DNA of 64,000 nt from Ptychodera flava (taxonomy: Eukaryota > Hemichordata > Enteropneusta > Ptychoderidae): positions 8,202,501-8,266,500 of the forward strand of contig NC_091942.1 in the NCBI RefSeq assembly GCF_041260155.1, given 5' to 3'. Below are positions 1 to 64,000 of the stretch, one piece after another. The notes beneath the pieces were generated by a model. It saw only the letters and a list, made by a program, of their open reading frames with translations, made no database searches and had not been told where the DNA came from. How positions within the stretch are numbered: position 1 is the stretch's first letter; every line of letters begins with the position of its first letter. The translations under genes were made by a program, and so were the position numbers.

Positions 1-797
1 TGAAAATATGTTCAAAATATTGCCTCTTGGCAAGGTACTTTTGTCTGTCTGCCATAAGTATAAAAATGCAAAGCAAGTTTGCTTTCTTAATATTGAATTG
101 CACCTGACAGTATCGGCAACACCTCGATTTAAAAATAAGACTAGTTCGTCTGATGGCAACGGGTCAACGCAAACCACTGTAAGAGATGGTCTTCATTTAG
201 TGTTAGATAAAACATTCGAATATCTTTAACAGTCTGTAGTTTAAGCACGGCAAGTAAATTACCAGCATTTGTTGTTTCCTTGCTGCATGAGATTGTAAAC
301 TGAGTCTAAACTGTTACCACAAAATATTTAATGTTCCCCAAGAACATTTAATGATTCGATATCAGAAAACAAGAAAAACCTATATAGTGGTCTTTTTAAT
401 GATAAAACATTGAGGACACATAAGATTAAACTTAAATATAATCCATCCTTGATGAAAGCATTTTATTTCTTGACTCAGAATTAAGACATCGACAAATAAT
501 TTCAAGATCACAATTTACAAAACTTTACTTTCAAGAATGAGCCATGTTTCTCTCTGTCATCATACAAGGATAAATTCAATGTATTCATACATGAAAGGAC
601 AAATAATAAATAACAAATAAAGAAGTGAGAAATGTGAAGATATTGTATTTTAAGCATTTGCCGCTGAAAAATAGTTTCCGAAAGGATGGAAGAAGTTCTA
701 TTTCAGTTTAGCGAAAATAAAAACCTATATACTTATTATCATTCTGAACAAAGTTGCAGCCGACCTTTTTGACATGAATTTCAAGAGATGTACGTAC
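1..797. other. Intron of left EGF gene, segmentally duplicated
   Basis: No exon is visible. Positions about 95-290 match 10690-10880 and 25790-25960, and 290-780 match 11240-11740 and 26280-26600. This is therefore one copy of the duplicated intron that surrounds the EGF-like exons of the left gene. The short open frames here lack splice logic or domain signal. Confidence 0.6.
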
Positions 798-920
798 ATT
801 GTTCACAGTACTGTCCGGTGTAGCAGTCTGGACACATGCACGTATATAGCACACAGGAACCTGGTGTTGCTTGGCACTGTCCTCCATTCTGACATTGGTT
901 AGGTGAGCAGGGATCAATTG
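798..920 (-). CDS. EGF-like exon A1 (8-Cys module), left gene
   Basis: This 123-nt exon encodes one complete extracellular EGF-like module. On the minus strand it follows a TTTTGTAG acceptor and ends at a GTACGT donor. Both flanking introns are phase 1, so it can be duplicated or skipped without breaking frame. The spacing is C-x4-C-x5-C-x6-C-x4-C-x-C-x2-C-x5-C, including the CQNGG signature of EGF loops. The two cysteines beyond the canonical six lie in the C3-C4 loop (PGSC) and the C5-C6 loop (PDC). It is nearly identical in layout to exon A2 at 12.0 kb. It is the most downstream exon of the left gene in the window; the gene continues past position 1. A binding or receptor role is inferred only by analogy. 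Confidence 0.85.
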
Positions 921-1098
921 CTACAAAAGCGATGTTGACATGAATTTTATTACTTGGTAACAGAAACATGGGAGCGATACAAATACTTTTGTGTGCAATT
1001 TTCAAAGTTATTGTTGACGGTTAATTTCACTCAAGACCAGAATTTAATTTATCACTAATAACATGCGCCGCCATATTGTACATAACCAATTGTGCTTG

Positions 1099-1973
1099 TG
1101 TAGCCAGTGTAAGGGAAACCCTGTTAAAATGAAGGAGAGTATACATCTACAGTTTACTCGACCACAACGTTCACTGCTGTCAAAAGCTTGAAAAGAAATA
1201 TCAATGAGACAGACACAGAAAATGTGCAGTTGTCTGCAAGTCAAACTCTTTAATGAATCTCGAAATCAACGATCTCTTACAACAAGGCAACGCCATGAAA
1301 ACTTTGGCGTACTGTTTCAACACATGCATGAAAACGAACAGCTGATCAGAATCGACGTTCACTATACTACACTAAACTACAAGGCCTTTTCTCAATAACA
1401 AACAGAAATGAGTTATGATTCTTTAACAACACTGGAGACGATTTGTTTACATCTATCGCCGGAGCCACTTGTCCCGTTTCAATGACTGAGAACTATATAT
1501 AAGTCTTTTAGATGCATCGATCGACTTATCATCAGTTCACTTGCACAGTGGCTAAAAATAGCTCATGAAACACATGGCGCGTCTCCTCATGGGCGGCGAT
1601 CTCATCCAAACTTTCAACTGAGCAAAACTCGGCAAAATCACTGAAATATTATACCAAACATACCTGTTAAAATAAAGGAGAGTATACATCTACAGTTTAC
1701 TCGACCACAACGTTCACTGCTGTCAAAAGCTTGAAAAGAAATATCAATGAGGCAGACACAGAAAATGTGCAGTTGTCTGCAAGTCAAACTCTTTAATGAA
1801 TCTCGTCAGATATCGCGAGATTCTCAGCAGTGAAAGTCTGACACTGGTGGCGCTGTACCCACTCTCGCTAACAGGTTACTCATTCGTATTAGGTAGGTAC
1901 GTATAGTACCTGTATACAGTATATATATACAATCAGAAAATAAAATAAAAAATAAAAATTGTCTATGGTTACA
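1099..1973 (-). repeat. 3' LTR of the Gypsy element
   Basis: The LTR is 875 bp, with terminal inverted repeats TGTAGCC and GGTTACA. It contains an internal direct repeat of 143 bp (1120-1262 and 1663-1805), also present in the other LTR. A TATATATA run at about 1494-1503 is a possible U3 promoter element. It differs from the 5' LTR by about a dozen substitutions and short indels. Confidence 0.93.
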
Positions 1974-1986
1974 CACTCCCCTGCTT
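1974..1986 (-). other. Polypurine tract of the Gypsy element
   Basis: On the minus strand the sequence immediately upstream of the 3' LTR is AAGCAGGGGAGTG. It is purine-rich and abuts the LTR terminus, as expected for the plus-strand primer of an LTR retrotransposon. Confidence 0.7.
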
Positions 1987-2030
1987 TCTGGAATATCGTC
2001 CCGATATTCACAAGAAAATTCAGTCAGGGA

Positions 2031-2678
2031 TTAACCGTTCGATACAATGTCAATCAACGCGGCACAAAGACGTTCTGCAGAATCTCCTTGGGCATTAAAC
2101 TTCACAGATGTGAGGTAATCTGCTTTGACCATCCACTCTGGCTTACTGCAGACCTGAGTAAGATTCAGGCGATCTGGTGGTCGTATTGTCCGCTTTGATC
2201 TCCTTAAGGGTTCCCCTTCTACTTCTTGCATGGGTTCGAAGTGTACTTCCTCCTGAATTTCAAACTCCTTGTGTGGCTCAGCATCCTCCTGTAGACACGG
2301 GTCATTTGATGGCTCCAAACTTCCGCTCACTTCGTTCTCAATAACACATTGTACTTCTGGTAGTGAGGGATTCTCAATCGGAAGTGTATCTGAAGTAGTC
2401 CCTGGTGGACTGACACCACTAACCACTGATGTGGGCTTTTTCCCAACCATGGCCTGTTTCTCCTCTTGGGGCACAGTATCTGGGTCTGATGCCTCTTCAG
2501 GTTCGAGTACCCTCTCCTGTGGTGCATGATAGACTGGGACGAAATGAACATCCTGATCACCATCCGAGTCTGACGAAACTGTACCATGATCCTGTGATTC
2601 TTCTGCCTTGTTTGTTGATCTCATATAATCAACAGTCTCCTTGGGTTTTGCTCTTTGATTCTCAGATGGGCAGGGCAA
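2031..2678 (-). pseudogene. C-terminal pol segment after integrase
   Basis: This open frame is about 215 codons, acidic and Ser/Pro/Glu-rich, with no recognisable fold. It ends with a basic RRSKRTIRPPDRL stretch and a short hydrophobic tail. Such a motif is typical of the extreme C-terminus of Ty3/Gypsy polyproteins after the integrase core. It is in the same frame as the integrase segment but is cut off from it by a stop near 2808 and a stretch that reads sensibly only in another frame (2690-2800). It is therefore a disrupted part of pol, not an independent gene. Confidence 0.65.
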
Positions 2679-2807
2679 TGAGAAGTATGGTAACAGTAGT
2701 TGCGGTGGAGAGTTCTCTCTCTTCCAACCCCAGACTCCGGCCGGACTGTATACACAGGAGGTCAGGATTGGTCTTGCAAACCACTACATACACATCTCTC
2801 CCATCGG

Positions 2808-4112
2808 TCAGCAATCTTGTGTTTTCCTCGTATGCTTACATTCTTCACCAAAACCGGTCACCATGCTCCAACACAGCTCCCCTTGCCCTAATGTCATACC
2901 TCTTCTTGTTGTATGAGGACTTCTTTGCAGCTGCCTTGATGCAATCGTATATGCACAATCCAGTCGGTCTCTGAGGTCCTGAGCATATTCACCATATGTA
3001 TTTGGCAAATCGCCCTCAGGTTCCAATCCAAGGTACACGTCGATAGGTAATCTGGGATGGCGTCCGAACATGAGATAGTAGGGGGCATAACCAGTGGAAT
3101 CGTTGGTAGTACAGTTGTATGCATGCACAAGTGGGCCGACATATGATTTCCAGTCCTTCTTCTGGTGCTCCTCCAAGGTGCCAAGCATGTCAAGCAACGT
3201 ACGGTTAAAACGCTCTGTCTGTCCATTGCCCATGGGGTGATATGGGGTCGTTCTTGACTTCTGGACTCCTGTTATTTGGCAAAGTTGTCGAATGACCTCA
3301 GACTCAAAGTTTCGTCCCTGGTCTGAATGTAACCGGGCTGGAAACCCATAATGCACCATGAAGCTGTTGAAGAGATGCCTAGCTGTAGTCTGTGCGGTCT
3401 GGTTCTGGGTTGGGATTGCGACTGCATAGCGTGTGAAGTGATCGGTGATCACCAGAATGTTAGATATACCTCCCTTGGATTCTTCTAGGGTCAGATAGTC
3501 CATGCATACTAATTCCATTGGTTGACTGGTCTGGATGTTCACCAATGGAGCAACTGATCTCGCGCCTGGGGGCATCTTCCTTCTCACACATCTCTCACAT
3601 GACTTGATCTTAGTCTCAACGTCACGTGCCATGTAAGGCCAGAAGAAGCGAGATCTCACCAAGTCTAGTGTTCTGTCCTTACCAAGATGTCCAACATCAT
3701 CATGCAGACCTCTGAGGACCATGGCTCTGTACTGTCTAGGGAGTACTAGTTGATGCACCTTGTTGCCATCACCTGTAATACGACTCCTGTACAAAACACC
3801 GCTCTTGAAACTGAGTCTCTGCCATTCATTGAGATAGCGCTGAACCTCTGAACTCTCAGCCTTCCTTTTTGTTCTGGTTGGAAGTTTCCCACTCTCCTTG
3901 AGGATGACGATGCGTTGAATGGCGGGGTCTCTTTGCTGTGCAGCCACCCACTCATCCCTAGTCAGTGTGGGTAAAGATTCACTCCCTGGCAGTGTTGGGG
4001 GACAATCTATGGTCTCTGGTACTGCTGTATTTGAACAACCAACCATCTCTACCAAGGGAATCCTTGCAGTCATATAAGACTGACACACAGCCTCTACCGA
4101 TTCACATGGCAC
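2808..4112 (-). pseudogene. pol: Gypsy pol: integrase domain
   Basis: This segment encodes the integrase, which joins the cDNA to host DNA. It is an uninterrupted open frame of about 430 codons. An N-terminal zinc-binding HHCC module is visible (HDDVGH, then CERC). A DDE catalytic core follows: D in CMDYL, D in HSDQGRNFE and E in GNGQTERFNR. The C-terminal part runs into a GPY/F-like region that is broken near 2810, where the sensible frame shifts. It has no start of its own and would be released from a polyprotein. The catalytic residues are all present, so the break is outside the core. Confidence is high for family and moderate that the copy is inactive. Confidence 0.92.
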
Positions 4113-4773
4113 TTCACTCCCTCCTGTCTCATAGCGACTGAGGTATCCTGAAGTGAGTCAGAGTCGGTCTCTGGGCTAGAAGTGTGAGGTCGGCGAGATA
4201 GGCCATCAGCATCAGCATTTCTTGTTCCTGGTCGGTAAGCAAGACTGAAGTTATACGTTGAAAGTGCGGCAAGCCATCGATGACCAGTGGCATCTAACTT
4301 TGCACTGGTTGTTACATAGGTTAAAGGGTTGTTGTCAGTAACTACCTTGAATGAGTTCCCATACAGGTAATCGTGGAACTTGTCAGTTACTGCCCACTTT
4401 AAGGCTAGAAACTCAAGCTTATGAGCTGGGTAGTTTCTTTCACTCGGAGACAAACCCCTACTCGCATATGCAACAACTCTCTTCCTGCATCTTGTTCTTG
4501 ATATAGAGCAGCACCTAGACCATTAAGGCTCGCATCTGTGTGGAGCTCAAATGGGATGCTATAGTCAGCATAAGCAAGTACAGGTGGGTTCGATAACCTG
4601 TGAATGATGTCATTGAAAGCAGTCTGGCATTGGTCTGTCCACACAAACTCAGGCAGTGATGGGTGTTTGGTTCTTCTTCGGTCCTTGCGCTTGCTTGGGA
4701 GTCCAGCCGTCAAATCATTCAATGGCTTCACTATCTTTGAAAAACGGGACGAACCTTCGATAGTAACCGGCAA
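4094..4773 (-). pseudogene. pol: Gypsy pol: RNase H domain, frameshifted
   Basis: RNase H degrades the RNA strand of the RNA-DNA hybrid. The first half (4405-4773) contains the HTDAS motif with the first catalytic Asp. The second half (4094-4453) has an alternative frame with YPAHKLEFLALKWA (catalytic Glu), VVTDNNPL (Asp) and the RNADADGLSR end. The two halves overlap in different frames, so one indel near 4410-4450 separates them. Together they make a normal-length Ty3/Gypsy RNase H. Confidence 0.88.
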
Positions 4774-5609
4774 AACCTAAGAAAGACTTGACCTCGTGGA
4801 CACTCCTCGGAACAGGCCATGTCTTCAGGGCCTCAACCTTGTCCGGATCAGTCTCTACTCCATCTCCTGAAACCACATGCCCAAGGTACTTAACTTGACT
4901 CTTGAAAAGTTGGCATTTGGATGCCTTTACCTTCAGCCCATACTCTTGGAGACGATCAAAGACTGCCTCAAGCCGCTGAAGGTGTTCTTCAAAAGTGGAT
5001 GAGAATATGATTATATCGTCCAGATACACAAGGCATATCTTTAGATTATAGTCTCCCATACACTTTTCCATGAGCCTCTGAAACGTGCTTGGAGCATTGG
5101 TCAACCCGAATGGCATACGGTTGCACTCGTAGAATCCAAAGGGTGTGGTAAAGGCCGTCTTTGGTCTATCTTTGTCCGCCATTCCAATCTGCCAATAGCC
5201 GCTCTTCAAATCGATTGTTGAAACCACTTGGCTCCTTTCAAGGCATCCATACTCTCCTCTATTCTTGGCATGGCATAGGAGTCCTGACGGTCCTGGCGTT
5301 CAACCTTCTGTAATCAACACATAGGCGAATTGACCCATCTTTCTTCTTGACAAGCACAATGGGGGCTGCCCATGGGCTACTTGACTCGCGTATGGCCCCA
5401 CTTGCCAACATACCCTGGAGGAGGGACCTCACTTCATCATACATGGCAGGGGGTATGCGGCGATGTCTTTCACGAATAGGATGGGTATCACTGAGTGGTA
5501 TCTCATGTTGTACAGCTGTACAATAACCAAGATCATTGTCATGTTTTGAGAATACATCAGACTTCCTCGCTAGTAGCTCTTGGGCCAGCTGATATTGAGT
5601 AGCACTCAA
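4715..5609 (-). pseudogene. pol: Gypsy pol: reverse transcriptase, frameshifted
   Basis: The reverse transcriptase copies element RNA to cDNA. The first segment (5259-5609) has the KKKDGSIRLCVDYRRLN block. The second (4715-5227, another frame) has DLKSGYWQI, FGLTNAPSTFQRLM, the catalytic YLDD box (bases 5015-5026) and the FLGFAGYYRRF connection. A frame change between 5227 and 5260 breaks the fingers/palm region; another near 4740 breaks the link to RNase H. All signature motifs are intact, so function was lost recently, or the indels are sequencing errors. Confidence 0.93.
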
Positions 5610-5620
5610 GTGGTGTAAGT

Positions 5621-6552
5621 CTATATTGCTGCCAGTGATACATTAGCACCCAGGTGATCACTACAATTACTATCCTGTCTGGCGGCCGTCATCTGTTGCT
5701 GAATCCCAAGCTGGTATTGTGAAGGTGATCCGGCCCACGTAACAGCATGAACTTCACCAATCACATTCCCTGGCCTCACAGTTACTGTCTTGTTAGAAAA
5801 GTTCTGCAATTGCACAGGTATCCTACATTTCTTTCCGGTACACTTCATAGTTAGGGCTGATGGGTTGACAACAAGACCACCTGGAAACTGCCTCGTCCCT
5901 CTGGGTTCGACAGTAACAATGTATTCGTCTCCCTGAGGGCCCGATTTAGTTTTACCCATAATGTTGATAACGCTGTTAGGCTCAACTCTAACTGGGCACC
6001 GCAGCTGGGCTCTCACCACACCAAGATTACCATCTTCACCACAGAAATTGTCCCTGGCATCAAGGTGATTGTAAGCATCCTGGACAGCAGCTGATATCCT
6101 CAAACTTTGGACAGATGAAGGCTTTTGTTTGCACAACCTGGAACTCTTCCTGTACAAGTTAATGAGGTTGGTGCCAACACACAATGGTACTTCTTGGTTG
6201 TAAGCTGTATCCAATACAACCAGCACCAGCATGCTGTAAGTATCATCAGTGCCAAAGACATCTCTTAGGAAAGAGATCTGAGCCTCTATGTATCCCAGGA
6301 ATTTCACCACCTTACCTTGTAATCCAGTTATATTTAACAGCTCTTCAATGGGATCTGGTATCACCACAAATTGTTCTTGTAGAATGATTCACCGACCGTC
6401 GTTACCTGAGAACCAGTGTCAATTAAACTGCGGCAGCACACCCCATTAATGAATGCATTTTCTTCATTAGGATCACCCACAATGCGGTTGAGTACTGATT
6501 GACGGTGAACGATGACGTTTGCTTGGGCTTGCCCATTGGTTCTGCCTACCAC
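5621..6552 (-). pseudogene. pol: Gypsy pol: aspartic protease and linker, frameshifted
   Basis: The retropepsin-type protease would cleave the Gag-Pol polyprotein. The catalytic LIDTGSQVTTV motif is read at about 6400-6426 in one frame (6361-6552). The rest of the domain and the linker to RT continue in a second frame (5621-6367), which includes a hydrophobic VLVVLDTAYNQEVPLCVGTN stretch typical of the protease C-terminal half. One frame change near 6365 therefore splits the protease. Its position directly after the CCHC knuckle matches Gypsy order. Confidence 0.85.
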
Positions 6553-6580
6553 CCGCCCGCCGGTGGAGGCAGCTGGGAGT

Positions 6581-8136
6581 TTAACTGACCAGATTGCTCC
6601 GGAACAGAGGGGCGTTGTCCACCATCTTGGGATTTCGGCAACCTCTGGCTATGTGTCCCTCCTGACCACATCTGTAACAAATTACAGGTCCCCGGATGCG
6701 GCCAGTACCTTCTGGACTTCTACCTCTCCTTCTTGTGCCAGCATTTTGTTCAGGCAGATTTCTTTCTCTTTGCCTACCTCTACCACGGCCCTGCTGTAAG
6801 GGCATGTCTTGAGGGTTAGCATCTGAACTCGTACCATTACCCTCCATCCTGTCAAGTCTGGCTGACAAAGACTGCATGTGCTGCCGAATTTCCTTTACTA
6901 CTGAGTCCTCCTTCACAGCATTTGCCTTTTCAGGGACAATGGTCTGATTGGAGATACCAGCACGTGCAGGTTTGGCATACGCAAATGTTTCCTTCACTTC
7001 TTGTTCTGCTAGGCGGGCGATGCGGAGCAACTCATCAAACGATGTTGCCTTATCATAGCGATGTCTGGCAATATTTTTCACTCGTTCATCACGCAAACCC
7101 TTCCAAAATACAGTTCTGAGAGCTTCATCCACCGCCACTGCTGCTATACCACCTCTCTCCTTGGCCTTGTTAATTGCCAGTTCAAGGCGACATCCATATC
7201 CAGCCACTGTCTCCTTCTCTTCCTGTTTGCTGTTATAAAATTGCTGTAGTAGAGTAGCACCAGTTTCAACCACACCATATATCCCACTCAACTTTTCCAG
7301 GATAGCCTCAATGGTTACATCTAACCCCATGTGCATCACAACTCTACCTGCATCTCCGCGCAGTGACTTCCTAACTGCTGTGGCCAGCGTCTCCCTGCTA
7401 TGTGTTCCATCTCTCTGCAAACACTCAATTTCGTATTTCCATGACTCAAAGTCTGAGTCACCTTTATTCTTTGGGTCACCAGAAAAGTTGAAATTCTTGG
7501 CGGTTGAAACAATGCAGCTGGTAGCATGACTGTAGACTTGTCAGTTGTAACTGGACATGACACCGCTGGGCTACCGTACTTTGGTTTGACTCCTATACCA
7601 GGTTGCCGACTGACAGGGGTTACTTCATGTCCAGCTTTACGCAGAACTTCGATCATGCGGTTCAATTCGGCCTGGTTGACTTCACCGGCATTGGTTACTT
7701 CACTCTCGTACTGTAACTTTTGACAGGGTGTGTACCTGGTTGGCGTGACAACTGGTCTCGATGTCATATTGCTGCTCATTATCTTGGGTATGGTGTTAGA
7801 TGCTGATGGTGTGGCCTCATATCGGAGTCTGTCGTACAAACTGACCGGCACCCTAGTAATTGTCAACTTGCTACCCAGGAACAGTTGGCCATTAAGTTTC
7901 ACAATTGCTTCTTGAGCTGTGGCCTTGTCAGCAAACTGGCAGAAAGCATGGTCACTACGACTAACTGACTCTGGGTCGACCGGCCAGACAATATGGCTGA
8001 CTGTACCGACAGATGACAGGAATTCACTCAACTCCTCACATGTAGCACTCCCTGCAATGCCCTTAATATAAACCGTATGGTCCAACAGGGCTCTGAATTC
8101 GCTGGGTGTACAGGTATGTGGAGGGGTATCCATCAT
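6581..8136 (-). pseudogene. gag: Gypsy gag with N-terminal RRM-like domain, one frameshift
   Basis: Gag forms the particle and binds element RNA. I take the start at the first ATG of a tandem pair (8136); the open frame extends a few codons upstream without ATG. Roughly residues 21-97 look like an RNA-recognition motif, with an RNP2-like VYIKGI and an RNP1-like DHAFCQFA. After a Pro-rich linker comes an alpha-helical capsid region. A CCHC zinc knuckle (CYRCGQEGHIARGC, bases 6638-6679) follows, in an Arg/Gly-rich context. A single frame change at the A-run 7483-7486 separates the RRM half from the capsid half. Vertebrate PNMA proteins, domesticated from Gypsy gag, also have an RRM-like N-terminus; the link here is inference. 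Confidence 0.85.
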
Positions 8137-8417
8137 TGCTTGTAAAAACACTTGTATGTCAATCAGATATTGAGCAGGTATTTATCGTAGAAGAAAAAAT
8201 ATATACAGTTTACAGAGTCTCTCTTGTACTTTCAACTAGCACAGCAACAGTTCAGTTCAAACCTTATTTCTCTTCAGCGGCGTATAACTTGTGGTTCACT
8301 TTAATAGTTGACTGCAGTTACCATGGAGATAATGCTCGATACATCACCTGTCAAACACTGCGACATAAACTTCATAGGGCACCATATGCTTGTGTACTGC
8401 AACACTTTTGCAACGGA

Positions 8418-8435
8418 GCCCCACGTTGGGCGCCA
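8418..8435 (-). other. tRNA-Lys primer-binding site
   Basis: Five bases inside the 5' LTR, the minus strand reads TGGCGCCCAACGTGGGGC. This is complementary over 18 nt to the 3' end of tRNA-Lys1,2 including CCA, so first-strand synthesis is predicted to be primed by tRNA-Lys. Confidence 0.88.
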
Positions 8436-8440
8436 AATTA

Positions 8441-9317
8441 TGTAGCCAGTGTAAGGGAAAACCCTGTTAAAATAAAGGAGAGTATACATCTACAGTTTAC
8501 TCGACCACAACGTTCACTGCTGTCAAAAGCTTGAAAAGAAATATCAATGAGGCAGACACAGAAAATGTGCAGTTGTCTGCAAGTCAAACTCTTTAAAGAA
8601 TCTCAAAAATCAACGATCTCTTACAACAAGGCAACGCCATGAAAACTTTGGCGTACTGTTTCAACACATGCATGAAAAACGAACAGCTGATCAGAATCGA
8701 CGTTCACTATACTACACTAAACTACAAGGCCTTTTCTCAATAACAAACAGAAATGAGCTATGATTCTTTAACAACACTGGAGACGATTTGTTTACATCTA
8801 TCGCCGGAGCCACTTGTCCCGTTTCAATGACTGAGAACTATATATAAGTCTTTTAGATGCATCGATCGACTTATCATCAGTTCACTTGCACAGTGGCTAA
8901 AAATAGCTCATGAAACACATGGCGCGTCTCCTCATGGGCGGCGATCTCATCCAACACTTTCAACTGAGCAAAACTCGGCAAAATCACTGAAATATTATAC
9001 CAAACATACCTGTTAAAATAAAGGAGAGTATACATCTACAGTTTACTCGACCACAACGTTCACTGCTGTCAAAGCTTGAAAAGAAATATCAATGAGGCAG
9101 ACACAGAAAATGTGCAGTTGTCTGCAAGTCAAACTCTTTAATGAATCTCGTCAGATATCGCGAGATCCTCAGCAGTGAAAGTCTGACACTGGTGGCGCTG
9201 TACCCACTCTCGCTAACAGGTTACTCATTAGTATTAGGTAGGTACGTATAGTACCTGTATACAGTATATATATACAATCAGAAAATAAAATAAAAAATAA
9301 ATTTGTCTATGGTTACA
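8441..9317 (-). repeat. 5' LTR of the Gypsy element
   Basis: The LTR is 877 bp, about 99% like the 3' LTR. It has the same TGTA...TACA ends and the same internal 143-bp direct repeat (about 8462-8604 and 9009-9150). On the minus strand it would carry the element promoter; a TATATATA run lies near 8837-8846. Confidence 0.93.
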
Positions 9318-9803
9318 CTTGCAAAGGTATTTCAAATTTCAATATACTTTAGGGGATAAACAAAGGAATGCTTTCCTACGACAAAATATGGAAATATCAT
9401 GAAAAGTCCCTTTGTAATATCCACGTTGCTATGTTTATGCACTCGATATTTCATGAACTTATACAATATGCCAGTTGCTTTTTGGGTTTTTGCATACTTC
9501 AAGCAAAGTTCGATTGTAGCCGCTTCTAGCATATTCAGCACTGTACTTTTCTCGGTTCTCAAGTACATGTTTTACATTTGTGTTTGAATAACATATTGCA
9601 AAATGTCATGCAGGCATTTTACAAAAGTAAATTGTGTGGTTGACTTTTGATAAGTTTGATCTGTAATTTTGACTATGAAAATAGCATTATCATCTATTAA
9701 CAGAGGGGTTTTGTGAAGTGTTGAATTGAAGCAGTATTGTAAACTTTGGCTGTCTGATTACGCACTTAATACAATTATTGTTTTATAGCTCTTACACACT
9801 TAC
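9318..9803. other. Intron copy flanking exon B1
   Basis: This sequence continues the intron interrupted by the Gypsy element. It matches 19436-20613 and 23400-23885, including a shared GGCTGTCTGATTACG stretch before the exon. No coding signal is visible. Confidence 0.65.
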
Positions 9804-9929
9804 CTATTTCACATTGTGTTCCGACGAAACAGAAGCCACAAGAACATGGTTCATTCAGTGTACAGGTGTGAGGAAAAGTCCGACACACACCACCATTGAA
9901 ACATTGAATGCCCTGGCAGGGATCATACA
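9804..9929 (-). CDS. EGF-like exon B1, left gene
   Basis: The exon is 126 nt, phase 1 at both ends. The minus-strand acceptor is GTGCACAG (upper end) and the donor GTAAGT (lower end). It encodes one eight-cysteine EGF-like module with spacing 4-5-6-5-1-2-5 and the FNGGVC core. The usual PGSC is PHTC here. It belongs to subfamily B, with exons 20614-20736 and 23886-24011, which share the ending C-E-x. It is predicted to be extracellular. It lies between exons A1 and A2 in genomic order, giving an alternating A/B pattern in this part of the gene. Confidence 0.85.
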
Positions 9930-11985
9930 CTGTGCATTGGAAGAAAAATCTTACATTTTATGAAACTTCAAGATGCTGTGTTTGAATACTTGTCTTGTTT
10001 ATTTAAAGTATGGGATGAACGTATATTTCTGCCTTATTTCAGCTGCAGGAACTCAAGGCATTGTCTCACTTTGGGCAAGAATTCTGAAGTTTAGCTTTAC
10101 AAAGCATAATTTGTTAAATTAAGACAAATCATCAACAGTGATCATAAATTGCTCCATTGATAAGTCAATAAGTATATCTAATTAATGATGAGAATCAAAT
10201 TCTCCTGAATAAAACTCTTTCTTGGCAAAAGAGGTGATCTCTATGCTCATGTTTTGTTTCTTATGGCAAAATGGAACGTGGTCCCAGCAGGTTTAAGACG
10301 GAAATTTTCTGGTCTGCATCGTGTGTGGACATACGTCTACGCTGTTGAGTATTGAAAGATATCACTGCTTTGTTTTTATAAAATTCTTTTTTCTTTATAT
10401 TTTTCTCCATGGAGTTAACAATGGATATAGCTTCCATTTGAATTTCAAATATCAATAATTTAATTAAGGTAAATTGATGGTCTTGACCAAAATCTATTCT
10501 TGACTACACAAGACAATGGTTGTAAGTTTCGGAACTGTGTAAAAACATTACAACTCGAATTGCTGGTATGTAGCTTAGGATAGCAGAAATGGTGTATGTG
10601 CATCGGTTGGTGTTGTTTTGACTACGTCTGACCTCCTGCCTGACAAATTATGCAGAGCTGATTCCTTCATTATCGAGTCCTACTGGCTAGCTGGTAATTG
10701 CACCTGGCAGTGTCGGCAGCACCTCGATGTAAACAATATCTCTAGTTAGTCTGCCAGCAAAGTATCAACGCAAACCACTGCCAGATATGGGCTTCAGGTA
10801 GTGCTAGATTTAACATTTGAATTGCTTCAACAATCTGCAGTTTAAGTACAGCAACTCAATTACACACAGCTGCTGTTAGCTTGCTAGACAAGATTGTAAA
10901 CTGAGTCCAAGGCTTATGGCTCATCTACAACACAAAAATGTTTATATCCATTGTGTTTATGTGACATGTGAATTCGTTCGATCGAATGAAAAACTGACGT
11001 GTTTGTCAGTGTTGGCTGATATAAGCACTGTGGACACTGACATTGATCTCAAGGAGTGGTGCAGGTACCACCATATATTTTATAAAATTCTTTCTCCAAC
11101 AACAACCGATCCACATACACCATGTCTGCTATCCTAAGCTACATACCCAGCCATTCTGGCAAGGGTTGATGTTACAAGGATTCACACCTGATGAGAATAT
11201 GATAGCTAAGTGATATATTGGAAGGAAGAAAAAACTCACTACTCATCTAATAAATAAAAACTAATAGCCCCGTGACGATACTTCCTCTTGTTCATTCTAT
11301 GTTGATATCATTGTTACCATAAAAACATTTCCAAACCGTGAGTGATAACATTCAATGTTTCGATATCAGAAAACAAGAAAACGTTTTACAGTTAGCTTTC
11401 CTATAATAAAACACTGTTGGCATACTGAGATTAAACTCACGTATAATCCATCGTTTATGAAGGCATTGTATTTCTTGACTCAGAATTAGGACATCGACAG
11501 TATCAAGATCAAAATTTACAAACTTTTACTTTCAAGGACGAGGCACTTATCTTGCTGACATCATGCAAGGATAAAGTCAATGTTTTCATAAATAAACAAC
11601 AGATAACAAATAAAGATGTGAGGAATGTGAAGATACTGTATTTCAACACATGTGTATCTGAAAAAGTTTCGGAAAGGATGGAGTAATAAGATATCTTTTT
11701 ACTGAATATAAAATACTTCACATCGTTCTTAAACAATCCATGTATTGCTTAAAAGTATTGTCAATATTTCAGGCAATGTTGAAATATTTATCTTCGCCCA
11801 TTAGTGATAGCCCTGTGATGCCAATTGAAATTGTCATAACTCATAGACATGCAAGATACACAATACTATCAGAGTTGTTAAAATGGAATCAAGTGTTGTT
11901 TATCACAACATGGGCCGATATATGATTGCCTGGCACAGCAGGAGCCCCATCATACGATGTAATAAATATCAAGAGATGTACGTAC
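9930..11985. other. Intron between exons B1 and A2, duplicated segment
   Basis: No exon is seen. 9930-10700 matches 22103-22740 and 24012-24660. 10690-11760 matches 95-780 and 25790-26600. The segment is one of at least three related intron copies; differences are substitutions, indels and small losses. Confidence 0.6.
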
Positions 11986-12108
11986 ATTGTTCACAGTACT
12001 GTCCCAAGTAACAGTCTGGGCATCTGCAGGTGAATAGTACACATGAACCTGGTGTTGGTATGCACAGTCCTCCATTCTGACATTCGTTAGGTTGGCAGGC
12101 ATGAGTTA
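11986..12108 (-). CDS. EGF-like exon A2, left gene
   Basis: The exon is 123 nt, phase 1-1, with acceptor TTTCTGTAG and donor GTACGT on the minus strand. It encodes an eight-cysteine EGF-like module of spacing 4-5-6-4-1-2-5 with the CQNGG core, PGSC and CPDC. The layout is the same as exon A1, and both introns next to it are duplicates of those around A1, so A1 and A2 arose by segmental duplication. The start of the module reads HAC where most copies have DPC. Confidence 0.86.
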
Positions 12109-12440
12109 CTACAGAAAGGATGTTGACATGACGTTTATGACTTTGTAAGAAAAACATGAGAGCAATACAAATACTTTGCAGACTAATCAGTCAGTGATGA
12201 TAATTTTTTAGAGTATTTCTGATACCGTACAGGTATGTGTGTACAGACTTAGGTTTTCAATTTGGTCACCATTACCATATGAAACCCGATTTGATAGTTT
12301 AATGTGTTCGGATTGTCGTCTTAGTCCATATACGTGCAATTTTGATGATTAATTTCACTCAAGAGTAGAATTTAACTTAGTAACAATAATAGGCGAGCAG
12401 CAGACTTACCTATTTTTAACACTTAATTTACCCATATTAC

Positions 12441-13690
12441 ATACGGCCACATCATACGTCATTTGAAAGCTTTTATTTCTTCTTCAAGAAAATTGACGAT
12501 GTGGAGCTACAAAGTACATCAATACACCCTAATTTGCATAATTCACTCGGGTACCCAATTTGCATAAATGCAATATAAAATTAGGAAATTCATTGTTGAC
12601 TACTCTAAACATACTTTTAAACTACCGAGTGATAAATCAAATGAAAGATATTTTCATGTAAAATACAAAATGGATATCCAAAGAGATATTTAAATTGATT
12701 TCACTGAAATATTTTTATATTTATATTGAAAAAAATATTATCCCCTTCTGAATAACAATATTTTAACACATACAGCCACATCATACAGCCACAACATACG
12801 TCACTTGAAAGCGTATTATCTTTACTTTAAGAAAATGGACAATTTTGAGCTGATAAGTACGGCTATGGCCCTCATTTGCCTAATTCAAACTGGTACGCAT
12901 TAACTTAAATGCGATATAAAATTTGAAAATTCATTGTTAACTACTGTAAACATACTTTTAAACAATCGAGTGATATATCACATGAAAGGTATTTGCATGT
13001 AGAATACAAAATCGATGTCCAAAGAGATATTTAAATTGATTTTATTGAAATATTTTCATATTTCCCCTTTTTGAATAACAATATTTTAAAACTTTTAACA
13101 CATACAGCTTCATCATACAGTCACATCATACGTCATTTGAAAGCTTACTATCTCTACCTCAAGAAAACTGACAATGTTGAGCTGATAAGTACGGCCGTAG
13201 CCCCTAATTTGCAGTGCTCACACTTGTACGCACTTACGTAAATGTGATATAAAATTAGAAAATTTATTAACTACTCTAAACACACTTTGAACGATCGAGT
13301 GATATATCAAATGAAAGGTATTTGCATGTAGAATACAAAATAGGTATCCAAAGAGATATTAAAATGATTTTATTGAAATGTTTTCATATTTATATATTTC
13401 CCGTTTGAATAACAATATTTTAATAATTTTAACACATACAGCCACACCGTACAGCCTTATCATACGTCATTTGAAAGCTTCTTACCTTTGCTTCACGAAA
13501 ATTGACGATATGCAGCTGCCAAATAGGGCCGTAATTGTTAATTTGCATAATGCACACGGGTACCTAATTTGCATGAATCCGATATAAAATTATAAAATCC
13601 ATTGTTAAGTACTCTACACTTGCTTTTAAACAAATGAAAGGCATTTGCATATAACATAGAACTATGAACTCCTCATGCATCTCAAATATT
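12441..13690 (+). repeat. 335-bp tandem repeat, four copies (left arm)
   Basis: The shared phrase CATACGTC begins at 12453, 12795, 13127 and 13461, giving periods of 342, 332 and 334 bp. Each unit contains the same ordered landmarks: TTGAAAGCTT, a GGTACCCAATTTGCAT-like box and an AAGAGATATT box. Copies are diverged by substitutions and small indels. Confidence 0.8.
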
Positions 13691-15559
13691 CTTATTGAAT
13701 ATTTTCATTTAAATCGCGAATATCTTGACTTAATTTTAATATTCATAAAATTGTGTAGTAAAAACAAATAATGCCCGCATTATGGAGAACGTATATCTGA
13801 ACATTGTTATACAATTGATTTTTGTTTGTTTAGGATACGCATACTGGAACCTTTCCCTGTCTAATTCCCATAAAGCTGAACAACAACAACATATAAAACA
13901 CAATTGGGACTAATTTGGGATTATTGAATCTTCATATTTTTCAAATTTCTCAAACCTGTTTGATGACCTATAGCTGAGTGTTGCAATATTACAAATTACT
14001 CATAAAAACAAGTAAACTGAAAAGCAGATGAGCTTACATTTGCAGATTAATCCAACATCACTTCACAATCTAATCCCGAAATAGTTCCAATCGTGTTATA
14101 AATAGCTGTCTTTTGAATGGCCCTTTTGCATTATTGATGCCATTTTAGTTTGAATTTCTCTAGAAACCCTTTTTTATGGATAATCACTTGTTAACACATC
14201 TGTGTTACATCGATCGTTACAGTTCAGTTATGTGGAACATATAAACGGAAGGGACCATATTTCATTGTACGTATTTATTGGTATGTAATAAAGGGAAAGC
14301 AGCTAAACACATCGTTCATATCTTCGTTCTGTACGTTTTGTGTATAATATTGTGTATATTGTCAGCGTATATTATGCTTGACTGTTTTATAAAGTGTTGA
14401 TTGGCAAAGGCGAGTATTCCAGTTAACAGTAAATACTAACACAAATTTCAAGTTGGTACCTTATGCCCAAAATATACAAAATGACACCAACCAGGAAATA
14501 AGTTCGAAGGACACCTAATTATAAGTGGATGATGCAGCCAAACGTTTTACATATGATAATTTATTGACTATTTTCTCAAACAAATCGTGAAGAAATAACC
14601 AACATACATCAAAGACACAAAAGACTTTACACGGAAAATTGAGACAATAAAAGTTCCGGCCGATGCGGTTTTGGTAACACCTGACATTGTGTCAATGTAC
14701 ACTAATACACGACACAAAACAATTGAATCAATCGGCATTGCATTAAATCAGGAAAGATCATCAAATGATTACATAATCAAACAACCAACAACAAAATACA
14801 TGATAGCTTTGGTGAAAATAATATTGAAAAACAACACGTTTTAATTCAACGATGAATTTTACCGTCAGATGTTTGGGTGCAGTATAGAATCTCCAGCTTC
14901 ACCAGAAATTCCTGACATTACATTTCGCGAAACAAAATAACACAGAACAAATATCGTACTGACTGAGATTCCGAGACAATGTATGATTTTCATTGGAACT
15001 CAACACGAGCTTAATAAATTCATACCAAACATTAAAAAATGCATCCTACTCTGAAATTTTCGAAAGCCCTTCTCAAGAAATCATATCTTTACACCTCATT
15101 ATCCATGAAGGTCATCGGTGAAAAAAATTAACATTGTCGACTTTAGAACACACACACACAAAACCAACAGATACATGCAACCAAACGGCAAAATTCAAAG
15201 GTCTTGTTGAAGGCGAAACATTTTCAGGTCCCCTTAAAGGCAGATCAAAACTTTCAAATGCCCCTCTGCTATCCCTAAAAATTTTCGAATCCACCCTGAA
15301 TTCCTCCGTTCCCCTTACCGTTATTTGTGAACGTAGCCTAATAAATACATAAAAAAACATGACATGAAGCTACCCCACCATGTGATAAAAAACTGTCGAT
15401 TTTCCCCCGCCCAGTGAAAAAATTTCCTCTGAAAATTAATATTCCCATGCACACACATGCTGCAATGGCCTTCTATTTGGTTTCCATCGCGCAGTATATA
15501 CAGTGAGATGTGTCGTCAATTGCGATAGGCTAAGTAGTCTGGGGAACCGTTAAAAGGTA

Positions 15560-15830
15560 TAAGTGCTTGCCCTGTGTCCCCATCCCATGAAACACCATGG
15601 CTCAACTTTCCGTGTGCCCGTTTTAAAAGTAGCTTCCCCTCTCCTCGTTTTTCGCCAAGTCCTGTCCCCTGGACAATCAACCGATATCTTCCCTGCCCGA
15701 CAAAAACCCTAAAATTTGCTCCCCTGCCACCTAAAAATATGTCCCCTGCCCAAGCAAAATTAAAATTTACCCTGCCCTAAAAATTGCTCCCGGAATAGCC
15801 TTTTCGATGAATAGCTCCATTGGCTGCACC
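15560..15830. repeat. Dispersed pyrimidine-rich repeat
   Basis: This C/T-rich sequence inside the centre of the foldback element resembles 44150-44560, including a shared TAGCCTTTTCGATGA box at the right end. The open frames through it are compositional artefacts. Confidence 0.6.
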
Positions 15831-16508
15831 TGAAACTTCAGTGGAACAATGTGGTAACACATAAAATCAGTCAATCAGTGCACACGTTTTACCAACCGAA
15901 AATGAATTTTAAGCGACTGATGAAGACAACTGTTCTGGAAAGGTAGCATCAAATGATCGCAGTGTCATAGTAGTCTTTCCACTCCAGTGCGGGCTCAGGG
16001 CACGACACGTAGATTAGGGGTATGTCTCGCCATGGCAAATCAACACTTTACATAAAACAGTCAAACATAACATACACAAAATTCAAACAACTAAGATATG
16101 AACGATGTGTGGAGTTGCTTTCTCTTATTACATGTCACTAGTTGTGTCTGCTGTAAAATTAATCTTCACTGCACAGACCTTTTTTCCTGCCAAGGCAGTA
16201 ATCTTTTACTCATGACAATGCTGGTGAGGAAGAGGATGATGAATTTGTAGAATCACTAGATTTACTCGAAATGAATGATACTATATATTGTCATAAATGA
16301 GTTAGATCATGAACATGCAATTACTTTGAATGCGGCTTACTTTGACACATTGATTCGGCTACAGGGTTACTTTTCAACAACTACAATAGTGTCGTTCTTG
16401 GGTATCTTTCTTTATGTTTGTACTTAATGGTAATTGGTGATATTTTCCCAAAACATCTTTACGAAAAAATGTTGGCGTTTAAATTATTTACCACACATGT
16501 TAAAATCA

Positions 16509-16510
16509 AT

Positions 16511-16576
<66 letters not shown>
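16509..16576. repeat. (TA)n microsatellite
   Basis: About 65 bp of nearly pure TA repeats, within the foldback-like element beside its right arm. Confidence 0.95.
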
Positions 16577-16580
<4 letters not shown>

Positions 16581-16589
16581 ACCTTTGTA

Positions 16590-17370
16590 AATTATGCAAA
16601 TTTAGGGGTACGACCTTACTTGATAGTGCAACATTGTCAATTCATTTGGAGTTGAGATAATAAGCTTTCAAATGATGTATGATATAGCTGTATGATGTGG
16701 CTAATTTTTTAAAATGTTGTTAAAGGGAAAAATCTTTTTCAGTATAAATATGAAAATATTGCAGTGAAAACAATTTAAATATCTATTTGGGTATCCAGTT
16801 TGTATTCTACATGGAAATATCTATCATTTAATATATCACTCGATAGTTTAAAAGTGTTTACAGTAGTGAACAATAAATTTCTAATTTTATATCGCATTTA
16901 TGCAAATTGGGTACCCCTGTAAATTATGCCAATAAGGGGCTACTGCCGTACTTGACAGCTTAACATTGTCAATTTTCTTGAAGTAGAGATAATAAGCTTT
17001 AAAATGATGTATGATGTGGCTGTATGATGCGGCTGTTTTTGTTAAAATTTTACAATATTGTAATTCAAAAGTGAAAATATTTCTTTTAATATTAATATGA
17101 AAATATATCAGTGAAATCAATTTAAATATCTCTTTAGATATCCATTGTGTATTCTACATGCAAAAACCTTTCATTAATATATATCATTCGATAGTTTTAA
17201 AGTATGTTTAGAGTAGTAAACAATGAATTTTATATCGCACTTACGCAAACTGGGTACCTGTGTGAATAATGCAAATTAGAGGGTTATGGCCCTACTGTGC
17301 AGCACCACATTGTCAATATTCTAGAAATAGAGATAATAAGCTTTCAAATGACGTATGATGTGGTTGTATG
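16590..17370 (-). repeat. 335-bp repeat, inverted right arm
   Basis: Landmarks of the left-arm unit recur here in reverse complement: ATGTATGATG-type boxes near 16675, 17005 and 17350, with the GGTACC and ATATCTCTTT boxes between. Two full units and a part are present. Confidence 0.75.
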
Positions 17371-17789
17371 TAAGGTTGGTACATTAAACTCCTAAAATAC
17401 GGCCCTTTTTGTGGATTTGCCGCTCGCCCATAACGGTCGCCGCCATATTGTAAATAAACCTCTGTGTTTGCAAAGATACTTCTGATCTTAATATACGTTA
17501 AGGGACTGGAATAAATTACAGGGGGGCGGTGGTGGAGTGGGCCAGTGTTTTTCGAACCACAGCTTCATAAAAAATAGTGACCCTTCATAAGTTCTTGCAC
17601 AAAAATTAGTGTTCCTCCCCCTTGTCCGTGCATGGAAATGAGTGACCCTCCCTTGTTACTAAATACCTCCTAACAAACCCACAATGTGTTCAAGTCCCCC
17701 CTCTGACCTGCTATATTTTTGAAGTCCCCCCTCCCAAAAGGAAGGCAAAATGTGGCTGATATAATGCTTTTGTCCAAAAAATATCAAAT

Positions 17790-18830
17790 CATATGTGTGT
17801 GATAATTCATGTAAATGTTCTTTGCTTAAAGTGGCAGGTAAAAAGTGCATTCGTGTACAAAAAATGTAATGTTTAGATTTCATCAATAATGTTGATTCAC
17901 TTTACATGTTAGCCTATGAGAAAACTATGAACGTGTATTTTCCAATATAAAACTAGCAATATCTGTTCATGTATTGACGTTTAATAACTGATATAAATGT
18001 TTTTGATTAGCATGGGTTGTTTACAAGTGCACATGTGAACAAGAAATTTGATTTTGGAATTTTGCTGAAAATGTTGATCCACTATACATGGGAGTCTATG
18101 AAAAAACTGTAAGAAAACTGTTTTTCCTTATAAAAAAAAATGCACTATTTCTGCATATATGGACCCTGAATAAATGACATAATTGTACTTGATTAGAAGA
18201 AGGTGGTTTCATGTGCATTTGTGTACAAGAAATTTGATTTTGGCATTTCGCCTAAAATGTTGATCCACTATGCATTATAGTCTATGAGGAAACTATGAAT
18301 AATTTTTTTAAATTCAAAACTTGGTGAATCTGTGTAATTATGTATGCTTGATTATAGATATAAATGTACTTGATCAGAAGAGGGTGATTACACGTGCATT
18401 TGTGTACAAGAAATTTGATTTTGGTATTTCGCGTAAAATATTGATCCACTATACATTGTAGTCTGTGAGGAAACTGAATAATTTAAAAAAAACAAAACAA
18501 AACTAGCTAAATCTGTAAGCTTGGTTACTGATATTAATGTACTTGCAAGTCCATGTGTATGCAAGAATTATGATTTTAGAATTTCACCGTAATGTTGATC
18601 CACTATACATTGTAGTCTATTAGGAAACTATGAATAGTTTTTTAAATACAATACTCGGAAAATCTGTGTATTTATGTCTGCTTGATTATTGATATTAATG
18701 TACTTGGTTAGACTAAGGTGGTTACAAGTGCATGTGTGTGCAAGAAATTGGATTTTGGAATTTCACCGAAATGTTGATTCACTCTACATTGTAGGCTATG
18801 GGGAAACTACACATAACGCATAGATTATCT
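17790..18830. repeat. ~180-bp tandem repeat inside the TA element
   Basis: The box TTGATCCACTATACAT (or close variants) recurs near 17891, 18073, 18259, 18440, 18594 and 18773. Each unit also has a GTGTACAAGAAATTTGATTT box. Six diverged copies are present. Confidence 0.8.
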
Positions 18831-18990
18831 GCTCCTAAATTGTTATTCAAAGGTTGTTTGACCTGAAGCTTCTAGTTGTTATTGTTGACGCTTTGCACTA
18901 TTCTAGTTTGTATTCTGTGAAATTCCCCCAAAAATAAAAATGTACATACAGTGACATGAACGTTTGACAAGGACATATACCAAATGTATT

Positions 18991-19096
18991 GCCAACGGGA
19001 GAATGATATCAAATAAGTTATCTCCCAAATTGTTATTTAAAGGCCAATGGGAGAATGATATCAAATAAGTTATCTCCAAATTGTCGTTCAAAGGCT
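18991..19096. repeat. 53-bp tandem duplication
   Basis: Two consecutive near-identical units both contain GGGAGAATGATATCAAATAA, inside the TA-flanked element. Confidence 0.85.
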
Positions 19097-19435
19097 AAGT
19101 TGTGTACAACAGAGGAGTTGGGTAAGTAGAAATCATGACAACCTAAATCTTTTGCCTCAATGTGGCTGCTTGGATCATCAATAAACTGTTGAATATACCC
19201 TAAAACTTGCGCCAGGAGGGCGCGCCGAAATGGAAATGGCAGCAAATGAAACTGCCAGAAGGCATTTTTTCTTATTTTCAGTATTCCATATTCTTCAATA
19301 CGTGCACATGCAAGTTTAGCTTTGACGCATGAAAAAAGGTGACCCCATAGGCTTGCACAAAATTTTATGACCCTTCAAATGGCGACCCACTCCCATCACA
19401 CAGGCCCATCTCCCTGTAATTTATGTCCAGTCCCT

Positions 19436-20613
19436 TAGGGAATAAACACAGAAATGCTTTTCTATAATAACATAGGAAAATATTATCAAAAGTTCCTTTG
19501 TAATGTCCACGTTGCTATGTTTATTCACCGTTATATTTCAGAAACTTCCACAATATGCCAGTGGCTATTGAGAGTTTTCTTATACTTAAGCAAACTTCAA
19601 TTGTAGCTGCTTCTAGCATATTCAGCACTGCACTTTTCTTCGTTCTTAAGTACATGTTTTATTTTAATGTTTCAATAACATATTGCAAAATGTCATGCAC
19701 TTTACAAAATGCAGGAAAGTAAATAGTGTTGTTGTTTTTTGGTGAGTCAGAGCTATAATTTCGACCTTGAAAAAGCACTATAATCTATTCACAGAGCGGT
19801 TTTGTCAAGTGTTTAGTTTACATAACAGCAGTATTGTAAAAACGTGGCTGTCTGATTACGCATTTAATAGTCGCGCAAGCGGCTCACTGTTTACGCATGC
19901 GCAAATTCATAATATACCTATGCGAGTAACCGGAAGTGTACCCTACTTTTATGGGCGCCGCCATGTTTTTTGAGTGCTCGTAAACAAACAAATACGAAAT
20001 GTGCAAATTATTATATAACATGCTATTTGTAAAATATATCTCTTTTATTAGCCAGTAAGTATTATTATCCACCTTGTCGCTGATACAAAATATCGTTAAA
20101 ATAACGCATAAAAAATAGAAAAAGGGAGAAAACTGTCGTGCATATGAACGGGGCATACGCAAAGAATGCTTGGATTTAATTTTAGAAAAGCCTCCTGTGT
20201 CAATAATTAGATTCAAAAATTGCCAGTTTTTAGACGGGACGCTGTAGTTATCAGCTTGCAAGAGGAAGTTGGGCAGTGCGGTTACCATTGTAATGATAGT
20301 TATTGCGTAATACGTCCCTTGTTTAACGCAATAGGCTGTTATCATGGTAAAAATTGCCAATTTTTGTCCAACATTTTAACACATTACAGAAAATCTATAC
20401 CTGCACTGCTGCAGGATTTGTCGTTGTGTACGTACGTGAACTGCTTTCATCAGAGGGAAACTGGGGTAGTTGTCATATGAAGTAACAATTAATTCTATTT
20501 TATCATGACTCAATACAAATAACATTGCCAATCTTAACCCCTGGCGCGACACCAAGGGCTAAGCCCTATATAATATTACAATTTATGTTTTTTTATAGCT
20601 CTCACACCCTTAC
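19436..20613. other. Intron copy flanking exon B2
   Basis: 19437-19870 matches the intron before exons B1 and B4. About 19870-20590 is unique to this copy and interrupts the shared sequence just before the TTTTATAGCTC box, so it is probably an insertion. It holds open frames on both strands without a recognisable domain. Confidence 0.5.
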
Positions 20614-20736
20614 GTGTTTCACAATGTGTTCCGTTGAAACAGCCGGTACAACTACATGTGTACAGTGTACATGAGCCAGGAACACTCTCACACACACCAC
20701 CATTGAGGCATGGATTGTCTTGACAGGGATCCATCA
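20614..20736 (-). CDS. EGF-like exon B2, left gene
   Basis: The exon is 123 nt, phase 1-1, with acceptor GTGCACAG and donor GTAAGG on the minus strand. It encodes an eight-cysteine EGF-like module of spacing 4-5-6-4-1-2-5 with LNGGVC and PGSC. It shares its flanks and its C-E-T ending with exons B1 and B4. A second, damaged copy of the same exon lies 170 bp upstream in transcription (20908-21031). Confidence 0.85.
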
Positions 20737-20907
20737 CTGTGCAATAGATGAGAAAAGAATTTTACGTTACACCATCAAACTTCAAGGTGTTGTGTTTGAA
20801 TACTTGTGTTGTTGATTTATAAAGAGAGAGGTTTTGTCAATTGTTTAGTTTTAATTGAAGCGGTATCGTAAAACTTTCTGTATGATTACGCACTTAATAC
20901 AATTATT

Positions 20908-21031
20908 GTTTCACAACGTGTTCTGGTCAAACAGCCTGTACAAGTACAGACATCATGCAGTGTACAGGAGCCAGGAAAAGCCCAACACACGCCATTACAG
21001 GGGCAAAGCTTGTTTTGGCAGGGAACAATCG
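20908..21031 (-). pseudogene. Dead EGF-like exon with deleted donor site
   Basis: The sequence reads as a subfamily-B EGF module (PGSC, TCTGC and RCET are visible). The C2 region is altered to LCPCNG, adding an unpaired cysteine. The acceptor GCACAG is present. At the other end the sequence jumps from the last codons straight into the shared downstream intron: about 25 bp holding the GTAAG donor, present at 9798-9803 and 20608-20613, is missing. It is therefore predicted not to be spliced as an internal exon. This is inferred from comparison with its paralogues. Confidence 0.75.
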
Positions 21032-21909
21032 CTGTGCAAGGAGGGAAAAAATCGTGCATTCCATTGTCAAACACCCAGGTGTTGTGTTTAATTACTTGCC
21101 TTGTTTATTTATACTATGGGATTAATATATATTTCTACTTTATTTCAGTTGCAGCAACAGAAGGCACTGTCTCACATTGGGCAAGAACTCTGAAATTCGG
21201 CTTTACAAAGCAGAATGAATTACTAAGACAGATAATAAACACTGATTATAAATTGTTCCATTGAATAGTAAATCAATATCAAATTCTCCTGAATGAAATT
21301 CTCTGTTGGAAAAGAGGTGATGTCTATGCTCATGTTTTATTTATAATGGCAAAATACACCCTGGGACAGTTTTAAGAACTTTTATAGTGTTTTTCTTGTA
21401 TGCATCATGTGTGGAAAAATCTTTCAAGCCAGTTGAGAATTGAAACATATCACTGCTTTGTTGCTATAGAAATCATTTTTATATTTGTCTGCATAGAGTT
21501 AACACGGAGTATGGCTGCCATTTGAATTTCGGATATCAATAATTTAATTAGGGGAATTTGATGATCTTTAAGCAACATCTATTCTTGATTACGATAGAGA
21601 ACAGTTTAAAGTCTCCCTTGGCGAAAATTTGAACAGGTGTTTAAAACTTTTATTTTCCAAGGCACATACTGCTCCATAGAGTTCATATACAATTCTTCTT
21701 AAAAAAATTGTAGCGAATGAAATATGATTTCACTTGGTTCAAAATTATAAAAACATTATAGAAAATTATAAAAATTGGTAAAATGTTGCATTAAAACTTT
21801 AGTCGGAAAAATTACAGCATTTAAAGGGTTAAATCTCTTCCCTTTTGGGGCAAAAAGTTCAACTTTTTAACTTCATCTCGCACATTGAAGAGATAATACA
21901 TGTACTTAC

Positions 21910-22032
21910 ACTGTGTACAGAACTGGCCGGTGTAACACTCTGTGCATACACATGTGAACACCAGGCAGGAGTTGTCAGCCTGGAAACAAGTACCTCCGTT
22001 GGCACAGTGATTCGGTTGGCAAGGGTCTAACA
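21910..22032 (-). CDS. EGF-like exon C, left gene
   Basis: The exon is 123 nt, phase 1-1, with acceptor ATTTCAG and donor GTAAGT on the minus strand. It encodes an eight-cysteine module of spacing 4-5-6-4-1-2-5 with CANGG, DNSC and CTECYTGQFC. It resembles subfamily A in the CYTGQ end but has its own introns. A truncated subfamily-B exon begins 24 bp beyond its acceptor side, so a duplication breakpoint lies in the intron directly next to this exon. Confidence 0.87.
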
Positions 22033-22055
22033 CTGAAATGCAATAGAATAACAAA

Positions 22056-22102
22056 ACACGCACCACCTTTGAAACATTGAATGCCTTGGCAGGGATCATA
22101 CA
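22056..22102 (-). pseudogene. Truncated EGF-like exon (first third only)
   Basis: The acceptor GTGCACAG and the first ~15 codons (YDPCQGIQCF...) match exon B1. The match then ends abruptly in the intron of exon C. The remaining cysteines and the donor are missing. The upstream intron (22103-23200) still matches the intron of B1, so this is the broken edge of a segmental duplicate. Confidence 0.8.
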
Positions 22103-23885
22103 CTGTGCACTGGAGGAAAAAATCTTACATTTTATGAAACTTCAAGATGTTGTGTTTGAATACTTGTCTTGTTTATTTATAATATGGGATTAACATACTT
22201 TTCCGCCTTATTTTAGCTGCAGCAACACAAGGCACTCTCTCACTTTGGGCAAGAATTCTGAAGTTTAGCTTTAAAAGCATCATTTGTTAAATTAAGACAA
22301 ATCATCAACAGTGATCATAAATTGCTCCATTGATAAGTCAATAAGTATATCTAATTAATTATGAGAATCAAATTCTCCTGAATGAAATTCTTTCTTGGCA
22401 AAAGAGGTGATCTCTCTGCTCATGTTTTATTTCTTATGGCAAAATGCACCCTGGTCCCAGTAGGTCTTTAGACAGTAATTTTCTGGTCTGCATCGTGTGT
22501 GGACATACTTTTACGCCTGTTGAGTAATGAAAGATTTCAGTGCTTTGTTTTCATAAAAATAATTTTTATTTATTTTTCTCCATTGGTATAGCTTCCATTT
22601 GAATTTCAAATATCAATAATTTAATGAAGGTAACTTGATTGTCTTGAACCGAAATCTATTCTTGATTACAAAAGACAATGGTTTAAAGTTTTCTTGGTGA
22701 AAGTATGAACGACTATTTTCCAAACCACAAACTGGCTAATACAGTTTATAAACAGTGGTTTTGCGTGACGCGTTGCCAGAAGACGAACTAGACATGTTGT
22801 CTAAATGGAGGTGTTTTCAACGAGTCAGGCGAAACTATCAGCTAGGTGGTATTATCAGTGAATTACAAAGAAATCAACTATGCAAAAGTAGAATCATTGT
22901 CTAGCAGCTGATCAGACATACTCAAAACAACACAACCACACATATCTACGCACAGCCTGCTGTGTGGGACGTATCACTTGCAGTCAAATATAAGGCTTTT
23001 CGCATTTCTAAATTTTTAACTGACAAACATACACACATACATCGTTAATAAATAAGCGAGTATTTTCTCAACACACCAAACTTTATTGTGACGGAACTAT
23101 GTAAGAAAAATACAACTCAGATTGGTGATATATAACCTAGGATAGCAGACGTGGTGTTTGTGGATCGGATGTTGTTGTTTTGACTACATCTGACCTCCTG
23201 CTAGACAGTTTTTCTTCAAATTTTGTAGAGCTCGGTGATTCCTTCATGATCGACTCATACCGCTCAAGTGATAATTGCACCTGACTACGTGCAATTTTCA
23301 AAGTTGTTGTTGATTATTAATTTCACTCAAGAGTAGAATTTAACTTTATCAACAATAACATGGGGCGCCATATTGTACATAACCCATTGTGTTTGCAAAG
23401 ATAGTTCAGATCTCAATATACTTTGGGGATAAACACAGAAATGCTTGTCTACAAAAAATATGAGAATATTATTAGAAGTTCCTTTGTAATGTCCACGTTG
23501 CTTTTTTTATCCACTCAATATTTCATGAACTTCCACAATATGCCAGTGGCTATTTGAGTTTTCTCATACTTGAAGCAAAGTTTGATTGTAGCTGCTTGTA
23601 GCATATTCAACACTTTATTTTTCTCGCTTCTGAAGTACATGTTTTACGTTTGTATTTTCAATCACGTATTGCAAAGTGTCACCCATTCCGCAAAATGCAG
23701 GAAAGTAAAATATGTTGTTGTCTTTTGGTAAGTTTGAGCTGTAATTTTGACTCTGAAAATAACATTCTCATCTATAAACAGAGAGGCTTTGTGGGGTGTT
23801 CAGTCTTATTTAAGCAGTATTATGAAACTTGGCTGTCTGATTACGAACTTATACAATTATTTTATTATAGCTTTTACACACTTAC
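22103..23885. other. Duplicated intron with internal breakpoint
   Basis: 22103-22740 parallels 9930-10500, and 23100-23280 parallels 10500-10690. At about 23285 the sequence jumps from the segment that precedes an A exon to the segment that follows it (matching 12330 onward and 1000 onward). The A exon expected between is absent, so it was deleted with about 1.5 kb. Confidence 0.6.
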
Positions 23886-24011
23886 GTGCTTCACAACGTG
23901 TTCCGATGAAACAGCCAGGACAAGTACAAGGTTCGTGCAGTGTACAGGAGCCAGGAGTAACAGAACACACACCACCATTGAGGCATTCAATGCCTTGGCA
24001 GGGATCAATCA
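23886..24011 (-). CDS. EGF-like exon B4, left gene
   Basis: The exon is 126 nt, phase 1-1, with acceptor TTGGACAG and donor GTAAGT on the minus strand. It encodes an eight-cysteine module of spacing 4-5-6-5-1-2-5 with LNGGVC, PGSC and TCPGC. It is the closest relative of exon B1, including the longer fourth loop, and keeps the subfamily-B flanking introns. Confidence 0.86.
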
Positions 24012-26654
24012 CTGTCCAATGGAAGGAAACAAACCATACATTCCATTATCAAGCGCAAGGTGTTATGTTTGAATGATTGTCTTATTAATTTTTGATATGG
24101 GATTAACATATATTTTTGCTTTATTTCAGCTGTAGCATCACAAGGCACTGTCTCACATTTGGCAACAACCCTAAAGTAAGCTTTACAAAGCAGAATGTAT
24201 TAAACTAAGACAAATGATCAACACTGGTCAAAATTTGTTACACTAAATAGTCCATCAGTATATCAAATTCTGCTGAATGAAACTTGAATTCTTTCTTGGC
24301 AAAAGAGTTGATCTCTATGCTCATGTTTGATTTCTTATTGCAAAATGCCCCTGATCCCTGCAGTTTTTTCGACAGTAATTTTCTGTTCTGCAACTTATGT
24401 GGACAAACTGTGACGCCTGTTGAGTGATGAAAGATATCAGTGCTTTGTTTTTATAGACAATCAGAAATTCTGTTTTATCTATGGCGTTAAAACTGGCTAT
24501 AGCTGCCATTTAAAATTCAAATATCAATTATTTAATTAAGGTAACTTGATGGTCTTTTATCAAATCTATTGATTTTGAAAGAGAATGGTTTGCCTTAAGG
24601 AAAATTTGAACAACTAGTTTCCAAGGCACAAACTGTCTACTACAGTCATATACAGCGGTTTGCATTGACCCGTTGCCATTAGACGAACTAAACATAGTCT
24701 AAATCCTGATGTTGTCATCAGAGTTATGCGTAACTATCAGCTCGGCGGTATTATCAGTCAATTACAAAGAAATCAACTCTGCAAAAGTAGAAACATTATC
24801 TAGCAGGTGATCAGACATATCAAAGATGACAAGAAAACCACCTCATACTATATATTTTCAAAAGGCAGAGACTCTAAGATTAGTTTGGTAGCAGTAGTTT
24901 ACTCGATGGATGAAGTAGGTGCATATCTGGGGTAAAAAACCTCAATTCTGGTATTAATGATAAAAATTAATTTAAGTCAAAAACTTGTCGCTATTTTCTG
25001 AAATGTAATATTTCACTTTAAAGAAGAGTGTATGAGAACAAAGCGATTACTTTATTTTGCATTATCTATCCTCATTAAAATATGGCAGGGATTGAAAGAC
25101 TGGCACTCAAAAAAGTGATTAAAATCATGATTAGCAAAATTATAATGCCTCTTATTCAAAATGTAAGAACTTTATTGCCAAAGAAAATATTAGTTTTGTT
25201 ATGTAGCATTTAAAGAACATATTGTGAAAATTTCAGAAAATTTTACTAAGCCAGAATGGAGTTAAATACTTTGGAAATTTTGAAATTGGGAGAAAAAGAA
25301 GCTAAGAGAATCGAGTGATTTGCATATATTTGTCTAAAGTAACACTTCTATATCATGCAATTTACAACTGCGTGACAAGCTAAAAGGTGAACCAAACTGA
25401 TATTTTAATCTTTGGTTAACAAATTAATTGAAATTGAATGAGTGTTTGCGAAAAAGTGAAAAAGTAATTTTGGGGCAAAATACGCTGTGTTGGGTGCAGC
25501 GCCCCCTTAATGCCTTTGACATTTACAAATCTTTAAACTGACAAACCTACACACATACATCATAAATAAAGAAGCAAGTATTTTCTCAAGACTTCATACT
25601 TTCTTGCGACGGAACTATGAAAAAAAATTACAACTCGGATTGCTGGTATGTAGATAGTCTATGAGAGCATATATAGTGTGCGTGGATCGGATGGTGTTGT
25701 TATGACTACGCGTGGCCTCTTGCTAGACAATGATTTAATTTTTGGAGAGCTGATCCCTTCATGATCGACTTATACCGCCTAGTTGATAATTGCACCTGAC
25801 TGTGTTTTGATCACCTCGATGTAAACAATATGTCTAGTTCGTCTAATGGCAACGGGTCCAAGCAAACCACTGTATTGGTTCATGTAGTGTTAGATTTAAT
25901 ATTTGAATTGCGTCAACAGTCTGCAGTTTAAGCACAGCAAGTAAATTACCAACAACTGCTGTTACCTTGCTAGACAATATTGTAAAACTGAAGCCAAGGC
26001 TTATGGCTCATCTACAACACAAACATATTTACATGAATTGTGTATATATGACATGTGCATTGGTTCAATCGAAAAAAATCCCTGACGTGTTTCTTAGTGT
26101 TGGTTGGTATATCACTATGGACACTGACATTGATAGAATGAACATTGATCTTTAGGAGTGGTGTAGGTACCACCATTCTGGCAAGGTTTGCCGTTGCAAG
26201 TACTCACACCTATTGAGAATATGATAGCATTGTGATACATTGAAAGGAAGAAAAACCCCTCTACTCATCCAATAGTTAAAAATAGCAGCCCCGTGACCAT
26301 ACTTCCTCTTGTTCACTCTAAGTTGATATCATTGTTACCACAAAACTGCGAGTTATAACATTGAATGTTTCGAGCAAACAAGAACCTTACAGAGGCCTTT
26401 CCTTTAATAATAAAACACTGTGGACACGTGCACTTAGATTAAACTCCTGTATAATTTTTCTTTTATGAAAGCAGTGTATTTCTTCACTGGGAATTAGGAC
26501 ATTTCGGAAAGGATGGAAGAAGTAGATCTCAGTTTAGCAAAGCATTAAAATTTTTATACATAACATAGTTCTGAAACGAAGACGCAGCCAAACTTTGTGA
26601 CATAAACACAGCCACTATAGCATCAAAAACGCTAACTTATTACAGAAATGTTTT
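24012..26654. other. Intron upstream of exon B4
   Basis: 24012-24680 matches the intron upstream of B1. 24690-25500 is largely unique. 25500-26600 matches 10500-11740. At the place where an A exon would follow (about 26610) the similarity stops, so a third A exon seems lost. No other coding signal is seen. Confidence 0.5.
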
Positions 26655-26745
26655 TTTTAGACAGTTTTCATAAGCACGTGTTTCGCAGTCATCACCAATA
26701 TAACAGAATTGACAGCTGCAGCGATATGTTTCACAGAATATATCA
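26655..26745 (-). pseudogene. Relic of the C-terminal half of an EGF-like exon
   Basis: On the minus strand this reads FCETYRCSCQFCYIGDDCET, which carries the last four cysteines of the eight-cysteine module (C-x-C-x2-C-x5-C). The N-terminal half is absent and the donor is weak (CAC|GTGC). It lies in the intron just downstream of exon D, at the position where a subfamily-A exon would be expected. I regard it as decayed. Confidence 0.5.
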
Positions 26746-26812
26746 ACAACAAGAAAATTTTCATCATTAAATGTAAATACGGGAGGAAAATGTTTTAGAT
26801 AAGAGTACATAC

Positions 26813-26938
26813 CACTTTCACAGTTTGTGCCTGTGAAACACGTAGGACAGAAACAGCTGTACTGAACACAGGATCCCGGGTCTGGCAGACAGAATCCTCC
26901 ATTTTGGCACGGGTTGGTGGGCTGACATGGATTGACAA
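26813..26938 (-). CDS. EGF-like exon D, left gene
   Basis: The exon is 126 nt, phase 1-1, with acceptor CATTGACAG and donor GTATGT on the minus strand. It encodes an eight-cysteine module of spacing 5-5-6-4-1-2-5 with CQNGGF, PGSC and CPTCFTG. It is single-copy here, with unique introns. It would form the second EGF module of the mature protein, after exon E. Confidence 0.87.
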
Positions 26939-27466
26939 CTGTCAATGGATTAAATTCAGAGTATAAGTAATTAACGGATATATAAATTGTGATTCCACAA
27001 AGTGTCAAACGTGCGGAAGATAACTGTGTGATAACGTGTCTAAAATGACAAATGTACAAGAAGATTTATGACACCATATAGTCACCTGTAATCTAAATAA
27101 TACATTTCCATATATGGGCAAAGGGGCGTTTCTTTGGTATTAAAAATGCCCATCTGAGAGCGATGTTTTTAAAAAGCAGCCACCCGCTTAAAATCTGTGA
27201 TTTGTTAGATTTTCTCTTTCCATGGTCACTGTGGCAAAATTGGAACAGGTGACAGTATACCTTTAATATGCAAATGTAAGCTCACCTTCTTTTCTTTTTA
27301 AGCAATGCACTTGTTTTTATGAGTAATTTGTAATATGGCAACATTCAGCTCTAGGACACCAAACACAATATTTAAGACATTTGAGAATTACGGCTGTGTC
27401 GGGTAATGCGGTACTGACAATGATGCTGACACACATACGAGAGAAAGTACATGAATGAATACTTAC

Positions 27467-27604
27467 ATGTCTGACAGGTTCTACCAGTGTAACATGGTAA
27501 ACACATGCAAGTGTAGTTGTCATCTGTTAAATTTCTGCTCGTGACCGTACTATTCTCACAAGTTCCTTGATTCATACACGGTTCACTCTCACAGGGATCG
27601 ATTT
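27467..27604 (-). CDS. EGF-like exon E, variant with seven cysteines
   Basis: The exon is 138 nt, phase 1-1, with a pyrimidine-rich acceptor ending TTTCAG and donor GTAAGT on the minus strand. It would encode the first EGF module after the signal peptide. The third loop is long (18 residues) and lacks the PGSC cysteine of the family, while its presumed partner in CLPC is kept. Seven cysteines result, leaving one predicted to be unpaired. Three N-glycosylation sequons (NST, NLT, NYT) cluster in the long loop. The free cysteine could allow dimerisation, but that is speculation. Confidence 0.85.
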
Positions 27605-28224
27605 CTGAAAAAAAAAAAAAACCATAGATAGTTAAGGCAAAAGGAAGAACGCGCTTCGAGGACAGTTATTCAAACGCTCAAATTTTTACTTTATTATTCT
27701 GATCTAACACCTGTGTAGGCTATATTGAAGCTCCTCGAGTAAATAAAGTTTTCACCGTCTTGCTTTTGTGAAAATCAAAACTTTCTTGAAAGACATAACA
27801 TAGGGATGGCGGTCATGTTGAATTTAAATATATATGCGAATTTAAGGAAATATGTTTCCATAGTACCAACATTTGCACAGTGACCCCCTGATTGGTATTC
27901 AAGATTTTCAAATAGAATCGTCGAAAGTTTCACAGAGGAAAATCTGAGTAAAAGTGTAAGTCTTCGAATTGCGAGGCGCGTAAATCCTTAATATCAGTTT
28001 TGTTTTCTCATTGTAATTATTATATTTTTTATCGTATTTGTATGTCCTTTTGCCTGTCAGATATATAAATGGAAGCTGTTATTTTACCTTCCAGTATTTG
28101 TTTATTCAGAGACAAGCATTTCCAATCAAACAAAATCCCATCGTTAACACGAGAAGTAGAAATGTTAAACTATTTCCTGGAACTAGTTTGGGTTAATTGG
28201 ATTGACATTATTTCTCGGTTCTAG

Positions 28225-29429
28225 GACAGTTACCAACCAGGAGCAAATACCCTCTGGACAATCACCACAAGACATTTACCCCCCCCCCCCCGACTAATTA
28301 CCACCAACCATTTACCACCGAGACATTTATCCCCAAAGACATTTACCATCGAGACATTTATCCCCCCAATACTATTTATAACGACAATATTGCTTTGTCG
28401 AAAATGTCAAATAAGAAATGATGAAAAAACAAGGTTCCCGAACAATCGCGAAGATTGCGTTTGCATCTTTCCTAGGACTGTCTCCTGCTTGGTGCCACAT
28501 GCTCTACTTTTGCTATGGCTGGTAAGTGTACCATACGTCCGATACTAAAAGACCCTCTCTCTAACCACTACACCACGAGGAGCTGTCTGCGGCTGTCAGT
28601 TGAAATGTTAATCTTGAACTTAACACTGTGTGTCTAAACATGCATTATGTAGTAAATGAATACAATAAATGAATAATAATAATATAATATTTATTTCTTT
28701 AAAAACACATTTCACATACGTCTCAATGCGCTTTACACATTTAAATACATAAAAATACTAGCAAAGTAAATATATGATTAAAATTCTACGGAGTAAGCAT
28801 CAGTAAACGTTAAAAATAAATCACGCATCAACGGTTACTGAAAAAATGGTGACACTTCAAATACATTAGGAATAGTGCTTTAAAAAGGTGAGTCTTTAAA
28901 TCGCGCTTATGAATGATATTAAAATAACAACTATATGATGTTAATGGACTAAAATGATGTCTCTATACGAATCATTTTATTGCTTTACCCTAAACCTAAC
29001 CTTAACCCTAACACTAGACAACTAATAATATTTGTCTCTTTTTCTATTTTTATCTTTTCTTTAGTCAAAACCGGGTTGCATCGAAAGTTACACACATCTT
29101 AAATTTCATGGTTTACGGGTAGAATGTGTGTTAGATGTTTCATAAAATATTTACAAATTCCTTCATCACCAACATATAAAATACACTCCATAATGCTGTT
29201 TGAATCATGGACAGTGTATGCTACATGTATGACAAAACAAATTTGAAACTGTTTGAAAATAAAGATAATGAATCAGATATCCTTTACAATTAATTTTTAA
29301 GAGATGGGGTAATTGTCCGGGTGGTAAATGTCTTGTGTGGTAAGTGTCTGAGTGGTGAGTGTCCAATAGCCGGGGAGTAGATGGTGGGTGGCAAATGTCC
29401 GGGGACTAAATGTCCGGGGGGTAACTGTC
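28225..29429. mobile_element. TIR element with short-repeat subterminal arrays
   Basis: The element is about 1.2 kb, with ends GACAGTTACC and GGTAACTGTC as perfect 10-bp inverted repeats. Behind each end is a cluster of variants of GACATTTACC (left, 28250-28375) or its complement (right, 29305-29425), including a C-run at 28279-28291. The interior is AT-rich with no transposase. It lies in the first intron of the left gene. I see no clear target duplication. Superfamily unassigned. Confidence 0.65.
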
Positions 29430-29699
29430 ATATTACCAATTTCTCAACATTTCAAGAGAATCGTTTAATATAACACCATATTAGCTTACCATCTTTAAAA
29501 CTGTATTCAAAATTAAAGATGTGGTATGTTATGAGTAACAAATTTTGCATGACAATATCTAATGCAATATTGTTCAGAACAATGAACAATATTTATATTT
29601 GAATGAAAATGGGTAGACTTGACTATACTTTCTTCGCAACTGAAAAACTAGATTAAATCTTAACTTGAAATTTTGCCTCAACCACAGCTAGGAGTTATC

Positions 29700-29701
29700 C
29701 T

Positions 29702-29744
<43 letters not shown>

Positions 29745-29748
29745 TTTT
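29700..29748. repeat. (TTTA)n microsatellite
   Basis: About twelve uninterrupted TTTA units in intron 1 of the left gene. Confidence 0.95.
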
Positions 29749-30429
29749 TCTATTATTAATTTAGTTATTTAGTTGTTTTAAAAGACTAACTCTGTCAAAA
29801 ATGTCAATACTCGAGCTTCATTGTTATATTTTATTATAAATGCTTAAAGCACGTGGCATAAAAGAGTGTTTACGAACCTTGATTCTCCAAACAAAGGATA
29901 ATAAGGAGTAAGCAGAATGTATTCAGTGCCAGGCATTATTTTTGAACACTATAGTGTACGTAATATATAAAATACAAGTCAGCAACTTTTAATAGCTATA
30001 GTTGCCGCGGAGAGTTACGTAAAAAGGTTCATGTATGCAAACTCTGTCACAGGGCGTTACACGCCGGGGATGACGTGAAAGTAATATAGTATAAAAAAAT
30101 AAAAAATATGTTATGAATTGTGCCGGTAAATTTGTGTGATTGCTCGTCTTGTCAGCAGTGAAGGTAGAAAGCGCCTATTACGAGTACGGGCCCAGCATTG
30201 TTGTGGTCACCGGGCGGAAAATTTGAGTGTTTTCTCCGCCCGCGCGGAGTGGCCGCTCTCCTTGTCAGCAGTGAAGATAAGATGTGCCATTTTAAAATAA
30301 GAACATGCAGTCAGTGTTGCTAAGTTTACAATGGATTGTGTAAAGTGGGTAAAAGGAGCCATTTTAGCAGAAATAAGTAACTAAAACGGAAAAGAAATGA
30401 TGCAGTCTAAATAGCCTACACGAACGTGC

Positions 30430-30945
30430 ACGTGTGGGTCGAATAAGGAATGTGGAAACTGGAACAAATGCCATCTCTTCTTCTTATATTTATTGGATAA
30501 AAAAGCTAGTTAACCTTTGCTTCGCCTCGGGGTAGTGATTGGAACGATTTTGCCGCCATTTCATGGCAAGTAAGCTGTACGGCAACAGCGAATGGAACTT
30601 AGAACCAGCTTCACCGTCTTATTCGTAATTCACATTCTAGTTTTTATCTTTTTTTGGAATAAGAAACTGGGAACTGGAAACTAGCTTCACGTCCTTGAAC
30701 GTTATTCGCATTAGATTAAATCAGGAACTGGGAACCGGCTTAACGTCCTAGTTCCTTATTCATCATCGGATAAGAAACTAGAAACTGGAAACCTGCTTCA
30801 CTTCCTAGTTCGTTATACACGCTGGATCGAATAAGAAACTGCGCACAGCGCCCAAAAGACGACAGTCTGGGTCATCAGGACTATGTTCTTATTCGTTATT
30901 CACATTCGATCGAATAAGGAACTTGGAACTGGGAACTGGGAACTA
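30430..30945. repeat. Diverged ~60-bp tandem repeats
   Basis: Several imperfect units carry GGAACTGGGAACT-type and CCTAGTTCNTTATTC-type boxes, ending in a short GGGAACT run near 30930. No coding signal. Confidence 0.6.
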
Positions 30946-30946
30946 A

Positions 30947-31354
30947 AACCATTTTCAGTAATAGAGCGCGAAGCCACTGCGGTGAACTGCAATAAAACTG
31001 CTCACACTAATTAGTTTCAGCTGTAGCCAGCTGGCAAAGTCGACAACATTGTATGTCCCATGCAGACAGTTTGTCTGGGGAAGTTGAAATAAAAAAGATT
31101 TGTACATGGACCAGTGCATGGTAATGTTACTTTGTATCTTAATCTTGAGCACAGGGTGCCAATCGTAAACTCTCATTTACAACTCGAGCCTCAGACAGAC
31201 CTAGTTTTGCCTTTGTACAAGCAGACTTTTTGGTCTTTATCAAGTAGCCTTGTTCAACACCAAAGTGGCCACGGCTACAGCTGAAACTAATTAGTGTAAG
31301 CAGTTTTATTGCAGTTCACTGCAGTGGCTTCGCGCTCTATTACTGAAAATGGTT
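30947..31354. repeat. 82-bp near-perfect inverted repeat in intron 1
   Basis: The arms 30947-31028 and 31273-31354 are reverse complements with about two mismatches, separated by 244 bp. The pair ends 127 bp downstream (in transcription) of the signal-peptide exon. It may be a small palindromic element or form a hairpin in the pre-mRNA. Confidence 0.88.
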
Positions 31355-31480
31355 GTAACTCCACACACCTACTCATCGTTGCGAGCGAAACCATGGCATA
31401 CCAAACGATAGTTCGCAGGTGTCACTTAAAGTTCACCTTTGCTACGATCCCACGAGATAATAAAGATTTATTTCACTTAC

Positions 31481-31544
31481 CTTGCGCTTCGACAACACAC
31501 GTCGTCACAAGCACTACACTGAAGATGAGCATTAGTATCTTCAT
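31481..31544 (-). CDS. Signal-peptide exon, first coding exon of the left gene
   Basis: On the minus strand an ATG opens a 64-nt coding stretch of 21 codons plus one base, ending at a strong GTAAGTG donor in phase 1. The peptide has a short basic start (MK), a hydrophobic core (ILMLIFSVVLV) and a small-residue end (VVEAQ), which is a classical secretory signal with cleavage likely near VEA. Phase 1 matches every EGF-like exon downstream, and no EGF exon lies between it and 42.6 kb. I therefore place the 5' end of the left gene here. The UTR boundary is unknown. Confidence 0.82.
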
Positions 31545-32400
31545 GTTACAAAGTGTCTCACAACCGGCAACTACGTTTCCAGTGTCATAACACCGGTGAA
31601 AACCCCCAAACGAGATGGGTACGTACGGTAGAAACTCTGCCGGTTTCAGAGCCCGCCTATCTGTGGAGATGCCTCGGACTCACTGGCGATAAGACCTCTG
31701 CCAGGGACATTCATATTATAATCCGGTAGACACAGGAGCCTTTGTATTCCCGCAATTCAGCATATGATTCACAATACAGGATATAAGGTCAGCATACAGC
31801 CCCAATTTAACTCGAGAAATTTGCATAACCCTTTACTTCACCTGCTTGATAATAAAATACCTCGTTATATCTATCTATATATTTTTTTCTTGTATATGTG
31901 TATGCATGTACTTATGTTAACTTGGTATATATTTGTATACGTCTATGAGAATATAAATGACATCAAGTCAATTTTTCTCATAAAGAAATTTCATAAATGT
32001 TATAAATTCCCCCTCTAGTCTTCGTCGTTCATCTGATTACGAAGAAAAGCAGAAAAGCTGAATAGGCGGTGATATTTCGTACATCTAGAGCTACAATAAA
32101 ATGAAATTATTCTGGCAAGGGATAATTTCGGACCAAGTGTGTCCACGGCGCGTATTTAGAACAAATATTGTTTCTTTGAGATTATAATCACTTAAAATCA
32201 TGAAAAGTGAACGCTCCACTCGCATCACTTGATGTCTGGCAGTGAAGGGTGTAAGTGAAATCCTGAGTATTGGAATGCGTCCAGTAACGACACAGCTGTT
32301 GCTTGGCCGCACCTCTCAATAGTTGAAGTTACTGCAAAGTTTATTTTATGTGAGGTTTGCTGTCTGCTGAAAAGAAAAGATCAATCGGCAAACATCTGGT
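31545..32400 (-). promoter_or_regulatory. Presumed 5' flank of the left gene
   Basis: This lies directly upstream of the signal-peptide exon. On the minus strand an ATTATAATATG stretch near 31707-31722 could be a TATA-like element about 165 bp before the ATG. The transcription start cannot be fixed from sequence alone. Confidence 0.3.
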
Positions 32401-32407
32401 TAATACG

Positions 32408-32812
32408 CTTGATTGATTTGATTATGACTTCTTCACAAAATGGACGGATGATTATATTTTCACAAAGAAGACTCTTTCAAGATCTCTACGCTACATGACG
32501 TCAGCCGCAATGGACATAGATTATGGCCCACAATGGTCATTGTTCTTGACGCCATTGATGGGCCGCGGGGGAAAGGGTGTTTGTGTGGCGATTTCTCATT
32601 CGGGTTACAGTATGTTATGTCAGCGTGTTACCTTCGCATGCTTACTGTAACACTAGAAGTGTTGTGACTACACCAACGACGAGATGTCCATTCTACAGAC
32701 AACTTCCACAAATACATCTGATTCGCACAAGACAATGTTGGTGAAGTGTGTAAGACGCAGCAAATCTCTGTAGAAATACACATAGGCTATTTCCAGAAGC
32801 TCCAGGTTGAGG
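32408..32812 (+). repeat. Dispersed 0.4-kb direct repeat, copy 1
   Basis: This matches 36630-37033 in the same orientation at roughly 90% by eye. Shared boxes include TGATTATATTTTCACAAAGA at the left and CTCTGTAGAAATACACATAG at the right. No LTR-type termini or coding potential are seen. Confidence 0.8.
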
Positions 32813-35800
32813 AAGCAACACTTTACATCTCATGGAGAATGAAATTTTAACGCTGCAACTCAACGTGAAATTCCATTTAAAAATTCACTGCAACCACTAT
32901 ACATTTACGCCCTAAGCTACCCATGGTCGGTAAGACTATTCAAAGTGGACTGCGTGATAGGCAACAAGTCGGTCTGAAATTCGAACGATGCAAGTTTAGG
33001 CATGCGAAAATATTTCACTTTTAAAGTTTCCAATTTGTAAAAGTTAGCTTGAAAATTGTGTATCATTTGTCAGATTTGGACTACGGGCCGTGTTTACACT
33101 TACTGACGGTGATAGCGTAACGGGTTTAGGAATAGGACAAGTACAGAATGTTTGTGTGTGTAGGAGGGGGTTGTCTTTCCAATGGCGAACCCATTGACAT
33201 GATATGCTCTTGGATGCCCTTTCATACACTCCCTCACCAGGTATTTCAGCACATGTTCATGTAACCAATGTCTTTTCGAATTGTTCGCTCAAACTGAAGG
33301 ATACTTGGTTCATGTAGAGCTGGTATGTAATTCAATATCAACTTAGGGAGTATGTTTGTATTCGTTTACCATGACAGACACCTTTAGACAAGCTGTGATT
33401 ACTACCATGAGGGAGACGGGCTCGGTGTTATACGGGCGTGCAGTACAACTGTTAAATGCATATATAGTACTTACGCCAATGCTGGTTTTATGCCTGTAAT
33501 ACTGAATGAGAAAAATTCGTAGTAAGTTACATTTAAAAACCATTTTGTGAATATCATAACGTTCCGACATTGACTTTGTAACACATAACTTACTTGTCAA
33601 CAAAATCAAAAGGAAAGCCGTGAATGTAGTGACATTAATCGTCAATGTAAATATTAAATTATATTCACTTCTTTGTTTCGTCTGTATAAAGGTTAAAGTT
33701 ATACCGTAAAGAGAACCCGATGAGGCGACCATAAACGTAACTTGATTAGTCCAAGAAACTATTTACTGTCGATAAACATTTCTGTGGAAAGTCAGCCACC
33801 GTATGATTAATTTAAAACAATTTGTTCGTAATTTGTTCAGAATTTGCTCTCCGGGATACATAATTATGGCCTAAAGGGTTATTAAATACGATATATGATG
33901 CTTTACATCTGTCTGCATGTTTATCTGTCCCTTTAGCCAAACTGTCTGTCTGTCTGTCTGCCTTGCCTATCGAATGTATCTGGCACCGCATAACGGAATA
34001 TTGCTACACGACTGCCCGTAAGCCTCTATAGGACGCTGTCAATCCCATAACCACTCGTTTTGCCGGTAAAATAGTTCAAGGGCTTAAAAACATCGAATAT
34101 GCAATTTTCTAAACTTGAAGTTGATCTCCTTTCAAAATCCCCCTTTCTCTGGGATAGTGGATAAAAAGCAATTATATATATAATGCCTCTTAAATGCGCA
34201 TATAGACAAACACACCTTTTGCCTATATGGTCTAACAAGTCACACTTTGTACATCCGCCATAATCAGATCAGATTAATTAATGATAAGTGACCATGGGCG
34301 AACAACACGAAATCTTTAGAGAAACAGTGATATACTACGACAAATAGATTAAAAAAAAACATTTCATGAAGGCGGAGGATTCGTTGAGCCACAGTGCCTC
34401 CACCCACGGAGGGACGGCGGTTGAGCATTAAAAAGTAATGTTTTCATTCTCTTTTGTTGGCCATTAAGAGCTGTCCGCCCGAAAGAATGGGTATGTAGAA
34501 GCGCGGAATTTAGCGTGGTCCACGCAGAATAAGATGGGTCAAATGTTAAATCGGTTGAGTGCTGGTGGCCGTAAAAATGGTGTTTATGGCGAGTGAATTC
34601 GGAATGGTATGCAGAGGCGATGGCAAGGTGGGAGTGGAATTGTATACAGCGAAAGTAGAGGTAGGTACGTTTATTGAATAAAAATAGAAGCCAGCTGTAT
34701 CACAAACCGAAGTAGGTGAAAGGGCCAAGGACTTTTGTTGGTCTGGAGTCAGAAAGGAGCATCGGAGAATGACTTTTGGATTCTCAAAGTCGCACAATCC
34801 TTGACTGGTCTGGAATTTGAGTGGACTCGTTTCGAGATTTGTCCAGAAATGAAGTTTTCACCCTCTTGTTTCTCTGGATAATCGAATTTGTTCTCAGCGG
34901 ATCGATGCGGTGAAAATAGGGGCCATCTCAAATATGTACAAAATGTTTTCTTCTTGCAAAACACTGTGTTCAATTTATTTTTAACCATGACAATAATAAT
35001 TACTCTCTTTGTGAAGTCTTAGAAACACGCCTTCGTTACAAAGGAATGCCTTCGTTACAAAGGAGCGTAAGTCGAGCCGCTCATATCAAATTGGGCTCAG
35101 AGCAAACAACCAGAGCGCAGTTCCAATTACATCATAGGCATGGGTGTATGTTGGGAAATCGATGACATCATTGGTCACAGGTCAGTTTTGTCATAAATGC
35201 CATGAAACGAAGTCCACATAACCCTAGCATGAAATGACTCAATGAAAAGGCTCTTATAGGCAAACACTAGAATAACAATAAGTACTTTGCAGAAGTGACG
35301 AAGCCTATCGGAAAACGTCATAGGATGACGAATCGATGTACACTTAGCAAAATTTTTCTTATTTTTTCCGCAATGCAACAGAATGACCTTTGACTTCATT
35401 CCTCTGGTGAAAGTGTCTATTTTCCTTCTGTCTGAAGCTGCAACACAGAAATTAAAGAAGGATATGAGATATTTCTTTATTTTTTATTTTCCATAAATAT
35501 TAAATACTTTATCTATACATCAGTGCACACACTCGGTCGTTCTCGCCGTGTTTTATCATGAATGGGTTGTATGTGGAAGCCTTCTGAATAGTAATGTTGA
35601 CTTTTTGAACTGAAATGAAGAAAATACTTACCGGTATTCTTTGCCAATGGGATGAACAAGTACTTACAATTACAGATAAGTTGACCTTAGTACTTGCCCT
35701 TCTTACTAATTGTTTTGTTTTCTGAAAAGGCTTGCGGCATGTTTTACAAGCCTGGGCGAATCATATCTTGCCCGATGGATTTATTGGGGTCAATCTTCCT

Positions 35801-36629
35801 AATTTCATTGAGCAAGTCATTGTCAGAGATCGGGCGAAGGAAAAAAATAATTAAGATGGTCGCCTTTCAGATGTTGACGAAAATCCTCGTTATTACTGAT
35901 TTTCGCAGCAAGATTTGGCCCCACAATGGTAAAATACCAATAAACTCTTTAGCAATATCAACACTATCCGACAGACAAGGCTGGTCGGGTCGCTTTAGTT
36001 GACCTGGGTGTGGCGCTAGGAGAACCAAGGGAAACCTCAAAAGATATGTATGCTTGTGGCCTCGGGTTAGTTGACCCCGATTTGGCACTACTGGGACATT
36101 GGGAAATCTCGGCAGATCTGTGTACCTTCCCTTGGAGCGATTATTACACGTAAGGGGGCATTACCTTGTTAAAGCCCCAGAAAGTTTTATGTATGTTGAA
36201 GACCACATACCAATACTGGACAATGATTTGTACTCATGAGAGGGTATACCTTGGTAAAGCTTCATGGGATGCATGCCATGTCTAGTCCAACCAGGAAGAT
36301 ACGAAGTGGAATATTTTTTGTATTTGTAATCTTGTTTGTTTTGTTTTGTTTTTATTATTCCTTTTAAGCAACGGGTACGGCGCGGACCAGCTTAATAAGA
36401 CTGGGGAGAGTGTAGTGTACATCGCTTTACACCCTCCATGACCTTAGGACACCCTTAAGACTTACAGAATAAAGCTGTACTCAAAAATAATAAACTCCGA
36501 TGCTACAAAACTCGTGTACCTATATCTACGTAACTTACTTGCATCGACGGAAGATTTCCCTGTCCTGACAGAAGGCTTTACCTGTCTAGGAGAGGACTCT
36601 CATACAGGAGATCCGTCTACAGGCTTTTG
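32813..36629. other. Intergenic, no supported gene
   Basis: Open frames of up to about 130 codons occur on both strands, but none has a recognisable domain or splice-consistent partner. A short CTGT run lies near 33944-33962. Confidence 0.4.
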
Positions 36630-37033
36630 ATTGATTTGATTATGCCTTCTTCACAAAATGGGCGGATGATTATATTTTCACAAAGAAGACTCTTTCTAGA
36701 TCTTTACGCTACATGACGTCAGCCGTAATGGACAGACATTAAAGCTCATAAAGGTCATTGTTCTTGACGCCATTGAAGCCTCCCATGTATGGGCCGCGGG
36801 GAACGGGTGTGTGTGGCGATTTCCCATTTGGGTTACAATATGTTATGTCAACGTGTTAACTTCACAACCTTACTGTATCGCTAGAAGTGTTGTGACTACA
36901 CCAACGACGAGATGTCCATTCTACAGACAACTTCCACAAATACAACTGATTCGCACAAGACAATGTTGGTGAAGTGTGTAAGACGCAGCAAATCTCTGTA
37001 GAAATACACATAGGCTTTTTCCAGAAGCTCGAG
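36630..37033 (+). repeat. Dispersed 0.4-kb direct repeat, copy 2
   Basis: This is the counterpart of 32408-32812 with small insertions and deletions. It lies 4.2 kb away in the same orientation. Confidence 0.8.
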
Positions 37034-40000
37034 TGTGAGGAAGAATTATCAGTATCTAATTTTCTACATCATGTATGTAGAAAAACTTGATTTGAGCTTA
37101 TGGTCATATAAGTTGTTACAAGTATAGAGGCTGTTCCTATTAGAACATAGCGAAAAAGATTTCACAGCAACAGTTACCGAAGGTGGACAGTTAGGTATAC
37201 AGTACGTTTACTTTTTTGTACATCGCATACAAGTTTTGTAGATAACATTGTAGATACAGTGCGTGCTGGTTTACTGTAATTAATTAATGAGTCGGTGACT
37301 TGCAAATGTGTCGTGATACCCAAGCTTATTGTTTGTGTTGTAGGTGAAATGTGTCCGTCTCATACGCTGAGTTGCGGTACCTAGGTGAAACGCACTGTAA
37401 GAAGATAGAACACACACCGAAGGGCTAAATTATTTGGCAAGTTGATTGTAGAGACTGAAGTTAATTAGGGTGGAGTTAATTAGTCCCAGTTTCCTGTTCA
37501 CACACAGCAGGCTAAGAAGCGAGATGTTTACTTAACAAGTTTATACTCTTATTTTTAATCCTGATATGAAAAATAAAATCTCATGTTTTATACATAGCTC
37601 GGTATTTTCATGAAAAGTCTTTTTTTAAATTGGCATATTACACAATAAAAACGGTATTCGAAAAACATTTCTGTCTGACACAAATGTCATAGTGGCTACT
37701 TCATTTATTCTACTCGTGTTTATCCATGTGTCTTACAGAAAAAACTGATCGGCACCTGTCTGCATTCATTGTATCATGTTTCAAATACGGAGTGTTGACA
37801 TATTATCCGGCAGCAATCCATTAAGTTATCATCAACATGATAAGTATTTCGGCACCTCTGTTGTATGTTCCCAAACATTCAAATGACTTGGTTCTTTTTT
37901 ATCTGCGATGTTATCTACAAAACTTGTGTGCGACCTACAAAAAATACACGTAATGTATACGAAACTGTTCAACTTCGGTGACTGTTGCTGTAGACTCATA
38001 TTTGGTATATGAATATGCATCAAAGAGAGCTTAAGGGGCAAGTATTAGTGATGCTAACTTTTGAAGCTTGTTCTAGTTTTTAATGTCAACCACGTTCTTG
38101 TTCTACTTCTAAAGCATAGTGAGATACACAGTATTGCGGTGTTCACGCTAGAGCAAACCACACTGGCTGTCATTTGGCGAAGCTGTTTTAAAGTCATAAA
38201 CCCTCACTCGCGAATTCAATTTTTCGCCCAACAAAATCATGGTTTGGACGCATCATGGGATCAATCTCTCAAATGCGATCGCCTTTGCACAATTACTTCC
38301 GGGTCCTGGAAGCGCCCCAAGTACTCCGGACACTAGAATGGTATTAGAATGCAAAGGAGAGTAGCAAAGTCGATCGGCATCAAACGACATGGGGAACAGC
38401 ATTGTAAAGGCAAAACTAACATAGAGACGGTTTCCGAGCATAACCATGTAAACATGTAAACAATAACCATGTAACCATGTATCTGACATAATATGGATAA
38501 GGAGTTTCTTTTCCTTGGTAATTTTAGCAAAAAAAATCCCTAACTGCTGCCATCATTCTGGATTGTGACAAAATATCTAATTTGGTATAAGTACTTTTTT
38601 GATCTGTTACATTCGAGATGTGCTAAATTAAATCGTTCTAAAATATTGTCCCTTTCTGTAACGGCGATTGTGGAACTGTTCTTCATTCTCGGTACTTAAA
38701 TCAGTGACAAATCCCCCTACAAGCGGCAGACTTTTCACGCTTGAGTCAGAGTATTTGAGATATGTTGCCATATTCAACTAATTAGCATGGTCTACAGATG
38801 ACGAGTATGTAACTATTGAATTAACTTTAATTAATAAAGACAGAACTTTTCTTCACTTCTAAATATCCAACGAACTTTGGTGCATAATACCTGACTTATA
38901 TCACGCGTAAACGCTAGCTCGAAGGTAGTTATAATAAAGGGCACGTGACTTCAGCACATGATACTTCCATGGTGCTTTACTCCATTGGGGCCTACAGGGG
39001 CGTAACGCGCCGTTGTTCAGAACTTTTGACAAGATATCATGTGTGAACCAACCAACCTGTGCAAAGCTTGAATATGATAATCATAAAATAGCTTGTTCTT
39101 ATCGACGTTAGACTTATATAAGTTTGAGACTCATGGTGATACCGGTCGCGTTACGACGCGCAGACCAACATAACTTGAACACTCACCTGCATGTATTAAC
39201 AAATGTAAGAATAGCCATAAGTGATACGCGCTGTTCAGCAGCCGAATGTGTCTCTCCATGTCAACTGAAGAGCGTACGTTTCCCCTCGATGTTATCAGAT
39301 AGATATTCCTCACCTTGACTATCGCCTATCAATATCCACTGTTGCTGCTTAAACATGAAAACTCTAGTCGCAGAATTCACGTGACGGGTACCCACACAGT
39401 GTGTCAGTAGATGTATACCTGAGTCATTACTTTTTTCTGTTCGCTTTCTGTTGCATTCGTACATACCTAAAATGATTTATAATAACATAAACTAGATTCA
39501 TCTGCACCGAACAGCCTCAAGCGTGTAAAGAAACCCATATGAGGTACAAAATCTCCAAAACAAGCCTCGAATTTTCAATGACGTTGAAGGTACTGGAACT
39601 TTAAACAAATAAACACACTCTTTAACAATAACCGTACGCGCCGCGTTAAAGTATAAGTACAAGTGAAAATGAATTTCAACTTTTAGTTTTGCTTAAGGTA
39701 AACTCTAAGGCTAAATAGGGGAAAATGGAGATATTTCAAATGTTGAGGTTTTCCGAGTCGTACCACAGAATCCTATTTTAGGTCAACAAATGATTGAATC
39801 AGAAAAATATTTCGGGAAGCGATACACAAATAACTGATAAATAAGTAAATAAGTAGATTAAATAAGTAAGAGTAAGAGAGAGAAAACTCATTTGCGATTC
39901 ACAGAAACGTCCGGCGTTTTCGAACGCCATATAAACTACAAACGATAAGTCTGGATAATCCCTGCGAAATCACATTCTCTCCTCCAAAAACGTCGATCAT

Positions 40001-41249
40001 TCGGTTTTGAGGTGCACAAGTAAGCTTGATTAAATATGTTTATTTTGTAGATAATTAATCATACTTTTTATTACAATCATTATTTGCTTTTGACTTACAA
40101 ACGATTGATCTGAACGTCGTTTAAACTGCCCGCACTTATCAGTTTTCACTGTCGGGGGTCTAATAAAATTCAACCCAAGAACTCTTTCATAACTGATAAC
40201 ATCAGCTTGTCTAGACCACAGACAAATAGAGAAATAGACTATCAACGGGTATTGTTCAAGGCGTGAAGCGGTTACGTAACCCATCCATGTTCGCCTCGCC
40301 TCAGGTAGCTCTCGCCTCTCTTTTCCGAAGAGTGCCGACCATGCATCCTTCGGTAATTTTCGGATTTTCGCCAATTGTTAGGCGAAAGTATGTTCGGCAA
40401 AGTTTGTGTTGTTGTTGTCGCGTGGAGCTGAACGGAATTGGCGTACTGGCGAAAACGGTAGTGTTTTGAGCTTCAGGAAAGCGAGTTTTACCATTTTAAA
40501 AATTCCTCACATATTTTTATGAATATATAATGAGTGTGTTTGAACCAAATTTGAAAGTCTTTTATCGATACTGTCTGGTTTTACTCAATGGTTTACGGTC
40601 AGTCATACCGTCTTTTACACGTTCGTCAAGGAAGAACATGTTAATGAAACTGCTGGCATGTTATGTTTTGATTGGCGTGAAGCAGTGTTTCTGCACTGAG
40701 AGCTCACAAAGCAACTGCAGTTGCTACGCGACAGTCAGCACGATGCCATCTCGTCATATTTTTCGCATAATCTCGTGCAATTATCAACCACAAACAAAGT
40801 CTCCAAAAAGTTTAACACCGTTGAAGCTCATTTTAATATGAAAAGGCCATAGTCCGAGACGACCGAGACGACCATGGAACAAAAGGCATGCCGCGTTGCT
40901 AGTCTGTTTTTCTCTTTGTATGTGTCTAGACGTTTGCTGTCAAAACAATCAACAGGAACACAGTTAGTTGACGCTACATGCAAATTTGGTTGGAAACAAG
41001 AAACAAACAACAGCTGTAGTTTTTCATGTACTTTCTCTTTTCAAAGTAACTTGTGCAATGTAAGTATTCAAGTCCGATTACCATAGTTGATTGGCGTGTA
41101 ATTTGTCATGATTCTCACTTTTATTCCGCACTTTTTGCTTACAAAAATTAAACCTGTCTCCAACCACATTTGCGTGTAGCGTCAACTAATTTATTTCCTG
41201 TTCACTGTTTTACGGACACATTTTCTTCTCTATCCAACTATCCTACTCT
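37034..41249. other. Intergenic, no confident gene
   Basis: I see no domain-level coding evidence. The plus-strand frame 40638-40841 begins MLMKLLACYVLIG, which resembles a signal sequence followed by a Cys/Ser-rich stretch. A second plus-strand frame (40874-41057) ends exactly at a GTAAGT donor-like site. Either could be an exon of an unrecognised gene, but nothing else supports them. Confidence 0.3.
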
Positions 41250-41670
41250 ACATACAGACACGATGCCTTTAACACCGCACTGACTTCGTAAGTCGCGGTA
41301 AATGATAAGTACAAATTGTACTCTACAGACAGACACGATGCCTTTAGCACCACTGACTTCGTAAGTCGTGCTAAATGATAAGTACAAATTATATTCTACA
41401 GACAGACACGATGCCTTTAGCACCACTGACTTCGTACGTCGTGCTAAATGATAAGTACAAATTGTACTCTACAGACAGACACGATGCCTTTAGCACCACT
41501 GACTTCGTAAGTCGTGCTAAATGATAAGTACAAATTATACTCTACAGACAGACACGATGCCTTTAGCACCACTGACTTCGTACGTCGTGCTAAATGATAA
41601 GTACAAATTGTACTCTACAGACAGACACGATGCCTTTAGCACCACTGACTTCGTAAGTCGTGCTAAAAGT
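41250..41670 (+). repeat. 73-bp satellite, six copies, each with a hairpin
   Basis: The box ACGATGCCTTTAGCACCACT recurs with CGATGCC at 41261, 41336, 41409, 41482, 41555 and 41628 (period 75, then 73). Within each unit TAGCAC pairs with GTGCTA and GACTT with AAGTC, a short bulged stem-loop. Copies 2 and 4 carry GTAAGTCG and ATTATA; copies 3 and 5 carry GTACGTCG and ATTGTA. The array therefore has a 146-bp dimer periodicity. Confidence 0.95.
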
Positions 41671-42597
41671 TAAGTAAATATTGTCATCCAATTTTGTACA
41701 GGTCAATGGAGCCCGCTGAAAGAACACCCAAAATGACGATCATGAGAGAGTATAAAAATTGGGAATTCCCGACTCTTTGACAAACAGTGAAAAGCTGAGC
41801 ACGGTGACCTACGGAAAAAAAATATAAAAAGTACAAGACGTATATTACCTAACTGCTTCCTATAAAAGTTTTACGAAATTGACAATACTGGAAGGTAGAA
41901 ATATTCCATCAAATAAAACTTTTAGTTTCTGAAATTTTGTTTTGTAAAATGACAAGTTAGGCAAAAATAAAGAAAATTCCAGTTATTCACACACTTTTTT
42001 ATTTAAATTTGAACCTTTACTGTTCAAAATTTTACTTTGGTGTTCAATCGTACGATGAAAATGTGAACATTTTATTCATCAGTCCGGGTCATTTCCAAAA
42101 TTGGCGAGGCTAAACCACAATATTATTTCCATTATTAGCCAAATCACCGATCGGATTACGTCATCGATAAGACTTCTGTCTCTGCAGGTTTGCTAGCATT
42201 GTATTAATCACTTTCAGCCATTTTCGGCCCTCATGTAGGCCGTAAACCCCAAAACTTTGCACTTCTTTCATTATCAATATGATCCTGTGTTCTGCAAGCA
42301 CAATCAATAAGACTATTAATCAAAGCAGCAGCCAAGATATTTACGTTTCATTTAGATCACCCCTTTCCTAATTTCCTTCATCTCTCTCTGGCGTAGAATG
42401 TTTGATAGCTGCCATCTCCAATTTTTTCTGAACTATCTGTGTATTCTGAACTATCTGTGTAGATACGCAATGTATATTTCGCAAGACTTTAGGCAAGGCA
42501 TGAAAGCAATATGTGGGGTTCGGTTGTCTGAGATGAGACTAACAATGCGTGTTGACAGAGTGGCTACACAACTGTCCAAGATTATGAAAGAATACGG
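41671..42597. other. Intergenic, nothing recognised
   Basis: AT-rich sequence with short open frames only; no splice-consistent exon. Confidence 0.4.
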
Positions 42598-42710
42598 TTA
42601 ATTGTTTATTTCACAAACGATATCCGTATTCCTATGACATGTGTAATGCCAAGTGTTTTGGCAAAATCCCTCTGTCACAACTCCACTTTCACAATATTTT
42701 TGACACGGAT
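42598..42710 (-). CDS. Orphan Cys-rich exon, EGF-like fragment
   Basis: After a possible acceptor ATCGTAG, the minus strand reads PCQKYCESGV and continues to a TAA at 42598-42600, with five cysteines in 36 codons. The start resembles the phase-1 beginning of the EGF exons (x-D-P-C), but the C-x-C and C-x2-C half of the module is missing. It lies 2.1 kb downstream of the stop of the receptor tail, so it does not belong to that transcript as modelled. It may be a terminal exon of a lost gene or a chance frame. Confidence 0.3.
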
Positions 42711-44838
42711 CTACGATGATAAGCTCAAAAATTATGTGAATGGTGCAGCACAGGAGTTTATTACGAGATGGAGTTGAACACACTATGGCCTTCGTAAACA
42801 TGGAAGCATTTTGAAGTTGCCAGGAGATACTCGCTGGAGCTGCTGATGTCAAAGTTTTACTGAAGGCGCGCTGGCAGCTGATTGGCTAATGATAGGAAAC
42901 AAATATTTTGGTATTAGAGCCGTCAATTTTGGAAATGACCCGGACTGGTCATTGTAACGAACTTGAATTTAATTATTTTTTTCATTCATTGATTTTAACT
43001 GATTTTTGTAAAACAATTGTGACTTTTCATCGTATGTATGTAGAAAATCCAGCATGATGACCAAATCTGATATCTTTGACATGTGATTATTATAATATAC
43101 AAAATCCAAAAATCTCTCATGCAATATTATAGCACTAATTACATTTTTCTAATCATATAATCAAACAATATTAAAGCAATAAATTACCTTCAATCTCTTG
43201 ATTTTCATATTTTTGTGTTGAAGTTTTCAGTATTTATTAGCCTATCAACACAATCTACAAACATAATGTACACTTATATAGCTGTCAGTTGCACATCATA
43301 TACATCGAAATGTCAATATACCATAAGACTGCTGCATATTCGTACTTACGCTGTATGAACACTTTTAAGCATTTCGACACTATTAAAAAATAACTACAAA
43401 AATGATGTTGATACACAATAAAATATTGAACAAACTCAAGTTTAACATACCTACTGGTCATTCATATTCTTGTTGCACTGTATGTATAATGTATTCATTG
43501 TAAAATGACAAATACTATAATAATTGCCAAATAATTTTCAGTCTGAACTCTAATTCAATTAATACCAAAAGTGTTGTTTAAATATACAAGCTTAGTAAGC
43601 AAACTGAATATTTTATCTTTCAGCATGTTGAAAGGAGAAAGCAAGAAGCTTTACTCGATACATTGCAGGGAGATACTGAAAACAATTATCAAAAGTTTCA
43701 GCTTAAATTCTGCCCAGTTACAAAGCCTACTTGTCGTTTTCTTTATGAAAATTCAATTGCGTTCATACATTTTTAGATATATAAGAAAAAAGTAAGGAAT
43801 GCGAAAAACAGTTGTAGATTTTTTTAATTATAACTTACATAATAACAGTTTGGTGGCATTAACCATTTATTCATTTTTCATTGAATTACCTGCCAAACTA
43901 TGGAATCTGATAAAGTGAAAAGTAACAGGGAACCAAAATATTTCAGGTTCCCTTATACCAGTTGCAGCCAACGAACAATGCACTTTTAAAGGGGTCATTA
44001 TTATAAGGTAAATTGTGCAGGACCAGTAATTTTAACTGGCTGATTTTAAGCCTAGAGTATAATTATCTCGCTATTCATAGTTTGCCCTCCAACTGAAATA
44101 TTCTCGACATACCCTCCCGCACTCAAACTTCATTTTTACCCACTCCCAACTTATGTTTGCCCGTTTCCCCTCCCCATTGTGAATTTGAAGCTCCCCTGCC
44201 CTGTGGAGAAAAGAAATTGTCGATTTCTCTTGCGCTGGAAATAAATCCCTTTAAAATTTTTCCATTCCCCTCTAGACATGAACCTCCCCTGCCTTGTCAT
44301 TAAAAAAACTCGATTTTTCCCATAAATAGGTTCAACTTCCTCTGTCCGCATTTTACAAGTAACTTCCCCTCTCCTCGTTTTACCGAATCCCGGTGCCCAA
44401 GCTAATCTACCGATATCTGACCTGCCCGACAAAACTCAAAATCTGCTCCCTGCAACTAAAAATATGTCCCTCGCCCATGCAAAATTAAAATTTCGCCTGC
44501 CCTCCAAAATTGCCCCCGAAATAGCCTTTTCGATGACTAGTTCCCATGGCTGCACTTGTTATACGTACAGCAAACTTTCAAGTCCCCCCTACTACCTCCA
44601 TAATTTTCACCCTCCCCCTTGAATTTCTCCACCCGCCTTTAACAGTTTTTGTGAATGCAACATCATCTCATATCATTCTGTTTACATGCAACAAATCCCT
44701 AATAAGAATCAGACACAGATGAAATGTAAGTGGACTCATAAGAAAAAAGCTAAGGGAAGCGAGTCAGTTCCTCGTCCAATATGCTAATCTATAGAATTCC
44801 TGTCGAATGCCTCCAGTTTGGTGCTTTTCGGTGAATAA
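42711..44838. other. Region downstream of the receptor gene
   Basis: This probably contains the 3' UTR of the receptor gene (just below 44839), but I could not fix a polyadenylation site. 44150-44560 is a C/T-rich dispersed repeat related to 15560-15830. Frames through the repeat are not genes. Confidence 0.45.
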
Positions 44839-45831
44839 TTAATAGACTATTTCATAATCAGAGTTTTCTGTAAATCTGTCACGTTCCATACTGGTTCCAT
44901 GAAGCAGCTCACCGCCTTCGCATACAAGATTACTTTCGCCTCGGGAAATTTCGTCTCGTGGCGGACTTTTATCAGTGGCCTGGTCAGAACCTTCACTGGT
45001 GATATTTGTTTTGAAGCCGTGATTCCCAGCCTGGATAACATTTTGGTCCAGACGCTGTTCTTCTCCTTCATAAGCTGTACGCTCAACAAATCTGCTTGCA
45101 TACTGCTGTTGAAGAGCGCCCCTACTGTATTCTCCGTCTCCCGGTTGGTTTGTAAATTTCTTTGATGTGGGGGTCTTTATGGATTGGTATTCACTCTTGG
45201 GTACCTTTTCAAGTTGGGTGTAGGCAGATTCTCCAGCGCTGTGATTCTCGGCCTGGATACCAATGTGGTCTAGACACGCTTCTTTTCCTTTGTAATTTAC
45301 ACTCCCAACGAATTCGCCTACAGACTGCTGTTGAAGAGCGCTCTCACTGTGTTCTCTGTCTCCCTGTTGGTTTGTAAATTTCTTTGATGTGGTGTCGTTA
45401 GGGGTTGGTATTCACTCTTGGGTACCTTTTCAAGTTGGGTGTAGGCAGATTCTCCAGTGTTGTGATTCTCGGCCTGGATAGCATTGTGGTCCAGACACGG
45501 TTCTTCTCCTTCGTAATTTACACTCTCTCCGGTTACAGACTGCTGTTGAAGAGCGACCTCACTGTGTTCTCTGTCTCCCGGTTCGTTTGAAGTTTTGTTT
45601 GACGTGGTAATATTTATGGGTTGGTTTTCACTCTTGGGTACTTTTTCAAGTTCAGTGTAGGCAGATTCTCCTGTGTCTGACTCGAAAGTATGAAAGAACG
45701 GTTCTCCAGAGGCACGGCTGTTATTGTTATTGCTTGGCGACACCTGTGCTGGCCCCTCGACAGAAGGTAGAGTTGTATCGTGAGCTATATCCTGAAGTGT
45801 CATTGCAGAGTTCATCGCCGATTTTTTCAAT
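44839..45831 (-). CDS. Cytoplasmic tail exon with ITAM/ITIM-like repeats
   Basis: This terminal exon follows a TTCCTAG acceptor in phase 2, matching the transmembrane exon upstream. The tail holds three copies of a ~65-residue repeat, each beginning SAYT(E/Q)LEKVPKSE. Repeats 2 and 3 continue into YQPL and YQSI, giving YxxL-x7-YxxL/I, which fits the ITAM consensus. Repeat 1 has N instead of the second Tyr. SAYTEL and SAYTQL also fit the ITIM consensus, and the protein ends in SDYEIVY, another ITIM-like motif. Repeat 2 lacks one base at 45391-45400 relative to repeats 1 and 3. Read literally, the frame then stops at 45318-45320; the repeat pattern resumes in the neighbouring frame until TAA at 44839-44841. 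Confidence 0.82.
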
Positions 45832-47158
45832 CTAGGAATGAAATCAGAGTGATAGGAGTTCAGCGTGAATCGTGATATTTCAACAGCTTATGTGCTGGTC
45901 AATCATTTTGAACAAATATGTTATGTTTAAGGTGCATCTCTAGGTCTGTTCTCTGGTGATAATAAATAACACTATAATGTAAACTATTTATAGCACTTGT
46001 AGTTACTGAGTCACATGAATGTAAGTCATGAGTCATTTTGATTCCACACTTGTCAATTTTGTCTGTTGATTTCTCTGAAGATTTTTTAATATTACTTTAT
46101 GATTATTGTAAGTATTTTGTATATTGCAATATGGTTGCAAAAGTGGACCCATTTAAACGCTTTTTGCAAACTTGCTGGCACTTCCATTGATAATGATCTG
46201 AGCAAATATTTCAATTTATACGGTGTATTGGTTCTAGAGAGGACGATTTTTCAATATTTAACTGAATTCAAAGTCATGCGACTGCTTGCAACCTTATTTC
46301 CAAATTTTAGTAAACCAAGTGGAAGTATTTTATGCAAGAAATTTGAAATAGATTGCCCTCTAATTTTGAGAATATGCCATTTTTTTTGAATTATCTTAAA
46401 GATGAAGAATAACTGCCAAGGTCATGTGAGCAATTAAAGTCCAAGTGTACTATGCTGTAGTACTCTCTAGACCTCCAAACATGGGGTAAAGTTTCGTAAT
46501 GATACGAGCAGTAGTATGTAAGATTATGACAACAAAAAATTACGGCGAAGAAGAATTAAGTAGAAGAAGTATAGAAGAAGAAGGATATTCAAACGAAGTA
46601 AATTGGGATCTACGCCAAGTAGGCTTTAGGGCCTAGCAAACGCATAAAGGAACAGATAAATGGAACACATACGATGTAAAAGGGTACTAATCGTGACCAT
46701 GAAAATCTATAAAATGCGCCAAGATGTCCTTGGTTATCGCTAATTTTGATAAAGACGTCACACTCTATGAGACCAATAATACACGCATGTACCACTCTTT
46801 TTTTGAGAAGTTGACCACCCTGCTGCATGTGTCTCTTCGTTCGAAGGACTTTTTCTATTAATGTAAATCTCACAAAGATATTTAACGTATAACTATTATT
46901 CTTGAATCGTAGATTTTGAATGGCTAACAGGTTCTATTTAGCTACTATCAGGTTTGGTGCTCTCTTAAATAGTTCTGTTGAAATCATATCTTGTCATTTA
47001 TTATACATAAATTATGTAATAAAATAGTTATACATGGACGAGATTTGTAAGAGTAGCATTATTAAAAATGTCCTTTGAACTAAGAAACATAATCAGCTGT
47101 GTGATCGGCTTTTCGAAAAAAAGGAGTTTTGGTTTCCCGATTTGTATTTAATACTCAC
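45832..47158. other. Intron between the TM and tail exons
   Basis: AT-rich; no exon recognised. The donor GTGAGT lies at its upper end (47153-47158) and the acceptor TTCCTAG at its lower end (about 45832-45838), on the minus strand. Confidence 0.7.
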
Positions 47159-47240
47159 CCTCTTTTCCTGATGAGAATAAATAAAATGACGAATAAGACC
47201 AGAAGCACAATCACTGCTATTACAGCTCCAATTATAGCTC
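47159..47240 (-). CDS. Transmembrane exon of the EGF/ITAM receptor
   Basis: This 82-nt exon encodes 26 full codons. The peptide is a continuous hydrophobic helix (AIIGAVIAVIVLLVLF, then VILFILI) followed by RKR, a stop-transfer signal. It starts in phase 1, as expected after an EGF-like exon, and ends in phase 2 at a GTGAGT donor, as the tail exon requires. The minus-strand acceptor is a T-rich tract ending ATAAG. It anchors the EGF-repeat ectodomain as a type I membrane protein with the tail inside the cell. No membrane-proximal stalk exon was identified between here and 49344. Confidence 0.85.
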
Positions 47241-49343
47241 CTTATCGTGAAATAATAAAGGAAAACGTTTCACTACATTCACAATCATTAATTATGTCTC
47301 GACTCTTTGGCGTAAGCTTCCATAATCAGTGCAATTAATCATTTCACAGTCCATCAAATCGTGTCGTGATGTAGCCTACTCTCGCCAGTTCATCATTACT
47401 ATTGCCTCCTCAACGTAAGTTCTCCCACGCCCTGGCCCCCTCTTTATGCCAGCTTGTTTTTTCTTTTTTTGCAAATTATTCGCTTTGTCTGCTTTTGTGA
47501 CAGTGTGTGTCCATCTGTCTATCCCTACTCGACTTACAGCTTCAACTGTAACTGTATTCTTAAAATCTGAAGGAGTAGAGCAACAGAGCATGTGAGTGGT
47601 AGTGGAACATGAATGGAGATAACTGAACGAAGCCGCCTGCTACCAACAACACCATAAATTGGAAAGACTTTGTTTTCTTTGAAAACTAAATTGCAATGAA
47701 TTTCAAATAATTTAAGAAAGCATACACCTAGGGGACAGATATTTGGCCTGTCAAACGTTTACAATACTTTTTCGGTCTAACAATAGCGGGGGTTTTTTTA
47801 AATAGTAAATAGTTTGAACCGTCATAGTAAAATCAAAATTTTATTTTTGTCCCTTAGAGTTAACACCGTCCCCAAGGGATTTTGAATTTGAAGTGTCGGG
47901 TAATTTGTTTCTCTAGCACCCAATTTTTACGGCGACCCCTGAATTTTATTCATAGTTTCTAGAGGGAATTGTTTGAAATCTTCTCTAAGAAAGTTTGAAA
48001 AAAGTTTGAACACTTTCAATTTCGAGGCACGTACTACCTAAGTATGCAATGTGCGCAAATGTGTTTTGATTATATCTTCGATTTTTCGCTTTGGTTTCGT
48101 GTTTCAACAAATCACAGGACTCGCTGTGAAATTCTTGTCTGTTTTAATGCCTCTCATACAGTCAATGCTAGTATTGATACCGTAGGTATGGCTGCCTACC
48201 TGTCTGGTTTCTTTTGTCTTCTAGCTTTTCCATGACCGAGTACAGTGGTTGAAATCTCCCGTCCTGAATGAGGTGAAGTCTGAGCATCGTATGTAGCACA
48301 GAGCTACTTGAACGTGATGTCATGTCTAGACTTGGTGCTGTAAACTGGAGGGCCTCATTGACGTTCCATCTTTAGGTAATGGGTCAGTTTTCGTTTCTTC
48401 GGTCTGGCTCTCACACTCCAGACCTACCATAGATATTATGTGTAAAGCGTCAGAAAGATAAGATCAAACATGCAAAACTTGCAAGTATGACATTCCATCT
48501 ATACAGTGAAGCCTCCGAGACAAATTAATCTATATAATGGAGCCTCCGAAAATAACAAGTGTGACCGTCAATCACTTACTTTAACAAGTTTATTATAATC
48601 GACGAAATGGCGCAATAAGGGACTGGACAGGAAATTATGGGGGGGGGGGGCCAGTGTTTTTCAAAATAACTCTGCACATAAAATAGTGGGCACACAAACA
48701 GACAAACATACATACAAACCCTCCTTTGTACACACATTCATACACACAAACATATATTAATACATAAAAACAATACATACATAATGTATTTCCGTTATTA
48801 ATATCTATATCGCTTATTATTAGCTTTTATGATGCATACATACATACATAAAAAAGATTCAAAGGTCCGTCACTTTCACTTATCTGAAAAAAGGGGAGTG
48901 GATTCCTTGCATTTTGCCAGATAACTATGATGGGAAAACATACATGTTGTGGGCGTCCATTATACTGTTGTCATCTGGTGTAGAAGCAGTGGGTCAAAGG
49001 TCAGGGACTGAGGACTTCGGCTTTCAAAGACTTGGCAGGTTCTAGACCTGGTGTATTTTTGTTCCAGAAATCGAGAACATTTTCTCATTCTGTTCCCTGA
49101 GGCATGTTGAAATGCTAGTGTTGCAAAATAGGTTTTCAGTGAGTTCTCTAAGATTCAGTTACCAGCATTTGACATCATAACCATATAGACTGAGTTTACA
49201 AGTGGAACACAGGGCATTTCAACATGACATTGGGGTACTCCTCAAAACCTGTAAATGAGTCATCATTTGCAGATATTCACTGCACTAGAAACCAAATGAT
49301 AACGTGAACCGATTACTCTCCTTGTTCCGACATGTATACTTAC
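47241..49343. other. Intron between EGF exon F1 and the TM exon
   Basis: No convincing exon. At 48616 a TA plus AGGGACTGG end, with a G-run behind it, is a fragment of the TIR family of the element at 17501. A TACATACA-type low-complexity stretch lies at 48700-48850. Confidence 0.55.
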
Positions 49344-49465
49344 GGATTTGGCAGATGGTTCCAGAGTAACAAGATGGACAGGAACATGTGTACTCAAAGC
49401 ATGACGTCGTACTCCGCGAGCAGACACCACCTTCTGACATGGGTCTGGTGAGCATGAATTGATTT
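49344..49465 (-). pseudogene. EGF-like exon F1 with a one-base deletion
   Basis: This would be the last EGF module before the membrane. Acceptor TTCCCAG and donor GTAAGT are good and both introns are phase 1. The module begins SCSPDPCQ, then loses one base inside the expected N-G-G codons. The remaining pattern (GGVC, TTSC, YTCSCPSCYSG, CQI) continues in the next frame. The length is 122 nt instead of the family's 123, which confirms a single-base loss. Either the exon is inactivated or the base is missing from the assembly; indel differences between the duplicated copies nearby make an error plausible. Confidence 0.8.
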
Positions 49466-49539
49466 CTGGGAAGTAAAGCAACAACTAAGAGACAAACTAG
49501 ATTTAAGGTTGTAAAAGAAAATTTTAAAGTTTTGCTTAA

Positions 49540-50420
49540 AGTGGCACTCCATTTGGTAACATTTTCAAAACACATTTTTTAGTGCCAACGGTCGATATTT
49601 GACGTGGCGACTGCGCGCGGATCGCGAGATATCGATAAAACATGTCTTCAAAAAAGTAAAAGTTTGAATTCCGGTGGCCCACCTAAATTTAGCTTCCGAA
49701 CATCGAACGTTCGGCACTGGGGCCATTGTCAACTAAGCTATGGAGTACAAGTCTACACTGACGCTGCTGTACGCCACAGTACCACTTGCCTCGGTGATCG
49801 GTCATGCCCCGTGGGAGAAAGCTGAGTCTTACTGACTTGGTGATAGAACGAAAAACAATTTTTGCTGATTCTACCAGAATTCGCATAGGTGACTAGCCCA
49901 GTTACGTGCGGTTGATACATAGCGGCCACCGCGTGGTATGCATAGACGCATACCACGCGCGCGGCGAACCACACGTACTGCGTGGCAGACGACAAAATGT
50001 AGCCATCGGGACGGCTAATATTAACACGTAAAAACTTATGTTTATGTGGTATTGGTTAAAATATAATACAACTGATTTAGAATAATGACAACAACAAATC
50101 TATGAAGAAGTTTTCAAAAACTGACCTGTGGTAAAGGCATAATGCTGTATATAAAGTCTTCGCAGTGGGAGGTAAAATTGCGTCGTTCGAACTTATTATG
50201 GACTCCCTAGAATATCGTCAATCAGCACAACAACAAACCTTCGGTGGATTTCGCGTCATAATCAGAAACGATCGTAAAACTTCGGGATGTGAAAAATACG
50301 CTCGGGAAATGACATGTTTTTATCGATATCTCGCGATCCGCGCGCAGTCGCCACGTCAAATATTGACCGTTGACATTAAAAAAATGTGTTTTAAAAATGT
50401 TACCAAATGGGAGTGCCTCT
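49540..50420. mobile_element. Non-autonomous DNA transposon, TTAA target site
   Basis: The element is 881 bp, flanked by TTAA at 49536-49539 and 50421-50424. The inverted ends begin AG(T/A)GGCACTCC and stay similar for about 120 bp, sharing ATTTGGTAACATTTT and GACGTGGCGACTGCGCGCGG. No transposase is present. TTAA targets are used by piggyBac and Kolobok superfamilies; I do not assign it further. It lies in the intron between exons F2 and F1. Confidence 0.85.
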
Positions 50421-50468
50421 TTAACCACAGCAAGGAAATTTGACACTGTCCCATTTTTTATAATTGAG

Positions 50469-51235
50469 AATAAAACTCTGGGGTCGCCATGCAGCGCTTG
50501 GGATACAACACGAATTACCTCAAATTTACTGTTATTTACAGTTCAAAATGACCACAATATATTATGTGTTACCTGTATAGTTATAGTTTTTTAAATTTTG
50601 ATTTTTACAAAAACAAGTGGTAAACACTTCATCAGCTACTCCATAGGCTTCACAATTAGTCCACAAAGGCAGCAGTAACAGAAAGTATTGTACAATCTGA
50701 ATCCCCAAAACTGGCCAAAAAGTCTATTCACAATTTAAAAGAAGAGCTGACATGACAGAAAGTTCTACAACAAGCAAATTGTTGAAATTGAAGAGATTGT
50801 ATCTTCTTTGTAATTGACACGTATCAGGCTACATATAAAAACTCTAGTGACCTTAATAAGACGATGTAAAACAGTATTCAAGTTTTCATCAATTGTTAAT
50901 AATATTTACTTCAAAATTAATTTTATAGAACAGAACATCAGAAGCAAACGTCTACAGAACAGGGAAGAAAAAAAATTACCAAATTGTTTGCAAAGCAAAT
51001 GGATTTGCCCAGTCCGTGCAATCATTTGAGAAGTGGTACTTCGTGATATATGAATACTTTCAGCCATTACATGGCCTCTGTTTTGTCTATGACATGATGT
51101 CATCAGTTTGAGGCCATACCACTCTATCTTGTATGTTTGTGTCTGTTTGTTAGCACCGATTTCACCTGTCATTGATAGCAGGGAAGTCCCTGAAGAATTC
51201 AAGATTTTTCCCCTCAATCCAAATTTTGTCTTTAC
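50469..51235. other. Intron between exons F2 and F1
   Basis: No exon. A duplicate lies at 57896-58638 with several small deletions. Open frames reading out of the exon here are intron read-through. Confidence 0.6.
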
Positions 51236-51357
51236 CTTGTTCACAGTTGAAACCTTGAAACAGTCAATGCAGGTACACTGGTAGGCAGTACAGGAACCCT
51301 GGATTGAAGAACACAGACCGCCATTTTGACACGGGTTCTGGTCACAAACATCAACCG
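51236..51357 (-). pseudogene. EGF-like exon F2, one-base deletion
   Basis: Splice sites are intact (acceptor TTTTCAG, donor GTAAAG, phase 1-1). The first seven cysteines are normal (CDQNPCQNGG, QGSC, QCTCIDC). One C is then missing in the codons after CF, so the last cysteine is out of frame. The exon is 122 nt, while its duplicate at 58639 is 123 nt and intact. Real mutation and assembly error cannot be told apart from the sequence. Confidence 0.82.
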
Positions 51358-52017
51358 CTGAAAAATCAAAAGTCAACACATAGCCAGCAAAAGTCAAATA
51401 TCAGCATGTTAAGCTATCTTATACATGGATTCAATCATATGGAATTGAAATAAAGTAATAACTTCTTTTGTTCGGTTTTTATCTTTCCTTTTTTAAGACT
51501 AGAAATAAAATTAGGTGTCCTATGTAAATTTTGTAATGAACGAGAAAGTACCTCAAATATATCAAGATTTGGAAATAATTTGATAAAAAAATAAACTTTG
51601 ATTTAACACCAAAACAGACCAACAGTTTTATTATCAAATGGTTTTGCAGGAGCCTCACAAGCTGGGGACCATATAAAAGTATACAATTTTGAGAGTATGA
51701 AGTTCTCTACTGAAGTTACATGTACATGATATGGAACATGTAATGTATATCGCAGAGACTATGATCAGGAAGACTGCTACATTTTTCACAAATTGAAAGT
51801 GGGACCATACTTAACCTAATAGCCCCTTGTGTATGAATTAATCTTTGTTGAAAATCAATAAGATGGTGATGCTGGATACCAACTTTACAAGAGACCAAAC
51901 TGGGAATAAGGAATACAATATTCCAATCACTGAATATTAGTTCAATGCTGGCAAGTACATAATATTCTAAGTCATTCAATCGACAGAAACAAAAAAACAG
52001 AGTGGTCTTTGACTTAC
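51358..52017. other. Intron between exons F3 and F2
   Basis: No exon. The duplicate is 58762-59339, which lacks about 80 bp of this copy. Confidence 0.65.
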
Positions 52018-52143
52018 GGATTTGACAGAGTTGACCAGTCCAGCAGCTGCTGGGACATGTGCATGTATATTCTGTGCATGAGCCTGGCACTGGAGAACAG
52101 AAGCCGCCATTTTGACATGGGAAAGAGTTGCATGGGTCGACCA
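52018..52143 (-). CDS. EGF-like exon F3, right gene
   Basis: The exon is 126 nt, phase 1-1, with acceptor AATTTCAG and donor GTAAGT on the minus strand. It encodes an eight-cysteine module of spacing 4-5-6-4-1-3-5 (CQNGGF, PGSC, YTCTCPSSCWTG). The extra Ser in CPSSC is peculiar to this exon and its duplicate. Unlike the duplicate at 59340, the frame is intact to the donor. Confidence 0.87.
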
Positions 52144-52753
52144 CTGAAATTCAAAGAAATAAACATGAAACACACTTCATTAATTATGACGGTATAACAT
52201 CTGTAGATCGAGTGAAAATAATCTCTTCAGCAGAAATGATCAAACTAATACAAGATATGTTTCTTGGTCGGATGAAAACAGGTTTAAAAAATAAAAGTGG
52301 TATACACGTGACATGACCAGGATATATACCGGTACACACACTTGAACTATGAGATACGATATGTTGGGCTTCTTTTCTCATGTCATGAAAACATTTTTCC
52401 ATCCAAATGTTAAATTTTGTTGCAATAAAGCAACCCTTGATAGATTACACTTAGAGAGACATGTTTGCTCCTTGACCGATAATCATCTTTGACATAATAA
52501 AATATGCAAATAAAACTAAATACACCTATAATTTTGGATAAATTATTGTTCAATGGAAAAGTTTACTATAAACCGTCTGATCAGTGGTGAATTTTGCGGC
52601 ATGGAGCACAATTTGGATTAGTGTCAAAATTTTAAGGTGGAAGACATTAATTTTTTAGAGATTTTTATCCATAAATATCTCCATGAGTTGAAGTTACGTC
52701 CAGTACGGAATAGGATGTCCAAACAAAGAGGAGACTGTAATAAGAAGACTCAC
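52144..52753. other. Intron between exons F4 and F3, containing the identity switch
   Basis: No exon. Up to about 52475 it differs noticeably from copy 2 (59467-59785); beyond that point the two copies become almost identical. Confidence 0.65.
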
Positions 52754-52870
52754 ACTGAAGACAGTTATCTCCTTCATAGCAGTCAGGGCAGATGCATCTC
52801 TGTGTCTGGCATCCCGTCTCAATGCATGTACCGCCATTGGCACACGGATTTGGTGAACAAGGATTAAGCA
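52754..52870 (-). CDS. EGF-like exon F4, right gene
   Basis: The exon is 117 nt, phase 1-1, with acceptor TTTCTGCAG and donor GTGAGT on the minus strand. It encodes an eight-cysteine module of spacing 4-5-4-4-1-2-5, with a third loop two residues shorter (IETG). The core CANGGT and CPDCYEG are clear. Its duplicate at 60064-60180 gives the same protein. Confidence 0.88.
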
Positions 52871-55800
52871 CTGCAGAAACAGTCAAGATAGAAAATTGTT
52901 TTTCTAGATATCGATGACAGGGAGAAACACTTGTCTGACATTTCTTTTCTGTACATTAAAAGATGGATGACTTTGAAGATGACGATGGAAAGGAAAGTCG
53001 TTTGAACATAGAATCTTGGCAGTTGTGCTAGAGTTATTAATCCTCTCGGGTAAAACAAATTGTTATCAATTGTGATTGTGGACCTGTTCAGAGGGAATTT
53101 AGTCCGTAGGCTGGAGGGGCCCACCGTGCACCCCAACACATCTCTATTGTATGGGTTTTTCGTTCTTTAGGATCTGCTGAACAAGAAAAAAGATGTTAAC
53201 ATTGGGTATTTTTAGATGCACTACCTTTCTGGGCTGGTTTTTGATTTGTATGTACCGCGATAATGGCGAAAAATGGGTAGGGGTTACTATGTCCACCAAT
53301 AGATTGAGGAAACCAGCATGAAATAACACAAACCTTACAGTTATGGAAAGATCAGACACTGCTCTTCATGAGAGACACCACATTTAGCAAAATTAATTTT
53401 TGTATATAGAATAGGACAACTTTAAAATAAAAAATTTTGACAATTTTGAAATTTTTCACCCCAAATGCCATATAACAATTGTGATTTACTTTTTATGAAG
53501 CAAAATTTTGACAGCTTGTTATGTTAAGATTATTTATTCCTACATGATAAACGAGAAAATAAGTGTTAACATTATATATATAATAGTACACTTCTTTTCT
53601 GGGGTCAAATTTGAATTGCGTGTATAGTTTTTTAAAGCTTAGATACTGGTCTTTCTATGATGTATAAGTTTTAGTTTTAAAATTATGACGTCATAGAATT
53701 GGATGACTTCAAATCAATTTTCTCTGATGATTCAGTAGTTTTAACCGAAGAAAATATGATAACTATGGTTTCCTTAAAATGAAGCAAAGCAAACAGATTT
53801 ATGGTTTTTATTTATTACAAATTGCGGTGTGCTGAAGAAGAAAAATTTCAAAATTAGGTATTTACCATGCAGTATTGTCTCCTGTCACTAAACTTGCAAA
53901 TTTTCTATACGGGTATATCGTGAATTTAGCAATAACCCCCGCTGCACGAGGGTATACACGAGATTTTGATACAATGCTCGACATATAGCACGAGCCGATA
54001 GGCGAGTTCTATATGGAGCGGGTTGTACCAAATAAGTACAAGAGTTCAAATAAGAAGAAAAAGTAAATTTTTTTTGCGTAAATTAACATAAGAACAATAG
54101 CCCTGGTATAAGCTTACTAAAATAGATTTGTCTCATTCTGTACCGTATTAGTAATTACGTCGACCGTTGCGTCACGACATTAAGAAATGGTACAGTGAGG
54201 TTACAGGAGCTATTTTTGATGGATAATTTGGACTTTCATTGTACTAGAAAATAAGGAGTTTTTAAATAATCCAGACGCGGGATGACTGCAACTGTTGAAC
54301 AGTTGTGCAAAGTGTGGTGCCCGATCGCAATGCAGCGATCGAGAGCTGGACGCTGAAACCACCGCGCCGGTTGCATTTGATGTCAACTTTCATCGCAGTC
54401 GCCAGAAGTCACCCAATTGTTATTTTGAACTTCTTGGTCTACATCGTTAGAACACCCTGATCTGTTACAGCCCAAACTTTGGTTGGGAAAGAATATCTGA
54501 CATACTGTTACTGTGAGGAAGTGTCAATTTATTTGCGTATCAACGAATACTAGCTTCACTTCAAAGAGCGGTAGGATATATCGCGTCTCAACTCCCGCTG
54601 AATCCAGAATAGTGCAAGGCGCGCTATTGCCGTTTTACATCACACCCATATTTGCAGCTTCACAAATGTCTTTCACCATCAATTCCAACTTATTTCAACC
54701 AAGAGGTGAGTTACAGCCTCATACTTTATCTGTGTATCGAAATTCGGATTTCGGTCAAAGCGGACTATTTCGGTTTTTCTCGAGGGCCTATGGTTTACAT
54801 GGGTACGTTCAAATGCACCGACTGGGCAACTTTTGAAAATGCTGGTTTAGAAATTAGAGGCCCGTTTTACTACTGCTATCAGTGCTAAAACAGTATTTTA
54901 GCATCGGATGAATGAGCTCTCGTCCAATCAGAATGGCGCATGGTAGCATGATATAATATAATGAGCATTCTACTGGTATGTGATGAACTAATGCACAGCT
55001 CTAAAAAGAAGACTTAAAAATGCGTCCAAGTAGTCATATTGTCATTTTCTCCTTACAGTAATATAGACTGTGGATGACTGTCTATTTTTATAAATATACT
55101 ATTTTAATATTTTTCTGTGAAATGTTTTTGATAAGACGATGCTTGGAAAATTTTATATGCTCCCTTGTCTTATATTAGTGATACAGCAAGCATCAATATA
55201 TTAGACCATGGGCTAGAGGGGGACTACGTTAACCTTTCCCCTCCCCAGTATAACACATATGTTATTTTTCAGAAGCCTTGGGGTCCCTAGAGTACGAAAT
55301 AGAATTTTAACAGAAAAAATAGAGGGACTTAATAGCTGTTGCGGTCATGCTTTGAAGGGTACCGCAAAATCATGATTTTGCGATCCATATGCATTTTTGT
55401 CAGCTGAGCTTACCTTTTAACATTAACTGGCTTTGTTGTATTATGAGAAAGGCAATTTATTCGCCTTAAAATGATATATTGTAATATGCAATATCTTCTG
55501 TAGTTTTCATAAAAAAGAAGCAAAACTTAACCCATACCCCAAAGTTTATATCGCAAATTACTGTCAAAACTAATCTCAATTTCTACCAATTATTTACCTA
55601 GACATCATAAGAAGGGCAATGCTTTGTATTAAATTTGGATTTTTTGCTACTGGAACATGCTAGAAAAATGAAATAAACTTTCAGCAGAAAAAAATGGTTT
55701 GCTGTAGCTATAATGGCATATTTTTAAGGGTACTGCAAAATCGCAGTACTCGCATACGGTTTTGGTAAACCTATCTTCTTGTAAGTCGTTGCTTAGCTTA

Positions 55801-56234
55801 TTTTTAACATAACCTGGCTAGGGGGTATCATTAGAACGGTAATTTATTTTTCTTAAATAGGCGTGTTGTTGTATGCGATATCTTTTAAAGTGTTAATGAA
55901 AAAGGATCAAACCTTGCTTTATTTTAAGGAAACCATAATTATTATATTTTCTTTCGGTTAAAAATTGCTGAATTACTCGAAAAAAAATCGATTTAAATTT
56001 ATCCAATTCTATGACGTCATATTTTTTAAACTAAAACTTATATATTATAGAAAGTCCAGTATCTAAGCTTTCAAAAACTCTAAGGTATATGGCAATTCTA
56101 GCCAATTTACTTTATCAAGGAAAGAATGTTGTACCCCTAACCCCTAGCTTTTGCGTACACCATACGAGATATAAGCAATTCAAAATTGACCCAAGAAAAG
56201 TAGTGTAGTGTTAAATATATAATGTTAGTACTTA
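52871..56234. other. Long intron between F5 relic and F4
   Basis: No confirmed exon. On the plus strand at 54666-54706 an ATG opens MSFTINSNLFQPRG and stops at an AGAG|GTGAGT donor, in a GC-richer stretch. On the minus strand near 53040-53085 a similar ITIDNNLFYPRG is read. These may be remnants of one unrecognised first exon in opposite orientations. The rest is AT-rich. Confidence 0.4.
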
Positions 56235-56360
56235 TTGTCTTGTTTATTATGTAGAAACTCCAAGCATTGTGTACACGTGCAAAGTGGCACAGTGTACTGA
56301 CCCGGCGCTGCCTGACAGAAACCGACGTTCCCATTAGGGTTAGGCTGACATGGATTAACA
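56235..56360 (-). pseudogene. Decayed EGF-like exon F5
   Basis: The minus strand reads NPCQPNPNGNVGFCQAAPGQ and then a C-x-C-x2-C cluster, recognisable as the EGF module. The second, fourth and last cysteines are missing, and the expected AG acceptor before the first codons is CTACAACTG. It is therefore predicted not to be spliced in. The duplicate near 63545-63665 has the same lesions. Confidence 0.6.
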
Positions 56361-56890
56361 GTTGTAGGGAAACAAAATCAGTTTGAAATCGAGCAACAGA
56401 CTATCAGGAATCAGCCCTGCTGGAAGAAAATGTAGGAGAAGTCAAGTTCAAACTCACTTCACACATCAGACGAATAGTCAACTTTGTATTTTAATTTACC
56501 AGTTTACAGAAAATAAGGAAGCTTTTCACTTCTTAGAGAGCGTTCAGTTATTATGGCCTTGAGGGGGTGGGCGGCAAATTCTTCCTGTGCATCAGTCAAA
56601 ATAGGTGAATCCCCTACCCATTGCTCAAAAAAATTGGTGAGCCCCCTTTTAAGATGACAAAAATTTCATGACCCCCCACATTGCTTAAATAAATCTGCAC
56701 ACACAAACATCTCGGGGGCGAGAACCCCAAAAAAGATTGTCAGCTTTTTTCAAATGATCCCCTATACAACTCACAAGGTGTTAATGTTCAGTTTCCCCTT
56801 CTGGCTTGCTATAATTTTTAAATTACCCCTCAAAGGGATTGGACAGAAATTACAGTTGATCGCAATATTTTTGCGCAAGCGCGAATTCCT
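56361..56890. other. Intron with C-rich dispersed repeat
   Basis: 56560-56720 is a G/C-tract sequence similar to 63840-64000 (the duplicate) and, more loosely, to the left end of the element at 17501. No exon. Confidence 0.5.
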
Positions 56891-56899
56891 GCACCAAAC

Positions 56900-57790
56900 T
56901 TGATGATACTTGCATCAAATATTGATCTGATATATATCTAATTATACTTAGAAGCATTTGGCAGTGTCAAGTTAACGATTAGCTCATTTGCATATTTTAT
57001 GAAGTTTTGTAATTAGTCATATAACTCCAATATAACTTCACCAAATGTGATGAAATCTGCTGCAGATACTGATCCGACTGATATCTAACTGTAGTGTAAA
57101 GCATTCAGTAGTGTGAAATTAATTAGGGGTTCATTTGCATATTTAATGAACTTTTGTAATTAGTGATATTACTCCAAAATTAAAGCATTAAATTTGATGA
57201 AACTTGCTACAGATGTTGATCTGATAAATATCCAATTGTACTGAGAAGCATTGAGCAGTGTCAAGTTAATAATTAGCTCATTTGCATATTTCATGAAGTT
57301 TTATAATTAGTCACATAAGTCCGAAATAACTGCATCAAACGTCATGAAAACTGCAGCATGTACTGATCCGACAGATATCTAACTGTGGTGTAAAGTAGTT
57401 AGTAGTGTAAAGTTAATTAAGGGTTCATTTGCATATTTAATAAACTTTGTAATTAGGTATATAACTCTGAAATTACGGCACCAAATTTTGTGAAACGTGC
57501 TACAGAAATTGATTTGATAAATATTTAATTGTGCTATGAATCATTGTACAGTGACAAGTTAATTTAGGGTTTTTGCATATTTAATGACTTTGTAATTAGC
57601 TACATTATCTCTAAAATTACAGCACTAAATTAAATAAAACGTGCTACAAATGTTGATCTGATGGATATGTAATTGTCCCATGAAGCATTGAGCAGTGTCA
57701 AGTTAATTAACAGCTCATTTGCATATTAAATAAATTGAATTTGTGATTAAACTCTGAGAGTACTGTGCGAAGTTAAAAAAACCAGCTATA
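56900..57790 (+). repeat. 147-bp satellite, about six copies
   Basis: The box CATTTGCATATT, or its equivalent, starts at 56985, 57132, 57279, 57426, about 57569 and 57716, giving a period of 147 bp with one shortened unit. Units alternate between a TTAGCTCATTTG type and an AGGGGTTCATTTG type, so the higher-order period is 294 bp. The array ends about 100 bp before the start of duplication copy 2. Confidence 0.9.
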
Positions 57791-58638
57791 TAGTGATAAC
57801 ATATATCTTGTTGTTCTGTGAAGGGTACTACTATTAATGAACCTGTTGTAAAACACATGAGCATATTCAGTTCATATCTGGTTTATGATCGAGAATAAAA
57901 CTCTGGGGTCGCCATGCAGCGCTTGGGATACAACACGAATTACTATTTACAGTTCAAAATGACCACAATATATTATATGTTACCTGTAGGTAGTTAGAAT
58001 TTTGTTTAAATTTTGATTTTTATAAAAACAAGGTGGTAAACACTTCATCAGCTACTCTTTAGGCTTCACAATTAGTCCACAAAGGCAGCAGTAACAAAAG
58101 GATTGTAAAATCTGAGTCCCAAAAACTGTCCAAAAAGTATAGTCGTAATTTAAAAGAAGACAGAGCTGACATAACAGAAAGTTCTACAACAAGCAAAATT
58201 GTTGAAATTGAAGAGATTGTATCTTCTTTGTAATTGACACGTAGTGACCTTAATAAGACGATGTCAAACAGTATTCAAGTTTTCATCAATTGTTTAACAA
58301 TGTTTTACTTCAAAATTAATTTTATAGAACAGAACATCAGAAAGCAAACTTCTACAGAACAGGAAAGAAAAAAAATTACCAAATTGCTTGCAAAAGCAAA
58401 CGGATTTGCCGAGTCTGTGCTATCATTTGAGAAGTGGTAGTCCGTGATATATATGAATAATTTCAGCCATTACATGGCCTCTGTTTTGTCTATGACATGA
58501 TGTCATCAGTTTGAGGCCATACCACTCTATCTTGTATGTTTGTGTCTGTTTGTTAGCACCGATTTCACCTGTCATTGATAGCAGGGAAAGTCCCTGAAGA
58601 ATTCAAGATTTTCCCCTCAATCCAAATTTTGTCTTTAC

Positions 58639-58761
58639 CTTGTTCACAGTTGAAACCTTGGAAACAGTCAATGCAGGTACACTGGTAGGCAGTACAGGAA
58701 TCCTGGATTGAAGAACACTGACCACCATTTTGACACGGGTTCTGGTCACAAACATCAACCG
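58639..58761 (-). CDS. EGF-like exon G2, right gene (intact twin of F2)
   Basis: The exon is 123 nt, phase 1-1, with acceptor TTTTTAG and donor GTAAAG on the minus strand. It encodes an eight-cysteine module of spacing 4-5-6-4-1-2-5 (CQNGGQ, QDSC, CIDCFQGFNC). Compared with F2 it carries substitutions (for example QDSC for QGSC) and retains the base missing there. Confidence 0.87.
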
Positions 58762-59339
58762 CTAAAAATCAAAAGTCAACACATAGCCAGCAAAAGTCAA
58801 ATATCAGCATGTTAAGCTATCTTATACATGGATTTATATGGAATTTATGGAATTTGAAATAAAGCAATAACTTATTTTGTTCGGGGGACATTTTTATCTT
58901 TCCTATTTAAGACTAAAAATAATTAACACCAAAACAGACCAACAGTTTTATTATCAAATGGTTTTGCAGGAGTCCTCACAAGCTAGGGACCAGATAAAAG
59001 TATACAATTGAGAGAGTATGAAATTGTCTTCTGAAGTTACATGTACATGATATGGAACATGTAATGTATATCGCAGAGACTATGATCAGGAAGATTGCTA
59101 CATTTTTCACAAATTGAAAGTGGGACCAAACTTAACCCAATAGCCCTTGTGTATGAATTAATCTTTTTTGAAAATCAATAAGATGGTGATGCTGGATACC
59201 AACTTTACAAGAGACCAAACTGAGAATAAGGAATACAATATTCCAATCACTGAATATCAGTTCAGTGTTGGCAAGTACATAATACTCTAAGTCATTCAAT
59301 CGACAAAAACAAAAAAAACCAGAGTGATCTTTGACTTAC

Positions 59340-59466
59340 GGATTTGACAGAGTGTGACCAGTCCAGCAGCTGCTGGGACATGTGCATGTATATTCTGTGC
59401 ATGAGCCTGGCACTGGAGAACAGAAGCCGCCATTTTGACATGGAATTGAGTTGCATGGGTCGACCA
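59340..59466 (-). pseudogene. EGF-like exon G3, one-base insertion (twin of F3)
   Basis: The splice sites are intact, but the exon is 127 nt where F3 has 126. One extra base between the WTG and QLC codons (GGTCACACTC against GGTCAACTC) shifts the last cysteine out of frame. The rest of the module (PGSC, CTCPSSCW) is normal. It may be a real lesion or an assembly indel. Confidence 0.82.
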
Positions 59467-60063
59467 CTGAAATTCAAAGAAATAAACATGAAACACACTT
59501 CATTAATTATGACTGTACAACATCTGTAGATCGAGTGAAAATAATCTCTTCAGCAGAAATGATCAAACTAATACAAGATATGTTTGTTGGTGGGATGAAA
59601 ACAAGTTAAAAAAATAAAAGTGGCATACACGTGACATATACCGGTACACACACTTGAACTATGAGATACGATATGTTGGGCATTTTTGTCATATCATGGA
59701 ACATTTTCCCATCCAAATGTTAAATTTTGTTTCAAAAAAATCAACCCTTGATAGATTACACTTAGAGAGACATGATCGCGCCTTGACCGATAATCATCTT
59801 TGACATAATAAAATATGCAAATAAAACTAAATACACCTATAATTTTGGATAAATTATTGTTCAATGGAAAAGTTTACTATAAACCGTCTGATCAGTGGTG
59901 AATTTTGCGGCATGGAGCACAATTTGGATTAGTGTCAAAATTTAAGGTGGAAGACATTAATTTTTTAGAGATTTTTATCCATAAATATCTCCATGAGTTG
60001 AAGTTACGTCCAGTACGGAATAGGATGTCCAAACAAAGAGGAGACTGTAATAAGAAGACTCAC

Positions 60064-60180
60064 ACTGAAGACAGTTATCTCCTTCATAGCAGTCAGGGCA
60101 GATGCATCTCTGTGTCTGGCATCCCGTCTCAATGCATGTACCGCCATTGGCACACGGATTTGGTGAACAAGGATTAAGCA
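60064..60180 (-). CDS. EGF-like exon G4, right gene (twin of F4)
   Basis: The exon is 117 nt, phase 1-1, with acceptor TTTCTGCAG and donor GTGAGT on the minus strand. It encodes the same module as F4 (spacing 4-5-4-4-1-2-5) with no amino-acid change. It lies in the part of the duplication that is almost identical between copies. Confidence 0.88.
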
Positions 60181-63100
60181 CTGCAGAAACAGTCAAGATA
60201 GAAAATTGTTTTTCTAGATATCGATGACAGGGAGAAACACTTGTCTGACATTTCTTTTCTGTACATTAAAAGATGGATGACTTTGAAGATGACGATGGAA
60301 AGGAAAGTCGTTTTGAACATAGAATCTTGGCAGTTGTGCTAGAGTTATTAATCCTCTCGGGTAAAACAAATTGTTATCAATTGTGATTGTGGACCTGTTC
60401 AGAGGGAATTTAGTCCGTAGGCTGGAGGGGCCCACCGTGCACCCCAACACATCTCTATTGTATGGGTTTTTCGTTCTTTAGGATCTGCTGAACAAGAAAA
60501 AAGATGTTAACATTGGGTATTTTTAGATGCACTACCTTTCTGGGCTGGTTTTTGATTTGTATGTACCGCGATAATGGCGAAAAATGGGTAGGGGTTACTA
60601 TGTCCACCAATAGATTGAGGAAACCAGCATGAAATAACACAAACCTTACAGTTATGGAAAGATCAGACACTGCTCTTCATGAGAGACACCACATTTAGCA
60701 AAATTAATTTTTGTATATAGAATAGGACAACTTTAAAATAAAAAAATTTTGACAATTTTGAAATTTTTCACCCCAAATGCCATATAACAATTGTGATTTA
60801 CTTTTTATGAAGCAAAATTTTGACAGCTTGTTATGTTAAGATTATTTATTCCTACATGATAAACGAGAAAATAAGTGTTAACATTATATATATAATAGTA
60901 CACTTCTTTTCTGGGGTCAAATTTGAATTGCGTGTATAGTTTTTTAAAGCTTAGATACTGGTCTTTCTATGATGTATAAGTTTTAGTTTTAAAATTATGA
61001 CGTCATAGAATTGGATGACTTCAAATCAATTTTCTCTGATGATTCAGTAGTTTTAACCGGAAGAAAATATGATAACTATGGTTTCCTTAAAATGAAGCAA
61101 AGCAAACAGATTTATGGTTTTTATTTACAAATTGCGGTGTGCTGAAGAAGAAAAATTTCAAAATTAGGTATTTACCATGCAGTATTGTCTCCTGTCACTA
61201 AACTTGCAAATTTTCTATACGGGTATATCGTGAATTTAGCAATAACCCCCGCTGCACGAGGTATACACGAGATTTTGATACAATGCTCGACATATAGCAC
61301 GAGCCGATAGGCGAGTTCTATATGGAGCGGGTTGTACCAAATAAGTACAAGAGTTCAAATAAGAAGAAAAAGTAAATTTTTTTTGCGTAAATTAACATAA
61401 GAACAATAGCCCTGGTATAAGCTTACTAAAATAGATTTGTCTCATTCTGTACCGTATTAGTAATTACGTCGACCGTTGCGTCACGACATTAAGAATGGTA
61501 CAGTGAGGTTACAGGAGCTATTTTTGATGGATAATTTGGACTTTCATTGTACTAGAAAATAAGAGTTTTTAAATAATCCAGACGCGGGATGACTGCAACT
61601 GTTGAACAGTTGTGCAAAGTGTGGTGCCCGATCGCAATGCAGCGATCGAGAGCTGGACGCTGAAACCACCGCGCCGGTTGCATTTGATGTCAACTTTCAT
61701 CGCAGTCGCCAGAAGTCACCCAATTGTTATTTTGAACTTCTTGGTCTACATCGTTAGAACACCCTGATCTGTTACAGCCCAAACTTTGGTTGGGAAAGAA
61801 TATCTGACATACTGTTACTGTGAGGAAGTGTCAATTTATTTGCGTATCAACGAATACTAGCTTCACTTCAAAGAGCGGTAGGATATATCGCGTCTCAACT
61901 CCCGCTGAATCCAGAATAGTGCAAGGCGCGCTATTGCCGTTTTACATCACACCCATATTTGCAGCTTCACAAATGTCTTTCACCATCAATTCCAACTTAT
62001 TTCAACCAAGAGGTGAGTTACAGCCTCATACTTTATCTGTGTATCGAAATTCGGATTTCGGTCAAAGCGGACTATTTCGGTTTTTCTCGAGGGCCTATGG
62101 TTTACATGGGTACGTTCAAATGCACCGACTGGGCAACTTTTGAAAATGCTGGTTTAGAAATTAGAGGCCCGTTTTACTACTGCTATCAGTGCTAAAACAG
62201 TATTTTAGCATCGGATGAATGAGCTCTCGTCCAATCAGAATGGCGCATGGTAGCATGATATAATATAATGAGCATTCTACTGGTATGTGATGAACTAATG
62301 CACAGCTCTAAAAAGAAGACTTAAAAATGCGTCCAAGTAGTCATATTGTCATTTTCTCCTTACAGTAATATAGACTGTGGATGACTGTCTATTTTTATAA
62401 ATATACTATTTTAATATTTTTCTGTGAAATGTTTTTGATAAGACGATGCTTGGAAAATTTTATATGCTCCCTTGTCTTATATTAGTGATACAGCAAGCAT
62501 CAATATATTAGACCATGGGCTAGAGGGGGACTACGTTAACCTTTCCCCTCCCCAGTATAACACATATGTTATTTTTCAGAAGCCTTGGGGTCCCTAGAGT
62601 ACGAAATAGAATTTTAACAGAAAAAATAGAGGGACTTAATAGCTGTTGCGGTCATGCTTTGAAGGGTACCGCAAAATCATGATTTTGCGATCCATATGCA
62701 TTTTGTCAGCTGAGCTTACCTTTTAACATTAACTGGCTTTGTTGTATTATGAGAAAGGCAATTTATTCGCCTTAAAATGATATATTGTAATATGCAATAT
62801 CTTCTGTAGTTTTCATAAAAAAGAAGCAAAACTTAACCCATACCCCAAAGTTTATATCGCAAATTACTGTCAAAACTAATCTCAATTTCTACCAATTATT
62901 TACCTAGACATCATAAGAAGGGCAATGCTTTGTATTAAATTTGGATTTTTTGCTACTGGAACATGCTAGAAAAATGAAATAAACTTTCAGCAGAAAAAAA
63001 TTGGTTTGCTGTAGCTATAATGGCATATTTTTAAGGGTACTGCAAAATCGCAGTACTCGCATACGGTTTTGGTAAACCTATCTTCTTGTAAGTCGTTGCT

Positions 63101-63544
63101 TAGCTTATTTTTAACATAACCTGGCTAGGGGGTATCATTAGAACGGTAATTTATTTTTCTTAAATAGGCGTGTTGTTGTATGCGATATCTTTTAAAGTGT
63201 TAATGAAAAAGGATCAAACCTTGCTTTATTTTAAGGAAACCATAATTATTATATTTTCTTTCGGTTAAAAATTGCTGAATTACTCGAAAAAAAATCGATT
63301 TAAATTTATCCAATTCTATGACGTCATATTTTTTAAACTAAAACTTATATATTATAGAAAGTCCAGTATCTAAGCTTTCAAAAACTCTAAGGTATATGGC
63401 AATTCTAGCCAATTTACTTTATCAAGGAAAGAATGTTGTACCCCTAACCCCTAGCTTTTGCGTACCCATACGAGATATAAGCAATTCAAAATTGACCCAA
63501 GAAAAGTAGTGTAGTGTTAAATATATAATGTTAGTACTTATTGT
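60181..63544. other. Long intron, duplicate of 52871-56234
   Basis: This repeats the earlier intron with an offset of about 7.3 kb, including the NLFQPRG-type frame (61973-62013) and its inverted NLFYPRG-type counterpart near 60350-60395. No confirmed exon. Confidence 0.5.
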
Positions 63545-63665
63545 CTTGTTTATTATGTAGAAACTCCAGCATTGTGTACACGTGCAAAGTGGCACAGTGT
63601 ACTGACCCGGCGCTGCCTGACAGAAACCGACGTTCCCATTAGGGTTAGGCTGACATGGATTAACA
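63545..63665 (-). pseudogene. Decayed EGF-like exon G5 (twin of F5)
   Basis: This has the same missing cysteines and missing AG acceptor as the copy at 56235, plus one further single-base difference (CTCCAGC against CTCCAAGC on the plus strand). Confidence 0.6.
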
Positions 63666-64000
63666 GTTGTAGGGAAACAAAATCAGTTTGAAATCGAGCA
63701 ACAGACTATCAGGAATCAGCCCTGCTGGAAGAAAATGTAGGAGAAGTCAAGTTCAAACTCACTTCACACATCAGACGAATAGTCAACTTTGTATTTTAAT
63801 TTACCAGTTTACAGAAAATAAGGAAGCTTTTCACTTCTTAGAGAGCGTTCAGTTATTATGGCCTTGAGGGGGTGGGCGGCAAATTCTTCCTGTGCATCAG
63901 TCAAAATAGGTGAATCCCCTACCCATTGCTCAAAAAAATTGGTGAGCCCCTTTTAAGATGACAAAAATTTCATGACCCCCCACATTGCTTAAATAAATCT

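Follow-up and report, generated by a model that had tools for sequence, protein, structure and literature searches.

A receptor gene fragment with EGF-like exons and an ITAM-type tail, from a family found in Ptychodera flava

In vertebrates, lymphocytes and phagocytes depend centrally on ITAM signaling, and Draper is an invertebrate case. The ITAM consensus is [D/E]xxYxxL/I-x6-8-YxxL/I, and the ITIM consensus is [S/I/V/L]xYxx[L/I/V]. Laminin-type or atypical EGF repeats are a trait of the CED-1/Draper/MEGF10 family. Draper is described as signaling through Src42A, its ITAM, and Shark (PMC4503800), and MEGF10 through Src-family kinases and Syk (PMC8092387). The Draper ITAM is described as serving wound recruitment and as dispensable for corpse processing, which leans more on NPXY (PMC4503800). 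Searches of the open-licence literature on hemichordates, Ptychodera, and non-vertebrate ITAMs retrieved no hemichordate EGF-ITAM receptor, as judged by title and the start of the abstract.

We analyzed a 64-kb window of DNA (the whole stretch, 64,000 nucleotides). Its minus strand, from beyond 64000 to 44839, carries the 3' portion of a gene for a single-pass receptor, probably of an acorn worm; the 5' end of the gene lies outside the window. Read 5' to 3', it contains EGF-like exons (63667 to 49344), a stalk exon (approximately 48423 to 48200), a transmembrane (TM) exon (47240 to 47159), and a tail exon (45831 to 44839) that ends in a stop codon. The earlier note had listed EGF-like, TM, and tail exons. 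All are present, and the TM and tail exons align with two P. flava proteins, P0001 (266 aa) and P0002 (577 aa). It had overlooked the stalk exon, with which P0001 also aligns.

Both proteins are uncharacterized, and they were the only tail relatives retrieved in three protein searches. Each tail open reading frame (ORF) used as a query returned one match, P0001 (E 3.2e-31 among 27 candidates and E 2.6e-36 among 24). A longer composite query, scored over the TM and tail only, returned one match, P0002 (E 3.2e-71; 5363 candidates). No tail relative from outside P. flava was found in these searches, which consider candidates that have exact words in common with the query and are 0.55 to 1.75 times as long, so this absence is not proof. 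The locus is a real gene fragment with an ITAM-type tail, and the family is seen only in P. flava in the searches made. This agrees with the earlier proposal of a distinct family.

The tail of the locus is 56 to 65% identical to those of P0001 and P0002 over long alignments, and P0001 and P0002 are 80% alike. The lower identity points to a diverged paralogue or to a species other than P. flava. P0001 matches the stalk, TM, and tail exons in order. P0002 combines five EGF domains, a stalk rich in Ser and Thr, a TM helix, and this type of tail in one annotated protein, with PF00008 matched in five stretches (Pfam; E 2.1e-30). It thus shares with the locus the EGF repeats, which P0001 lacks, as well as the stalk, TM, tail, and ITAM pair with its spacing. 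Because P0002 unites EGF domains and tail, the EGF-to-tail join holds for the receptor family, and this annotated model gives the best reason to read the EGF and tail exons of the locus as probably one protein. The combination of EGF repeats, TM, and ITAM-type tail had been proposed before P0002 was found. The earlier note would have given up the proposal if EGF and TM/tail exons were never joined or if the tyrosines were not conserved. Among annotated proteins, P0002 joins the exons and both relatives keep the tyrosine pair. No signal peptide is visible in either annotated model, and P0002 seems to be 5' incomplete. The two proteins are probably encoded on one chromosome.

Upstream of the stalk, a profile built from the EGFs of the window picked out nine EGF-like exons, of which four are in frame. 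Those at 52019-52144, 52755-52871, and 58640-58762 are intact and of an eight-cysteine type, and that at 60065-60181 is intact and identical to 52755-52871 over 39 codons. Three contain a frame change. The last EGF exon before the stalk (49344-49465) is of the eight-cysteine type and contains 122 nt with the change inside, so the phase of 1-1 claimed for it is not literally correct. The 3' part is out of frame in 51254-51358, which has a closely similar intact copy at 58640-58762, and in 59354-59467, which has a near-identical intact copy at 52019-52144. The other two are degenerate (56264-56362 and its duplicate, 63566-63667). Eight of the nine exons make up four duplicate pairs. Pairs 52019/59354, 52755/60065, and 56264/63566 lie within a 5.1-kb near-duplicate, and pair 51254/58640 lies within an adjoining 1.08-kb stretch. 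The presumed intron space of the gene also holds a tandem repeat of 147/294 bp (56891-57731).

The stalk exon (48200-48423) matches the N terminus of P0001 in two frames. Its 5' edge was placed by eye and is uncertain. The TM exon (47159-47240) encodes AIIGAVIAVIVLLVLFVILFILIRKR in phases 1-2, with splice sites that appear good by eye. It matches P0001 at 80% over 30 residues and P0002 at 70% over 27. The RKR that follows the helix would fit a type I orientation. The tail exon (44839-45831) is cytoplasmic, contains 993 nt in approximately 330 codons, is entered in phase 2, and stops at 44839-44841. A tblastn search with P0001 (E up to 10) found no second tail or TM exon in the 64-kb window; it returned short plus-strand matches at 50474-50512 and 57899-57937 (E 0.53). 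Among the matches listed for P0002, there were only further EGF matches and one weak tail self-match (E 0.78). Rfam returned nothing at gathering score.

Downstream of the tail stop, the minus strand contains a second array of EGF exons, mostly of the eight-cysteine type (799-27602). It is probably a neighboring paralogous gene with its tail outside the window. An LTR retroelement is present at 1096-9318, with minus-strand ORFs at 2034-8181 and LTRs at 1096-1974 and 8438-9318 (98.3% identity). When three of its separate ORFs were scanned one by one, they matched integrase, reverse transcriptase, and PNMA with a CCHC zinc knuckle. The ORFs are split into overlapping frames despite the similar LTRs. 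No target-site duplication was found in the 10 bases beyond either end of the LTR alignment, the ends being approximate. The window also contains a 73-bp unit in six copies (41244-41684; 94% matches) and a 341-bp tandem repeat of 3.5 copies at 12440-13633 and 16580-17387, with related copies in opposite orientation.

Ten intact EGFs of the window were aligned, and all have eight invariant cysteines. Three are from the receptor gene without its duplicates, and seven are from the downstream array. Exon 60065 (a duplicate), the degenerate exons and those with a frame break, fragments, 20907-21026 (with other spacing), and 27471-27602, which is without the first extra cysteine, were left out of the alignment. 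Six of the eight cysteines fit PF00008 and Notch EGFs, and the six canonical cysteines and the NGG turn are present in 10 of 10 exons. The two extra cysteines lie between canonical C3 and C4 and between C5 and C6. Their joint presence in all ten EGFs suggests a fourth disulfide. P0002 encodes five six-cysteine, Notch-like EGFs without the extra pair (counted by eye), whereas those of the locus are mostly of the eight-cysteine type. PF00008 was matched by 8 of the 10 chosen EGFs at E up to 1 (score shown, 22.8 against a cutoff of 21.5). AlphaFold2, run on one window EGF with 10 sequences, gave a mean pLDDT of 61.8, a confidence too low to base a fold search on. No work about eight-cysteine EGFs was found in the open-licence literature, judged by title.

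The tail contains a tandem array on the minus strand (45019-45676; period, 221; 3.0 copies; 83% matches) whose repeated unit is the one that bears the ITAM-like pair. Unit 2 encodes YTQLEKVPKSEYQPL (45399-45443), which reads YTQL-x7-YQPL, with Tyr codons at 45441-45443 and 45408-45410 in the upstream frame. Unit 3 encodes YTQLEKVPKSEYQSI (45178-45222), which reads YTQL-x7-YQSI, with Tyr codons at 45220-45222 and 45187-45189 in the downstream frame. These tyrosines sit where they had been placed before. Unit 1, the 5'-most, contains YTEL, but its second Tyr is replaced by Asn, and it is preceded by FHTF. In P0001 and in P0002 the unit occurs once, with an extra motif upstream. P0001 reads YHTL-x8-YTEL-x7-YQSL, and P0002 reads YYTL-x8-YTEL-x7-YQPL. 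The Tyr of YHTL and YYTL is Phe at this locus, which has three units instead. Since these form one repeat of approximately 221 bp that is single in both relatives, the multi-ITAM tail proposed earlier is not supported as such and reflects local amplification of a single unit, with unit 1 degenerate.

P0001, P0002, and units 2 and 3 all retain the sequence ExxYT[E/Q]L-x7-YQ[P/S][L/I], which is an ITAM consensus. All four match [D/E]xxYxxL/I-x6-8-YxxL/I at the level of the motif, with 11 residues from Tyr to Tyr. Both proteins and the window units have Glu at position -3 relative to the Tyr that opens the x7 pair. When the 329-residue tail was shuffled 20,000 times, 0.7% of the shuffled sequences contained an ITAM with x6-8 spacing, and 0.13% contained one that also had an acidic residue at -3. 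With the P0001 tail (20,000 trials), the x6-8 motif with acidic -3 occurred in 0.18%. The pair exceeds chance expectation and recurs in two P. flava proteins. Units 1 to 3 are tandem copies and give no independent evidence for the motif. No NPxY was found in any of the three tails (the window tail read in two frames, P0001, and P0002).

One continuous frame had been assumed for the tail. Instead, it is open only as two overlapping ORFs, with the unit 2 pair in 45321-45887 and the unit 3 pair in 44842-45411. An intron between the two frames was ruled out, as the alignments with the P. flava proteins run across the break and no residues are lacking there. The frame also changes in the stalk and the last EGF exon, and the stalk donor phase implies a second change there (by eye). 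The phases proposed earlier (1-1, 1-2, and 2) are thus compatible at the splice sites, but the reading frame is interrupted within these exons.

The best explanation is a working hemichordate ITAM-type receptor with EGF repeats, stalk, TM, and a thrice-repeated ITAM unit, in which the frame changes are more likely assembly errors. We consider this reading probable and think sequence errors in a working gene likelier than a pseudogene. As a decaying paralogue of a working P. flava-type receptor, the locus would carry its frame changes as real mutations. This is possible but rather doubtful. It would account for the altered frames of the tail, stalk, and last EGF exon (three of the final four exons), the loss of the second Tyr of unit 1 and of the Tyr before that unit, and two degenerate EGF exons. 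The dN/dS of the tail units is 1.14, 1.48, and 2.15 (NG86 point values), at or above 1, and does not support purifying selection on them. Among 13 EGF exons, 7 of 78 pairs differ at no more than 27% of nucleotides. Their omega is 0.56, 1.02, 1.60, and 1.62 in four paralogous pairs. Of three near-duplicate pairs, two give 0.36 and 0.13, and in the other omega is undefined. Against decay, no in-frame stop was found among the tail codons read, the splice sites look intact by eye, and each of the three duplicate pairs compared, including the LTRs, has many indels, which fits sequence error.

The 5.1-kb near-duplicate (51603-56696 and 58923-64000; 98.6%) differs by 21 indels against 39 mismatches. 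Eighteen of the indels are 1 bp, and 10 of these 18 fall in runs of at least 3, where 22% of the window's bases lie. The adjoining 1.08-kb pair (89.7%) contains 25 indels against 40 mismatches; 18 are 1 bp, and 8 of the 18 are in runs of at least 3. The LTR pair contains 6 indels (5 in runs of 4 to 5) against 9 mismatches. Such ratios are high for biological divergence, and replication slippage can likewise favor runs. Two of the three frame-broken EGF exons (51254 and 59354) have a closely similar intact copy. The 5.1-kb near-duplicate may be a recent tandem duplication, or a second haplotype that the assembly left unmerged. PacBio reads are described as the basis of the assemblies of P. flava and Schizocardium; high heterozygosity is mentioned in connection with the Canu assembly, and polishing and haplotig purging are also reported (PMC11175523). 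Residual indels and false duplications are plausible. Because the tail frames read lack an in-frame stop and local indels are unusually many, assembly errors are more likely than gene death in this copy; the lost tyrosines and the dN/dS above 1 are points against.

The YxxL motifs may also be read as AP-2/clathrin sorting signals for endocytosis or scavenging rather than as phosphorylated ITAMs. YTEL, YTQL, YQPL, YQSL, YHTL, and YQSI all fit the Yxx-bulky consensus. Such signals require neither a paired 11-residue spacing nor an acidic residue at -3, and the pair and its spacing are kept in both relatives, which makes this use unlikely. An inhibitory receptor, whose SxYxxL/I motifs would act as ITIMs and recruit SHP-type phosphatases, is more doubtful still. 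The tail does contain SxYxxL/I/V motifs (SAYTEL, SAYTQL twice, SEYQPL, SEYQSI, and the C-terminal SDYEIV that had been reported earlier). At this locus and in the two P. flava proteins, which keep SxYTxL and SEYQxL/I, each half of the pair agrees with the ITIM consensus. The Tyr-Tyr spacing of 11 residues is ITAM-like, however, and the tyrosines of ITIM pairs usually stand at a greater distance. SDYEIV corresponds to ADYETF or ADYETV in the P. flava relatives, so a strict ITIM is not kept there. The ITIM-like reading proposed earlier is weak for this tail. The spacing supports a predicted ITAM use over either of these. It is highly improbable that the EGF and TM/tail exons are separate genes that neighbor each other by chance, for although this locus is evidenced by annotated proteins and no transcript of it was seen, P0002 holds both parts, and here they share strand and order with the stalk exon between them.

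A working receptor of this kind could signal as follows. A ligand on the EGF array would cluster receptors, and a Src-type kinase would phosphorylate both tyrosines of the pair. By analogy with Draper and MEGF10, the tail should then recruit a tandem-SH2 kinase. The spacing is consistent with a kinase of the Syk/Shark type that would dock across the pair and could drive cell activation or engulfment. A phagocytic or immune function, as proposed earlier, is a possible role. Given the lack of NPxY in these tails and the dispensability of the Draper ITAM for corpse processing, engulfment is less sure than activation, and by this analogy cell activation may be at least as likely.

We tentatively propose, as a real possibility short of an even chance, that a hemichordate-restricted, fast-evolving family reached the EGF-plus-ITAM design independently of CED-1/Draper/MEGF10. 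It would combine one type of tail with varied ectodomains (in P0002 six-cysteine, Notch-like EGFs; here eight-cysteine EGFs with a probable fourth disulfide), change ITAM number by tandem duplication, and form an activating innate-immune repertoire. If so, there would be two EGF-ITAM families whose tails are unrelated, and the hemichordate one would allow a test of the repeated reuse of ITAM/Syk in deuterostome immunity. It would also let one ask whether motif copy number tunes signal strength.

Among known systems, Notch/Delta-type EGF proteins give the best solved-structure matches of P0002 and the window EGFs among the matches listed. PDB sequence searches returned EGF-type matches, 33 for P0002 and the best 60 of 106 for the window EGFs. 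The likeness lies in generic EGF repeats, and no solved-structure match of P0002 reaches the tail. The CED-1/Draper/MEGF10 receptors differ in other respects. The tails of the locus, P0001, and P0002 are without NPxY. Of the 10 chosen window EGFs, 8 match PF00008 and none matches EGF_laminin (Pfam) at E up to 1; in P0002, a laminin EGF scored E 0.4 (11.3 bits against a cutoff of 21). As NPxY and the Pfam laminin EGF are lacking, we do not file the receptor as a member of that family. EMI is not among the 13 Pfam matches to P0002 (E up to 1), a protein that is apparently truncated at its 5' side; the window likewise stops short of the start of the gene. The receptor is nevertheless like Draper and MEGF10 in its EGF-type ectodomain, single TM, and ITAM in the tail (PMC8092387, PMC4503800). 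By this analogy, it may work like a Draper-type receptor.
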